Source: Argopecten irradians (Eukaryota; Mollusca; Bivalvia; Pectinida; Pectinidae). Taken from it: a stretch of 64,000 nt of DNA. Of the stretch, positions 1 to 64,000 are shown one piece after another. The stretch is from NCBI RefSeq assembly GCF_041381155.1, contig NC_091142.1, positions 31,423,528 through 31,487,527 of the forward strand. The letters run 5' to 3'. The notes under the pieces are model-generated. The model saw only the letters and a list, made by a program, of their open reading frames with translations, did no database searches and had not been told where the DNA came from. Position 1 is the first letter of the stretch. Each line of letters begins with the position of its first letter. The translations under genes and the position numbers were made by a program.

Positions 1-790
1 CTGTCGTTATATCCACCCTATATTGTCGTTATATCCACCCTATACTGTCGTTATATCCACCCCATCCTCGATACTGTCGTTATATCCATCCTATACTGTC
101 GTTATATCCACCCTATACTGTCGTTATATCCACCCCATCCTCGATACTGTCGTTATATCCACCCTATACTGTCGTTATATCCACCCTATCCTCGATACTG
201 TCGTTATATCCACCCTATCCTCGATACTGTCGTTATATCCACCCCATCCTCGATACTGTCGTTATATCCACCCTATACTGTCGTTATATCCACCCTATAC
301 TGTCGTTATATCCACCCTATACTGTCGTTATATCCACCCTATACTGTCTGTTATATCCACCCTATACTGTCGTTTTATCCACCCCATCCTCGATACTGTC
401 GTTATATCCACCCTATACTGTCGTTATATCCACCCTATACTGTCGTTATATCCACCCTATATTGTCGTTATATCCACCCTATACTGTCGTTATATCCACC
501 CCATCCTCGATACTGTCGTTATATCCATCCTATACTGTCGTTATATCCACCCTATACTGTCGTTATATCCACCCCATCCTCGATACTGTCGTTATATCCA
601 CCCTATACTGTCGTTATATCCACCCTATCCTCGATACTGTCGTTATATCCACCCTATCCTCGATACTGTCGTTATATCCACCCCATCCTCGATACTGTCG
701 TTATATCCACCCTATACTGTCGTTATATCCACCCTCGATACTGTCGTTATATCCACCCTATACTGTCGTTATATCCACCCTATCCTCATT
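1..790. repeat. 22-bp minisatellite with 29-bp variant units
   Basis: Tandem copies of a unit containing CTGTCGTTATATCCACCC. Most are 22 bp, and a recurrent longer form (29 bp) carries an extra CATCCTCG stretch. The block from about 23 recurs from about 462, which suggests a higher-order duplication of a run of mixed units. Open frames across the array are repeat artefacts with no gene-like features. The array continues off the left edge of the window. Confidence 0.95.
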
Positions 791-1069
791 CTTCACCACG
801 CAAATTGTGTAACAAATCAAATGTGAGTGTATAGATATTTTACTGTATGTCTAGGAGAAGTAATTAATTAGACTTAATTTTCAATAAAGAAAATATGTAG
901 GACCCCGTACACAATCTTGTATAACAGATAATGAGACACTTTCTCTGTAACAACGAGGTTGACATAATCATTATCGGAACTAGTTACCACAGTGACACGC
1001 CCTGTATTTACTTTGTTTAGTACTGTAATTAATCCCTAAAATAGCTATAGCCACACCGTATCGATAATT
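791..1069. other. Unannotated intergenic DNA
   Basis: A+T-rich sequence with no supported gene, splice-site pair or strong repeat. The same holds for 1225-1535 on the far side of the foldback element. Confidence 0.6.
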
Positions 1070-1224
1070 AAGGATTAACTTGAATAGATTTTTTATGTTA
1101 TGGAGATATAACACAAAAATCTGAGTGTACTCTAAATAAACCGCGAAGCGGTTTATGATGAGAGTACACTCAGATTTTTGTGATATATCTCCATAACATA
1201 AAAAATCTATTCAAATTAATTCTT
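1070..1224. mobile_element. Foldback miniature element with 53-65-bp arms
   Basis: The arm at 1081-1133 is the reverse complement of 1161-1213 with a single mismatch. Weaker pairing extends the arms to about 1070 and 1224. The 27-nt centre itself holds a small hairpin, TAAACCGC-GAA-GCGGTTTA. Near-perfect pairing implies recent insertion or gene conversion between arms. It looks like a non-autonomous foldback element; the family was not recognised. Confidence 0.85.
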
Positions 1225-1535
1225 ATAATTCAATTTACTAAAGATAATCTCTTCAACATTTAAAATTCATTTTGGGACTCTTTTGTCTATGAAATTATTA
1301 CGCCGTCATCTCAGCCAATTAGAAGCGACGTTACAAACGGCGACGCCATTTTTTCCTTTATGGGCTGATAAAGTAAATTTTTAAGCCAATGGAAATGCTC
1401 GTAACAAGCAACATTGAATTTTTTACACGTCATAACAGAACCAAAGTTAGATTATCACACGTAACATCTTATACGTTGTTTTTACACGAGAATTATAGAC
1501 TGTAGAATAAAAACTGTCAACAAATTATCACTTTA

Positions 1536-1942
1536 TTAAAGGCCCACTACCTTTCCGGAGCAAAATTTAAAGGTTTCTTAAAAACATTAATAACAAAAGA
1601 AAATATATATCGATGGCTTAAGATGAGGTTACAACACCAAACATATGCAAAATTTCCTGTCTAATGTACGATAACAGTGGAGATTCATGTCGCTGTTTTG
1701 CTGTCTGGCGCAGTGATAGTCAACTACCGCGCGGCATTTAGGACGACGGCGGGAAACATAAAACGACCCGCGTTATGAAAATTAACATTTTATTTATTCT
1801 AATTAAACAGTTCTGAAGGTGATGATAAGTGTGCTAGTAAACGTATAGTTAATAACTTCTGCGACTCTACAAAATTATTGATCTCGTTTTACATTCCTAT
1901 TTTAAAAATTAAAAGCCGTTTCGGAAAGGTAGTGGCCCTTTT
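1536..1942. mobile_element. MITE family A, full copy
   Basis: Terminal inverted repeats of about 20 bp (GGCCCACTACCTTTCCG at the left, its near reverse complement ending about 1940) enclose about 400 bp without coding potential. The left end follows TTAA at 1536-1539, while the right flank reads TTTTA. A second, shortened copy lies at 5252-5395 with matching internal motifs (TAAGATGAGGTT, GCAGTGATAGTCAACTA), which supports a mobile family. Confidence 0.75.
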
Positions 1943-1999
1943 ACACATACACAGTCTGCTTATAGAAACAACAGCTTAAAATACAAATACTAGTATTTA

Positions 2000-2150
2000 C
2001 ATGGTTTTGTTATTTTTTTGGTGGTTTTTTTGTTGTTGTTGTTTTTTTGGTGGTTTTTTGTTGTTTTTTGTGTGTGTAGTTTTTGTTGTTGTTGTTGTTG
2101 TTGTTGTTTTTTGGTGGTTTTTTGTTGTTTTTGTTGTTTTGGTGGGGTTT
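2000..2150. repeat. GT-rich low-complexity tract
   Basis: A run of TTTTTGGTGG and TTGTTGTTG motifs. The open frames it produces on both strands are compositional artefacts. The following stretch to about 2519 shows no gene; it has a short region of CCGT/CTGT-rich sequence at 2235-2320. Confidence 0.85.
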
Positions 2151-2519
2151 TTTCCGCGTCGTAAACCTGTGTACAGAGGTATATCTTTTTCCGCCAGTGA
2201 CGTGTAAAAATCGGAGGCGATAATAGAAATTGTGTCCGTCTGTCTGGTCGTGCCTATCTATCCGTGTCCTGACCGTGTCTGCCCATGTATGTTCGTCCGT
2301 GTCTGTCTGTCCGTTCGGGTATTGGTTTCCAGACGATAACAGATTGATGGATTTTGGAAACTTCATACAATGCTGGCTTATGAAAAAACACAGCTTGTAT
2401 TTTTAGTTTATCCAAAAATCATTGATACTAAAAATGGATTGATTGTTACCTAGCTGTTTCTAAAAATGGGTTATTTACCAAATTCTGATTATCAGTTGAT
2501 GACTTGAGAAAGGACATCG

Positions 2520-3396
2520 TGGGCTAGAGGTGGAGGGCTAGTGGTATAATGTCGGACACCGTGGCCAAGAGGTGGAGGGCTAGTGTAAGAATGTCGGACA
2601 TTGTGACCCAGAGGTGAAGGGCTAGTGGTATAATGTCAGACATCGGTGCCAGGATGTGGAAGGCTAGTGGCAGAATGTTGGACACTGCGAGCCAGAAGTG
2701 GAGGGCTAGTGGTAGAATGTCGGACACCATGGCCCAGAGGTGGACGGCTATAGTGGTATAATGTCGGACACTGTGTCCCAGAGGTGGGCAGCTAGTGATA
2801 TAATGTCGGACATCGTGGCAAGGATGTGGATGGCTTGTGGTATAATGTCGGACACCGTGTCCCAGAGGTGGACGGCTAGTGGTATAATGTCGGACATCGT
2901 GGCCAGGATGTGGATGGCTTGTGGTATAATGTCGGACACCGTGTCCCAGATGTGGATGGCATGTGGTAAAATGTCGGACACCGTGTCCCAGAGGTGGACG
3001 GCTAGTGATAAAATGTCGGACACCGTGGCTAGAGGTGCAGGCTAGTGGTAGAATGTCGAACACCGTAGCAAGGAAATGGAGGGCTAGTGGTAAAATGTCG
3101 GACATAGTAGCCCAGAGGTGGAGGAAAAGTGGTATAATGTCGGATATCGTGGCCCAGAGGTGGAGAGTCAGTGGTAGAATGTCGGACACCGTGGCCCAGA
3201 GGTAGAGAGTCAGTGGAAGAATATCGGACACCGTGGCCCAGAGGTAGAGAGTCAGTGGTAGAATGTCGGACACCGTGGCCCAGAGGTATAGAGTCAGTGG
3301 TAGAATGTCGGACACCGTGGCCCAGAGGTATAGAGTCAGTGGTAGAATGTCGGACACCGTGGCCCAGAGGTAGAGAGTCAGTGGTAGAATGTCGGA
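2520..3396. repeat. 42-bp satellite array
   Basis: About 20 units built around AATGTCGGACACCGTGGCCC followed by a GAGGTGGAGGGCTAGTG-like half. Units at the right end (about 3140-3390) are more uniform than those at the left. The unit length is a multiple of three, so long frames on both strands are artefacts. The GAGGTGGAGGGCTAGTG part resembles a piece of a common bivalve interspersed repeat as I remember it, a possible origin (inference). Confidence 0.9.
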
Positions 3397-3566
3397 CAGA
3401 TGACAAAGCAGAGTTGTATGTACATGTAACTTATACGACAGCAGCGACTTTCCATTTTGGCCAAAAGTGATTTATATATGATTATATTAAACCGAATTAT
3501 TTATCGTGCAACATTTCATGTATTTCTTGGATAATTAGAAACTGCGAAAAGCGTGAAAAAGTTGTT

Positions 3567-4175
3567 CAAATACAGGTATAGTAAAATACAGGCATAGTAA
3601 AATACAGTTATAGTAAAATACAGGCATAGTAAAATACAGGTACAGTAAAATACAGGCATAGTAAAATACAGGTATAGTAAAATACAGGCATAGTAAAATA
3701 CAGATAATGAAATACAGGTATAGTAAAATACAGGCATAGTAAAATACAGGTATAGTAAAATACAGGTATAGTAAAATACAGGTATAGTAAAATACAGGTA
3801 TAGTAAAATACAGATATAGCAAGAAATACAGGTATAGTAAAATATATGTATAGCAAAATACAGGTATAGTAAAATACATGTATAGTAAAATACAGGTATA
3901 GTAAAATACAGGTATAGTAAAATACAGGTATAGTAAAATATAGGTATAGTAAAATATATGCATAGCAAAATACAGGTATAGCAAAATACAGGTATTGCAA
4001 AGTACGGGTATAGTAAAATACAGGTATAGTAAAATACAGGTATAGCAAAATACATGTATAGTAAAATACAGGTACATGTATAGTAAAATACAGGTACATG
4101 TATAGTAAAATACAGGTTTAGCAAAATACAGGTATAGTAAAATACAGGTATAGTAAAATACAGGTATAGTAAAGC
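3567..4175. repeat. 16-bp minisatellite
   Basis: About 38 copies of a unit containing AAAATACAGGTATAGT, with sporadic substitutions (GCATAG, ATGTATAG) and a few short insertions such as GGTACATG at about 4070-4095. Long antisense frames rich in Tyr, Ile and Leu are repeat artefacts. Confidence 0.95.
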
Positions 4176-4699
4176 CAAGGATGTAGGGATCGCGAAATTT
4201 GATCGCTATGGACAAGTCGTTATGCTTGCTTGCAAACGCGAAATAAAATCCTTCGAAAATAATTATTCGTAGTAAATATGAAAGCTGTGTAATAGGAAAT
4301 CTAACCAGTCAATCTATGGTAACCAGTGTTTTACTAGGTCCCCAGAAACACCTGTCTCATCGTGACGGAGACGTCTGACCGATACCCCATTGCTGACACG
4401 TAATCGTAAGAGTGAATTAATAGCAAGGCTGTTTGTAATTCAGATGTATATCAGATGTATACCGGATCGATGTCATCTGACTTCGTCATACAATCTGTCG
4501 CCTGTTATTTAAAGAAACAGCAAATATTGAGTGGGAGGACGTCACGCATGTGTGTAAACAGTTTATTAAATAAAGTTTAAGGTGTGCATCATATATCGAC
4601 ATCTCAGGTGTTAGGGGAGACAACTTTTCTCCTTTCTAGACATAGATAGGGTGTAAGTAATGTGTATTTAATTACGAAATATTAATTAAATACGGGTGT
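4176..4699. other. Unannotated intergenic DNA
   Basis: No gene, RNA or repeat was recognised here. Confidence 0.5.
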
Positions 4700-5240
4700 T
4701 TTCGTCAATTTATAAATTGGTATTGATAATACCGCTAGTTACGCAAAATACATTTTGCTATCGTGAATATGAACCATTATTAGTAACGTCTGCAGGAATA
4801 TAAATTGATTTTGATATTATCGCTGGTTAAGCAAACGATTAACGTGTGTCTCCAGGAATATGGTTTGATACCCATTGACAATGTCGTTAGCTTAAACAGA
4901 AAAACAATGACTACAACTTGAATTTAAATTGGTATTGCATATGTCTCTGGGTAAGCAAATGACGTCCGCCTTCAGGAATAAGAATTGTCATTGATAACGC
5001 CATATGTTAAACAAAAGAATTGTCATTGATAACGCCATATGTTAAACAAAAGACTCCGCCTTCAGGAATAAGAATTGACATTGATAACGCCATATGTTAA
5101 ACAAAAGACTCCGCCTTCAGGAATAAGAATTGACATTGATAACGCCATATGTTAAACAAAAGACTCCGCCTTCAGGAATAAGAATTGACATTGATAATGT
5201 TGTTGGTTAAACAAAAGACGTCCACCTTCAGGAATGTTAA
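4700..5240. repeat. Decaying about 54-bp satellite
   Basis: The right part (about 4970-5240) has near-identical units of about 54 bp containing GACTCCGCCTTCAGGAATAA and GATAACGCCATATGTTAAAC. Leftwards, to about 4700, the same order of motifs (CAGGAATA, then ATTG.TATTGATAA, then GTTA.GCAAA) recurs with heavy divergence. This reads as one array whose left side has aged while the right side was recently re-amplified. Confidence 0.8.
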
Positions 5241-5251
5241 TGGGTAATGGA

Positions 5252-5395
5252 TAAAGGTCCACTGCCTTTCCGAAAAAGAAAATAGAAGGGAAAAAAACCC
5301 ATATACATTGATGGTCTAAGATGAGGTTTAATGCCGTCTGATGCAGTGATAGTCAACTAGTTACGTAGCGCCATACGGCAAAACATACGTACACA
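5252..5395. mobile_element. MITE family A, 3'-truncated copy
   Basis: Begins with AAAGGTCCACTGCCTTTCCG, which matches the terminal repeat at 1539-1559, and shares internal motifs in the same order. The similarity stops where another inverted-repeat element begins at 5396, so the copy looks truncated or interrupted there. Confidence 0.65.
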
Positions 5396-5611
5396 GGGCC
5401 GTTTTCGTTTATTCGGAACAACCGGTTCGACCGTTGGTTAAATTCATTATTTCAAGTATAAATCCTGACGGACCTGCATTTTTTGATACAGGCCCGTCAT
5501 GGGCTTTGTCAAGGCTCGTCTGCAAAACAATATGAAATCACCAGGTCCGTCTTTAATTAATAAACGAACAACTAGGTCCAACCAGTCAAACCGCATAATC
5601 GAAAACGGCCC
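5396..5611. mobile_element. 216-bp miniature inverted-repeat element D
   Basis: Ends are GGGCCGTTTTCG and CGAAAACGGCCC, with imperfect pairing reaching about 37 bp inward (the left arm includes CCGGTTCGACC, the right arm GGTCCAACCAG). No coding potential. No convincing target duplication is visible. It abuts the truncated family A copy. Confidence 0.7.
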
Positions 5612-6456
5612 AGGTGTTACCATCAATATTTATATATTAGTCTGGCAGAATGGTGCATAAATCAGAAGAATTGTGGGTTTTGTAGTAAAAGCATGAAATT
5701 TTGCAAGAACATAAAGCGTCATCACCCGAACAATTTTTGATATGGGGCCAAGCAAAAATTTTTCAAGATGGCGGCCAAAATCCAAAATGGCCGCCATATC
5801 CAATATGGCTACCAGAAACATAATACTGAATACGGTCAATTTAAAACATCGGTAAATGTACAAGTTTTATAGCTTTTTCTTACACACTAGAATATGAATT
5901 GAAAAAAAAACTATTCTTTAGAGAAAAATGATAACATGTTTGCTATAAAAATCCAAGATGGCTGCCAAATCTAAGATGGCTGCCATGATTTTTAGTTTAC
6001 GTCGGAGCACAATTAAGAATTTCACCAATACTTTGACAGCATTTTCACCAATATTTTATAGAATTTCACTATGTTTTAGCAAAATGTTAAGAGTAATGAA
6101 TATTCTTATCTTATTAAAAGAATAATAAAATCATTAGGTCAATATTTATTTTAATCCATTCCGTCTATAAAACTTTTTCCTTTTCTGTATGAAATCAAAT
6201 TCCTTTCAATTCATAACGATATTCACATATGTATGTTATTGTTCACATAGATCACATGTTGTTTGTTTGTGCCATTTTATGTGTATATATGTCAAAAATG
6301 ATTGTCTCATTTTGATTTCGAATGGAATGAAATTAAATCAAATATACCGGTAGGTTAAATTCTATGAAAGTGTTTACCCAAAAAGCATTTGTTTGGTGTT
6401 TTAACTTCATCTTCGACCATCGATATACACGTGGTAACGTTTTAATTGTTATTAAA
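5612..6456. other. Intergenic DNA with 'gatggcggcc' repeat remnants
   Basis: Contains short near-palindromic pieces (CAAGATGGCGGCC next to ATGGCCGCCAT at about 5764-5800, and CCAAGATGGCTGCC at about 5952) typical of the interspersed repeats seen again at 22.6-23.8 kb and 53.7-54.2 kb. No gene supported. Confidence 0.5.
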
Positions 6457-6771
6457 TAAAGATGCTCCACCGCTGACAAATGGTACTTCAGAAACAGTAA
6501 CATCGGTTACAAAAAGTTACACATTTTTTTTACTACCATTGACATGTTTGAGCTTCTTTTTTTTAACTTCAAGAAAAAATATTTAAAAAATGATTAAATG
6601 ACTCTCGAAAAAAATCGATGCGTATATATATTGAAGTACTGATTTTGCATGCACCAAAAGCAAACTAAATTATTTTAGAGTACTTTTTGTGTTAATTAGA
6701 AACATACATACACCAATAAACATCAGTTATGAGGAGTATAGTTTAGGCTCTGTCGGCGGTGGTTCATCTTT
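6457..6771. mobile_element. MITE family B, copy 1 (reverse orientation)
   Basis: Terminal repeats AAAGATGCTCCACCGCTGAC (left) and the near reverse complement GTCGGCGGTGGTTCATCTTT (right). Compared with the copies at 9868, 40079 and 42379 its interior is inverted: CACCAAAAGCAAA here against TTTGCTTTTGGTG there. The flanks have lost the TTAA seen at the other copies, so it may be older. Confidence 0.75.
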
Positions 6772-7443
6772 CTTTCCGAAATGCACACTTTAACGACCTT
6801 TGCGACTCTATAAAATAAATGTACACGCATGCTCAGTACGGTTACCATTTTGAAAATATATGGTTCTCTCGATCCACAAGAACAAAATTTAAGGTAAAAA
6901 TATTATTTCATAGACAAAATGAAGTACTGGAGTCTAGATAATGTTTTCTTGTTAAAAGTAAACTGATCAGTTTGAAAACTATAAATGTGCGAATGTTATC
7001 TTTGTCCGAAAAATAAGAATAATGTACATGTATGCTAGTATCTAAAGCACTTTATTTTTAATTCAAATTTGCAAATATTCAAAAGAATTTGATATTCATT
7101 TTAAATGTATCATATTTTATATTTTATGTAATTTTATTGCGTGAAACCACAGACATGATAGAGAATACGCCAAGGACGGCAGAGTTATCTCTCTTCTAAC
7201 ATCTTACTGATGTCTGAAACATAAATTGTAGTATAAGTTTCTGGTGATGTATGTTATATTAGATAGATCTCCATGGTTTTAGTCAAAATCATAGACACAG
7301 CATTTGCAAAATTTGATATTTCCCCCCGAAACGGCATGCCACTGTTTTCGATTTAATAAAATAATTTTTTTTGTTCCGGAAAATGTTCGTCTTTACTTTT
7401 ACACGTTGAAAAGCGTGCGAATGATCACGACTAATAAACAAGC
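6772..7443. other. 5' flank of PGAM5
   Basis: A+T-rich upstream sequence without a clear TATA box at a convincing distance. The promoter and 5' UTR of PGAM5 presumably lie here, but I cannot place them. Confidence 0.4.
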
Positions 7444-7604
7444 ATGGCGGGTTGGAGTCGGCTGGCACGACGAGGAGTTATTATTTTAGGGGGTTTAGGA
7501 GTTGCAGCGGGCGTCGTTTACAACGAATCACAAAAACATCACACCAACGCATCATGGACGTCCAATTACGAACCAAGTGTGAAATGGGATTATAATTGGG
7601 ACAA
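7444..7604 (+). CDS. PGAM5: PGAM5 exon 1
   Basis: Starts at ATG 7444 in the context AGCATGG and encodes residues 1-53 plus two bases of codon 54. It covers the membrane anchor ([15 protein letters not shown]) and the WDYNWD motif. The donor is GACAA|GTATGT. An upstream in-frame start in the same exon was not needed. Confidence 0.88.
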
Positions 7605-10600
7605 GTATGTTGTATGACCCTGGCCCTGGGGTACTGTACTCGGTCCAGAAAGTTTTGTTAGCTGATAAACCAAAAGTCACACTGTCCTTCACCAATTGTA
7701 TTATAAAGTAACAAAATAAATTAATTGATAGAGGTACCAGATAGAGATAGTGTGTAAGATAAAAATGCCATTTACTCAAAAGGTCATTTTTCTTTATATT
7801 AAGTTAGCTCTAACAGTTACATATTTAACAGGTCGGGGAGAAGTCCTGATTTGGCTATTATAGTGAAATATGACTATGATAGCCAAATATAGCTATATAA
7901 ACAGTGACAAAACGCATTAATTCTTCCAGAAGAGGTATATGTTGCAAAAAGCGAGCGTTTTTGACGCTATGTACGTTATCCTTGTCCTAAGTTGACACGA
8001 TAGCAAAGTTAAAATGAAAAACTCACCTGTGCATTTTTCTGTAAAATCATCGCTTTTCTAGCAGGAAATTGCAATTGTTGTCTGCATTTGCTTGTTAACT
8101 AATTTCTAATAAATTTGAAGGTCGCAATAACTTGCACATGTTCTCCCATATTTGTGCCAATCGAGTCGCAGTTGCTTCAACCGGAACATTCAACATTTTT
8201 TCCCCTATTGACCGGCAGTCGAAAATGTCAATGGGCCGACTTGGGTATGGTCCGAGTTCTCCTTCAGTTAGAGTTACTCCCCTTTGTTCATTCTGGTATT
8301 ATGGCGATGAAAACCAGGTATTTTACAGAAAATTGCACAGGTGAGTTTTTGATATCAACATCGACAGATTCCATGTGTTTTGCCACCGTTTATATAGCTG
8401 TATTTGGCTATTATAGCCGTATTTTACTATAATAGCCAAATCAGGACTTCTCCCCGACCTGTTTAAGAAATGACAAAATATTTAATTTGCTCTTAGATGT
8501 GATCCAGCTAGTTTAGTAAAGCCGTCCAAATCCAAACATTCCTCTGATGAAAAAGATACAAAAGATGCCGAAAATGAACTAAAGAAACGCACACCAACAG
8601 CCACTCGTCATCTGCTGTTAATCCGCCATGGTCAATACAACACCGATGGACAAGAAGACAACCAGCGATACCTCACAGAACTAGGTCAGTGTCATCAAAT
8701 ACCTCAAAGAACTAGGTTAGAGTTATCAAATACCTCACAGAATTAGGTTAGTGTCATCAAATACTTCACAGAACTAGGTTAGTGTCATCAAATACCCCAC
8801 AGAACTAAATACCTCACAGAACTAGGTTAGTGTCATCAAATATCTCATAGAACTAGGTTAGTGTCATCAAATACATCACAGAACTAGGTTAGTGTCTTCA
8901 AATACCTCACAGAACTAGGTTAGTGTCATCAAATATCTCACAGAACTAGGTTAGTGTCATCAAATACATCACAGAACTAGGTTAGTGTCTTCAAATACCT
9001 CACAGAACTAGGTTAGTGTCATCAAATACCTCACAGAACTAGGTTAGTGTCATCAAATACCTCACATAACTAGGTTAGTGTCATCAAATACATCACAGAA
9101 CTAGGTTAGTGTCATCAAATACCTGAAATATATCAATGTGAAATAGTGGAACTTGTATTGAAATCCTTAGGGAATTGAAAAGTACTTCACTATATCATTA
9201 CTAGACCATTGTTGTTCAATATGTTTAATTCCATTTAAGTGCAGGGTATTGTGGTAAGGTACCATGAAGGTCTTTTTAAAAAAACCACCAAAGGAACAAG
9301 TCATAAGGACAGAAATTATTTTTAATGATGTATGGAATGATAACAACAGCAATTTTGATTAAAATTCAGTTTATCTTGAATTCATGTGTTAAATTAAATA
9401 TTTCTTGGGGATAAGGGAATAGTTTTAATTTATGTCTAAAATTTTAAAATATAAACAATTTGTATATATTTTGAACTAAGGGAGGAAACAAGCAGAATAT
9501 ACAGGACAGCGACTAAAAGATCTAGGTCTCTCCTACACCGTTCTCGTATCATCAACCATGACGCGGGCCAAAGAGACTGCTGACATCATTCAGAAGTTCT
9601 TCCCTGACGTGCCACGGAAGGAAACGGACATGCTCCGTGAGGGGGCGCCGATACCTCCGGAACCTCCTGTAGGACACTGGCGCCCAGAAAAAGAGGTAAG
9701 GCCAAATTTAACTACAGAAAATCTCAGCTGAATTGATCATTACCTGTGTTGTATTATGGCTCTTCTATACCCTGAAAAACAGGCTTGACATGAGGAATTA
9801 CACAGTGAATTGTGTGCATCTCAAATCCTGACCCGAGAGTGTGCTTCAGTCACCAAATATTCAAACATTAAAGATGCTCCACCGCTGACGGAGCATAAAC
9901 AATGCTCGTCATTTGAACAATGATTTGTGTTTAATTGTGAATATGTGTCTAATTAACACAAAAAATGATATAAAATAATTTATTTGCTTTTGGTGAATGT
10001 GCCATCATTACTTCATTCCATATACGGATATAGTTCATGATTTTTGATATTAAAATTAGAAGCTCAAACTTTTTAATGGTGGTAATGGAGCAAAATAAGA
10101 AACATTTGTAACTGCATGAAAATACTTATTCATCTTCTCCTTATTTTGATACAGAAAAAATGCCAATTGTCAGTGGTGAAGCATCTTTTAAATACACGTT
10201 TGGATAAATGTTGGAAGGAAAGGATATTTGAAACAACACCATAGTAAGAAAAGAAAAACTAGTAATATATTGTGTACAGGACTACGATCTGAATTTAGAG
10301 GCAGCTAGTGCCTGTGTTCAGAATAAATGATCTGAATATAGAGACAGCTAGTGTCTGTGTTCAAATAAATGATCTGAATATAGAGACAGCTAGTGCCTGT
10401 GTTCAGAATAAATGATCTGAATATAGAGACAGCTAGTGCCTGTGTTCAGAATAAATGATCTGAATATAGAGACAGCTAGTGTCTGTGTTCAGAATAAATG
10501 ATCTGAATAAAGAGACAGCTAGTGTCTGTGTTCAAATAAATGATCTGAATATAGAGACAGCGAGTGCCTGTGTTCAGAATAAATGATCTGAATAAAGAGA

Positions 10601-13600
10601 CAGCTAGTGCCTGTGTTCAGAATAAATGATCTGAATATAGAGACAGCTAGTGCCTGTGTTCAGAATAAATGATCTGAATAAAGAGACAGCTAGTGCCTGT
10701 GTTCAAATAAATGATCTGAATATAGAGACAGCTAGTGTCTGTGTTCAGAATAAATGATCTGAATAAAGAGACAGCGAGTGCCTGTGTTCAAAATAAATGA
10801 TCTGAATATAGAGACAGCTAGTGTCTGTGTTCAGAATAAATGATCTGAATATAGAGACAGCTAGTGTCTGTGTTCAGAATAAATGATCTGAATAAAGAGA
10901 CAGCTAGTGTCTGTGTTCAGAATAAATGATCTGAATAAAGAGACAGCTAGTGCCTGTGTTCAGAATAAATGATCTGAATATAGAGACAGCTAGTGTCTGT
11001 GTTCAAATAAATGATCTGAATATAGAGACAGCTAGTGCCTGTGTTCAGAATAAATGATCTGAATATAGAGACAGCTAGTGCCTGTGTTCAAATAAATGAT
11101 CTGAATATAGAGACAGCTAGTGTCTGTGTTCAGAATAAATGATCTGAATATAGAGACAGCTAGTGTCTGTGTTCAGAATAAATGATCTGAATATAGAGAG
11201 ACAGCTAGTGCCTGTGTTCAGAATAAATGATCTGAATATAGAGACAGCTAGTGCCTGTGTTCAAAATAAATGATCTGAATAAAGAGACAGCTAGTGCCTG
11301 TGTTCAGAATAAATGATCTGAATATAGAGACAGCTAGTGCCTGTGTTCAAATAAATGATCTGAATAAAGAGACAGCTAGTGCCTGTGTTCAAAATAAATG
11401 ATCTGAATAAAGAGACAGCGAGTGCCTGTGTTCAAAATAAATGATCTGAATATAGAGACAGCTAGTGCCTGTGTTCAAAATAAATGATCTGAATATAGAG
11501 ACAGCGAGTGCCTGTGTTCAAAATAAATGATCTGAATATAGAGACAGCTTGTGTCTGTGTTCAAATAAATGATCTGAATAAAGAGACAGCGAGTGCCTGT
11601 GTTCAAAATAAATGATCTGAATAAAGAGACAGCGAGTGCCTGTGTTCAAAATAAATGATCTGAATAAAGAGACAGCTTGTGCCTGTGTTCAAAATAAAAT
11701 GATCTGAATATAGAGACAGCTAGTGCCTGTGTTCAAATAAATGATCTGAATAAAGAGACAGCGAGTGCCTGTGTTCAAAATAAATGATCTGAATAAAGAG
11801 ACAGCTTGTGCCTGTGTTCAAAATAAATGATCTGAATATAGAGACAGCTAGTGTCTGTGTTCAAAATAAATGATCTGAATATAGAGACAGCTAGTGCCTG
11901 TGTTCAAATAAATGATCTGAATATAGAGACAGCTAGTGCCTGTGTTCAAATAAATGATCTGAATATAGAGACAGCTAGTGCCTGTGTTCAAAATAAATGA
12001 TCTGAATATAGAGACAGCGAGTGTCTGTGTTCAAATAAATGATCTGAATAAAGACACAGCTAGTGCCTGTGTTCAAATATTTGATCTGAATATAGAGACA
12101 CAGCTAGTGCCTGTGTTCAAAATAAATGATCTGAATATAGAGACAGCGAGTGCCTGTGTTCAAATAAATGATCTGAATATAGAGACAGCTAGTGCCTGTG
12201 TTCAAATAAATGATCTGAATAAGAGACAGCTAGTGCCTGTGTTCAAAATAAATGATCTGAATATAGAGACAGCGAGTGCCTGTGTTCAAAATAAATGATC
12301 TGAATATAGAGACAGAGTGCCTGTGTTCAAATAAATGATCTGAATATAGAGACAGCTAGTGCCTGTGTTCAAATAAATGATCTGAATATAGAGACAGCTA
12401 GTGCCTGTGTTCAAATAAATGATCTGAATATAGAGACAGCTAGTGCCTGTGTTCAGAATAAATGATCTGAATATAGAGACAGCTAGTGCCTGTGTTCAAA
12501 TAAATGATCTGAATATAGAGACAGCTAGTGCCTGTGTTCAGAATAAATGATCTGAATATAGAGACAGCTAGTGTGCCTGTGTTCAGAATAAATGATCTGA
12601 ATATAGAGACAGCTAGTGTCCTGTGTTCAAAATAAATGATCTGAATATAGAGACAGCTAGTGCCTGTGTTCAAAATAAATGATCTGAATATAGAGACAGC
12701 TAGTGCCTGTGTTCAAATAAATGATCTGAATATAGAGACAGCTAGTGCCTGTGTTCAGAATAAATGATCTGAATATAGAGACAGCTAGTGCCTGTGTTCA
12801 AAGTAAATGATCTGAATATAGAGACAGCTAGTGTCTGTGTTCAAAGTAAATGATCTGAATAAAGAGACCGCTAGTGCCTGTGTTTAAAATAAATGATCTG
12901 AATATAGAGACAGCTAGTGCCTGTGTTCAAAATAAATGATCTGAATAAAGAGACAGCTAGTGCCTGTGTTCAAAATAAATGATCTGAATATAGAGACAGC
13001 TAGTGTCTGTGTTCAAAATAAATGATCTGAATAAAGAGACAGCTTGTGCCTGTGTTCAAAATAAATGATCTGAATATAGAGACAGCTAGTGTCTGTGTTC
13101 AAATAAATGATCTGAATATAGAGACAGCTAGTGTCTGTGTTCAAAATAAATGATCTGAATATAGAGACAGCGAGTGCCTGTGTTCAGAATAAATAATCTG
13201 AATAAAGACACAGCTAGTGCCTGTGTTCAGAATAAATGATCTGAATACAGAGACAGCGAGTGCCTGTGTTCAAATAAATGATCTGAATAAAGACACAGCT
13301 AGTGCCTGTGTTCAGAATAAATGATCTGAATATAGAGACAGCTAGTGTCTGTGTTCAAATAAATGATCTGAATAAAGATACAGCTAGTGCCTGTGTTCAA
13401 AATAAATGATCTGAATATAGAGACAGCTAGTGCCTGTGTTCAGAATAAATGATCTGAATATAGAGTCAGCTAGTGCCTGTGTTCAAATAAATGATCTGAA
13501 TATAGAGACAGCTAGTGCCTGTGTTCAAATAAATGATCTGAATATAGAGTCAGCTAGTGCCTGTGTTCAAATAAATGATCTGAATATAGAGTCAGCTAGT

Positions 13601-16600
13601 GCCTGTGTTCAAATAAATGATCTGAATATAGAGACAGCTAGTGCCTGTGTTCAAATAAATGATCTGAATATAGAGACAGCTAGTGCCTGTGTTCAAATAA
13701 ATGATCTGAATATAGAGACAGCTAGTGCCTGTGTTCAAATAAATGATCTGAATATAGAGACAGCTAGTGCCTGTGTTCAAATAAATGATCTGAATATAGA
13801 GACAGCTAGTGCCTGTGTTCAAATAAATGATCTGAATAAAGAGACAGCTAGTGCCTGTGTTCAAAATAAATGATCTGAATAAAGAGACAGCTAGTGCCTG
13901 TGTTCAGAATAAATGATCTGAATATAGAGACAGCTAGTGCCTGTGTTCAAAATAAATGATCTGAATAAAGACACAGCTAGTGCCTGTGTTCAGAATAAAT
14001 GATCTGAATATAGAGACAGCTAGTGCCTGTGTTCAAAATAAATGATCTGAATATAGAGACAGCTAGTGCCTGTGTTCAAAGTAAATGATCTGAATAAAGA
14101 GACAGCTAGTGCCTGTGTTCAAAATAAATGATCTGAATAAAGAGACAGCTAGTGCCTGTGTTCAAATAAATGATCTGAATAAAGAGACAGCTAGTGCCTG
14201 TGTTCAAAATAAATGATCTGAATACAGAGACAGCTAGTGCCTGTGTTCAAATAAATGATCTGAATAAAGAGACAGCTAGTGCCTGTGTTCAGAATAAATG
14301 ATCTGAATATAGAGACAGCTAGTGCCTGTGTTCAAAATAAATGATCTGAATAAAGAGCAGCTAGTGCCTGTGTTCAAAATAAATGATCTGAATATAGAGA
14401 CAGCTAGTGCCTGTGTTCAAAATAAATGATCTGAATAAAGAGACAGCTAGTGCCTGTGTTCAAAATAAATGATCTGAATATAGAGACAGCTAGTGCCTGT
14501 GTTCAAAATAAATGATCTGAATATAGAGACAGCTAGTGCCTGTGTTCAAATAAATGATCTGAATATAGAGACAGCTAGTGCCTGTGTTCAAAATAAATGA
14601 TCTGAATATAGAGACAGCGAGTGCCTGTGTTCAAATAAATGATCTGAATATAGAGACAGCTAGTGCCTGTGTTCAAATAAATGATCTGAATATAGAGACA
14701 GCTAGTGCCTGTGTTCAAATAAATGATCTGAATATAGAGTCAGCTAGTGCCTGTGTTCAAATAAATGATCTGAATATAGAGACAGCTAGTGCCTGTGTTC
14801 AAATAAATGATCTGAATATAGAGACAGCTCGTGCCTGTGTTCAAAATAAATGATCTGAATAAAGAGACAGCTAGTGCCTGTGTTCAAATAAATGATCTGA
14901 ATATAGAGACAGCTAGTGCCTGTGTTCAAATAAATGATCTGAATAAAGAGACAGCTAGTGCCTGTGTTCAAATAAATGATCTGAATAAAGAGACAGCTAG
15001 TGCCTGTGTTCAAATAAATGATCTGAATTAAGAGAACAGCTAGTGCCTGTGTTCAAATAAATGATCTGAATAAAGAGACAGCTAGTGCCTGTGTTCAAAT
15101 AAATGATCTGAATAAGAGACAGCTAGTGCCTGTGTTCAAATAAATGATCTGAATAAAGAGACAGCTAGTGCCTGTGTTCAAATAAATGATCTGAATAAAG
15201 AGACAGCTAGTGCCTGTGTTCAGAATAAATGATCTGAATAAGAGACAGCTAGTTGCCTGTGTTCAAAATAAATGATCTGAATAAAGAGACAGCTAGTGCC
15301 TGTGTTCAAATAAATAATCTGAATATAGAGACAGCGAGTGCCTGTGTTCAAATAAATGATCTGAATAAAGAGACAGCTAGTGCCTGTGTTCAGAATAAAT
15401 GATCTGAATATAGAGACAGCTAGTGCCTGTGTTCAAAATAAATGATCTGAATAAAGAGACAGCTAGTGCCTGTGTTCAAAGTAAATGATCTGAATAAAGA
15501 GACAGCTAGTGCCTGTGTTCAAAGTAAATGATCTGAATAAAGAGACAGCTAGTGCCTGTGTTCAGAATAAACAAGTTAAACTTCCTCAAAGTACTCATAC
15601 AAAAAAGTATTTTCTGATTCCAAAATTTTCATAAAAGCTGTTAAGTTAATCTGAATAAATACATCTGATATTCACTTTCAGCAGTTTCTTCAAGATGGAG
15701 CAAGAATAGAAGCTGCTTACAAAAACCTGTTTCACCGCGCAGATGCCTCACAGGAGATTGACAGTCATGAGATAGTGGTTTGTCATGCTAACGTCATTCG
15801 GTATTTTGTTTGTAGGTAAGTTTTTACTATAGGAGAGTGTGAGATAAAGCTTTGTTACGATAATGTAATATCGTATTTTATGCTATAAAGTTTTAGTTGT
15901 ACTATAATAAAGATAATGTTTTTTGTCGCCTGCAATTTGTCCAAGAAAAGGTTTCCGTGCGATAACTTTAGTATTTATTGCCTAATTTTGATAACTTAAA
16001 TATTTATTATCCGATTTCAACCAAAAGGACTAGATATGGTAAAGGCTCTTTTTGGCCCCTAAATCTGCCAAATTTCAAATTAAGTATTTAGAAATTAAGT
16101 TGCTGCATTTGAAATATTGAATACGCCCCTGATAAAAACTTAAAATGATATTTTTGTTGACAGAAAGTATGTTTTTGGTATATAACTATGGTAACTTTGC
16201 ATAAGTTATGCAAATTTCAAAATTTGGTCAATTTTGGCATATTTTTTGATAGTTTTTCATTTAAAAGCAATAGAGCACAACCTATAACAAACTTTATATT
16301 TTAAGGGAATTACCAGACATGAAGAATACATCATTTTGAGAAATATAAAGTTTGTTCTAGAATGCGCTCTATGTTAACTAGATGAAAAGCTGCATAAGAA
16401 AGGCCAATTTTGATGAAATTTTCACATTTTGCATAATTTATTTATAATAAAAATGGTTTCCATAGCAACTAGAGTTGCTTTATTACCTAATAGCACTATC
16501 AAATATGTCAGGTATGTAGGTAATATTTGAAATGCAAGAATAACATCTGAAAATAACAGACTTTGAAAAATTGTGGATTTGAGGGCCCCAAAAGACCCTT

Positions 16601-17545
16601 ACCATACCTAGTCCTTTGTATATTGCTTTATGTCAATGAGATTAGGATGGGTTTGATACTGGTCAAAATCTGTCAATATGTATTTGCAAGAGTTACTGAA
16701 CTTTAAAATCGTCAAAACCAATAATTTCTTAGTTTCTGCTCAATAACTTTTGTATTTATTTTCCAATTTCAACCAAATTATGTTTATTTCTATATATCAG
16801 TGAGATCTCGGATGCGTTTGATACTGGTCAAAATACATTAATATTTGCAAGAGTTACGGGACTTGATAACTTCACCTTATTATTAACAATATTTTCAACT
16901 GTAATTAACTATTTTTTGTGATGTTGTAAACTGCTGTGCAGGCGACACATCTACTTCTGTGAAATTCTTGTTTATGCCAACTTGATACAGTGTTTTGTGT
17001 GTTGGCACTATCATATAAGACAGTGGCTTGTGAGAGTTATGTTATTCCTTTATTTTGTGTGTAGCTGTGCTAGATAGTGGTTTGTCATGCTATTAAGTAA
17101 TTTGGGTATTTTTGTGGTTGGTAAGATTAGACATATACGTGTATGTGTATCTATTATCAGATCAGATGTGATTGGACATCTCTCATGTTCTATGACATTC
17201 CTACGATAGCAATCACAGGTCTTCACAAAGGCTTTAAAAATTGTTCATGTAGGAGAAGATTAAACTGAGATATTCTTTTAAAGCTACAGTAACCAAGTCA
17301 TTAACTTACAAGTATGTTTCACAATGAATCATCAATTTTGAAATTAATATTTTACAGTATTATATATATGATATATTTTTTTTAATCTTTCAGGGCTTTA
17401 CAGTTTCCTCCAGAGGGTTGGCTTCGAATCAGCTTAAATCACCGCGAGTATAACGTGGATTACAATTCGCCCCTCTGGCAGAGTATCCATACGTCATCTT
17501 GGCGAGTCGGGCTTTATGCCTGCCGATAAAGTGTCAGTGGTGTGA
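7444..17545 (+). CDS. PGAM5: PGAM5 serine/threonine phosphatase, mitochondrial (5 coding exons)
   Basis: Joined exons 7444-7604, 8497-8684, 9481-9695, 15682-15815 and 17394-17545. PGAM5 is a histidine-phosphatase-fold enzyme that dephosphorylates Ser/Thr in mitochondrial quality-control and cell-death signalling (family knowledge). Seen here: a hydrophobic N-terminal segment at about residues 11-25, the WDxNWD multimerisation motif at 48-53, the catalytic RHG triplet at 97-99 (phospho-acceptor His98), [17 protein letters not shown] and [21 protein letters not shown]. All four junctions are GT-AG and keep frame. As read, the frame closes at 17529 after 277 codons. The last about 34 residues lose homology because of an extra base near 17443; moving one base restores the family C-terminus and a stop at 17543-17545. 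The human protein is 289 residues. The identification is firm. Confidence 0.93.
7829..8461. mobile_element. 633-bp inverted-repeat element in PGAM5 intron 1, TTTAA duplication
   Basis: Left end CAGGTCGGGGAGAAGTCCTG, right end its exact reverse complement, with pairing continuing about 90 bp inward at high identity. The element is flanked by TTTAA at 7824-7828 and 8462-8466, a good target-site duplication. The interior has no long convincing reading frame, so it is non-autonomous. It ends only 30 bp before the exon 2 acceptor. Confidence 0.88.
8497..8684 (+). CDS. PGAM5: PGAM5 exon 2
   Basis: Acceptor TTGCTCTTAG|ATG. Encodes residues 54-116 with the linker rich in Lys and Ser and the catalytic RHG. 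Donor ACTAG|GTCAGT. The last 15 bases of the exon together with the first 16 of the intron form the founding unit of the array that follows. Confidence 0.92.
8670..9125. repeat. 31-bp minisatellite spanning the PGAM5 exon 2 donor
   Basis: The first unit, 8670-8700, is half exon (CCTCACAGAACTAG) and half intron (GTCAGTGTCATCAAAT). About 14 further copies follow with GTTAGT in place of GTCAGT. Each copy therefore repeats the exon end and a usable donor. One unit near 8795-8812 is shortened. Confidence 0.93.
9481..9695 (+). CDS. PGAM5: PGAM5 exon 3
   Basis: Acceptor ATTTTGAACTAAG|GG has a poor pyrimidine tract, yet the frame and homology demand it. Encodes residues 117-187, including [10 protein letters not shown] and LREGAPI, both conserved in the family. 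Donor AAAGAG|GTAAGG, phase 0. Confidence 0.92.
9868..10191. mobile_element. MITE family B, copy 2, in PGAM5 intron 3
   Basis: TTAA at both ends (9868-9871 and 10188-10191). Terminal repeats are AGATGCTCCACCGCTGAC and GTCAGTGGTGAAGCATCT. The interior carries TTTATTTGCTTTTGGTG, shared with copies 3 and 4. Confidence 0.85.
10283..15572. repeat. 42-43-bp minisatellite, about 125 copies, PGAM5 intron 3
   Basis: Units contain ATGATCTGAATATAGAGACA followed by GCTAGTGCCTGTGTTCA and a variable AAATAA, AAAATAA or GAATAA joint, so units alternate between 42 and 43 bp. Tatagag/taaagag, gtgcc/gtgtc and ctag/cgag variants are mixed along the array. Runs of pure 42-bp units keep a frame open with the 14-residue period [14 protein letters not shown]. 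The first unit (about 10283-10325) is the most divergent. It makes PGAM5 intron 3 about 6 kb long. Confidence 0.97.
15682..15815 (+). CDS. PGAM5: PGAM5 exon 4
   Basis: Acceptor CACTTTCAG|CAG is a tandem NAGNAG site, so one Gln may be included or skipped. Encodes residues 188-232 with [11 protein letters not shown] and the second catalytic-site His in CHANVIRY. Donor TGTAG|GTAAGT. Confidence 0.93.
15924..16947. mobile_element. About 1-kb element with 11-bp terminal repeats, PGAM5 intron 4
   Basis: TGTCGCCTGCA at 15924-15934 and TGCAGGCGACA at 16937-16947 are exact reverse complements. Between them lie partly repeated blocks (CGATAACTTTAGTATTTATT and AATAACTTTTGTATTTATTT; GGATGGGTTTGATACTGGTC and GGATGCGTTTGATACTGGTC). 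No coding potential is evident. The short termini make the element call tentative. Confidence 0.5.
17394..17545 (+). CDS. PGAM5: PGAM5 exon 5 (with apparent +1 frameshift)
   Basis: Acceptor TCTTTCAG|GG. Reads [17 protein letters not shown] in frame up to 17442. From there the annotated frame gives unrelated residues and stops at 17527-17529. One base on, from 17444, the frame reads ASITW, then [20 protein letters not shown], and closes with TGA at 17543-17545. That is the expected family C-terminus. Either an assembly or sequencing error (CACC for CAC) or a real allele with a changed tail. No intron boundary nearby explains it. Confidence 0.85.
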
Positions 17546-18395
17546 TGTCTTGATCTGACATTGACTGGATAGAAACTTATACTTTAATGTTCTCTGTGCT
17601 ATATTGTATCAAATAGACTATATCTACAAATGAGATTGTACCTGTGATACAGGTTAATTATACTTCAGCTTTGTACATTGATTCATGGCATTTCTTTTGT
17701 TGGGTCATTTGATCCCATGGGTCAGGATGACTTTGTCGCCGTGCTTCATAGTCCACAGTGCATAAATATTTTACATTTGAAACTAGCCTGGAATGATCCT
17801 TTGATGGTCCTGACCTGGTATTGTTGGTTTTTTTGGAGTTGGTACAAAATCCAAGATGGCCACTATCATACCAGGTACATTTCTACCAGTTCTACTGAAA
17901 CGATATACAATTGTAGCTGAAAATTGATACAAATGTGAAGGAAGAAAATCGGAAAACAGTGGTCCAAAGTCAAAGATAGACGTCAAAGGAGCTGTCATAA
18001 AAACATATTATGATTGGTCCAAAATCAGAGATGCATCTCTAAGAAACAGTCATGAAAAACATAGTTTTTTTCCCTATTTGACTAGATTTAAGGTTGTCAG
18101 GTGCAGTTAAGTCCCTAGGGCCTCTTGTTAAGGTCATATCTTTAGCCTATACTGATAACAAAAGAAGAAAAAAATTTTTATTTATATATTTTTTTTTTAA
18201 ATATATTACTAAGAAAAATTAAGTTGGTTAATCAGTTGGTAAATGCTGCAATAACAGAAGTTTGATGTCAGTGTAGATATAGATACACTGAACATAAGGG
18301 AAATAATTGTCCCAGCAGAAAAGTAAAATGAGCCAGGTGTTTCAGACCAACAATATCTGATCTATTAATGGCATCAGTAATCTAGGGCAAATGGG
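17546..18395. other. 3' flank of PGAM5
   Basis: Probable 3' UTR and downstream DNA. It includes repeat remnants (CCAAGATGGCC at about 17852; GGGCCTCTTGTTAAGG at about 18118). No clear AATAAA close to the stop. Confidence 0.4.
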
Positions 18396-21150
18396 AACCT
18401 GGTAACATCAATGACATCAGTACTGGTAACAACAATGACATCAGTACTGGTCTAAACATATACTGTAACATCAATGACATCAGTAGTACATCAATGACAT
18501 AGGTAACATCAATGACATCAGTACTCGTAACATCAATGACATTTAGTACATTGTAAATCATCATCATACTGACATCAATGACATTAGTACTGGTAACATC
18601 AATGACATAGTACTGAACATCAATGACATCAGTACTGGTAACATCAATGACATTAGTACTGGTAACATCAATGACATCAGTACTCGTAACATCAATGACA
18701 TTAGTACTGTAACATCAATGACATAGTACTGTAACATCAATGACATCAGTACTCGTAACATCAATGACATCAGTACTGGTAACATCAATGACATTAGTAC
18801 TGGTAACATCAATGACATGTACTACTGGTAACATCAATGACATCAGTACTGGTAACATCAATGACATTAGTACTGGTAACATCAATGACATCAGTACTGG
18901 TAACATCAATGACATCAGTACTGGTAACATCAATGACATCAGTACTGGTAACATCAATGACATTAGTACTGGTAACATCAATGACATCAGTACTGGTAAC
19001 AATCAATGACATCAGTACTGGTAACATCATGACATATGACAGACATCAGTACTGGTAACATCAATGACATCAGTACTGGTAACATCAATGACATCAGTAC
19101 TGGTAACATCAATGACATCAGTACTGGTAACATCAATGACATCAGTACTGGTAACATCAATGACATCAGTACTGGTAACATCAATGACATCAGTACTGGT
19201 AACATCAATGACATCAGTACTGGTAACATCAATGACATCAGTACTGGTAACATCAATGACATAGTACTGGTAACATCAATGACATCAGTACTGTGTAACA
19301 TCAATGACATCAGTACTGGTAACATCAATGACATCAGTACTGGTAACATCAATGACATCAGTACTGGTAACATCAATGACATCAGTACTGGTAACATCAA
19401 TGACATCAGTACTGGTAACATCAATGACATCAGTACTGGTAACATCAATGACATTAGTACTGATAACATCAATGACATCAGTACTCGTAACATCAATGAC
19501 ATCAGTACTGGTAACATCAATGACATTAGTACTGGTAACATCAATGACATCAGTACTCGTAACATCAATGACATCAGTACTGGTAACATCAATGACATCA
19601 GTACTGGTAACATCATGGACATCAGTACTGGTAACACATCAATGACATCAGTACAGTACGTACATCAATGACATCAGTACTGGTAACATCAATGGACATC
19701 AGTACTGGTAACATCAATGACATAGTACTGGTAACATCAATGACATCAGTACTGGTAACATCAATGACATCAGTACTGGTAACATCATGGACATCAGTAC
19801 TGGTAACATCATGACATCAGTACTGGTACATCAATGACATAGTATGGTAACATCATGTGACATCAGTACTGGTAACATCATGTACATCAGTACTGGTAAC
19901 ATCATGACATCAGTACTGGTAACATCAATGACATTAGTACTGGTAACATCATGACATCAGTACTGGTAACATCAATGACATCAGTACTGGTAACATCAAT
20001 GACATCAGTACTGGTAACATCAATGACATCAGTACTGGTAACATCAATGACATCAGTACTGGTAACATCAATGACATCAGTACTCGTAACATCAATGACA
20101 TCAGTACTCGTAACATCAATGACATCAGTACTGGTAACATCAATGACATCAGTACTGGTAACATCAATGACATTAGTACTGGTAACATCAATGACATCAG
20201 TACTGGTAACATCAATGACATTAGTACTGGTAACATCAATGACATCAGTACTGGTAACATCAATGACATCAGTAGTACTGGTAACATCAATGACATCAGT
20301 ACTGGTAACATCAATGACATCAGTACTGGTAACATCAATGACATCAGTACTGGTAACATCAATGACATCAGTACTGGTAACATCAATGACATCAGTACTG
20401 GTAACATCAATGACATCAGTACTCGTAACATCAATGACATCAGTACTGGTAATATCATGGACATCAGTACTGGTAACATCAAGGACATCAGTACTGGTAA
20501 CATCAATGACATCAGTACTGGTAACATCAATGACATCAGTACTGGTAACATCATGGACATCAGTACTGGTAACATCATGGACATCAGTACTGGTAACATC
20601 AATGACATCAGTACTGGTAACATCAATGACATCAGTACTGGTAACATCAATGACATCAGTACTGGTAACATCAATGACATCAGTACTGGTAACATCAATG
20701 ACATCAGTACTGGTAACATCAATGACATCAGTACTGGTAACATCAATGACATCAGTACTGGTAACATCAATGACATCAGTACTGGTAACATCAATGACAT
20801 CAGTACTGGTAACATCAATGACATCAGTACTGGTAACATCAATGACATCAGTACTGGTAACATCAATGACATCAGTACTGGTAACATCAATGACATCAGT
20901 ACTGGTAACACCAATGACATCAGTACTGGTAACATCAATGACATCAGTATGGACATCAGACATCAACTGGTAACATCAATGACATCAGTACTGGTAACAC
21001 CAATGACATTGGTACTGGTAACATCAATGACATTGGTACTGGTAACATCAAGGACATCAGTACTGGTATCATCAATGACATCAGTACTGGTAACATCAGT
21101 GACATCAGTACTGGTAACATCAGTGACATCAGCACTAGAAACATCAATGA
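18396..21150. repeat. 24-bp minisatellite, about 110 copies
   Basis: Units contain CAATGACATCAGTACTGGTA, including the 8-bp palindrome CAGTACTG. Identity between neighbours is very high from about 18830 to 20950 and drops at both ends, where length variants (22, 23 bp, ACATCATG) accumulate. The unit is a multiple of three and lacks stops in several frames, so frames of up to 354 codons arise on both strands; these are artefacts. Confidence 0.97.
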
Positions 21151-22290
21151 AATCAAAGACAAGAGAAAACTGGTTGACCATGTTAAGGTATTGTATGAAA
21201 GATAATGAAGTGAATTAGCAATGTTGTCCAAAGGTCAAAGGACACCACAACAGGATGACATCAGCCCAAGTGCACCAAATTACCCGAAGGATCGCCAATA
21301 GTCGGAGCAGCCGAGGAGGTTTTATCCAACAACATTCCAGTGAAGTCCTGTGGAGACTGGTTCCGGCCAGTGACATCTGCACTGCTTGAAATAGGGGCAC
21401 AATTACGGCCTTTCAGGGGCTACTAGAGTTTGTGAAAAGTCCTGTACAGAATCGCGTAGAGCGGAACTTTGGTTTTAAGTTCGGTGTATAGGTGGAATAG
21501 AAGTAAGCATTTTGCTGATAAGTGGAAGTGAAAAACTGTGTTAAATATATAATGTTGAAGCCTCGAGAAACTGCTAATTACTTATTCTTTAATACAAGTG
21601 ATATTTTATTTTACAAAATTCTATATATCTCTTAATGGATTTAGTTATACACTGCCCTCCAAAAGTTGTGTTATAAGTGCATTTTTACAAATATACTTAA
21701 AGTACAGAAATTCCTAAATCTGGTTAGTACAGGGCCTAGTTTCTCGTACATTCCTTTTTAAGGAATTCCTTAACTTAAAATTCTCCATAGGAATGAATTA
21801 CAGATTTTAAGAATGGCTCCTTAACTTGAGTTTTTCCTTTCCTGTGGGGAAATTTAAGTTAAGGGAATGTATATGAAACTGGGTTCAGGCATCAGTAAAT
21901 ATTATTTATTTACTTATCTATCTTCTCTTACTCATAAATTGCTTTTAAATCCTTAAAATCTGTTTTTGGAGATAAATTGACAGGAAATTTTAACATACAT
22001 AGGAAGGGACTGTAAAGTTATGTAAAGCATAGCTAGTGGATATTGATTTTACAAAGCAGTCTAGGATATTGATTCATTTATTTTCCAGTTACCCTTAATT
22101 AAATACCTTTTATCGCATAGTAACCAAAAAAAAATTGAAGGATTTCCATAAAAGTCGAAATAACTGGAAATGTCATTGCTAAAAGCCATCCAGGGGTAAA
22201 AGCGATGTTTGATTCCTCGATACTACTATATTGCAACACTAACTGTAAGTGTTTCTCTACTTTTGCCTTCTAACAAACCATGACAACACT
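21151..22290. other. Unannotated intergenic DNA
   Basis: No supported gene. Short imperfect inverted pieces such as TTAAGGAATTCCTTAA around 21760-21775 are visible. Confidence 0.45.
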
Positions 22291-24230
22291 GCCCAGTAAT
22301 ATTGGTCACCATTCAATCCCAAGCTATGCTATCGCACATGTTACCATTGTATGAAAGTTGAAAAAATTTCGTTGATGTATTCTCAAGTTATCATTCGAAA
22401 ACTAAAATTTGTGAAACAATCTATTTTTAGTAGCAGTGATCTTTGTAGTTGACCTTTCGACCCCTAATTCAATCCCAAGCTATGCTATCGACTATGGTAT
22501 CATTGTATGAAAGTTGAACAAATTTTGTTGATGTGTTCTCAAGTTATCATTCGGAAACTAAAATTTGTGAAACAATCTATTCTTAGTAACAGCGACCTAT
22601 GTAGCTAAACGGATGACCCAAAATTCAATTCCAAACTGTATTTTTAGCCCACCATCATCAGATGGTGGGCTATTCAAATCGCCTTTCGTCCGTGGTCCGT
22701 GGTCCGTCCGTCCTTACGTCTGTCCGTTAACAATTCTTGTTACCGCTATTTTCAGAAAGTACCAAAGAGATCTTTTTCAAATGTCATATGTAGGTTCCCC
22801 TAGGGCCCTTGTTGTTCAACAAGATAGGCCATCTTGGATTTTGACAGTTAAAGTTTGTTACCGCTATTTCTCGGAAAGTACTGAAGGGATCTTTCTCAAA
22901 TTCCATGTGTAGATTTTTCTAGAGGTCTTGTTATGCATATTGCATTTTGGGACCAATCGGTCAACAAGATGGCCGCCAGGCAGCCATCTTGGATTTTGAT
23001 AGTTAAAGATTGTTACCGCTATTCCGCGGAAAGTACTGAAGGAATCTTACTCAAATTTCTTATGTAGGTTCCCCTAGGACCCTAGTTGTGCATATTGCAT
23101 TTTGGGACCGATCGGTCAACAAGATGGCCGACAGGCGGCCATCTTGGATTTTGATATTTACAGATTGTCACCACTATTTCCCAGAAAGTACTGAAGGGAT
23201 CTTTCTCAAATTTTATATGTAGGTTCCCCTAGGACCCTAGTTGTGCATATAGCATTTTTGGACCGATCAGTCAACAAGATGGCCGACAGGCAGCCATCTT
23301 GGATTTTGATATTTAAAGATTGCTACCGCTATTTCCCAGAAAGAACTGAAGGGATCTTTCTCAAATTTCATATGTAGGTTCCCCTAAGGCCCTAGTTGTG
23401 CATGTTGCATTTTGGGAGTAATCGGTCAACAAGATGGCCGACAAGCGGCCATCTCGTATTTTGACAGTTAAAGTTTGTTACCGCTATTTCTCGGAAAGTA
23501 CTTAAGGGATCTTTCTCAAATTTCATATGTAGGTCCCTCTAGGGCCCTAGTTGTGCATATTGTGTCTTGGGACCAATTGGTCAACAAAATGGCCGCCTGG
23601 CAGCCATCTTGGATTTTGATAGTTAAAGTTTGTTATCGCTATTTCTCAAAATGTGCTGAAGGGATCTCTCTCAAATTTTATATGTAGGCTTCCCTAGGGC
23701 CCTAGTTGTGCATATTGCATTTTGTAACTGGTCGGTCAACAAGATGGCTGAACGGCCGCCATCTTGGATTTCATTGTTGAAGTTTGTTACCACTATTTCT
23801 TAGAAAGTACTATAGCGATCTGTCTCAAATTTTATATGTAGTGTGTTTGAAAAAGTTTGAAAAGCAGGGAAAAGATCCCTCTTTCCATTGTCAGACATAG
23901 ATAATTCTTTGGTGGGCGCAAAGATCCCTTTGGTATCCCTTGTCTCATATGCTACGATTGTGTGAAATTTGATCGAAATCCGTTGATATTTTCTCAAGTA
24001 ATCTTCTGAAAACGACAATATTTTAAGCAACATATTATTAGTAACAGTGACCTTTGTAGTCGACATTTTGACCCCAAATTTAATCCAAAGGTATGCTACC
24101 TCCTGAGTTACCATTGTATGAAGTTTGAATAAATTCCGTTGATGTGTTCTCAAGTTATCATCCGGAAACTAGAGAAAAGACAGACGGTATCAAACACTAT
24201 AGTCCCCTCCGGTTCCACCAACGAAAAGAT
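22291..24230. repeat. Interspersed repeat block with about 180-bp internal tandem units
   Basis: From 22646 a hairpin (AGCCCACCATCATCAGATGGTGGGCT spread over 22646-22671) leads into tandem units of about 180 bp. Each holds CAACAAGATGGCCG, GGCCATCTTGGATTTTGA and TTTGTTACCGCTATTTC. Two related direct copies of another block (AATCCCAAGCTATGCTATCG) sit at about 22315 and 22470, with degraded relatives near 24080. I recall such repeats from bivalve genomes; the family name is not known to me. Confidence 0.75.
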
Positions 24231-24854
24231 AGCGACGCACAATTGAGAAAGAAAGACCAGCAGGATGAAGCATGGGGAATGAAGAAATGACAGCTACTTG
24301 CAGCAATGAAACATGACATAAGTTTTCAGACTGTATGTCATATATTACAGGATAGTCAATCCTTGAATGACCTTATCGCTGTTGATAGAATGTTATTTAA
24401 GCCATAATACATTTAACAAAATCCAACATTCTTTGATCAAAGAATATTTTCAGGACAAGTTGACGGGTGAAGCAGACCTTCTTGCTGTCTGGGATTGTTT
24501 TCGGACTTTTTTAAAAACAACCTACATGAAAGAGACTGCAGGTTGTGTAAAAATGGCCGAGAAACATGAACGTTTCACATTGGTTGTCATATCAAAACTT
24601 CTTGTAGATATCATAATTGATAATTATGATGCTTTCGTAGATCGTCTTCTCAAGAAAACCTATTCGAATTCATGAAGAAGGCGGATATCCCTAGAAAAAA
24701 TAATGCACAACATAAGATCTAGAATATCGAAATCCATGGGTGTTGGCTGAAAGATGCTTCGGTAATATGATACAATGCTACAGGGGTATCATGCCTTGCA
24801 TACCTGCGACCTCACTGCCAAGAACAATTTAAAATGAATAAATAAAACTAAATA

Positions 24855-25170
24855 AAACAAGAGGTCCAGAGGGCCTGTATCGCTCACCTGGTTTGTAATG
24901 CCAAGTAATGTTCTGAATACAGGATCATTGTTGGTTTTTATTCTGAAGGAATTTAAAGATTTATCTCTAAATTCCCTGTTGGGCCCTACTCTTTCTGCTC
25001 CAGGGGGTCAGAGCCAAAATTTATACAAACTATGTTACATATTTCTGTCAAATTTAATTAAAATCCATGCATATCTCTATGATAAGTAGCGTTTTAAAGG
25101 AAATGTTGACGGTCGGACGACGGACGCCGCACCATGACGCAAGCTCACCGGCCCTTCGGACCAGGTGAAC
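24855..25170. mobile_element. Short interspersed element with complementary ends
   Basis: Starts AACAAGAGGTCCAGAGGGCC...CTCACCTGG and ends GCTCACCGGCCCTTCGGACC followed by AGGTGAAC, roughly complementary termini around a short body with CGGACGACGGACG. A related element with different body is at 53395-54370. Probably non-autonomous. Confidence 0.6.
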
Positions 25171-25410
25171 TAACAAAAATGATCATGGGTGCATATTAAA
25201 CTAAACTTAATATGACCGTAAAATTGCTTGTCGACCAGTTGGCCAGTGACATTTTCAGTATATAGTCATACGCTGTTCTTCACGTTTTTTTAAATAGATA
25301 TAGACGTTCTAGAGTATCATAACTTAAATTGTTATAGATGTAGCAATCTATATGTTATTATGTTCAAATCAATACGTCTACAGATGTATGTTACTCCATC
25401 TCTAACAAAC

Positions 25411-28330
25411 AGAGGACAATAGTCATTAAATATTGTTAAAGGCCAACAGACAGAGGACAATAGTCATTAAATATTGTTAAAGTCCAACAGACGGAGGACA
25501 ATAGTCATTAAATGTTGTTAAAATCCAACAGACAGAGGACAATAGTCATTAAATATTGTTAAAGTCCAACAGACAGAGGACAATAGTCATTAAATTTTGT
25601 TAAAGTCCAACAGACGAAGGACAATAGTCATTAAATAATGTTAAAATCCAACAGACAGAGGACAATAGTCATTAAATATTGTTAAAGTCCAACAGACAGA
25701 GGACAATAGTCATTAAATAATGTTAAAGTCCAACAGACAGAGGACAATAGTCATTAAATAATGTTAAAATCCAACAGACAGAGGACAATAGTCATTAAAT
25801 ATTGTAAATGTTCAACAGACAGAGGACAATAGTCATTAAATATTGTTAAAATCAAACAGACGAAGGACAATAGTCATTAAATATTGTTAAAATCCAACAG
25901 ACAGAGGACAATAGTCATTAAATATTGTTAAAGTCCAACAGACAGAGGACAATAGTCATTAAATATTGTTAAAGTCCAACAGACGAAGGACAATAGTCAT
26001 TAAATATTGTTAAAGTCCAACAGACGAAGGACAATAGTCATTAAATAATGTTAAAGTCCAACAGACAGAGGACAATAGTCATTAAATATTGTTAAAGTCC
26101 AACAAACGGAGGACAATAGTCATTGAATATTGTTAATGATCAACAGACATAGGACAATAGTCATTAAGTATTGTTAAAATCCAACAGACGAAGGACAATA
26201 GTCATTAAATATTGTTAAAGTCCAACAGACGGAGGACAATAGTCATTTAATATTTTTAAAGTCCAACAGACGGAGGACAATAGTCATTCAATATCGTTAA
26301 AGTTCAACAGATAGAGGACAATAGTCATGTAATATTATTAAATTCGAACAGACAGAGGACAATAGTCATTAAATATTGTTAAAGTCAAGCAGACGGAGGA
26401 CAATAGTCATTAAATATTGTTAATGTTCAACAGACGAAGGACAATAGTCATTAAATATTGTTAATGTTCAACAGACAGAGGACAATAGTCATTAAATATT
26501 GTTAAAATCCAACAACAGGACGAAGGACAATAGTCATTAAATATTGTTAAAGTCAAGCAGACGGAGGACAATAGTCATTAAATATTGTTAAATGTTCAAC
26601 AGACGAAGGACAATAGTCATATGTTCAACAGACGAAGGACAATAGTCATTAAATTTTGTTAAAGTCCAACAGACAGAGGACAATAGTCATTAAATATTGT
26701 TAAAGTCCAACAGACAGAGGACAATAGTCATTAAATAATGTTAAAATCCAACAGACAGAGGACAATAGTCATTAAATATTGTTAATGTTCAACAGACAGA
26801 GGACAATAGTCATTAAATATTGTTAAAGTCCAACAGACAGAGGACAATAGTCATTAAATAATGTTAAAATCCAACAGACAGAGGACAATAGTCATTAAAT
26901 ATTGTTAATATTCAACAGACAGAGGACAATAGTCATTAAATATTGTTAAAGTCCAACAGACGGACAATAGTCATTAAATATTGTTATCAACAGACGAGGC
27001 AATAGTCATTAAATATTGTTAAATTCGAACAGACAGAGGACAATAGTCATTAAATATTGTTAAAGTCCAACAGACGGAGGACAATAGTCATTAAATAATG
27101 TTAAAGTCCAACAGACGGAGGACAATAGTCATTAAATCATGTTAAATTCGAACAGACAGAGGACAATAGTCATTAAATAATGTTAAAGTCCAACAGACAG
27201 AGGACAATAGTCATTAAAATATTGTTAAAGTCCAACAGACGAGACATAATGAAGAATTTAAAGAAAGGACAATAGTCATTAAATATTGTTAAAGTCCAAC
27301 AGACGGAGGACAATAGTCATTCAATAATGTTAAAGTCCAACAGACGGAGGACAATAGTCATTAAATATTGTTAAAGTCCAACAGACGGAGGACAATAGTC
27401 ATTCAATAATGTTAAAGTCCAACAGACGGAGGACAATAGTCATTAAATCATGTTAAATTCGAACAGACGAAGGACAATAGTCATTAAATAATGTTAAAGT
27501 CCAACAGACAGAGGACAATAGTCATTAAATATTGTTAATGTTCAACAGACGGAGGACAATAGTCATTAAATATTGTTAAAGTCCAACAGACGGAGGACAA
27601 TAGTCATTAAATATTGTTAAAGTCCAACAGACAGAGGACAATAGTCATTAAATATTGTTAAAGTCCAACAGACGAAGGACAATAGTCATTCAATAATGTT
27701 AAAGTCCAACAGACGGAGGACAATAGTCATTAAATCATGTTAAATTCGAACAGACGAAGGACAATAGTCATTAAATAATGTTAAAGTCCAACAGACAGAG
27801 GACAATAGTCATTAAATATTGTTAATGTTCAACAGACGGAGGACAATAGTCATTAAATATTGTTAAAGTCCAACAGACGGAGGACAATAGTCATTAAATA
27901 TTGTTAATGTCCAACAGACGAAGGACAATAGTCATTAAATATTGTTAAAGTCCAACAGACAGAGGACAATAGTCATTAAATATTGTTAATGTTCAACAGA
28001 CGAAGACAATAGTCATTAAATATTGTTAAAGTCCACAAAGACAATAGTCATTAAATATTGTTCAACAGACGAAGGACAATAGTCATTAAATATTGTTAAA
28101 GTCCAACAGACGGAGGACAATAGTCATTAAATATTGTTAAAGTCCAACAGACGAAGGACAGTAGTCATTAAATAATGTTAATGTTAAACAGACGAAGGAC
28201 AATAGTCATTAAATATTGTTAAATGTTCAACAGACAAATGGCAATAGTCATTAAATATTGTTAACGTCCAACAAACGAAGGACAATAGTCATTTAAGTCC
28301 AACAGAAAAAGGACAATAGCCATTATTTAT
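25411..28330. repeat. 41-bp minisatellite, about 70 copies
   Basis: Units contain GGACAATAGTCATTAAATAT and GTCCAACAGACGGA. Variable positions recur in combination (gacagagg/gacgaagg/gacggagg; attg/aatg; agtcc/tgttc). Longer period blocks, for instance 27340-27530 against 27640-27830, repeat nearly identically, which indicates higher-order amplification of groups of units. Units degrade from about 28270. Confidence 0.97.
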
Positions 28331-30709
28331 TGTTAAAGTAAAAATACTGGAATCCAACTTATTTCCATGTCGATTTAATTTACTGATTTTATGTTCATTG
28401 ACTTTTTCACGGTGACATAATGTCGCGATTTAAACTGGTATGGTTTAAATTGGTATAGTTAAACTTTATCTTAAAAATAAATCACAGCGAGTTAATGTCG
28501 CGATTGCTCGTTGCCTGTTAAAACGCGAAATATAATCAGAACCAAACCTAAGATGGTTAACAGTATATTTTCGTAGTGAGAATGATTGTTGTCGATAGTT
28601 ATGCTTCATCTGAATACATCGTGCATAATGCTTCCATAGAGTACACACCTCTGGATGATGTCATGCGTCTTAAAGATTAACAAATGTTTTAAATCATGTA
28701 AATAACAATACCTTTAGAGAAGGGCTCTCACACCATTCTCCATTTGATTATTTTGATTTTAAACACAAACTAACAGTCTTGGATTGGTTCCATTCGATGG
28801 AGCCCCAGAAAAAGTTTATAAAATGTGTTACTAGCGTATATATTCCTTCATTTGAGACATTTTCAACAATTTTTGAGAATTTTTTTTTATCAGAATTAAT
28901 TAGAACAATTCCTTCACGACAAACATCAAACCTTAATTCACTTCCGAGGAAACGCAAAGCATATAAAATCAAAAGGTAGACAGAAATTAATCAATCAATG
29001 CGTTTTGAAGAGAAACTGATATTCTTAAACTGTACGGAATGACATGTTGAATAATGACAAACTATTTAATCATGTTTTTTTTCCATTGATAACGAAAATT
29101 AAAAGTAAAGTTTCCCTGTCAAAATTGCACCTGAATGACTCCACAATTGCTGATTTTTTTCCCTCAAACCTTGCATTAGTTAAGAGATGGACGTTTAGTA
29201 AAATGTCTTAATACATGATTTTATTTATTTCTAAGAAACCTTACCTCGATCACATGAATTGAAGATGACCGATTATCAAGATTGGTGACCAAGCCGTGGA
29301 AACACCTGTACCAAATACTAAACAGGTACGCGTTACCCTCACTCGTGACCAATGAACAAATTAAAACAAAACATCAGTAAATATTAGCCATCTACCGAAG
29401 CCTTCTATAGTTTTCACATTACTGAGCCGAAAGATTTTTTTAGAGCAAGCGCATCTGTTACAGCAAGCAAACAAAAGGTTCACTACATGGGAAGATATGA
29501 TAATACCAACATGAATTTTCTTTGAAAGAATATTTTTCTGGGCATTGGGAAAATTTTGAATTAGTTTGGAGAAAGCATGGGACATTGACATATTAGGTCT
29601 TTATGACATTGGTTTTAAGAAAAAATACGGACCCCAAAAATGACGGTCCCTGGTAATGGCTATATTAGTTCATATACAATGTAGTTGCAAGACAATATCA
29701 ATTTCCTTCAGGCATATATAGCAGAAGTAGATTTGACCTTAACCCGACAACAACACAAACCAGTTTTAATATATTAATCATACATATGGTGATGATTTGT
29801 GATATTCCATGGCCATGAATGCGTGAAAGCGCCGACAATAGCAACAGTAGTCATGACCTTGAGCTGTGTATATATCCTGTTTATTTTATTGGAGATTTCT
29901 AATAAACCGGCTCAATTTTATTTGGATTAGATGCTGCATATTTCGAGATAAGAATTGAAAAAAAAATCGAGATTAAGCCACTGTACAAGATGTCAGTGAG
30001 AGTTGAAGCTCTGTGGTGGCATTGATTTCGAGTTCCCCTAGGTAATCTTCTTTTTGTCATAAACAACGACAGTGAAATAGGTAAGATAAAGGATATTGTA
30101 ACGCTAGAGTTGGTCGGTACACAATTAAAACTCGTTAATAACACAATACGATAGTACTTTTTGTCATAACAAACGAAGATAAACAGTACTAATGCATTAT
30201 CCAAAAGTATTGATCAAAATATTGGTGGCGCTAGTTTTGAAGCATGATGCCACCGTACGGATGATTATTTCAATGTTATGAGATAAACTAAATAAGACAT
30301 TATACAGCCGCACGGCTTCGTGATTCAGTGATGTATTCGCAAAAGTTATTGTGAAACAACGTACGAGTAAAAGTTGGTAACAGCAAGAGTAGTCCATACA
30401 CGGGAGAATGAACGAACTTAAACAAAAACTTGATTTCTATAAATATCCGTAACAGGGCTCAACCATGACACGTGTACTAGGTTGTTATTTCATTTTGATA
30501 AATCAGCATATTCTATTGTAAAAACTTTTTAATGAAATGGAAATATAGAGTACATAATTTTAGATGCATCAAAAAGTTGAATGAACACACCTTCATTGAC
30601 ATTCCCTTGATAAACAGACAAATTAAAAGAAGCCCGTGTAAAGTGGATTGGCTCTGAAATCCACACCACTGCGCGTGCTGCTGTTCTCCACTAGTGTTTA
30701 ATGTCATGC
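28331..30709. other. Intergenic DNA upstream of the secreted-protein gene
   Basis: No gene, RNA or clear repeat recognised. Open frames are short and lack coding features. Confidence 0.5.
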
Positions 30710-30717
30710 TATAAAAG
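30710..30717 (+). promoter_or_regulatory. TATA box of the secreted-protein gene
   Basis: TATAAAAG lies about 25-35 bp upstream of the likely start region (about 30740) and 63 bp before a perfect donor AATAG|GTAAGT at 30779/30780. A strong TATA box would suit a tightly regulated secreted product (inference). Confidence 0.6.
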
Positions 30718-30739
30718 ATAGCTCCCTTTTGTGGTGCAC

Positions 30740-30779
30740 TGCCTGCGGGAGACATCGGACTTCACCACAGAGGCAATAG
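30740..30779 (+). other. Non-coding exon 1 of the secreted-protein gene (5' UTR)
   Basis: A short stretch without ATG between the TATA box and the donor AATAG|GTAAGT. It would splice to the acceptor CAACACAG at 33289. The start is only estimated from TATA spacing. Confidence 0.55.
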
Positions 30780-30781
30780 GT

Positions 30782-32344
30782 AAGTAAATTTTACTTTCTT
30801 GTTATAACGCAGTCTTTCCTGAGGTCTTTATAATAAGATGAATACTATGAAGAATGCATGTGGAGGAACATGACCACTAGATTGAACTTCATTGTCTATT
30901 GGAGGGTGCTGGATTTAATACATTGGTGTTAAAAAGACCTGGCAATTCATTCTTGAAGGCAATTTTAATACAAAATCCCAAAATGAAATGTGCTTATATA
31001 TATATTGAAAGAAACTACATGTGTAACTTCGTCTTTGCCATTTATGAAAATATTTAACTGGGAGCATTCAAGTTGTTATAATACATCGGCTGCATCATTT
31101 CCATTACAAACATTTGTCGTCTTTGCTTTAGAAACCTCCCTTTACATGGGATTTAAGAGGACGATTATCAAAATTTTTCCATCATCTATAGTAAATACGA
31201 AAATATTAAATTCTCTCCACAAAAGTTGATCGCCGTAGATAGAACGCTTCAGCGTTTCTATAATTTTTTATTATCCCGACAAAAGTCTATCGAAGTATTT
31301 CATTTCCAAGTGATCTGTGATATGTAGGCAACACTCCCTGACTGGTCATTGTTCAGCGAGATAATTTTTTTGTTTTGATTTTTAAAGACGAAGTATTTTA
31401 AAATAAAATTCAGGAACAAAATCAGAAATTATATTCGAGATAAAATATGATCATTGAAATAACAAAAATGGTGTCCAGAGGACGTTAAAACGTAATACGT
31501 GGTGAAGTATTCTGCATTTAACGTGATTAAGAGGTGACGAATTAGTAACATTTTTATATTTGTCAAATCTTTTTGAAACTTCTCATTGATTCTAGTGACT
31601 CTATATTTAACTTGTTTGTTTCCTATCATCGGCAACTTTAGCTCAAGATGACAAAAATCTGAATATGATCATTAAATTTATACCAATAGTTTGTCTTTTG
31701 TACAATATTAATGGCATCACTTGTTACGCAGCGCAGTTATAACAGAGTTGGGCTCTTAGTACGGTGCTATCATTCACTCCCTAAATCAACTGAATGGATT
31801 TAAAAAAAATAAGTTTTCAAATAAGCACAGGTGATTTGCTTAATCTGGATTCAAAGCTCTTTATCGACATATGTCTATTCTTTATCCATTCTTTTCTATC
31901 ATACTTAAGAGGGGACAAGCTCTTTTTCTCATTAACGAAAAGAACTTTTTTCAAAAAAGCGGAAATTCGATAGGCGCACAACAGATGCAAACAAACATGT
32001 AGACGAACACGTTGTGTTAGTGTTTTGGACTGAAGAAGGCCATATAGTGGCTGAATATATATTCCATTGAAATGATTTTTTATTTGACTTTGAATTTATT
32101 TTGGCTTTTTATTTCGTATTAATAACATACTAGCTTTATACCGTTTTATCTCTTTACGCTACGGTAACACAGCACTGGAGACTATATGAAAATCTTACGG
32201 CCAACGTTACTCTGGACAAGCTTAAGTTCGTGGCGTGTTAATGCTACATACTGAATCTTGTTTAAAATTCTGACTTTCTCCAACACTATGTTTTTATTGT
32301 CTCCTACGGTTTGTTACCTCTTATATTCTCCTATTGAAATCATC
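30782..32344. other. First part of intron 1 of the secreted-protein gene
   Basis: A+T-rich. A small hairpin AGAACGC-TTCA-GCGTTTCT lies at about 31239-31257. No other gene or repeat is recognised. Confidence 0.4.
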
Positions 32345-33235
32345 CGTTTTTACTATTCTATATACAAATCTACTTTCATATCAATATTAAATTGTCTTAT
32401 TTATATAAAAATCTACATTTTTTTAATAGTTTTTGTCTAATTCATATAAAAATCTACTTTTATATCAATATTACACTGCCTTATCAAATACAAATCTACT
32501 TTTATATCAATATTATATTGTCTGTAATTTATATACAAATCTACATTTATATCAATATTATATTGTCTGCAATTTGTATACATATCTAATTTTATATCTT
32601 TTATATCAATATTATATTGTCTGCAATTTACATACAAATCTAAATTTATATAAATATTAAATTGTCTGCAATTTGTATACAAATCTAATTTTATATCAAC
32701 ATCATATTGTTTGCAATTTGTATACAAATCTACATTTATATCAATATTAAATTGTCTGCAATTTGTATACAAATCTAATTTTATATCAACATTATATTGT
32801 CTGCAATTTATATATAAATTTACTTTTATATCAATATCATAGTGTCCGTAACTTATATACTAATCTACGTTTATATCAATATTGTATTGTTCGAAATTTA
32901 TATACATATCTACTTTTATATGAATATCATATTGTCCGTAATTCATATATAAATCTACTTTTAAATCAGTATGATATTGCTCGTGATTTATACACAAATC
33001 TACTTTCATATAAATATTATATTGTCTGCAATTTATATACAAATCTATTTTATATTAATATTATATTGTCTGCAATTTGTATACAAATCTACTTTCATAT
33101 CAATATTATATTGTTCGTAATTTAAATACAAATCTTCTTTTATATCAATATTACGTTGTCCGTAATTATACACAAATCTTCTTTTATATAAAAATTATAT
33201 TGTCCGTAATTTATATAAAAATCTTTTTTTTATTA
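32345..33235. repeat. 45-bp A+T-rich satellite
   Basis: About 19 units containing AAATCTACTTTTATATCAAT and TTGTCTGCAATTTATATAC. Neighbours differ at many positions, so the array is old compared with the minisatellites at 18.4 or 44.5 kb. It ends about 50 bp before the exon 2 acceptor at 33289 and would form much of the upstream intron. Open frames on both strands are artefacts of the 45-bp period. Confidence 0.92.
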
Positions 33236-33289
33236 TTATTATTTCCACTCGGTTTTGTAATTATCTGATTCATTGAATTGTCAACACAG

Positions 33290-33435
33290 AGAATTCAGCA
33301 TGGTCCCCACCTCCAGGAAGCAGGTAGCAGTCACAATGCTGTTGTGCGGTGTGTTATTCACTAGAGCTGCGGTTTCAATAAACCTTTGCTCCTGTAGTAA
33401 CACTTTTCGATCTGAACACCCCGCAGGTTTATGTG
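33290..33435 (+). CDS. Secreted-protein gene exon 2 (start codon, signal peptide)
   Basis: Acceptor CAACACAG|AGAATTCAGC, then ATG at 33300 in a favourable context (AGCATGG). Donor TGTG|GTATGT at 33435; an alternative GCAG|GTTTAT nine bases earlier keeps the same phase. The frame stays open past the donor for four repeat units, to 33749, so intron retention would add 28-residue repeats. Confidence 0.72.
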
Positions 33436-36400
33436 GTATGTATACGGTATCTAGTGTAATACTCTATGTTGGGGTATGTAATTATAGATTTATAACGAAA
33501 CATTTAACGGGTTTATGTGGTATGTATACGGTATCTAGTGTAATACTCTATGTTGGGGTATGTAATTATAAATTTATAACGAAACATTTAACGGGTTTAT
33601 GTGGTGTGTATACGGTATCTTGTGTAATACTCTATGTTGGGGTATGTAATTATAGGTTTATAACTAAACATTTAACGGGTTTATGTGATGTGTATACGGT
33701 ATCTAGTGTAAGCCACTCTATGTTGGGAGATGTAATTATAAGTTTATAACGAAACATTTGACAGGTTTATGTGGTATGTATACGGTATCTAGTGTAAGCC
33801 ACTCTATGTTGGGAGATGTAATTATAAGTTTATAACTAAACATTTGACAGGTTTATGTGGTATGAATACGGTATCTAGTGTAAGCCACTCTATGTTGGGG
33901 TATGTAATTATAGGTTTATAACGCATCATTTGACAGGTTTATGTGGTATGTATACGGTATCTAGTGTAAGCCACTCTATGTTGGGAGATGTAATTATAAG
34001 TTTATAACTAAACATTTGACAGGTTTATGTGGTATGTATACGGTATCTAGTGTAAGCCACTCTATGTTGGGAGATGTAATTATAAGTTTATAACTAAACA
34101 TTTGACAGGTTTATGTGGTATGTATACGGTATCTAGTGTAAGCCACTCTATGTTGGGAGATGTAATTATAAGTTTATAACTAAACATTTGACAGGTTTAT
34201 GTGATGTGTATACGGTATCTAGTGTAAGCCACTCTATGTTGGGAGATGTAATTATAAGTTTATAACTAAACATTTGACAGGTTTATGTGGTATGTATACG
34301 GTATCTAGTGTAAGCCACTCTATGTTGGGAGATGTAGTTATAAGTTTATAACTAAACATTTGACAGGTGTATGTGGTATGTATACGGTATCTTGTGTAAG
34401 ACTCTATGTAGGGGTATGTAATTATAAGTTTATAACAAAACATTTGACAGGTGTATGCGATATGTTTTCGGTTTTTAGTGTAAGTCACTCTACGTTGGGG
34501 TATGTAATTCATAACGGAACCTTCGATTTCGGGTATGAGATCTCTCGCGAACGTTAAGTGATTTATAGTATACTAAATACAAAGTTTAATTTTAACATTA
34601 AAGCCCCGAGTCTTTCCGTGTCGGGCATCAAAATAAAGATTGTTTTGTAAAACACATAACGAGTAATCTCTCTATTCTGCAGCACTGTTATTAAAGCAAA
34701 TAATTTTTCACATCCCGTAATATCAGAACCGAATGCTTTGTCGCCCAGAAAACATTCATTCAATTCAATTAAGATGCACGAGCATGTTTTACTACGAAGA
34801 CAAAATATTAGAGCACCGTTAAGATACAGAGGATCTTACATGGGTAATTTTATATTATGAAATTTATTAAACAAGTTCAATAATTTGATTTGTCACGAGC
34901 CTTTAGAGAGCAATTTTGTTTTACTCAATAAATTAAACCTTTTTCTATTGGCAAAGCTTTGTTCGTGAAAACAACCGTGCTGTTATTTTCAAAATTATCT
35001 TTCGTTAAAGATTAAATCCCTGAAGTTATTTGACGTGTTGTTACCCTTTGTTTTATTGTTCTATTATTATAAAGACTCAGATGTTTCGATCGACACTCAG
35101 CGATGCGATGGTTGCGGCGAGAATAGTGAGTTTAAAACTATTGTTTGTTTTGCTTTCTTATGTTGTTTTGTTATCGAATATAGTACATAACCGCAATAGA
35201 ATATCCAAGTACCAAAAATTCTGGTTTTAGGTAGGCCTAGTGTTATTCCAAAATCATTATAAGTCATATGTTAATAATATTTGCAATATAACATAATGAC
35301 GTCACAAACAACCACGTCACGGGAAAGCTACATAATGACGTCACAAACAACTAAATCACCGGAGAGCTACATAATGACGTCACAAACAACAAAGTCACGG
35401 AGCGAGGAGTTACTTCTGAATAAAGAAAAGAGTACAGGTCATTTAAGGATGTATTCTTCTGAAGTTTCAGTCCCGTTGAAGTCTCGTTTCGACAAAGATC
35501 AAAGAAATTATGAGATTTTCTTATATATTTTATCAATATCTGTAGCAAGTTGCCAGATGCAAATTTTGTCAAAAAATTACATTTCTATTTTTAGTAGATT
35601 TTTTTTATACCGGGATTTCAAGAAATGGCCCATTTGGCGGCCATTTTGAAATTGTGTCTTTTTCTTCTATGAGTAGAGCCATAGTTAAACCACTTTTTAC
35701 TGAAATTGTTTTTACTTAAATCATCAATGCACCAGCATTTTTAGCTGTATCGAGCTAATTTTTGCTGTTAATCTTTACTAGGTTCGTGGTTTTTAAAATA
35801 TTGAGCATTATTGCGTGAAGTGATACGCTTTTGTCACGTTATTTTTACATTTAATGGTAATTTGAGCACTTTTATTTTTACTCTAAAATATTGAAACATA
35901 ACACATATTCAAATGGGGCAAAAAAGTAAGCACACTGACCCCCCATTTTTCTCCCTAATTTAGAAAGAACAACCCATTCCCTATTGATATGCAAAATATT
36001 AACAAAAGTTTAATACCACAACTGTTTCTATAAAGGGTTAAATTTGGCAAAAATGGCTGAAAATGGTGTATTTTGTAGCTCAAAATTAAGGGGTAGGAGT
36101 AGCATATGTTGTTATTCCGAGTCTTATTAATCATAACTTGTATATTTTTAAAGAAGACTACGGGAAAATAAATTCTTCAAACTTCCATACATATGGCTTT
36201 AAACTCTTGTGTATATGGTCAAAACGGCAAAAATTAAAAAAAAATCCAATATTTTGTCAACTTGGTATCTTTGAGTGACAATAGCTCAAAAACAAGCACA
36301 CCGACATATGTTTTTCCTCCATTTTCTTGTATGGTATGAACTCCTATTTCCAAAAATCTATATGAGAAAAAAAGTTTAATACAAGAAAATTTTGACTTCT

Positions 36401-37874
36401 CAGAGGTGTACATCCCTAAGCTGAATCATGATATCTCTTAATTTTGACCAATCAAATGTCTCCCTTATTTTCCAAGGTAACGATACCAACAGGCATATCA
36501 TATGATTAGAATTTAAACACTTACCATGTGTCTAAATAGAAGGAAGTACCTTTGAAGACTGGTATAGGCATTAAGCCTGTTGTTCTATTATTCTGACAAT
36601 ACTTTGTAATTATTTACATTTGCATTATTAATGAAATATTTCTTAAATGTAAAACGGAAGTACCTTTAATTAATGGTATCTATAGATACGGTACATTCCT
36701 TTATCTCATGTTTAATGATAAGTAGTCTTTGGAAATCAATTCCGTTACTATTTATAAACGTTGCTTCTATTCTTTACGCAGAAGCGATAGAACTAGTGAA
36801 CGATAGATGTGTTTCACAACAGATGACTTCAACCGTGAACCAACATCTATTATGCCAAGCAGACGAAGACACTAATATACGGTTATACAGGTGTCATACT
36901 GTGCAAGGTAAACACTGTTTTTTAATGTTTTAACATTTGTTCCCGAAGTCAGGTCTTAAGGATCATGTTAAAAAAAGGTTTGGTGCTGTGTCCGTCTTAT
37001 TTTGACTTCTTCAACAACGCTGGTCACAATGTACCCCAATTCGACCGGAAATGTTGCAATATCACAAAACTAGCGAGAGAGTAGTGCATTATGGCAGAGT
37101 GAGATCCGTGTATCGGTAGAATACGGTAAAGTGTAAAATGGCTGGACTGACTACAAAGATGACACAAACTGAATAGTATCGTTCTTTTATCACAGGTTCG
37201 AAACATGGAAATTGTATCTTCGTTTTTTCTCAAGTTTTTGTCAACGATCAACATACAATTTCTGTGTACCTTTTGAGTAATATTTAGGGCATTGGTTAAA
37301 AAGTTTGAAACTTTTTATCCTCGATTAAAGATTAATTAAAAAATGTTAATATTATTATATTTGACATTTTTCAATCACTTCTTAATGTCATTTTGACAAA
37401 TACATGAACCGAACATTTATCAGACATAATATGATATAAAGCTATAACGAGATCATTAATTTGTAACAAAGGTATTATTTTCTTGCAGGAACAATCACAT
37501 GTACTGTCCCTAAGTTTGTAGAAAGAAGGCGAAAATCATACGTGGCCGTGTTCACAACACTCCTGCTGAAGTACAGTCTGGATTTCTCAAGACCTCCCCG
37601 CACACTGAGATGGGAGCGGATCATGTATCGTAATATCGAAAACTCCATCACCACTCTGGAAAATGGCTGTGCCAAAATGGACTCGTGCATCAGGCCTTAT
37701 CATATGTTACATAATTCGCACAACAATCTCACTCTGGCTTTCGAGGTTACTGAAAGTCACATGGAAACACTAAGCGACGTCTTCATTTCTATGGTTTACA
37801 TCCAAGCCTGTAACCGCTCAAATTCACATACAGATCCCAACAGAGAAACAGTATCACGATTTCAAAGAAATTAG
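33300..37874 (+). CDS. Uncharacterised secreted cysteine-rich protein (3 coding exons)
   Basis: Joined 33300-33435, 36782-36907, 37489-37874: 648 bases, 215 residues. The N-terminus (basic VPTSRKQ, then VAVTMLLCGVLF, then TRAAVS) is a good signal peptide. The predicted mature chain begins near INLCSC and has ten cysteines: a CxC pair, LC, then RC, LC, RC, TC, GC, SC and AC, enough for five disulfides. One N-glycosylation sequon (NLT) lies in the last exon. The final exon looks mostly helical with regular hydrophobic spacing. Junctions are GT-AG and all phase 1. I considered TIMP because of the N-terminal CSC, but the rest does not fit. The family is not recognised; an extracellular signalling or defence protein is possible but unproven. 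Confidence 0.72.
33426..34515. repeat. 84-bp minisatellite starting at the secreted gene's exon 2 donor
   Basis: About 13 units. Each begins GGTTTATGTG|GTATGTATAC, which is the exon end plus donor. From the fifth unit on, the preceding sequence reads CATTTGACAG, an acceptor-like motif. Units 1-3 share GTAATACTCTATG, later ones GTAAGCCACTCTATG, so two subfamilies are arranged in order. The unit length is 28 codons. Confidence 0.93.
34516..35280. other. Intron 2 of the secreted-protein gene, unique part
   Basis: No repeat or gene recognised. A+T-rich. Confidence 0.4.
35297..35382. promoter_or_regulatory. Three CRE palindromes at 39-bp spacing
   Basis: TGACGTCA occurs at 35297-35304, 35336-35343 and 35375-35382, within three tandem units of 39 bp (ATAATGACGTCACAAACAAC at the core). 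Full CREB/ATF sites in tandem could form an intronic enhancer of the secreted-protein gene. The match is exact; function is inference. Confidence 0.55.
35383..36781. other. Intron 2 of the secreted-protein gene, distal part
   Basis: A+T-rich with a repeat remnant (GCGGCCATTTTG at about 35637). No gene seen before the exon 3 acceptor. Confidence 0.4.
36782..36907 (+). CDS. Secreted-protein gene exon 3
   Basis: Acceptor CTTTACGCAG|AA, donor GCAAG|GTAAAC. In phase from exon 2 it reads EAIELVNDRCVSQQM and continues with two more cysteines (HLLCQ, YRCHT). The in-frame extension upstream of the acceptor has no start or signal of its own. Confidence 0.68.
37489..37874 (+). CDS. Secreted-protein gene exon 4 (terminal)
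   Basis: Acceptor TTTTCTTGCAG|GA. Encodes ITCTVPKFVERRRKSYVAVF and onward, 128 codons with the stop TAG at 37872-37874. Holds four of the cysteines, a sequon (NLT) and alternating hydrophobic and polar residues suggestive of helices. Codon use looks coding throughout, unlike the flanks. Confidence 0.75.
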
Positions 37875-37917
37875 GATGACCGGGATACTTCACAAAGACT
37901 TCCAAGTAATTCTTACA

Positions 37918-37923
37918 AATAAA
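37918..37923 (+). promoter_or_regulatory. Polyadenylation signal of the secreted-protein gene
   Basis: AATAAA 44 bases after the stop codon, with TG- and T-rich sequence (ATTGTTTTGC, TTGTTTTTATG) about 20-45 bases further on, the expected arrangement. Confidence 0.65.
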
Positions 37924-39738
37924 CGAAAATGATTTCACATAATTGTTTTGCTACTTGTTTTTATGTAGAAGTGTTTAACTATCAATTAAAGTAATTAGCG
38001 ACTTGTTTTTCCCCAATGTATTGCCATTTGAATTAGTGAAGTCGACTTGTATTTGACCTAGATCGGGAACTTAAGTAGAGGACGCTTGTTTTGGTGGAAC
38101 ACCTTGTTCAATTATCATTTTACTCTCTACTCGTTTTATCGAGTATTTCTATCATGTGTTTATTTTAAAAGAAAAGTTTCGTAGTAGTCAGGATTTGACT
38201 ATATACATTTTCAAAAATAAAATTTGTTTGCAGGCGTCGCCATGTCATCAATCCTGCTTTCAAACGGTGATATCTTGTGGTGTGCAAGACAGGTAGTTGT
38301 TGGTCACACGACACTAACTCCCTATATAGTATGTTCACGTCATGTCTTTTTACCAATTGTGTTTGTATTTCGTTTGTTTATATTTGGCATATACGGCGTA
38401 TCGAATATCCCATTTCTGAATAGTCTTCCCAGGAATGACTATCGCCATTGGAAAAGTCGATTTTTATTTCATTTCTTCTTCTTCTTCTTCTTCATTTCTA
38501 CGGGAGATAATTCAAAATGAAAAGTTTTATTTCAGTTCATATGTGAAAGTAAAGTTTGAAAATTTTGTCGAGAATTAATTTCGACGCTAATGACGCTGGT
38601 CTACGTTCAAAGTGAAAACTTCTGAAAGCCGTTAGTATAATTGAGATACAGATACAATCTTTGAGATTAAATCAAGTTTCATATTCCCAACTAGAGACTT
38701 ACGTCAAATCATCCTAGTTTCCTGAAAGAGGAAAAAACACAAAAACAGGACCACCAACTTCATTTGTCGTATTTTATTAGGTTTTGATTACAAGTACATT
38801 TGTATATAGTATGGCAATGATACCAGTCAAGGCTTCTCAAGCGGTAGCTAAGTTTGAATAGCGACCGACCAAAAGGAAAATAAATTCTGATACATATGTT
38901 ATAAATGTATATAAATGAAACATTTGATTTACTCCGTAACAAGCGTTATCATCCACACAAAACACGCATGCATTTAGCTCAGTCAAATACTTTACAAACT
39001 TTACATCCACGTTTGAAATTCAGACTAGCTTAAACATCATTCAACGGAAAATGCCGATAGGTTTATAATTACAATCCCACTATTTGCCGTTTATTTTAAT
39101 TGGAAATACCTGTTACGGGCTATCAGGTTTGAAATATCATATATGCACATCTATAACATTTAGATTGTGAAATGAATAAGTACAAGTATTAATGATATAG
39201 TATGATAGCAAAATAAATCTCGCTGTTAAATTAACGTGATAACGTTGACTGATTTAAATTAAAAACCACTTTGTAATTTCCCCAGGTGAATAAATAAGTA
39301 ATACTTTCAAAGTCCCCGCCAATGTCACTAGTAAGTGTTCCAACAGGAGGAGCGTCTTATGACGGTATATTACTGTTAAGGTAGCTCCATACTTTTGGTA
39401 AAACCATGTCATTTTTTTCCAACAGGTCTTATTTTCTTGCATTTTCATTCAAATGTCATATCTGTAATGAAAAATGGGTGTTCTCAAACTACTTTTTGAG
39501 ATATTTGAGCTTAAAATATACCATCCGTACAAATTTGTTTGCCGAAAAAAGAAAAATTCATAAAAATATGTTTTCTGTAATATTTAGGTGAATGTAGTCT
39601 CAATCACGATGCACCAATTGATACACTTATTGCACATTAATTGATTTAACTTAACTACTTACTTGAATATTTTCCAAAAAATACATTCAAACATACAATG
39701 TCTTATAAGTTAACCTATGAAATGCACACAACTTAGTA
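37924..39738. other. Intergenic DNA
   Basis: No gene or repeat family recognised; a CTT/TTC microsatellite lies at about 38473-38495. Confidence 0.45.
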
Positions 39739-40082
39739 TTAAAGTGAACAGTCGGGCAAGGATGGCCAAAGTCGGTAAAATGGTGTGAATGTATCCAGTA
39801 TAATTTCTTATGAAATAGAAATAGAATATCTCTCGTCAAAATCTGTCTGCGTACGAAGAAACTAATTTTAAGTATAGGAATCCTAAAACGTCCTCCCGGC
39901 AGCCTATATCGGTGGTTACATTTCCACGCAGCCTCGCTTTCAATGCTTCAACTTTTATTTATCTCAATGGTCAGAACTGGGAAATGTAAGCAGAACTTGA
40001 CCGTCGTATTAATATGTGAGAACTTTTGGAAGGCCAATGAACGCATTTAGACTTGTTTTCTTTGCCCGACTATTCACTTTAA
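39739..40082. mobile_element. MITE family C, TTAA-flanked
   Basis: TTAA at 39739-39742 and 40079-40082. Terminal repeats are AGTGAACAGTCGGGCAA and TTTGCCCGACTATTCACT, 16 of 17 paired. The interior is non-coding. The TTAA target and short ends resemble piggyBac-type MITEs (family inference only). Confidence 0.82.
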
Positions 40083-40452
40083 AGATGATTCACCGCCGAC
40101 AGAACATAAACGCTACCCATAATATTAACAATGTGAACAATACCTGATGTAAAATCCTTGTTATTTGTGTCCAATTAACACTAAAAATGCATATACAATA
40201 ATTTATTTTGCTTTTGGTGCACGCATTAATCCGTACTTAATTCCATATCGTGCATTGTGCCATAGAATTTTTTTCAGGACATAATTTCTTATTTGTTTTA
40301 AATATTTTTATCTTTTATTAAAATACTAAGCTCGAACTTTGCAACGATGGCAATGGTGTAAAGTAACTTTTGGAACTGAAGAAAAATACTAATTTATTTG
40401 CTATTTTTTTATAGATAAAAAATATCATTCGACGTTGGTGGAACATCTTTAA
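40079..40452. mobile_element. MITE family B, copy 3, sharing a TTAA with family C
   Basis: TTAA at 40079-40082 and 40449-40452. Ends AGATGATTCACCGCCGACAG and CGTTGGTGGAACATCT. The interior has TTTATTTTGCTTTTGGTG as in copies 2 and 4. Confidence 0.82.
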
Positions 40453-40863
40453 GGAAATAAGTACATTGTTTTTGATAAATTTTTGTTAGACTTTGTACCA
40501 CCAGATTTCGCATTATTAGATTTTAGCACACAGCGCAATACCAAATATGCAACATATGGAATATCAAATTAATGCGTTTGAACATCTTACTATAATCTAC
40601 AAGTATCACACATGCATCTGTATATCGTATTACTATTCCTTTCACAGAAGAAAAACGTGAAATGTTTATTGATGATATAACAATAGTACTAAAACGAATA
40701 CTAACAACAACACCTCCGTATAATAGAAACATCAGACAAATCATAACAATGGAATAGTGCAGCATAAAACTGCTGCAATAGGTAAGTGTACAGCTGTCCG
40801 TGAGTAATACCTACAAAGGTTAAAAAATCAGGGGTAACAATAGGTAGGTCTTATAACTGTAAA

Positions 40864-41105
40864 CCGTATTCGATCCCATAAACGCCCAGGATACTTAACA
40901 AATCTGAGGGGGCACACTTAATTCAGAACTTTCACAAATTATCCCACAAAGTCACAGATCAAGTAGATAAAGAACATATGATGTATTATATTTATCGCCG
41001 TGCATTTCATTATAAGGTGTAAATTCAAGATACCAGTAGTGTCAATATTAGTTCAAAGTCGGGGTTACTTATAGGACTGAGGGCGAATTTGGGGTCGAAT
41101 ATGAT
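40864..41105. mobile_element. Miniature element with CCGTATTCGATCC ends, copy 1
   Basis: Begins CCGTATTCGATCCCATAAAC then GCCCAGG and closes with a loosely complementary GGGCGAATTTGGGGTCGAAT. A related element lies at 43041-43214. Confidence 0.5.
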
Positions 41106-42378
41106 ATACGTATTTAAAGAGATCGCACAGACGGAGAATGAATAACTTCAATCGGTATGGATGTATCCTGAAAAAGTCTTAAATGGTATGTTGAGATTTG
41201 GCACCAAATATTTATTCTGTTGAAACGTTAACTACATGTATAGGCACCAAAGGCAAATATTCTTGTATCGATTTCACGGATCCTCTCCGAGACATTTCGT
41301 AGTGTAGTATTCTCAAAATAATAGCTTAAATAAAAAAGACTTTGATGAAGATAAACGAGTCCTTTATATTTTGAGAGTAATGGAGACATAATGCTTTTGA
41401 TACTGCTTATCATGGTATATAGCTATATAGGTTAGTGTTCTTATATCGATGATTTGAGAAAGGTACTTATCAAATTCAGTAACAACTGACTTCTTCAAAT
41501 AGGTTAGATTTACTCTTTAAGGATAATATCAAAGACTTCAATAACAAAGACATACACGCTTCTTTTTTTTTTTGATTTTTGTTTTTATAATTTTTGTTTT
41601 TATAAAACAAAGTCGTTACCTTTAATGGAGATCACAGTATACATGTCAAAAGTTCTGCAGACTGTCTTGTTTGAAATCCACCAAACTGTGACGTTAGCAA
41701 AAATAATTTGAATATTAAGAAATATATTTGAACATTCTGTGATAATTGTCATCAGAAACAAATAACTTACCCTAGATAATTACAAGTATTTAATTATGAT
41801 TTGTTTTGCCATGTCAAAATATTGAAGGCGTCATGACAACCGCTGACGTGTACGTAGCACCTCTCTGTAGCACTAGATACCAGATAACACATTTACCTTC
41901 TCATTATAGAACATTGAGAGAATATAATTCATATTATTGCACTTTATAGATAACAAAAGGTATCCGAGACCCGGGTTTTCATCCCGACCACATCAATTAA
42001 GATTATTAACGTGACATTTGTGCGCAGCACATTGTGATTGTTTGAGCGATATACTGCCCGTCTCAACAATTTCACACAAATTCCTCAATAAACAAAGTTG
42101 AGATTGTGTACAAATTCATCAATTTCCAAAACCACATGATAACGATGCAGACTAATTTAATGTATTTGTGACAGAGTAATGTTAGATTGATTGTCAGGCT
42201 TTACGATTGCTGCTTTAACTTTCAGGAAAGTATCACTTCATTAATAAACAATTAATTAAGAGAGTGAAAATGGACTAAATGGGACATGTGTTTTTATCTC
42301 TAATATTGAATAGTGTAAAGTATGTATTACTTACATACATACTACACTGATATTTATAATAACTAAAACATCAGTAGT
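41106..42378. other. Intergenic DNA
   Basis: No gene supported. A T-run and repeated TTTTTGTTTTTATAA lie at about 41563-41605. Confidence 0.45.
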
Positions 42379-42661
42379 TTAAAGATGCTGCATCACCGCT
42401 AGAACATATACAATAGTTACCTTTTGGATAATATTAGGCATATACAATAATTCATTTTGCTTTCGGTGTTGTCAGTACTTCATTCCATATAGGGCATAGT
42501 GCCTATGGTTAGTTTGAAATGCAATTAATTATTTCAAGATCTTTAATTCTGAAGAAAAATAAACTCAAACTTACCATTGATGGTAATAGTGTAAAGTATG
42601 TAACTGTTTTACTTATGAAACTCATTTTTGATGGATAAAAGTTACCGGTGAAGCACGTTAA
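42379..42661. mobile_element. MITE family B, copy 4
   Basis: TTAA at 42379-42382 and 42658-42661. Ends AGATGCTGCATCACCGCTAG and CCGGTGAAGCACG are more divergent than in copies 2 and 3. The interior keeps TTCATTTTGCTTTCGGTG. Confidence 0.72.
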
Positions 42662-43040
42662 ACAGTGTAAAAACAGCAAGGACCAACATCATAGCCAGTG
42701 TAGCTAACTGTCTAATGTCCATGTGCAGAATGTAACCAGATAAGGTCCAAATGATGGAACTCGTTCTGATTTCCTCTGATACATTAATCAATACAACAGA
42801 CACACACATGAGGTTATGTCATTCTTGTTACCCAGCAATAAGATAAGTATAGGACTGTACAGCAACCAATAAGACAGACCACTAACATATGGCAATGCAT
42901 GCAAAGATATAACACACTGATAAACACAAATATAGCCATATTGAGATAGGTGTCAATATTGTGACTTAAGGATACATTTGTATTTGAAATTGTTTAACAT
43001 TTGTGGAGACATGAAGTAATTATTACTACATTTTGTAATT

Positions 43041-43214
43041 ACCGTGTTCGATCCAATAAGTGCCCAGGGCGTTTTGAAAAATGAAAAGGTGCGTAAAAGG
43101 ACAAAAATATTGCAAACCTATACAGTTTTAGTCGTTTTTTTATGTCTGGGCAATTGACATTAAGGTCCTTAAAGGGGGAGAGGCGCTTATTGGAACTGTG
43201 TCGAATGCAGTATT
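43041..43214. mobile_element. Miniature element with CCGTGTTCGATCC ends, copy 2
   Basis: Left end ACCGTGTTCGATCCAATAAG with GTGCCCAGG, right end GGCGCTTATTGGAACTGTGT then CGAATGCAG, which pairs with the left end imperfectly. Shares its left terminus with the element at 40864. Confidence 0.6.
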
Positions 43215-44485
43215 TTATTTCAGTAGAAATCTGAATTTTAAAATATCATGATTGTCCTAAAAACCTTTCATCGGTATCAACATGTAAGCGGTGTTTCAAG
43301 TTTCAAATAAATCTGACTTTAACCTAAAGAGTAAAGAAATTTCGATTATGTACTGTTCATAAAGAAAGACTTTCATAGTTTCTGCGAGACCTCGATATGA
43401 AACAAACTCCAAATATATAATAGACATTACAATTTTGTGGTGGGTATTGGACACTAGTTTGACTTCATTACACATTTCTAAAATGCATACATACATATTA
43501 GGGGTGCAACGATTCATAAACCCAACCATTTGATTTGATTTGCGATTCTTACCTCATAATTCGATTATTTTCGGTTCGATGACATATTTGTTGAATCTAG
43601 AAATTAGGCTAAAATTGTGTTTTCTCATGAACTCATACAAATTACATGTAAACAAAAAATGTTTACATTAGAAGGTGTAATGACACTGTCAACTTCCTCT
43701 CAATCAAACCTCAAATATTCCCATACAGATATCATAAGGTCCGGTCTGTCAGCCTTCAATAATGTGAACACTTAAAAGTCGTTGTGATTGTTGTCATTGT
43801 TGAGTGAGAAAATCATCAGCGAATCAAATACATCATCTGGAAGGCTTTTGGTACATTACAGGAAACACAAAGGCCAAAAATCATAATTTACAGAAAAAAA
43901 TCGAAAACTCAGCATAGGGATTCAAAAGTTGAATAGACATCAATGAATCACAAAAAGTATGAATCTTTACACTACTAATACATATGTATGCAAACTATTC
44001 AACAACTTTGGTATAAGGCTAGATAAGTAGCACCACAAACATAGCTACGAAATATGAAGTCACCCAATAATAATAATTAGCATGAAGACCAAAAGATCAA
44101 GATTTATCTAATTCTTCAATACATACATACGTAAATGTTTACACGTGTACAAACACATACATTTGGCCTCTCACACATTTGACTAACTTCACATAATCTC
44201 ATTTTGATATATATTATCACGCATTACATATTAACATGGACAGATTTTTTATCAACATACGTGCATCCCATGTTTGTATACACATACAATCCCCACAATT
44301 AAAATATTTTCATGTGATGACAGTAAATAAGAACACAGACCAAAACTCCATGTTATTTTCTGCCTCATAAAACTCTATGACCCAGGACAATGAAAGACAA
44401 CTTCTTTCTGATCTACCTATTAAAGTATCTGTAGTACCCAGAAGTACTGGACTCTCATGATCAGGCTAAGAATTAATATGATTAA
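43215..44485. other. Intergenic DNA, possible hAT-like end at 43500
   Basis: AGGGGTGCAACGATTCAT at about 43501-43518 resembles the common terminus of hAT-type elements (from memory). No matching opposite end was secured. No gene supported. Confidence 0.35.
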
Positions 44486-44489
44486 TCAT

Positions 44490-45750
44490 TACAATGCAAT
44501 GGCCATAACCGCGTACATTTGTCCATGGCCATAACCTCGTACATTTGTCCATGGCCATAACCTCGTACATTTGTCCATGGCCATAACCTCGTACATTTGT
44601 CCATGGCCATAACCTCGTACATTTGTCCATGGCCATAACCTCGTACATTTGTCCATGGCCATAACCTCGTACATTTGTCCATGGCCATAACCTCGTACAT
44701 TTGTCCATGGCCATAACCTCGTACATTTGTCCATGGCCATAACCTCGTACATATTTGTCCATGGCCATAACCTCGTACATTTGTCCATGGCCATAACCTC
44801 GTACATTTGTCCATGGCCCGTAATTTCATGCCATAACCCGTACATTTGTCCATGGCCATAACCGCGTACATTTGTCCATGGCCATAACCGCGTACATTTG
44901 TCCATGGCCATAACCGCGTACATTTGTCCATGGCCATAACCTCGTACATTTGTCCATGGCCATAACCGCGTACATTTGTCCATGGCCATAACCGCGTACA
45001 TTTGTCCATGGCCATAACCTCGTACATTTGTCCATGGCCATAACCTCGTACATTTGTCCATGGCCATAACCTCGTACATTTGTCCATGGCCATAACCTCG
45101 TACATTTGTCCATGGCCATAACCTCGTACATTTGTCCATGGCCATAACCTCGTACATTTGTCCATGGCCATAACCTCGTACATTTGTCCATGGCCATAAC
45201 CCGTACATTTGTCCATGGCCATAACCCGTACATTTGTCCATGGCCATACCGTACATTGTCCATGGCGTACATTTGTCCATGGCCATAACCCGTACATTTG
45301 TCCATGGCCATTACATTGTATGCCTAACCTCGTACATTTGTCCATGGCCATAACCTTAATTTCCTAACCTACATTTGTACCCTGGCCATAACCCGTACAT
45401 TTGTCCATGGCCATAACCGCGTACATTTGTCCATGGCCATAACCTCGTACATTTGTCCATGGCCATAACCTCGTACATTTGTCCATGGCCTAACCCGTAC
45501 ATTTGTCCATGGCCATAACCTCGTACATTTGTCCATGGCCATAACCTCGTACATTTGTCCATGGCCATAACCTCGTACATTTGTCCATGGCCATAACCTC
45601 GTACATTTGTCCATGGCCATAACCGCGTACATTTGTCCATGGCCATAACCTCGTACATTTGTCCATGGCCATAACCGCGTACATTTGTCCATGGCCATAA
45701 CCGCGTACATTTGTCCATGGCCATAACCTCGTACATTTGTCCATGGCCAG
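44490..45750. repeat. 26-bp minisatellite, about 46 copies
   Basis: Units contain CCATGGCCATAACCTCGTAC and ATTTGT. CCATGG and ATGGCCAT are overlapping palindromes. CTCG and CGCG variants alternate. Around 44810-44840 and 45240-45370 units are broken by short deletions and by a shared insert-like TTAATTTCCTAACCT piece. Long antisense frames rich in MDKCTRLWPWT are artefacts. Confidence 0.97.
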
Positions 45751-46782
45751 TAACATTAATATTCCTAACCTAACTCATTAAAACTTGAACATTTATAATG
45801 AACTAGAATTGGAATAGTTTACATGTGTCTTCACCGGTGAATGGGTTAAGGAAATTTCTTAGCATTACTACGAAATAACCATATGTTGTGAAACTTTAAC
45901 TCCTGCAATGCTTAGGTACTTTCTTAAAAAAATTATGGAATTATGATGAAACTGGAGTAATATTTTTGCATATCACCAGCTTTTATATGATCATCATAAC
46001 GTTATGATTTAGATAATGATGTGGCATCAAGATTAAAAGATTTGTTCGATATGATTAAATGATTTTTCACTAGGTGTCTTAAAATGTATATAAAGAACTG
46101 GTATTTGTTTTAACTGAAAACTTATAAACATGTGACATTGTCAAGGTAACATTAAAACATTAAGCTATAATTTAATAAGAATTTTTATAGTTGGGAAAAT
46201 TAGGATTGTTTTTCGTCTATAAATGAAAAACAAAATTGCACCTTGGATTATGGCACATAATGGCGGCTAAAGAATTTAAGATTCCTCGAGAAACAATATT
46301 GGAAGAGCAAGAGGAGTCATAATGTGGTGATAGTGATAGAGAAACTCAATTTATGTTTCTATATCAAGTTATCTACTTAGGAAGAATATCTTACATTTTG
46401 TCATATTTAATGAAATGAAGTTCTCTAGGAAGAATATTCTGTCATATTCATAGAAATGATCTTATATATTCAGCAATTTTCCATATCATGACTTTAAATC
46501 AAATTATCAGGTAGGTTCTGGTACACACATGTTGTGTCAGGACAGAAAATTTATAAATGTATCTTATGGAATCAATTTGCCTTATTAAAGAGAATTAATA
46601 CAGGTTAGCTATAGAGTTGTGTTGAGGTTAGAGACAAAATTTCAAAGTGAAAATCATAGCAATTGTAAGAGAGAATCTTCATTTCAAATCTTCTTCAATT
46701 AATAATGATAAAACATTTTCAATGAGAATAACAAAATAATTTTAGACAGTCGATCAGAACATAACTTTGAATACAGAGGAAA
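45751..46782. other. Region between the 26-bp array and AKAP10
   Basis: A+T-rich. It includes the probable distal 3' UTR or 3' flank of AKAP10 (minus strand). No confident polyadenylation signal was chosen. Confidence 0.4.
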
Positions 46783-46807
46783 CCCCCCCCATCCCCCCCC
46801 CCATCCC
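46783..46807 (-). promoter_or_regulatory. G-quadruplex-prone run in the AKAP10 3' UTR
   Basis: The plus strand reads C8-AT-C10-AT-CCC, so the AKAP10 transcript would carry GGG-AT-G10-AT-G8 about 60-85 bases after the stop codon. Such runs can fold into RNA G-quadruplexes (established chemistry); a regulatory role is inference. Length may also be unreliable in assembly. Confidence 0.55.
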
Positions 46808-46867
46808 ACCACTCACCCACATCCTTACTTAATGCTATCTTACGTGTGTTAAGCACACGGCTCACTG

Positions 46868-46984
46868 TTAGCTTCCTTCATCCAGATCTTGCTCTGGTTT
46901 TTTTAATGCACCAATTGTCTGTGTGACTGACGTCACATCATTTATTATCATCTGAGCAATCTTTAATGCCATATCTTCTTGTTC
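46868..46984 (-). CDS. AKAP10: AKAP10 exon L (terminal)
   Basis: Acceptor TTTTTCTAG|GAACAAG, phase 0, 38 residues and TAA. Carries the PKA-anchoring helix (ALKIAQMIINDV), hydrophobic every three to four residues, then GALKKPEQDLDEGS. Contains a TGACGTCA by chance of codon choice. Confidence 0.92.
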   Translation of the reverse strand, partial: EQEDMALKIAQMIINDVTSVTQTIGALKKPEQDLDEGS

Positions 46985-49900
46985 CTAGAAAAAAAGAGAA
47001 ATTATAAAACATTGGTTATGCATATTGTACATAACTGAATCGAATGGTATTTAAGAAATTTGAGAAAAATATTTTCTTTATGGAGAAAAAGAAATGTCAA
47101 AATTTTACACATAAAACATGATTATTAAAAGAGAGACATTACAAAGTATGTCCCTAACATCAGAAAGGTTACTGAACAATGACTGAACACAATACCCGGG
47201 TATGTGAACTACCTCTTAATATATACAAAACAATTGCTGAACATCAAGAAGAAACAGAAATATATAATGTAGATATATTCAATATGATTTAACACCATTA
47301 GTGTCAAAAATAAGAATGATTTTGAATTTTATCACCTTTTCTTTTGCTTTTTTTCTCTTAAAAAGTCCAGTGCCTGCAACAAGGAAATACAAAAAATTTA
47401 CAAACTACATGTACAAATACAAAAAATAAACATACTACATATACATATACAAGAAATTAATATACTACAGATACAAAAATTAACATACTACATGTACAAA
47501 TACAAAAAAAAAACATACTATGTACAAAGTTTTTGAAATTTTCGTATATAAAGTCAAAACAAGGAGCCACAAAGCATGGCATTATCCCCCATGCCCTGCA
47601 GTAAGTATAAAAACTCAAATACACCAATTTCGAAGTAATAATTATTCAAGTATAGCTTTAAATGCATGCGATTATTGTAAAACTGAAAAAAGATAACAGC
47701 AGGTAACAAAAAGAAACAGTAAAACAAGTTTCATGGAGCTGCATTTAACAGTTTTGGAGTTGTAGCCCGAAAACAAAATGAAACTGTAATTTTGTATTTT
47801 TGACTGAGTTTCCATGGTAACAGAAAAAATTCCAAAAATTGATGGTCCACAACAGCAAAAGGCACAACTTAGGCACTTGTCTGATATATATATTCAGAAA
47901 GTTTCATGGAGCTGCCCTGAACGGTTTTTGAGTTATAGCCCGGAAAAGAATTTCGGACGGACAGACCGAGGGAGACTAAATTAAATTTAATATCCACCGT
48001 TTAATCGTTAACAACATACCTTTTACTTTCTCCTGGTCAGGGTTGGGGTCAAACTCTGACACAAACTCCCCAAATGTGTCAACCTTTCCTAAACTCATCC
48101 TACAATGACGTGATAGAAAATTCTACATCATTACTGAACTTAAACGCATTTTGTTAAAGGGGAAAGTCATAATTCTAAACATAGCAAATCATTTCAATAA
48201 TATCAGAATAAAGTAAAAACTAATTACTTTGGACTGTGTCTTTTCCATAAAAGGTCAGGGTTCAGAAGCCCAGGGTCAAGGTTCATGGCAGTGTCAAGCT
48301 TAGTCATGCTGTGACGTAGATGGCTGGTGTCCCTCGCTAAGTAGGTATTTTTGGACGATCGACTCTCACTCCCCGCGCTGTGACTACTGTGTTCAGAGGA
48401 GGCATCGCTAGCTGAAAAACAATACAGCTTGAAATCACAATTATTTTGTTATGCTTATTGGCAAGGATTTTAACATCAGGTATCTGGAAATCTTGATGCT
48501 AAACACTTCCATATAGAGTAAAACAATTTATAAAGAACCGCTAACAAAGTCAAGGTTATAACAGTACTATTCATTCTCTGGTCATTTAAGCTGATTGTAA
48601 TATGTATACATTTAACAAACTATGCTTGTAACAATTAATTTTGCTGGTACCCAGAGGTTCGGTATAACAGTACATCTCTATATCACATTCAGTTTTCAAA
48701 AGCAAATGTTTAGCATAATTTGGCACTGAACTTTTATTGTTGGACTTGCCTTTATCCTATGTAAACAGAAGTGGTGGAATGTATCCAATATATTACACAT
48801 CTTTTTTCTGTTCTGAATTATGTTTTTATACTGACCAGTACGTTTACGTTGCCGGGGAGGGTAATTGGCCGTTTCTACTGTACTGACCAGCTCAGACAGG
48901 TACTTGTAGTAGACATCACTGTGAAGGTATGCTGAGAAGTAGGTCTGGAAACAAATTAAACACAAAAAACTACAAAACAACTTCTATATGGCAATGCTCA
49001 ATATTACATCCTGCCTTTATGTTAAAGCTGACAATGCAAGTTAAAAAGCATGCATTTGAAATAAATTTTTTTTTTTTTTTTTGAAAATTGTTTCTGAGAC
49101 ATTCCCCAGTTATGACAGTGTCGTATCCAAGGAAGTGGCAGCCATTTTTATTTTTGCTTTGCTTAGTTACCTTCACTGGCCAACCCCCTATATAAAGCAC
49201 GGGACTAGACACACGTACGTCATTTCAAACATAACTTGTCTCGTATAGACATGCCGCGATATTGCAAATAACAATGTCAAACTGAAAATAAACACTGCAC
49301 TCACCTGACAAGGTTTCATTGAAATAATACATGAATGTGTTGTCAGCTAAATTCCAAATAATATCCAAAACGAGCTAATGAAACACTTCAATATGCACTA
49401 GGTTTTACACGTACACCGACACGTGTATGTACTTGGTACAGTAGTTGTCGCTTGTTCAGGACAGGTAGTCACGTGCACATGGCCAGTCGAGTACATCGGT
49501 TACGATAACATCCGTGGAGATATGTGGACGGTTAATCATTTGGATTTCTATTCATTTGTGTGGAAATTTTATTTTGACAAACATGTAAATGACAGCTTAG
49601 AGGATTTGATGTATTTTGTTGCCAAACAAGCCCCATATACCTTTATAGGTAAGTGTTTTGTTTACGTAATAGTAGGTGATACACAGTGGACAACTGCCAG
49701 GTGTGTATGTACGTGTATAGACTGATCGCACGTGTGTCGATTCACGAGCTTTATATAGGGGTCGGTGAAAGCATCGGATACAGACAGAGCGAAAAACAAA
49801 AATGGCTGACCTCGATAGGGGGTTGTCTCATAAACGATTCTTGAAATACAAGTGTGCTTAATTTCTTTAATCTCAATTTAAAGTTTTTTAACTTGCATTG

Positions 49901-52900
49901 TCACTTTAACAATCATTTAAATCAGAGGTTGACTTTAGTTAACATCATATTAAATCAGAGAGGTTGACTTTATGTTAACAATCATATTTAAATCAGAGAG
50001 GTTGACTTTATGTTAACAATCATATTTAAATCAGAGAGGTTGACTTTATGTTAACAATCATATTTAAATCAGAGAGATTGAGACTCAGAGCTTGGTTTTC
50101 AGGAACTCAGATTCACATTCAATACCATATTTCCATCCAAGCTAAAAAGTGATGGAGATAAATCAGATAGTGTAAGACTTAACTTCACATTTCTCCGATT
50201 ATATCTTTTCCCCCATGCCATAAAACAATGATTTAATATAAACATAAAGCAGTCTCCAAATTAAGCTTATCTTACTGATTTTTAGAATTAAGAAAGTATG
50301 AAATCCAGGATTTGGTTTATTACAGAATAATCATTTACTTTTCATTATCAAATTAGTGAACTGGAGATGATTGGCTTTAGCTGTTGTGTATATAGACAGA
50401 CCTGTCTATATGGACCATCCAAGGGACAATACAGGGTTGTTATAGCCAAGTGCTTTTTATACACAAGTTAAATTATGATGAAATTGACAATTTAGGATAC
50501 TAAGAAAGTAGTCTCGTTAAGCAGGTGGTCTTTATACAGAGGTGGTTAAGGCAGGTTTGACTATATAACATTACCTTTTCTATTGCTTTACCTGTATATT
50601 ACATTACCTTTTCTATTGTTTTAAGGACTTTATGTCTATATTACCTTTTCTATTTTTCAAGGACTATATTTCTATATTACCTTTTTTATTGTTTTAAGGA
50701 CTATATTTCTATATTGCCTTTTCTATTGTTTTAAGGACTATATTTCTATATTACCTTTTCTATTTTTTAAGGACTGTATTTCTATATCACCTTTTCTATT
50801 GTTTTAAGGACAATATTTCTATATTACCTTTTCTATTTTTTAAGGACAGTATATCTGTATTACCTATTCTATTGTTTAAGGACTGTATTTCTGTATTACC
50901 TTTTCAATTGTTTTAAAGACCATATTTCTGTATTACCTTTTCTATTGTTTTAAGGACTATATTTCTGTATTACCTTTTCTATTGTTTTAAGGACTATATT
51001 TCTGTATTACCTTTTCAATTGTTTTAAGGACCATATTTCTGTATTACCTTTTTTATTGTTTTAAGGACCATATTCGTATTTTACCTTTTCAATTGTTTTA
51101 AGGACCATATTTCTGTATTACCTTTTTTATTCTTTTAAGGACCATATTCATATCTTACCTTTTCTATTGTTTTAAGGACAGTATTTCTATATTACCATTT
51201 CTATTGTTTTAAGGAATGTATTTCTATTTTATTTTTTGTATTGTTTAAAGGACCATGTTTCTATATTACATTTTCTATTTTCAAGGACTATATTTCTATA
51301 TTACCTTTTCTATTGTTTTAAAGACTATATTTCTATATTATTTTTTGTATTGTTTAAGGACTGTATTTCTATATTACCTTTTCTATTTTTAAGGACTATA
51401 TTTCTATATCACCTTTTCTATTGTTTTAAGGACTATATTTCTATATTGCCTTTTCTATTGTTTTAAGGACTATATTTCTATATTACATTTTCTATTGCTT
51501 TAAGGACTATATTTCTATATTGCCTTTTCTATTGTTTTAAGGACTATATTTCTATATTGCCTTTTCTATTGTTTTAAGGACTATATTTCTATATTACCTT
51601 TTCTATTGTTTTAAGGACTATATTTCTATATTGCCTTTTCTATTGTTTTAAGGACTATATTTCTATATTACATTTTCTATTGCTTTAAGGACTGTATTTC
51701 TATATTACCTTTTCTATTGTTTTAAGGACTATATTTCTGGTTTTGGCAAAACAATCTGGAAGAGGACCTTCTTCACGACATATATTTTCCTCAACTTCAA
51801 ATCGTATCTTATCATCAAACCCCAGCGGATCTGTAGCCTGTAAAGAAAAATATCTGAAAGAAATGAGAAAAAAAATTAATTCTTTTGTTGTTGTTTCAAA
51901 ATATCTTCAGCCAGGAAGATACCCTATAAGGATAATATATTTGTGTGTAAATTTCAATTCTATTTCAACCTTGTAAGAGAAAATTAAACATATCACCATA
52001 GTGCACATTACTGTCATATAACAGCTCATTTAACCACAAACTTATAATTTTACTTAGATGGAAAATAATTGGGTAGAAAAACATTTATAAGAGTTATTTC
52101 CTTTTTTTTGGAGATTTAATGGGTAATCAAAATAGCGTTGTTAATTAAAAGCGTGTCACACCATTATAGGATACGTACTTGTCGTACAGCACCATGGCAT
52201 CTCTCTGAGCCTCCATGCCGTCGTATTGACCTTCACAGGATGTGAGATGCTGCTGGAAGTTGTCTGTAGCCAACAGGAACTGGAGAAAATGGCTGCCTCC
52301 CTCCTGTTCTAGGTACTCCATAAAATAGAAGAGAGCGCCCTCATTGTATAACACGTCGGCGAGGTGGATCTGTGTACTAGTCAGCATGTTGATCTGATGC
52401 ATGTAGTAATACTCACTCACAAGGAATTCGGCGTAAAACCTTCAATATAAATATATAAGTAAAACTCACAAGAAAGTCGGGGTTAAACCTTCAATATAAA
52501 TATATAAGTAAAACTCACAAGAAAGTCGGGGTTAAACCTTCAATATAAATATATAAGTAAAACTCACAAGGAAGTCGGGATAAAACCTTCAATATAAATA
52601 TATAAGTAAAACTCACAAGGAAGTCTGGGTAAAACCTTCAATATAAATTTATAAGTATAACTCACTCACAAGGAAGTCGGGGTAAAACCTTCCATATAAA
52701 TATAGAAGTATAACTCACAAGGAAGTCGGGGTAAAACCTTCAATATAAATATATAAGTCTGGGTAAAACCTTCAATATAAATAAAAAGTATAACTCACAA
52801 GGAAGTCGGGGTAAAACCTTCAATATAAATATATAAGTAAAACTCACAAGAAAGTCGGGGTAAAACCTTCAATATAAATATATAAGTAAAACTCACAAGG

Positions 52901-55900
52901 AAGTCGGGGTAAAACCTTCAATATAAATATATAAGTAAAACTCACAAGGAAGTCGGGGTAAAACCTTCAATATAAATATATAAGTAAACTCACTCACAAG
53001 GAAGTCGGGGTAAAACCTTCAATATAAATATATAAGTATAACTCACTCACAAGGAAGTCGGGGTAAAACCTTCAATATAAATATATAAGTATAACTCACA
53101 AGGAAGTCGGGGTAAAACCTTCAATATAAATATATAAGTATAACTCACTCACAAGGAAGTCGGGGTAAAACCTTCAATATAAATATACAAGTATAACTCA
53201 CTCACAAGGAAGTCGGGGTAAAACCTTCAATATAAATATATAAGTATAACTCACTCACAAGGAAGTCGGGGTAAAACCTTCAATATAATTACACAAGTAA
53301 GTAATACTCACTCAAAAGGAAGTCAGGGTAAAAAATTCAATACAATTACACAGCACTATAAAATATTGTAAGGGTACCATTATCTGGGTATTCAACAAGA
53401 GGCCAAAAGGGCCTTAACGATCATCTGGTTACATTGGCAATAGTAAAATTAATTATATATGGTGTCACTTTGTCAGGACCATGTCAGGATCATTTTCAAT
53501 CTCTTTCAACAAATTTTATTTCAAACAAGAGGCCTAAGAGCCTTAACATATAGGAAATTAATTAGATATAGTGTCATGGTAGCCATCTTCGATTTGGGAT
53601 CAACCAGAGATGTAACAATACTTTGTCGGGACATGTCAGGATCATTTCATGCAAGTTTCAACCAAATCACACTGGTAGAACTTGAGAAGAAGTTCAAAAT
53701 GTGTTTTCAAGATGGTGGCTGTAGCGGCCATCTTGGATTTTGGATCGATCCGAAAAATAACAACACTTTGTCGGGATCATGTTAGGATCATTTCATGCAA
53801 GTTTCAGCCAAATCGCACCAGTTGAACTTGAGAAGAAGTTCAAAATGCGTTTTCAAGATGGTGGCTGTGGTGGCCATCTTGGATTTCAGATCGACCCGAA
53901 AAATAACAACACTTTGTCGGGACCTTGTCAGGATCATTTTTCTGCAAGTTTCAGCTAAATCGCACCGGTAGAACTTGAGGAGAAGTTCAAAATGTGTTTT
54001 CAAGATGGCGGCTGTGGCAGCCATCTTGGATTTCCGATCAGCCCGAAAAATATCAACACTTTGTCAGGACCATGTCAGGATAATTTCATGCAAGTTTCAG
54101 GTAAAACGCACTGGTTGAACTTGAGAAGAAGTTCAAAATATGTTTTCAAGTTGCGGCTGTGTCGGCCATCTTGGATTTTGGATCGACCCGAAAAATAACA
54201 ACACTTGGTCTGGACCATGTCAGGATCATTTCATGTAAGTTTCAGCTAAATTGCACTGGTAGAACTTGAGATGAAGATCAAAATATGAAAAGTTAACGCA
54301 CGGTGCACAGCGACGGACGAAACATGACGACTATAGGTCATCCTGACCCTTTGGGTCAGATGACCTAAAAATTGTAAAATATGAAAAGGAAGAGGAAATG
54401 ATGAACTTTAATGCCTTTATTTTAGCTACAGAATGGTAAATGTACCATAATTTGGGCAATGTATTCCCATTAAAACACACTGTAGAATATGAAGAGATCA
54501 CCAGCAAAGGATGAATTTGAACTCGGTTATTTAATTTCCTATGAGCTATAGAAATGTGTAGATTAATAGAATCTTTCCCTGCCTAGAGGGTGTGACAACA
54601 AAATCACAACACGAGGGGTGATTCATGAAAGTCTAACCCAAGGCTTGCCAAGGGTTGGACATTCAGGAATTCCCCCGAGGGTTGTGATTTTGTTGTCACA
54701 GCCTCATAGGTAGGGAATGATTACATACCAAAGAAAAAGAGGAGATAATAGCCTAAACAGAAGTATTTTCACCACCACATGAACATGGTGCCATCGCCTG
54801 CATGTCAATATTGATGACATCATCGCCAATGCACGCTACAGTCACACTGCATGAAGTCATGACCTAACGTAATTGTTTTCAGGTTCAAAAGGTTAGCGTG
54901 CACAATCTGTCATTCCCTAGCTATAGGGTTGACAGAGAAATCTCCCACAGCTAAAACCCATGACAAATCAGTGAATGGTGGAAGAATGTCTGGACTATCT
55001 CTGTTATCAGCACAAACAGCAGGTCTCTTGTTACCCAAATAGGCTTCTCTTATGGAAATGATGGAGTTCTCCAAAATGATCTTATACTAGCTTCAATCTG
55101 GAATCAAACACAGGTCTTTAGTGTGAAAAACTATGGCTCTACTGAATGCTCCACCAGCTGGGTGATGTAGACTGTATCTAACACTATGTACTACACACAA
55201 TGACCCCCTCCTTTTATTGTATGAAAGTTCAACTGTGTAAGCAGACAGCTTACCTCTCAGCAGCTTGATACCACAGGTTATAATAAAATAACTTACTCTT
55301 TCTCCATTTTCTTAAAAACAAATTCCTGACAGGAGGAGAAGCACTGTGGATCAACTTGGCCGTCTTCTCTACAAATCTTGTCTGTAAGAAATTAAAAAGA
55401 TAACATCAATTTACAATGACATAAGGGACGACATATCAGAATTAGGATAATGGTCCTACACCTCAGACATTAAATATTGTCTACACTCTATTTATTTAAC
55501 TTATTCACCCCTGAAGACACATTTAGGTTCTTCTAAATCAAAGACTAGATCAGTCCACAATGTAATTTTAGAGGTTAATGAATTAACTCGTGAAAAATAA
55601 TCTTTACAAAGTCGTACACATGGACTTAATTAACTTGAACATGGCATCACCCGGTAAAACTGGGAAGTTTTAGTATCTGAGTTAACTGTGCTTAAATATG
55701 GTGACAACAAAATAATTTGAATCAAACAGGGTCTATAATTTAAATGAATCCAAGCTTACACTGTTCAACTGGGACTCATTCTCTGTGGTCTACTTACGTA
55801 TGGTTTCATTGCGTAATTCGTCCGGAGCACCAATGGGATCTGTTGCGTCATGTGACAGATATTTTTGAAAAATTTTAACAGCATCCCTCTCTATACCTTT

Positions 55901-58900
55901 GTAGGAAAATACAAAACAGTTTCTATATTCATAATCTAATTCAATGAAGACTGGCACACTCAGTGAGCATAATGACAGAGGTCAGTAAGTACTTTTGAGA
56001 GTTGGTTTTAGATAATCTATCCTTGCATTCAGAATCTTATCACCAGTATCTATATTATATTTTCTGGATAAGTCAAATTTCAGGAAGGTGAACTATTACC
56101 GGTATTATTACAGGTATATGTATATATATAAATAACTAATTTTTATCACAGAACTTTTTATATCCATTTTCCATGGTTCTCAATAGCTATATTAGATGAA
56201 GATCAAATCAATTTCTAAAACATTCTTACAGAAATATTTAACTACTTGTGTTTGAAGTATAAATAAAGTTTTAAAAGGTCAGCATACCTGTAGATAGTTT
56301 TGTTTGATAAGAAGCTAAATAAATTATAATATCTTGTTTAATTCCTGATGTAGATGAGAGACCATACATACTTCTTTTTAACTTATCAGCCAGATCTTCT
56401 TGTGATACTCCTCGTTTGACCTTCCTCTCCTCATCTTGTGACCCTGGCCTAGCTATCACAGTAACACTATTAGGATCGCCCTTATCCTCAGACTCCACCT
56501 CAGCCTCATCTACTTCAACACGGTCTACACCCCTGGTATCACGGCCGCCTATATCATCATGGCCTATCACAGCACCAAGCTTTGTTATGTTATCATGTCT
56601 AGAGGACTCCTCCATTGGTGGAGACGTTTCTGTCCTTTGTCCTTCCGATTCTTTATACCTAGACACAGAGTTCACAGAATCTGTCCGTGAATGATCCCTG
56701 AATTCCTGCATTTGACTAGAACATTCACTCAAAGGTGTGTTATCGTTGTTAGATACCGTACTTCCATCAATCCCCTGTGTATCGCTAGTGATCTGTCCGG
56801 GGATTATCTCCCCTGCTATGTCTGAGGACATGACCTTGATATCATCAATAGGCCTACCAGAAGACATACCTTTTTTTGCTGAATTCAAAGAATGCGTTCT
56901 TAGCCTGCTCCATGTAGAAGCTTGGAAGCTTTCAGCATCTAGCCAGAATCGTATATGTTGGGCATTTTTTATAGCATCCATATATTTTATGTATAGACTT
57001 AAGGCATCTTTGTCATTCAAGATCTCCAACAAGGTCTTGGATAATCGTGACGTGGTTTGTGTCCTTGACTGTAAAGATGTGCCACAATCACCTTAAAAAT
57101 AGAAGCAATAAGTACAAAACTGAAGATAAACATTCATATTCTTACTTTATGTCAATAAAGCAAATAAATCCAACCTACAAAACTAAGGGGGAAAAATCAT
57201 TCTAAATTTACATTAATATCAAATTATAATTAATATTTTATTTACGTCAACATTAATTCTAGAGAATAGTTGATTCTTTTCATGGATCAAAACTTATTTT
57301 TGTGATTTTAACTAAAACAAGAAAATACAACATCAAAAATGTTGTGGTCTCAAAAATTTAGCAATGATTAACTATCAAATTATTTTGTAGATAAAATTTT
57401 CACCATCACAATAATTACTGTCTATTTGAAGTATTCTTGATTTTCATAGTTTTATTATGATACATGTATATATATATATATATGACATACCCAAATCTGC
57501 ATTCTGCAGATCTTCAGGAGAGAGTAGGAGTTTAGGAGGTCGACCTTTACCACTAGACTGACTTCCTACAAACAAAGCACAGGGACTGTCAGCAATGTGT
57601 GGTGTATAGCTGCTGATGTATATAATACTTTATTCTAGATAGAATTTAAAGTATGATGAAATATACATAAATTTATTGAAGTGATTGTGTAGCAGGTTAA
57701 TAAAGCAATGCATATACACAGGCATTATGAATTCATTTGATATACCATTTTTGCAATAGTTAGCGCCCCTCTCATTTTCTGGAGAAAATTGTATATAATA
57801 ATCAATAAACGCCTCAATTTCACGGATTTAACAATTTTTTACAACATGTGATGCCTCTAACATTGTATCCCATATTACATGAACTTGCGAATCTTTAACA
57901 TGTGAATCACGAAATGTATTTTAAACGATAAACGGCATATGGAGGATATATCATGGTTTGGTTCACAGTATTTTTCTCTTATATCATGGTTTGCCCCACC
58001 AATTACCATCAGGAGAATCTGGAATTTTTGAGCGGTTATGAGTATCTTCCTACAAACATGGCAGCACTTTAAATACCCGAAGACACTATAGAGTTAAAAG
58101 AATCGCCTTAAAGAAACGTATCATATCGTGAGACAAGTATCGCGATACGTTTTGTATTTTTGGGGCAGGGTAAAATTGCTGCTGATTTGCAGCACTACAT
58201 TTAATGAACCATAAGTACAGAAAGATTAATATGGCTGACTTTTTTTGTCAATAACTTAAATTTTGGTTTATTAATAACTGCCCCCCCCCAACCACCACCA
58301 CCCTTTGTTTAGTGCTCGAACAGGTAACCGGATAACTGGTTCACGGTTCGGTTTGAGCTTGTATCCGGTTAGCATTTTAGCTGTCCGATAATTGCCATAT
58401 ACATTTAATATGGCAAAACACTCCTCACAGTAATGGAATTCCAGTACTAATGACCGTCTTCACATATATTAAAAAGGACATATGTGTTTTCAGAATCGCT
58501 ATTTTGTGAAGAAATTAAAAGTGTTAGGACAACAGTTTTGTTATCGAAAACTGGGAACACACTAAAAGGCTTAGATTTCACTTGGCTTCGTTGCAAGCAT
58601 TCCAGTAAGTATGATCGATGTGAGCAAGTGCCTTATGCAAAAGAAACCATGTGCAGAAATTAGGCCTACTTTGACATTTGAAGTTTTTACACTAATTTCC
58701 ATACAACTTCATTGTTTTATAAAACAAACAAAATAAATCTAATTAAAAGCAATAATTCTTTGTGTCAAATAATTGTTTCCAGAAATATGAGAGCGATCAG
58801 GGTTTTTGTTAAAAGCAGGTTGCCGGAAAAACAGCCGTCTATATCCTAATTTACAACTGGCTATTTTTGTCATAAATAAATATTGGCCACCACAGGGGCC

Positions 58901-59354
58901 TGCAGCTCCCAACCACCTATTACTTTCAACCATCTATTAAAAAACTTAGTGAGAACCCTGGCGATTGTTATGGAATGCAGACTAAGTATGACAAATTCAT
59001 AGCATTAATGAACGACTGTAACGTTACTTAAACAGAGACTGTTATCCGGTTACGGTTCAGTTAATCGGACCCGGTTAACCAGATAGCATTATATATTTTT
59101 ACTAACCATTCCAGCATTAAAGGACAATTATTTAAGCATCCTGGGCGAATACAGTAATTATTGTTTCTAACATGGTTATAAACAATAAAGTTGATTGTCT
59201 ATTAATTTATATCAGTGTTTTTTAGTCTTACCAACATCTCCATTAAAAGGGTCAGACTTTCCTACAGATACAGCACTCCTATTGGATGGCGTCCGCTTCA
59301 CCGACTTTCTCCCTACACTCTCCTGATTGGGAGGAACAGACACCTTCTGTTTGT
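46868..59354 (-). CDS. AKAP10: AKAP10 / D-AKAP2, dual-RGS A-kinase anchoring protein (12 exons, 5' partial)
   Basis: Twelve exons (A-L) on the minus strand give 677 residues plus stop; all joins are GT-AG and keep frame. AKAP10 tethers PKA regulatory subunits and has two RGS domains (family knowledge; human 662 residues). Domain order here: basic/Ser-rich N-terminal region (A, B); first RGS domain with an acidic Ser-rich insertion (C, D); second RGS domain (E-H) with YLSELVSTV at its end; a linker; then the amphipathic helix EDMALKIAQMIINDVTSVTQ (L) matching the PKA-binding helix. It ends DEGS rather than the vertebrate PDZ-binding TKL tail. The first exon, expected to add only about a dozen residues, was not found upstream and may lie beyond the window. 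Two introns carry minisatellites seeded at splice sites. Confidence 0.93.
46985..47335 (-). other. AKAP10 intron K-L
   Basis: Small A+T-rich intron without recognised features. Confidence 0.7.
47336..47373 (-). CDS. AKAP10: AKAP10 exon K (38-nt microexon)
   Basis: Acceptor TTGCAG|GCACTG, donor GAAAAG|GTGATA. Encodes GTGLFKRKKAKEK, a basic stretch that aligns with the SMFSQAMKKW region of the vertebrate protein. Frame (phase 1 in, phase 0 out) requires it. Confidence 0.85.
47374..48019 (-). other. AKAP10 intron J-K with short repeats
   Basis: Contains about four copies of an about 29-bp ACATACTACATGTACAAATA-type unit (47395-47525). It also has two related blocks with GGAGCTGC...AGTT.TAGCCCG at about 47733 and 47910, probably an interspersed repeat. 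Confidence 0.55.
48020..48099 (-). CDS. AKAP10: AKAP10 exon J
   Basis: Acceptor CATTGTAG|GATG, donor AAAAG|GTATGT. Encodes KMSLGKVDTFGEFVSEFDPN then PDQEKVKG, close to the KMTFGRVSDLGQF region of human AKAP10. Confidence 0.92.
48228..48411 (-). CDS. AKAP10: AKAP10 exon I
   Basis: Acceptor TTTTTCAG|CTAGC, donor CCAAA|GTAATT. Encodes a Ser/His-rich linker (SSEHSSHSAGSESRSSK) and the conserved MNLDPGLLNPDLLWKR segment. Confidence 0.9.
48836..48944 (-). CDS. AKAP10: AKAP10 exon H
   Basis: Acceptor TTTCCAG|ACC, phase 0, donor ACTG|GTCAGT. Encodes TYFSAYLHSDVYYKYLSELV, the end of the second RGS domain, then a basic PPRQRKR segment. Confidence 0.92.
49022..49909. mobile_element. 888-bp long-inverted-repeat element, TTAA-flanked, AKAP10 intron G-H
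   Basis: Ends are TTAAAGCTGACAATGCAAGT and the near reverse complement ACTTGCATTGTCACTTTAA. Pairing continues, with gaps, for more than 200 bp per arm, including CCCCTATATAAAGC against GCTTTATATAGGGG. The remaining core (about 49240-49720) has an open frame of 100 codons that I do not consider a gene. The element lies just 78 bp from exon H. Confidence 0.85.
49910..50091. repeat. 38-bp short array at the edge of the 888-bp element
   Basis: Four to five units containing AATCAGAGAGGTTGACTTTA and TGTTAACAATCAT. The first unit begins at the right-hand TTAA of the adjacent element, so the junction itself appears to have been tandemly copied. Confidence 0.85.
50092..50564 (-). other. AKAP10 intron G-H, unique part
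   Basis: No feature recognised. Confidence 0.5.
50565..51738. repeat. 37-bp minisatellite spanning the AKAP10 exon G donor
   Basis: About 31 units. Read on the minus strand each holds AATATAGTCCTTAAAACAAT then AGAAAAG|GTAATATAG, identical to the last 28 coding bases of exon G plus its donor. Variation (GTAATACAG, CAATA/AAAATA) increases away from the exon. Confidence 0.95.
51709..51853 (-). CDS. AKAP10: AKAP10 exon G
   Basis: Acceptor ATTTCTTTCAG|A; a second AG 16 bases on (CTTTACAG|GCT) would break the frame, while the first supplies YFSLQATDPLGFDD exactly as in the family. Encodes the middle of the second RGS domain (ICREEGPLPDCFAK, RNIVLKTIEK). Donor AAAAG|GTAATA, phase 0. Confidence 0.92.
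52179..52439 (-). CDS. AKAP10: AKAP10 exon F
   Basis: Acceptor ATATTGAAG|GTTTTAC, donor GACAA|GTACGT. Encodes FYAEFLVSEYYYMHQ, LADVLYNEGALFYFMEYLEQ and QYDGMEAQRDAMVLYDK of the second RGS domain. The acceptor has a weak pyrimidine tract. Its first 30 bases are the template of the adjoining array. Confidence 0.92.
52420..53335. repeat. About 49-53-bp minisatellite spanning the AKAP10 exon F acceptor
   Basis: About 18 units. On the minus strand each reads TATTGAAG|GTTTTACCCCGA then CTTCCTTGTGAGTGAG: intron end, acceptor and exon start. The copies still encode FYPDFLVSE against FYAEFLVSE in the exon. Units with and without an extra CTCA differ by four bases. The outermost unit (53290-53335) is the most decayed. 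Confidence 0.95.
53395..54370. mobile_element. Interspersed element with about 160-bp internal repeats, AKAP10 intron E-F
   Basis: Starts AACAAGAGGCCAAAAGGGCC and ends CCTGACCCTTTGGGTCAGAT then GACCTAAAA. Inside are about five tandem units with TTCAAGATGG, GGCCATCTTGGATTT and AACACTTTGTCGGGACC. General plan as for 22.3-24.2 kb and 24.85 kb. Frames crossing it are artefacts. Confidence 0.7.
54574..54717. mobile_element. 144-bp foldback element, AKAP10 intron E-F
   Basis: Arms of about 65 bp face each other with almost no loop: TTCCCTGCCTAGAGG...GTGACAACAAAATCACAAC on the left, GTTGTGATTTTGTTGTCAC...CCTCATAGGTAGGGAA on the right. The transcript of either strand could form a long hairpin. Confidence 0.8.
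54718..55296 (-). other. AKAP10 intron E-F, proximal part
   Basis: No gene or repeat recognised. Confidence 0.45.
55297..55381 (-). CDS. AKAP10: AKAP10 exon E
   Basis: Acceptor TTCTTACAG|ACAAG, donor AAAGA|GTAAGT. Encodes KICREDGQVDPQCFSSCQEF then VFKKMEKE, the start of the second RGS domain region. Confidence 0.93.
55798..55896 (-). CDS. AKAP10: AKAP10 exon D
   Basis: Acceptor CCTACAAAG|GT, donor CATAC|GTAAGT. Encodes IERDAVKIFQKYLSHDATDP, matching the IEQDAVNTFTKYIS segment of the family. Confidence 0.92.
55897..56371 (-). other. AKAP10 intron C-D
   Basis: A+T-rich intron. Exon C's frame runs into it for 33 further codons, so the donor AAAGAA|GTATGT at 56372/56371 was fixed by homology. 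Confidence 0.6.
56372..57091 (-). CDS. AKAP10: AKAP10 exon C
   Basis: The largest exon, 720 bases. Acceptor TTTTTAAG|GTG. Opens with the first RGS domain: LSKTLLEILNDKDALSLYIK, IRFWLDAESFQASTWSRLRT, HSLNSAKK. There follows about 150 residues of hydrophilic Ser/Asp/Glu-rich insertion, then EDLADKLKRS leading into exon D. The long insertion inside the domain is a hallmark of AKAP10. Confidence 0.94.
57092..57490 (-). other. AKAP10 intron B-C
   Basis: A+T-rich with a short TA dinucleotide run at 57468-57482. Confidence 0.6.
57491..57565 (-). CDS. AKAP10: AKAP10 exon B
   Basis: Acceptor TTTGTAG|GAAG, donor TTTGG|GTATGT. Encodes SQSSGKGRPPKLLLSPEDLQ, a low-complexity linker. Supported by splice sites and phase rather than by strong homology. 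Confidence 0.75.
57566..59231 (-). other. AKAP10 intron A-B
   Basis: Includes two facing blocks of CCGGTTA/TAACCGG motifs at about 58320-58375 and 59040-59090 that pair imperfectly, perhaps the ends of a degraded inverted-repeat element of about 770 bp. A C8 run lies at 58281. No gene recognised. Confidence 0.45.
59232..59354 (-). CDS. AKAP10: AKAP10 exon A (first exon found)
   Basis: Acceptor GATTTTGTAG|ACAAACAG, donor GTTG|GTAAGA. Reads KQKVSVPPNQESVGRKSVKR then TPSNRSAVSVGKSDPFNG, a basic Ser-rich region like the AKAP10 N-terminus. It begins with two bases of a split codon, so a preceding exon with the start codon must exist. Confidence 0.78.
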
Positions 59355-59619
59355 CTACAAAATCAAAATAAAATACAAATCACTGTAAAGAGCGGTTAGA
59401 AAGTCAGGATAGAGCTCGAGGTAAGCAATGAATATATATTAAATCACAGTCCCTGATAAGCTGATGGATGTCATACATATCAGAGTTTAAGGTTTGTATC
59501 AAGTAATTAATATGGGATCGTAATGAGGGTTCATTTCACAGATTTTATGAAACAAGCTTTTATTTTTAGAAACATGGCGAACATAAATTTATGACACAAA
59601 ACTAGCTTAGCTATATAAA

Positions 59620-60120
59620 GCTACATTGCTTGTTTGTTTGTTTAATTAATTAACGTCCTGTTAACAGCTATAGTCACGTAAGGACGGCCTCCCATGCATG
59701 CGGTGTGTTGTGTGCATGTTGTGCGAGATGCATGTTTTGAGAGACTGTGGTAATATATTCATGTTGTGTCTTCTTGTATATGGGAACTGTTGCCCTTGTT
59801 ATAGTGCTATATCACTGAAGCATGCCGTTGAAGACACCAAGCAACACATCCCACCCAGTCACATTATACTGACAAGCGAACCAGTCGTCCCACTTCCTGT
59901 ATGCTGATTGAGCGCTAAGCAGGAGCAGAAAATACCACTTTAATAGACTTTGGTGTGTCTCGGCCAGGGGACAGAACCCAGAGCCTTCCTCACAGGGGCG
60001 AACGCTCAACTCAAGGCCAAGGATGCCAAGGGAGGCATTAGGAAAGATGAAGTTATTTAGGAAGAAGAAAAAGGATAAGATCCTAAATTTCAGATCATGC
60101 AATAGGGGCAGCAGGTACAA
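59620..60120. mobile_element. Interspersed repeat with 'acgtcctgttaacagc' start
   Basis: Contains ACGTCCTGTTAACAGC and TAAGGACGGCCTCCCATGC at the left. Further right it has ATAGACTTTGGTGTGTCTCG then GGGACAGAACCCAGAGCC. I recall this order from abundant bivalve repeats. The frames inside are not genes. Confidence 0.6.
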
Positions 60121-60321
60121 TTCTAACCCCCTACCTGCAGGGCCCAGCTACATTGCAAAGTATCTCAACAGTATGCAATAGAAAATTTCATAAATAGACC
60201 TTTATTACTTATCATGGGGCTAATTTGTGTAATTTAATTAATGTCTTGAAATATAAATTATATGTATTTAAATGAAAAATAATTCAAAGAATCATTGTGC
60301 CAAAATTTGGTTTTGCTACTA

Positions 60322-61626
60322 TAGGAGATTTCAGAAAAGATGGCGTGACGTCACAGAAAGTTTACATCCGGGTCCTCAAAGGTACAAACACAATATGGCG
60401 ACTGATAAAAACAATAACAGATACGTACATCCCAGCTTCATAATCGATACTTTGACAAAAGTTTACGCTTTCATACTTGCAAATTCTGATTTTAAAATGG
60501 TTTCTTATTGTTTCACAGGTTACGGATGTTAACATTTTTATATTTTCATTTGTTCATTGCTAAATTTTAGTGTCGAAGCCACCTATCGAAGCGCCGCCGG
60601 GCCATCACACGTAGGCCTACCCGATTTTGTCCATACATATAAATTCAGGTTGTGAAAAGGTGTTTATGAAACGATGATCTATTTCAATGTATAATGTTTC
60701 TGGTATACACTACTGTTTTACACGTACACGTATGGCTGACGATCTCGTAAAATAATATGGCGATCTCGTAAAATAATATTTTTAATATTTCATTTTCAGC
60801 CGCTTTTATGCCATGGACTGCCGGCTGTGTTAAGTCTCAAACTGAAGTGGTATTACTTTTGGATAATTGGAATACCTATTAGGTAGACTTCATTTAAATT
60901 GATATAAATTACAGATCGTAGTACTGTAAATGCCGACCAGGATACATTGCGCACGGCTTCGAGAATCCTAAATACTCAAAGTTTTGTTTAAAAATATGAG
61001 AAAAAGAACCTACAAACTGACTCATTTGTATGTTGTAAACTAAATCCCAAAATTGATGACAAAAATAACCAGAATACGTAATTTGATGACACTAAAAATG
61101 GACGAAATTCGGGTTCTCGGCTGTACTGTAATGGCTGCCGTGGGCTTGGGGTAATCTACGAAAGCAAATGTTTAATTTTGCACTAATCACACATCGTAAA
61201 GTGTTTTATCAAGAAACACTTCGAAAACAGTAATTGCTTATAATTATATTTTGAGGGACTTTGAGTTTAATTTGTAATATCAAGTTGATAGTTGCAATAT
61301 ATCTGTCAAGGTTTATACGTAATGGCGACCGTGTTTTCTCGTAGCGGTCGAAAATGGAGTATAAACAGAGTAAAATATATGAATACTATAAGTTTAAATT
61401 CATATATTATTATAAAATATTTTTATTTACACTTTTTGAAATGTAAATAACGCAATAGTTCTCGGATTGGCGTTCTATTTATTACAATAAAATGTAAACT
61501 AACATCGCAAGCGGCTGTGTTCCTACAATGTTTATAAATGTGTACAGATATATATAAGAGTTGTACCTTTGAGCGCCCGGATGTACCTTTGTGTGACGTC
61601 ATCGCCATCTTTTCTGAAATCTCCTA
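60322..61626. mobile_element. 1.3-kb inverted-repeat element with TA flanks
   Basis: Left arm TAGGAGATTTCAGAAAAGAT then GGCGTGACGTCAC and, further in, CATCCGGG and CTCAAAGGTACAA; the right arm is its reverse complement with few changes, about 65 bp. TA occurs at both outer ends, as for Tc1/mariner-type insertion (inference). No transposase frame was recognised. Both arms contain TGACGTCA or TGACGTCAC. Confidence 0.85.
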
Positions 61627-64000
61627 TTTTTTGAAGGAAAAAAATGAAAATAACCAAAGCTCGCTCTTGCTCAGGTTTTATCACTTTTCAAGTGGCTAAT
61701 TTTTGCATCCCAGGTTTGAGCGTGACATGAACACTATTATATTGATTAAATACTAAATTAGCCGATCCATTGAGTAACACAATAATTAGACATATTTAAA
61801 TATATTTCCATTGATAAGTAAATAATCTAAAATAATTGATCAAATAAGAATCAAAAACATTTAGATATATGGGCTCTTTGCAGAACTGCATCTCCACCGC
61901 AGATTGAGCTTGGTAACATTCTTATTTGAAGAATGGGCAATTATATATATATAAATGTACTGTGCATTTATTACAAAAAGCTTGGGCATACCTGTCAACT
62001 TTCAGGAATTGCAATGCTGCAGAAAGCGCGTGAGCAAAATTTTCAAAAGTCCAATTGTGGTGACCGTGCTACGCGTCGCTTATCATTATAACTTATGATG
62101 TTTTACCATAAACCCTGTTTATCTTTGGCAAATAACATAGGATGGAATAATTTCAATATTTATATCCTGTAAGTTAAATCAAAGTACTCAAAGTACTGCA
62201 AATACAATGCAGCAGAAACAGAAAAATAGAATGAAATCAAATGAATTTCCAAAATCAAAATATTTAAACCATATGATAAAGACTTTAATATCAATTATTT
62301 CAAGAACATTCAACTGATCACAGAAAATACATATGTTTTGTTTGACATTTTTCAGAATTAAAGTTCCTAAATGAAAATTACAAAGAAAACAAAAATCTTC
62401 ATTAAAATGAGTTTTTATCCTTAATATACTCTTGTTTCTTATGTTGCACATACACTTATTTTGGTAAAACCATGCACATATGAGGGCAGCCTTATAAGTA
62501 ATTTTGCCTTTACCTCAGATCTGTGTTTAACATTCATTTAAAAACATTATTTCAAAGTACACAAAAAAGGCATATGATTAGTTTACTTTAAAACTCATAT
62601 GTCTATAAGCCTTAGATAGTAAGTCCAATTTGAATTATCATTAACAGAGATTATGTAAGTTGGACAGAGGAGTCGCCAGCAGGCAACAGTTGACCTAGAT
62701 GGGCTGTGTATTATATAAAACTCTGTGTATTCTATACACACTCTGTGTATTCTACCAATCAGAAGGCAGTCTTCCCATGACTACTGATTGGTCCAAAGGA
62801 ATATTATTCAATGAATAGGAAATTTATGAATGGAATTTTATGAATGAAATGGTTCAAGAGGTCACCACTAGATGTCATTGTAGGGCAAGTCCTACTCAGT
62901 CCTACACATCAGTAGTAATCCGGATAGCATTAATACAAACGCTAGTCGCGTTGTATTTAAAAAATGTATCTTTCACATCAAAGGTTTTTAACATGAAAAA
63001 ACAACATTTGTGTTATTAATCAAGAGTAGAAAGGGAAGGAGAAAAGGTTCTGATTATAAATTTATTTGCGCCTGCAAAATATTGAAACAATTGAAGTAAC
63101 GACATCAGAAAATATGTTTGGTTGATACCAGTACTTTTCGACTTCCACTTTCAATCTCCTTCATTATCACCGTTACATTGTACTTACGTTAACCAAACCA
63201 AGTACATAACTCTACTGAAACATTTCAGTCTGTTTATAATAACTACGATCCCACGATGTGCTGATCGAGCAACTCTACCTACAATCGACAGCACTATTAG
63301 ATGGCACGATCAGTAAAAAATAAGCCATTCTGTAGCAAAGTAGAATGCTTCATCACGTGATAGTCATGTGACTGCGCCATGCACAGCCAGCACTAAGTTT
63401 CGCATTTTTGACGACAGCAAAACTGCTAAGATTGTATTTCACTAGGTGTTGCAAAACATTTGTAAATTTAGATAATATGGTAAAAAAATAGAGTCTTTTC
63501 CTGAAAATATGTGTTCATGTAGACTAATTTCAACTCTGTAATCATGAACCATTTCCGGTGATGTCAGTCTAGTAGCATTCGTATAAAACTTCTTTTAATA
63601 TTGTCAAACATTGTCTACTTGGCTCGGAAGAAATAAACTAATATCTCTTTACTAAATTTTGTCAAGAATATGTAGAAATTCCAGCAACTTGTTACAATAA
63701 GCAAGGTAACACCTTGACTTTAACACAGGTAAGGCACAAATATGTGATTGGTAGGATGAGCCCCTGTTGCTGCTGGCGATAATTATCGACTGAGGTGACA
63801 CTAATTAATCCAACAGTCCTGACCATATGCATGGTCCGATAGCATGACCTGGGGCTCTGAAAGGGGAATTATTTAAAGGAATATTGCATGACTTTTCAAA
63901 TTGCAATTGAAGAAAAAAGGTGATAACTTCAGCAATGTTTAAATACTGATTGCCTCTTTAACAGCTAAATATTTTCATATAATGAGTCGAATTTCTAACA
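61627..64000. other. Upstream region of AKAP10, nothing confirmed
   Basis: A+T-rich, no gene, splice-supported exon or repeat family that I can defend. If the first AKAP10 exon is in the window it should be here or in 59355-60320 on the minus strand, but no basic-rich ATG exon with a phase-1 donor stood out. Confidence 0.4.

Follow-up and report, generated by a model that had tools for sequence, protein, structure and literature searches.

Minisatellites that copy a splice junction form a class of repeat that is known yet has seldom been described; it was named in lancelets. The 'mirage' minisatellites of amphioxus are reported from Adh3, the globin genes BflGb6 and BflGb9, PGBD5 and troponin C (PMC3087553, PMC3902484), and their units range in length from 10 to 160 bp (PMC3087553 section 16). 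Mirages are also described as unstable in copy number between alleles or in soma, with diverged copies at the edges and homogenised ones inside. The window analysed here, a 64,000-nucleotide stretch of contig NC_091142.1 of the bivalve Argopecten irradians with a GC content of 34.6%, contains 17 tandem arrays with units of at least 16 bp and at least three copies, covering 33% of its length. Three of the four arrays claimed to lie at splice junctions have units that span an exon-intron boundary, as in mirages; their unit lengths of 31, 37 and 49 bp are within the mirage range, and just as the authentic exon-side splice site of a mirage stays usable, here the exon-adjacent site is, at the level of sequence, the only one of those tested that keeps the frame. 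The three arrays are probably mirage-type minisatellites that began with a tandem duplication across an exon-intron boundary, grew on the intron side and were tolerated.

The smallest of the three units is found at the donor of PGAM5 exon 2:

8497..8684, plus strand: PGAM5 exon 2 (open spliced frame; aligns without gaps to 5muf_A across exons 2 and 3)
8668..9124, plus strand: 31-bp minisatellite at the PGAM5 exon 2 donor (TRF rows 8668-8807 and 8807-9124; unit alignment)
9481..9695, plus strand: PGAM5 exon 3, with acceptor CTAAG|GG (open frame; 5muf_A alignment)

The alignment of the exon 2|3 join to the solved PGAM5 structure 5muf_A has an E value of 4.3e-74. By unit alignment, each 31-bp unit consists of 17 nucleotides of exon 2 (8668-8684) together with the donor, and the array comprises 14 full copies, of which copy 1 is the exon edge itself, and one partial copy, with 13 AG|GT decoys. 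Exon 2 reads CG-ATACCT-CACAG, the intron beyond the array reads AA-ATACCT-GAAAT and the units read AA-ATACCT-CACAG, a breakpoint pattern as expected of a duplication between 6-bp direct repeats. There is a frame break in the last PGAM5 exon, and local sequence errors may exist.

The other two arrays are in AKAP10, which is transcribed from the opposite strand:

55297..55381, minus strand: AKAP10 exon E2, which lies upstream and joins to the exon F acceptor, ending GA|GTAAGT (open spliced frame)
52415..53342, minus strand: 49-bp minisatellite, with some longer copies, at the AKAP10 exon F acceptor (TRF rows 52415-52758 and 52755-53342; unit alignment)
52179..52439, minus strand: AKAP10 exon F, second RGS domain (open frame, Pfam, relatives)
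51709..51853, minus strand: AKAP10 exon G, second RGS domain (open frame, Pfam, relatives; edges the same in read-through relatives)
50570..51738, minus strand: 37-bp minisatellite at the AKAP10 exon G donor (TRF; unit alignment)
48842..48944, minus strand: AKAP10 exon H, which follows the intron holding the exon G array and has an ambiguous donor (open frame, relatives)

The spliced frame E2|F|G|H, in which exon E2 sets the phase of exon F, is open, matches the Pfam RGS domain (1.4e-19) and aligns to AKAP10 relatives, with joins free of gaps against those that are better covered. The 37-bp unit of the exon G array consists of the last 30 nucleotides of exon G (51709-51738) followed by GTAATAT, and is present in about 32 copies (31.9 by TRF). 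The most diverged copy, with nine changes, is at the far end, although the gradient of divergence, computed for exon G only, is not significant (rho 0.29, P 0.11). The eight-nucleotide sequence ATATAGTC is present both in the exon and in the far intron flank, and could be a leftover partial copy. When part of this array was folded as RNA, no excess of structure was found (z 0.13).

The exon G donor appears to be old, its position being as expected of one common to other animals: in seven of the ten distant matches inspected in full, the AKAP10 homology ends at this place. Those seven resemble unspliced genomic frames, with (I/L)EK or IQR followed by V where the homology ends, and they amount to about six independent matches, P0016 and P0017 being near-identical. 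Since the position is common to other animals, the array would have grown at a pre-existing intron, and a gain of this intron by duplication of AGGT, the parallel drawn in the original prediction, has to be rejected for the exon G donor.

The 49-bp unit of the exon F array consists of the end of the intron, GAAG|G, and then at least the first 25 nucleotides of exon F; there are about 18 copies, including 17 decoy GAAG|G acceptors. Inspection of the breakpoint showed that the join of this array carries a small insertion. Its full copies have P-D codons at a spot where A-E is now read in the exon, a hint that the array is older than these exon changes. Part of the exon F array folded as RNA gave z -2.38, a value inflated by inner repeats.

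A fourth array was said to straddle the exon 2 donor of a 'secreted gene':

33300..33426, plus strand: putative signal-peptide exon of the 'secreted gene' (open frame; without homology support)
33424..34514, plus strand: 86-bp array adjoining the putative exon (TRF; unit similarity about 40 nucleotides into the exon)

The similarity of the 86-bp units extends upstream into the putative exon with P 0.001-0.04 over the six lengths tried (15-60 nucleotides), and the best result is 21 of 40 positions identical, compared with a random mean of 11.6. The putative exon has no Pfam match above the cut-off and no homologue at E 0.001, and therefore the status of this array as a junction array is unproven; a scan of positions 24000-48000 for an insulin-like cysteine pattern gave just two chance-like matches. 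Of the four junction-straddling arrays originally predicted, frames and homology thus bear out those at the PGAM5 exon 2 donor, the AKAP10 exon G donor and the exon F acceptor.

In each of these three, the exonic part of the unit encodes conserved protein, which identifies the exon as the source of the array. The presence of exon sequence in the units shows that a short segment spanning the exon-intron boundary was duplicated in tandem. Replication slippage or end-joining repair, acting between short direct repeats close to the junction, probably caused this; one of the three arrays (PGAM5, 6 bp) has clean breakpoint microhomology. The copies have the pattern of an array that grew and was partly homogenised on the intron side, as presumably happened next. 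Such growth would have been tolerated because the copy beside the body of the exon still supplies the correct splice site, whereas copies spreading into the exon would disrupt the protein. Each of the 52 array decoys tested, namely those array copies that bear the searched pattern (13 in PGAM5, 22 at exon G, 17 at exon F), leads to a premature stop, and the exon-adjacent site keeps an open frame at all three junctions when the sequence is translated. Because the decoys would give premature stops if used, splicing must presumably favour the exon-adjacent site for the most part, as RT-PCR is reported to indicate in amphioxus, and the decoy sites would be passengers.

A different view of the decoys is that they are selected for dosage control, diverting pre-mRNA to premature-stop transcripts in a fraction set by copy number. 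The stops produced by every decoy tested would suit such a role, as would the scores given by a weight matrix to the exon G array, where 13 decoy donors equal the authentic donor and seven exceed it (the highest 10.1 versus 5.1), and repeat number is reported to affect splicing in the intron 6 VNTR of human TERT. With these scores, simple tolerance of the exon G array is not guaranteed. Against selection, GT is kept in 24 of the 31 decoy copies of exon G and is conserved no more than other columns: 7 of the 86 differences fall in the decoy GT columns versus 4.6 expected (P 0.23), variation that is no more than chance and is consistent with neutrality. By the same matrix, none of the 13 PGAM5 decoys reaches the score of the authentic donor. 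Dosage control is accordingly considered quite improbable, and it is more improbable still that the exon edges have been wrongly placed or the arrays mis-assembled; the frame break in PGAM5 and the fourth gene's want of a homologue could be taken as signs of such an artefact, but the spliced frames are open, the joins of PGAM5 exon 2|3 and, against the better-covered relatives, of AKAP10 are free of gaps, and the differences among array copies are structured.

Three straddling arrays in one window exceed the number expected from uniform seeding. This gives some scope for a junction bias, by which transcription-linked breaks, AG|GT, stalled spliceosomes or R-loops would favour the start of duplications at exon-intron boundaries. 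Three straddling seeds were found versus 0.31 expected in the whole window (P for three or more, 0.0028), 0.52 expected within the PGAM5 and AKAP10 genes (P = 0.0075) and 0.28 expected within these two genes without a 146-bp array (P = 0.0019), the two-gene test depending on edges set by eye in six of its 15 exon models. The array at 33424-34514 may be a fourth. These values are nominal: the excess depends on the null, is post hoc and comes from one window picked after the arrays had been seen, and plain coverage gives no excess, with local copies at 3 of 18 exon edges versus 96 of 300 random positions. In a window of which a third is arrays, the statement that the excess is far beyond chance was too strong; the three seeds are nominally unusual (P 0.002-0.008). 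AGGT is present in 9 of all 17 arrays versus 4.6 expected (nominal P 0.015), ranking fourth of 136 four-mers, but in the 14 arrays other than those at confirmed junctions it is present in 6 versus 3.9 expected (P = 0.16), and it is internal to the units while the breakpoints fall elsewhere. The proposal that AG|GT junctions are tandemly copied holds in that the units of three of the four arrays were copied from true splice junctions, whereas AGGT as the copied target was rejected. A junction bias that is strong in this genome is unlikely, and it is similarly doubtful that in this lineage splice junctions are favoured genome-wide as starting points of tandem duplication, leaving many genes with tens of near-identical decoys for the spliceosome to ignore. 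Were the latter true, the lineage would hold a standing natural experiment in splice-site choice and a stock of raw material for new exons and introns.

Each of three other known systems resembles these arrays in part. In human segmentally duplicated genes, minisatellite-type repeats are likewise located at exon-intron boundaries (PMC2812944), but there, in recent paralogues, they change splicing or create introns, whereas neither a new intron nor a changed protein was seen here. Intron gain by AGGT also involves tandem duplication of a segment that holds AGGT (PMC3443670), but in that case the segment is exonic and a new intron arises, whereas the segment copied in this window already lay across a junction, intron sequence is inside the units of all three confirmed arrays so that the duplicated segment was not wholly exonic, and no new intron was found. 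The TERT intron 6 VNTR, with a 38-bp unit, is an intronic minisatellite of a coding gene with similar unit length and copy number; unlike the present arrays, it is not reported to contain the splice sites. Among the papers listed on bivalve tandem repeats at junctions, none describes a junction-spanning array of a bivalve in its title or abstract opening. If such arrays are common in this genome, they offer a clean natural test of how one splice site is chosen over as many as about 31 near-identical neighbours. Older states of exon edges may also survive in them, as the P-D copies of exon F versus its A-E may do, and they may show how duplications accumulate at a junction while no new intron results. 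Compared with the six and three units in the two haplotypes of amphioxus BflGb6, the exon G array is long at about 32 copies, and three mirage-type arrays occur here in two genes of one window, as seen in one haplotype. With these arrays, a phenomenon on record mainly from amphioxus would be extended to the genome of another animal.

Three minisatellites that span exon-intron junctions are well supported in the window, one at the exon 2 donor of PGAM5 and two in AKAP10, at the exon G donor and the exon F acceptor. The original prediction had counted four in three genes; the fourth adjoins a putative exon that has neither a homologue nor a Pfam match above cut-off. The features are as follows (copy numbers from TRF).

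7444-7604, 8497-8684, 9481-9695, 15682-15815 and 17394 onward, + strand: PGAM5 exons, from the spliced frame
8668-8807 (4.5 copies) and 8807-9124 (10.3 copies), + strand: PGAM5 array, 31-bp unit
33424-34514: 86-bp array adjoining a putative signal-peptide exon
50570-51738 (31.9 copies), - strand: exon G donor array, 37-bp unit
52415-52758 (6.9 copies) and 52755-53342 (11.4 copies), - strand: exon F acceptor array, 49-bp unit
55297-55381 (E2), 52179-52439 (F), 51709-51853 (G) and 48842-48944 (H), - strand: AKAP10 exons, in an open spliced frame

The spliced PGAM5 exons form a single open frame until a frame break within the last exon, and the product aligns with solved PGAM5 (5muf_A, E 4.3e-74) without a gap at the exon 2/3 join. 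The break (one base, after LRISLNH; 17394-17530, + strand), beyond which the conserved C-terminus resumes in another frame, may be an assembly error, an allele or decay. The spliced E2-F-G-H product of AKAP10 matches the RGS domain of Pfam (1.4e-19), and its joins were checked by alignment to seven relatives (P0005-P0010 and P0015). The E2/F join is gapless against P0005 and P0006, the two that cover both flanks well; P0007 has four additional residues there, in a stretch that differs from the other relatives, P0010 coverage reaches just three residues upstream of the join, P0008 and P0009 fall short, and P0015 is poorly aligned. The G/H join is gapless against five relatives (P0006-P0010), with a one-residue gap in P0015; P0005, which diverges past the junction, is uninformative. 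The exon H donor is ambiguous, which does not affect the array.

When each array was aligned to its unit, the exon-adjacent copy proved to be the exon edge itself at all three junctions; the exonic part of the units codes for protein that is conserved in other animals, so the exon is the source and the array the copy. The PGAM5 unit includes the final 17 nt of exon 2 and the donor. ATACCT stands in the exon as CG-ATACCT-CACAG, in the intron past the array as AA-ATACCT-GAAAT, and in the units as AA-ATACCT-CACAG, the expected product of a duplication between 6-bp direct repeats, which may have seeded the array. In the exon G unit, GTAATAT follows the terminal 30 nt of the exon; an 8-nt ATATAGTC is common to the exon and the far flank, where it may be a partial copy. 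The exon F unit comprises the intron end, the GAAG/G acceptor and at least the first 25 nt of exon F, and a small insertion is present at the array join. Full copies encode P-D whereas the exon itself now encodes A-E, which suggests, on this sequence comparison, that the array retains an earlier state of the exon edge. About 20 nt past the acceptor the exon F units (52415-53342, - strand) carry a donor-like GTGAGT, with 17 CTTGTGAGT in the array, and the unit thus looks like a tiny exon.

The age of the exon G donor was assessed from ten distant AKAP10 matches examined full-length, out of 17 matches. Seven (P0011, P0014, P0016-P0019 and P0021, with P0016 and P0017 near-identical) resemble genomic read-through: their homology ends at the last residue of exon G and is followed by V, the reading of a GT donor. 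P0012 and P0013 continue directly into exon H sequence, and P0020 diverges earlier. The shared stop indicates that the donor is old and common to other animals; the array grew later, at an already existing donor, and intron gain at exon G is rejected on account of the common donor position.

Decoy sites, the splice-site copies inside the arrays, were evaluated by translating the spliced message with each array copy that matched the search pattern. A stop resulted from 13 of 13 PGAM5 donors, 22 of 22 exon G donors, 17 of 17 acceptors upstream of exon F and one chance GAAGG within exon F; with the exon-adjacent site the frame is open at all three junctions. On an approximate donor matrix, none of the 13 PGAM5 decoys reaches the score of the authentic donor, and among exon G decoys 13 equal the authentic score and seven exceed it, the highest being AAGGTAAGA at 51159 (- strand; 10.1 versus 5.1 for the authentic AAGGTAATA). 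GT is kept in 24 of 31 exon G decoys, and the GT columns account for 7 of the 86 differences, against an expected 4.6 (P 0.23); retention no different from other columns fits neutral copies.

For chance expectation, 17 arrays (unit at least 16 bp, at least three copies; 33% of the window) were set against 27 junctions from 15 PGAM5 and AKAP10 exons, nine defined by splicing and six in AKAP10 with edges set by eye. Random seeds would straddle 0.31 junctions window-wide (P for three or more, 0.0028) and 0.52 inside the two genes (P 0.0075); leaving out the 146-bp array lowers the second figure to 0.28 (P 0.0019). The prediction that straddling is far beyond chance goes too far: the excess is nominal in this seed test, and a coverage test requiring at least two local copies gave none (3 of 18 exon edges versus 96 of 300 random positions); the seed test is preferred because arrays are kept out of exons, and both concern a single window noticed on account of the pattern itself. 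A possible genome-wide bias of arrays toward junctions is the point of interest. The proposed process of copying AG/GT junctions is not supported: AGGT lies within units and the breakpoints lie elsewhere, and although 9 of the 17 units contain AGGT, against an expected 4.6 (nominal P 0.015), the 14 arrays away from confirmed junctions show no significant enrichment (6 versus 3.9 expected, P 0.16). The predicted mechanism as a whole is unproven.

At the 86-bp array, resemblance to the unit extends upstream into the putative exon (P 0.001-0.04 over six lengths tried; at best 21 of 40 identical versus a random mean of 11.6), so the array may be a fourth junction-spanning case or just have a diverged first copy. 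Among other repeats, the 42-bp array at 2512-3398 (- strand; 21 copies, no indels) is open over 290 codons with a 14-residue repeat and is possibly coding, although arrays 1-783 and 3568-4173 are likewise open throughout. Long open frames in the 24-bp array (18399-21155, + strand; 403 of 919 codons) and the 26-bp array (44499-45754, - strand; 288 of 418) may be due to chance. The 155-bp (22828-23841) and 146-bp (53577-54284) tandem repeats have a GCCATCTTGGATTT core in common and look like a single dispersed family.

Titles and abstract openings among the literature matches listed include no junction-spanning array in a bivalve, which does not prove absence. Passages of PMC2812944 describe human duplicated genes with variable repeats at exon-intron boundaries, and those of PMC3443670 and PMC2395259 an AGGT duplication model and introns made by repeat expansion in Cryptococcus, respectively. 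The phenomenon itself is already known from the mirages of amphioxus, tandem repeats across exon-intron boundaries: portions of PMC3087553 report them in globins, cite Adh3 and other loci, give RT-PCR suggesting that regular splicing is undisturbed, and propose them as a source of intron gain, and part of PMC3902484 adds PGBD5 and cites troponin C. The three supported arrays add new examples.
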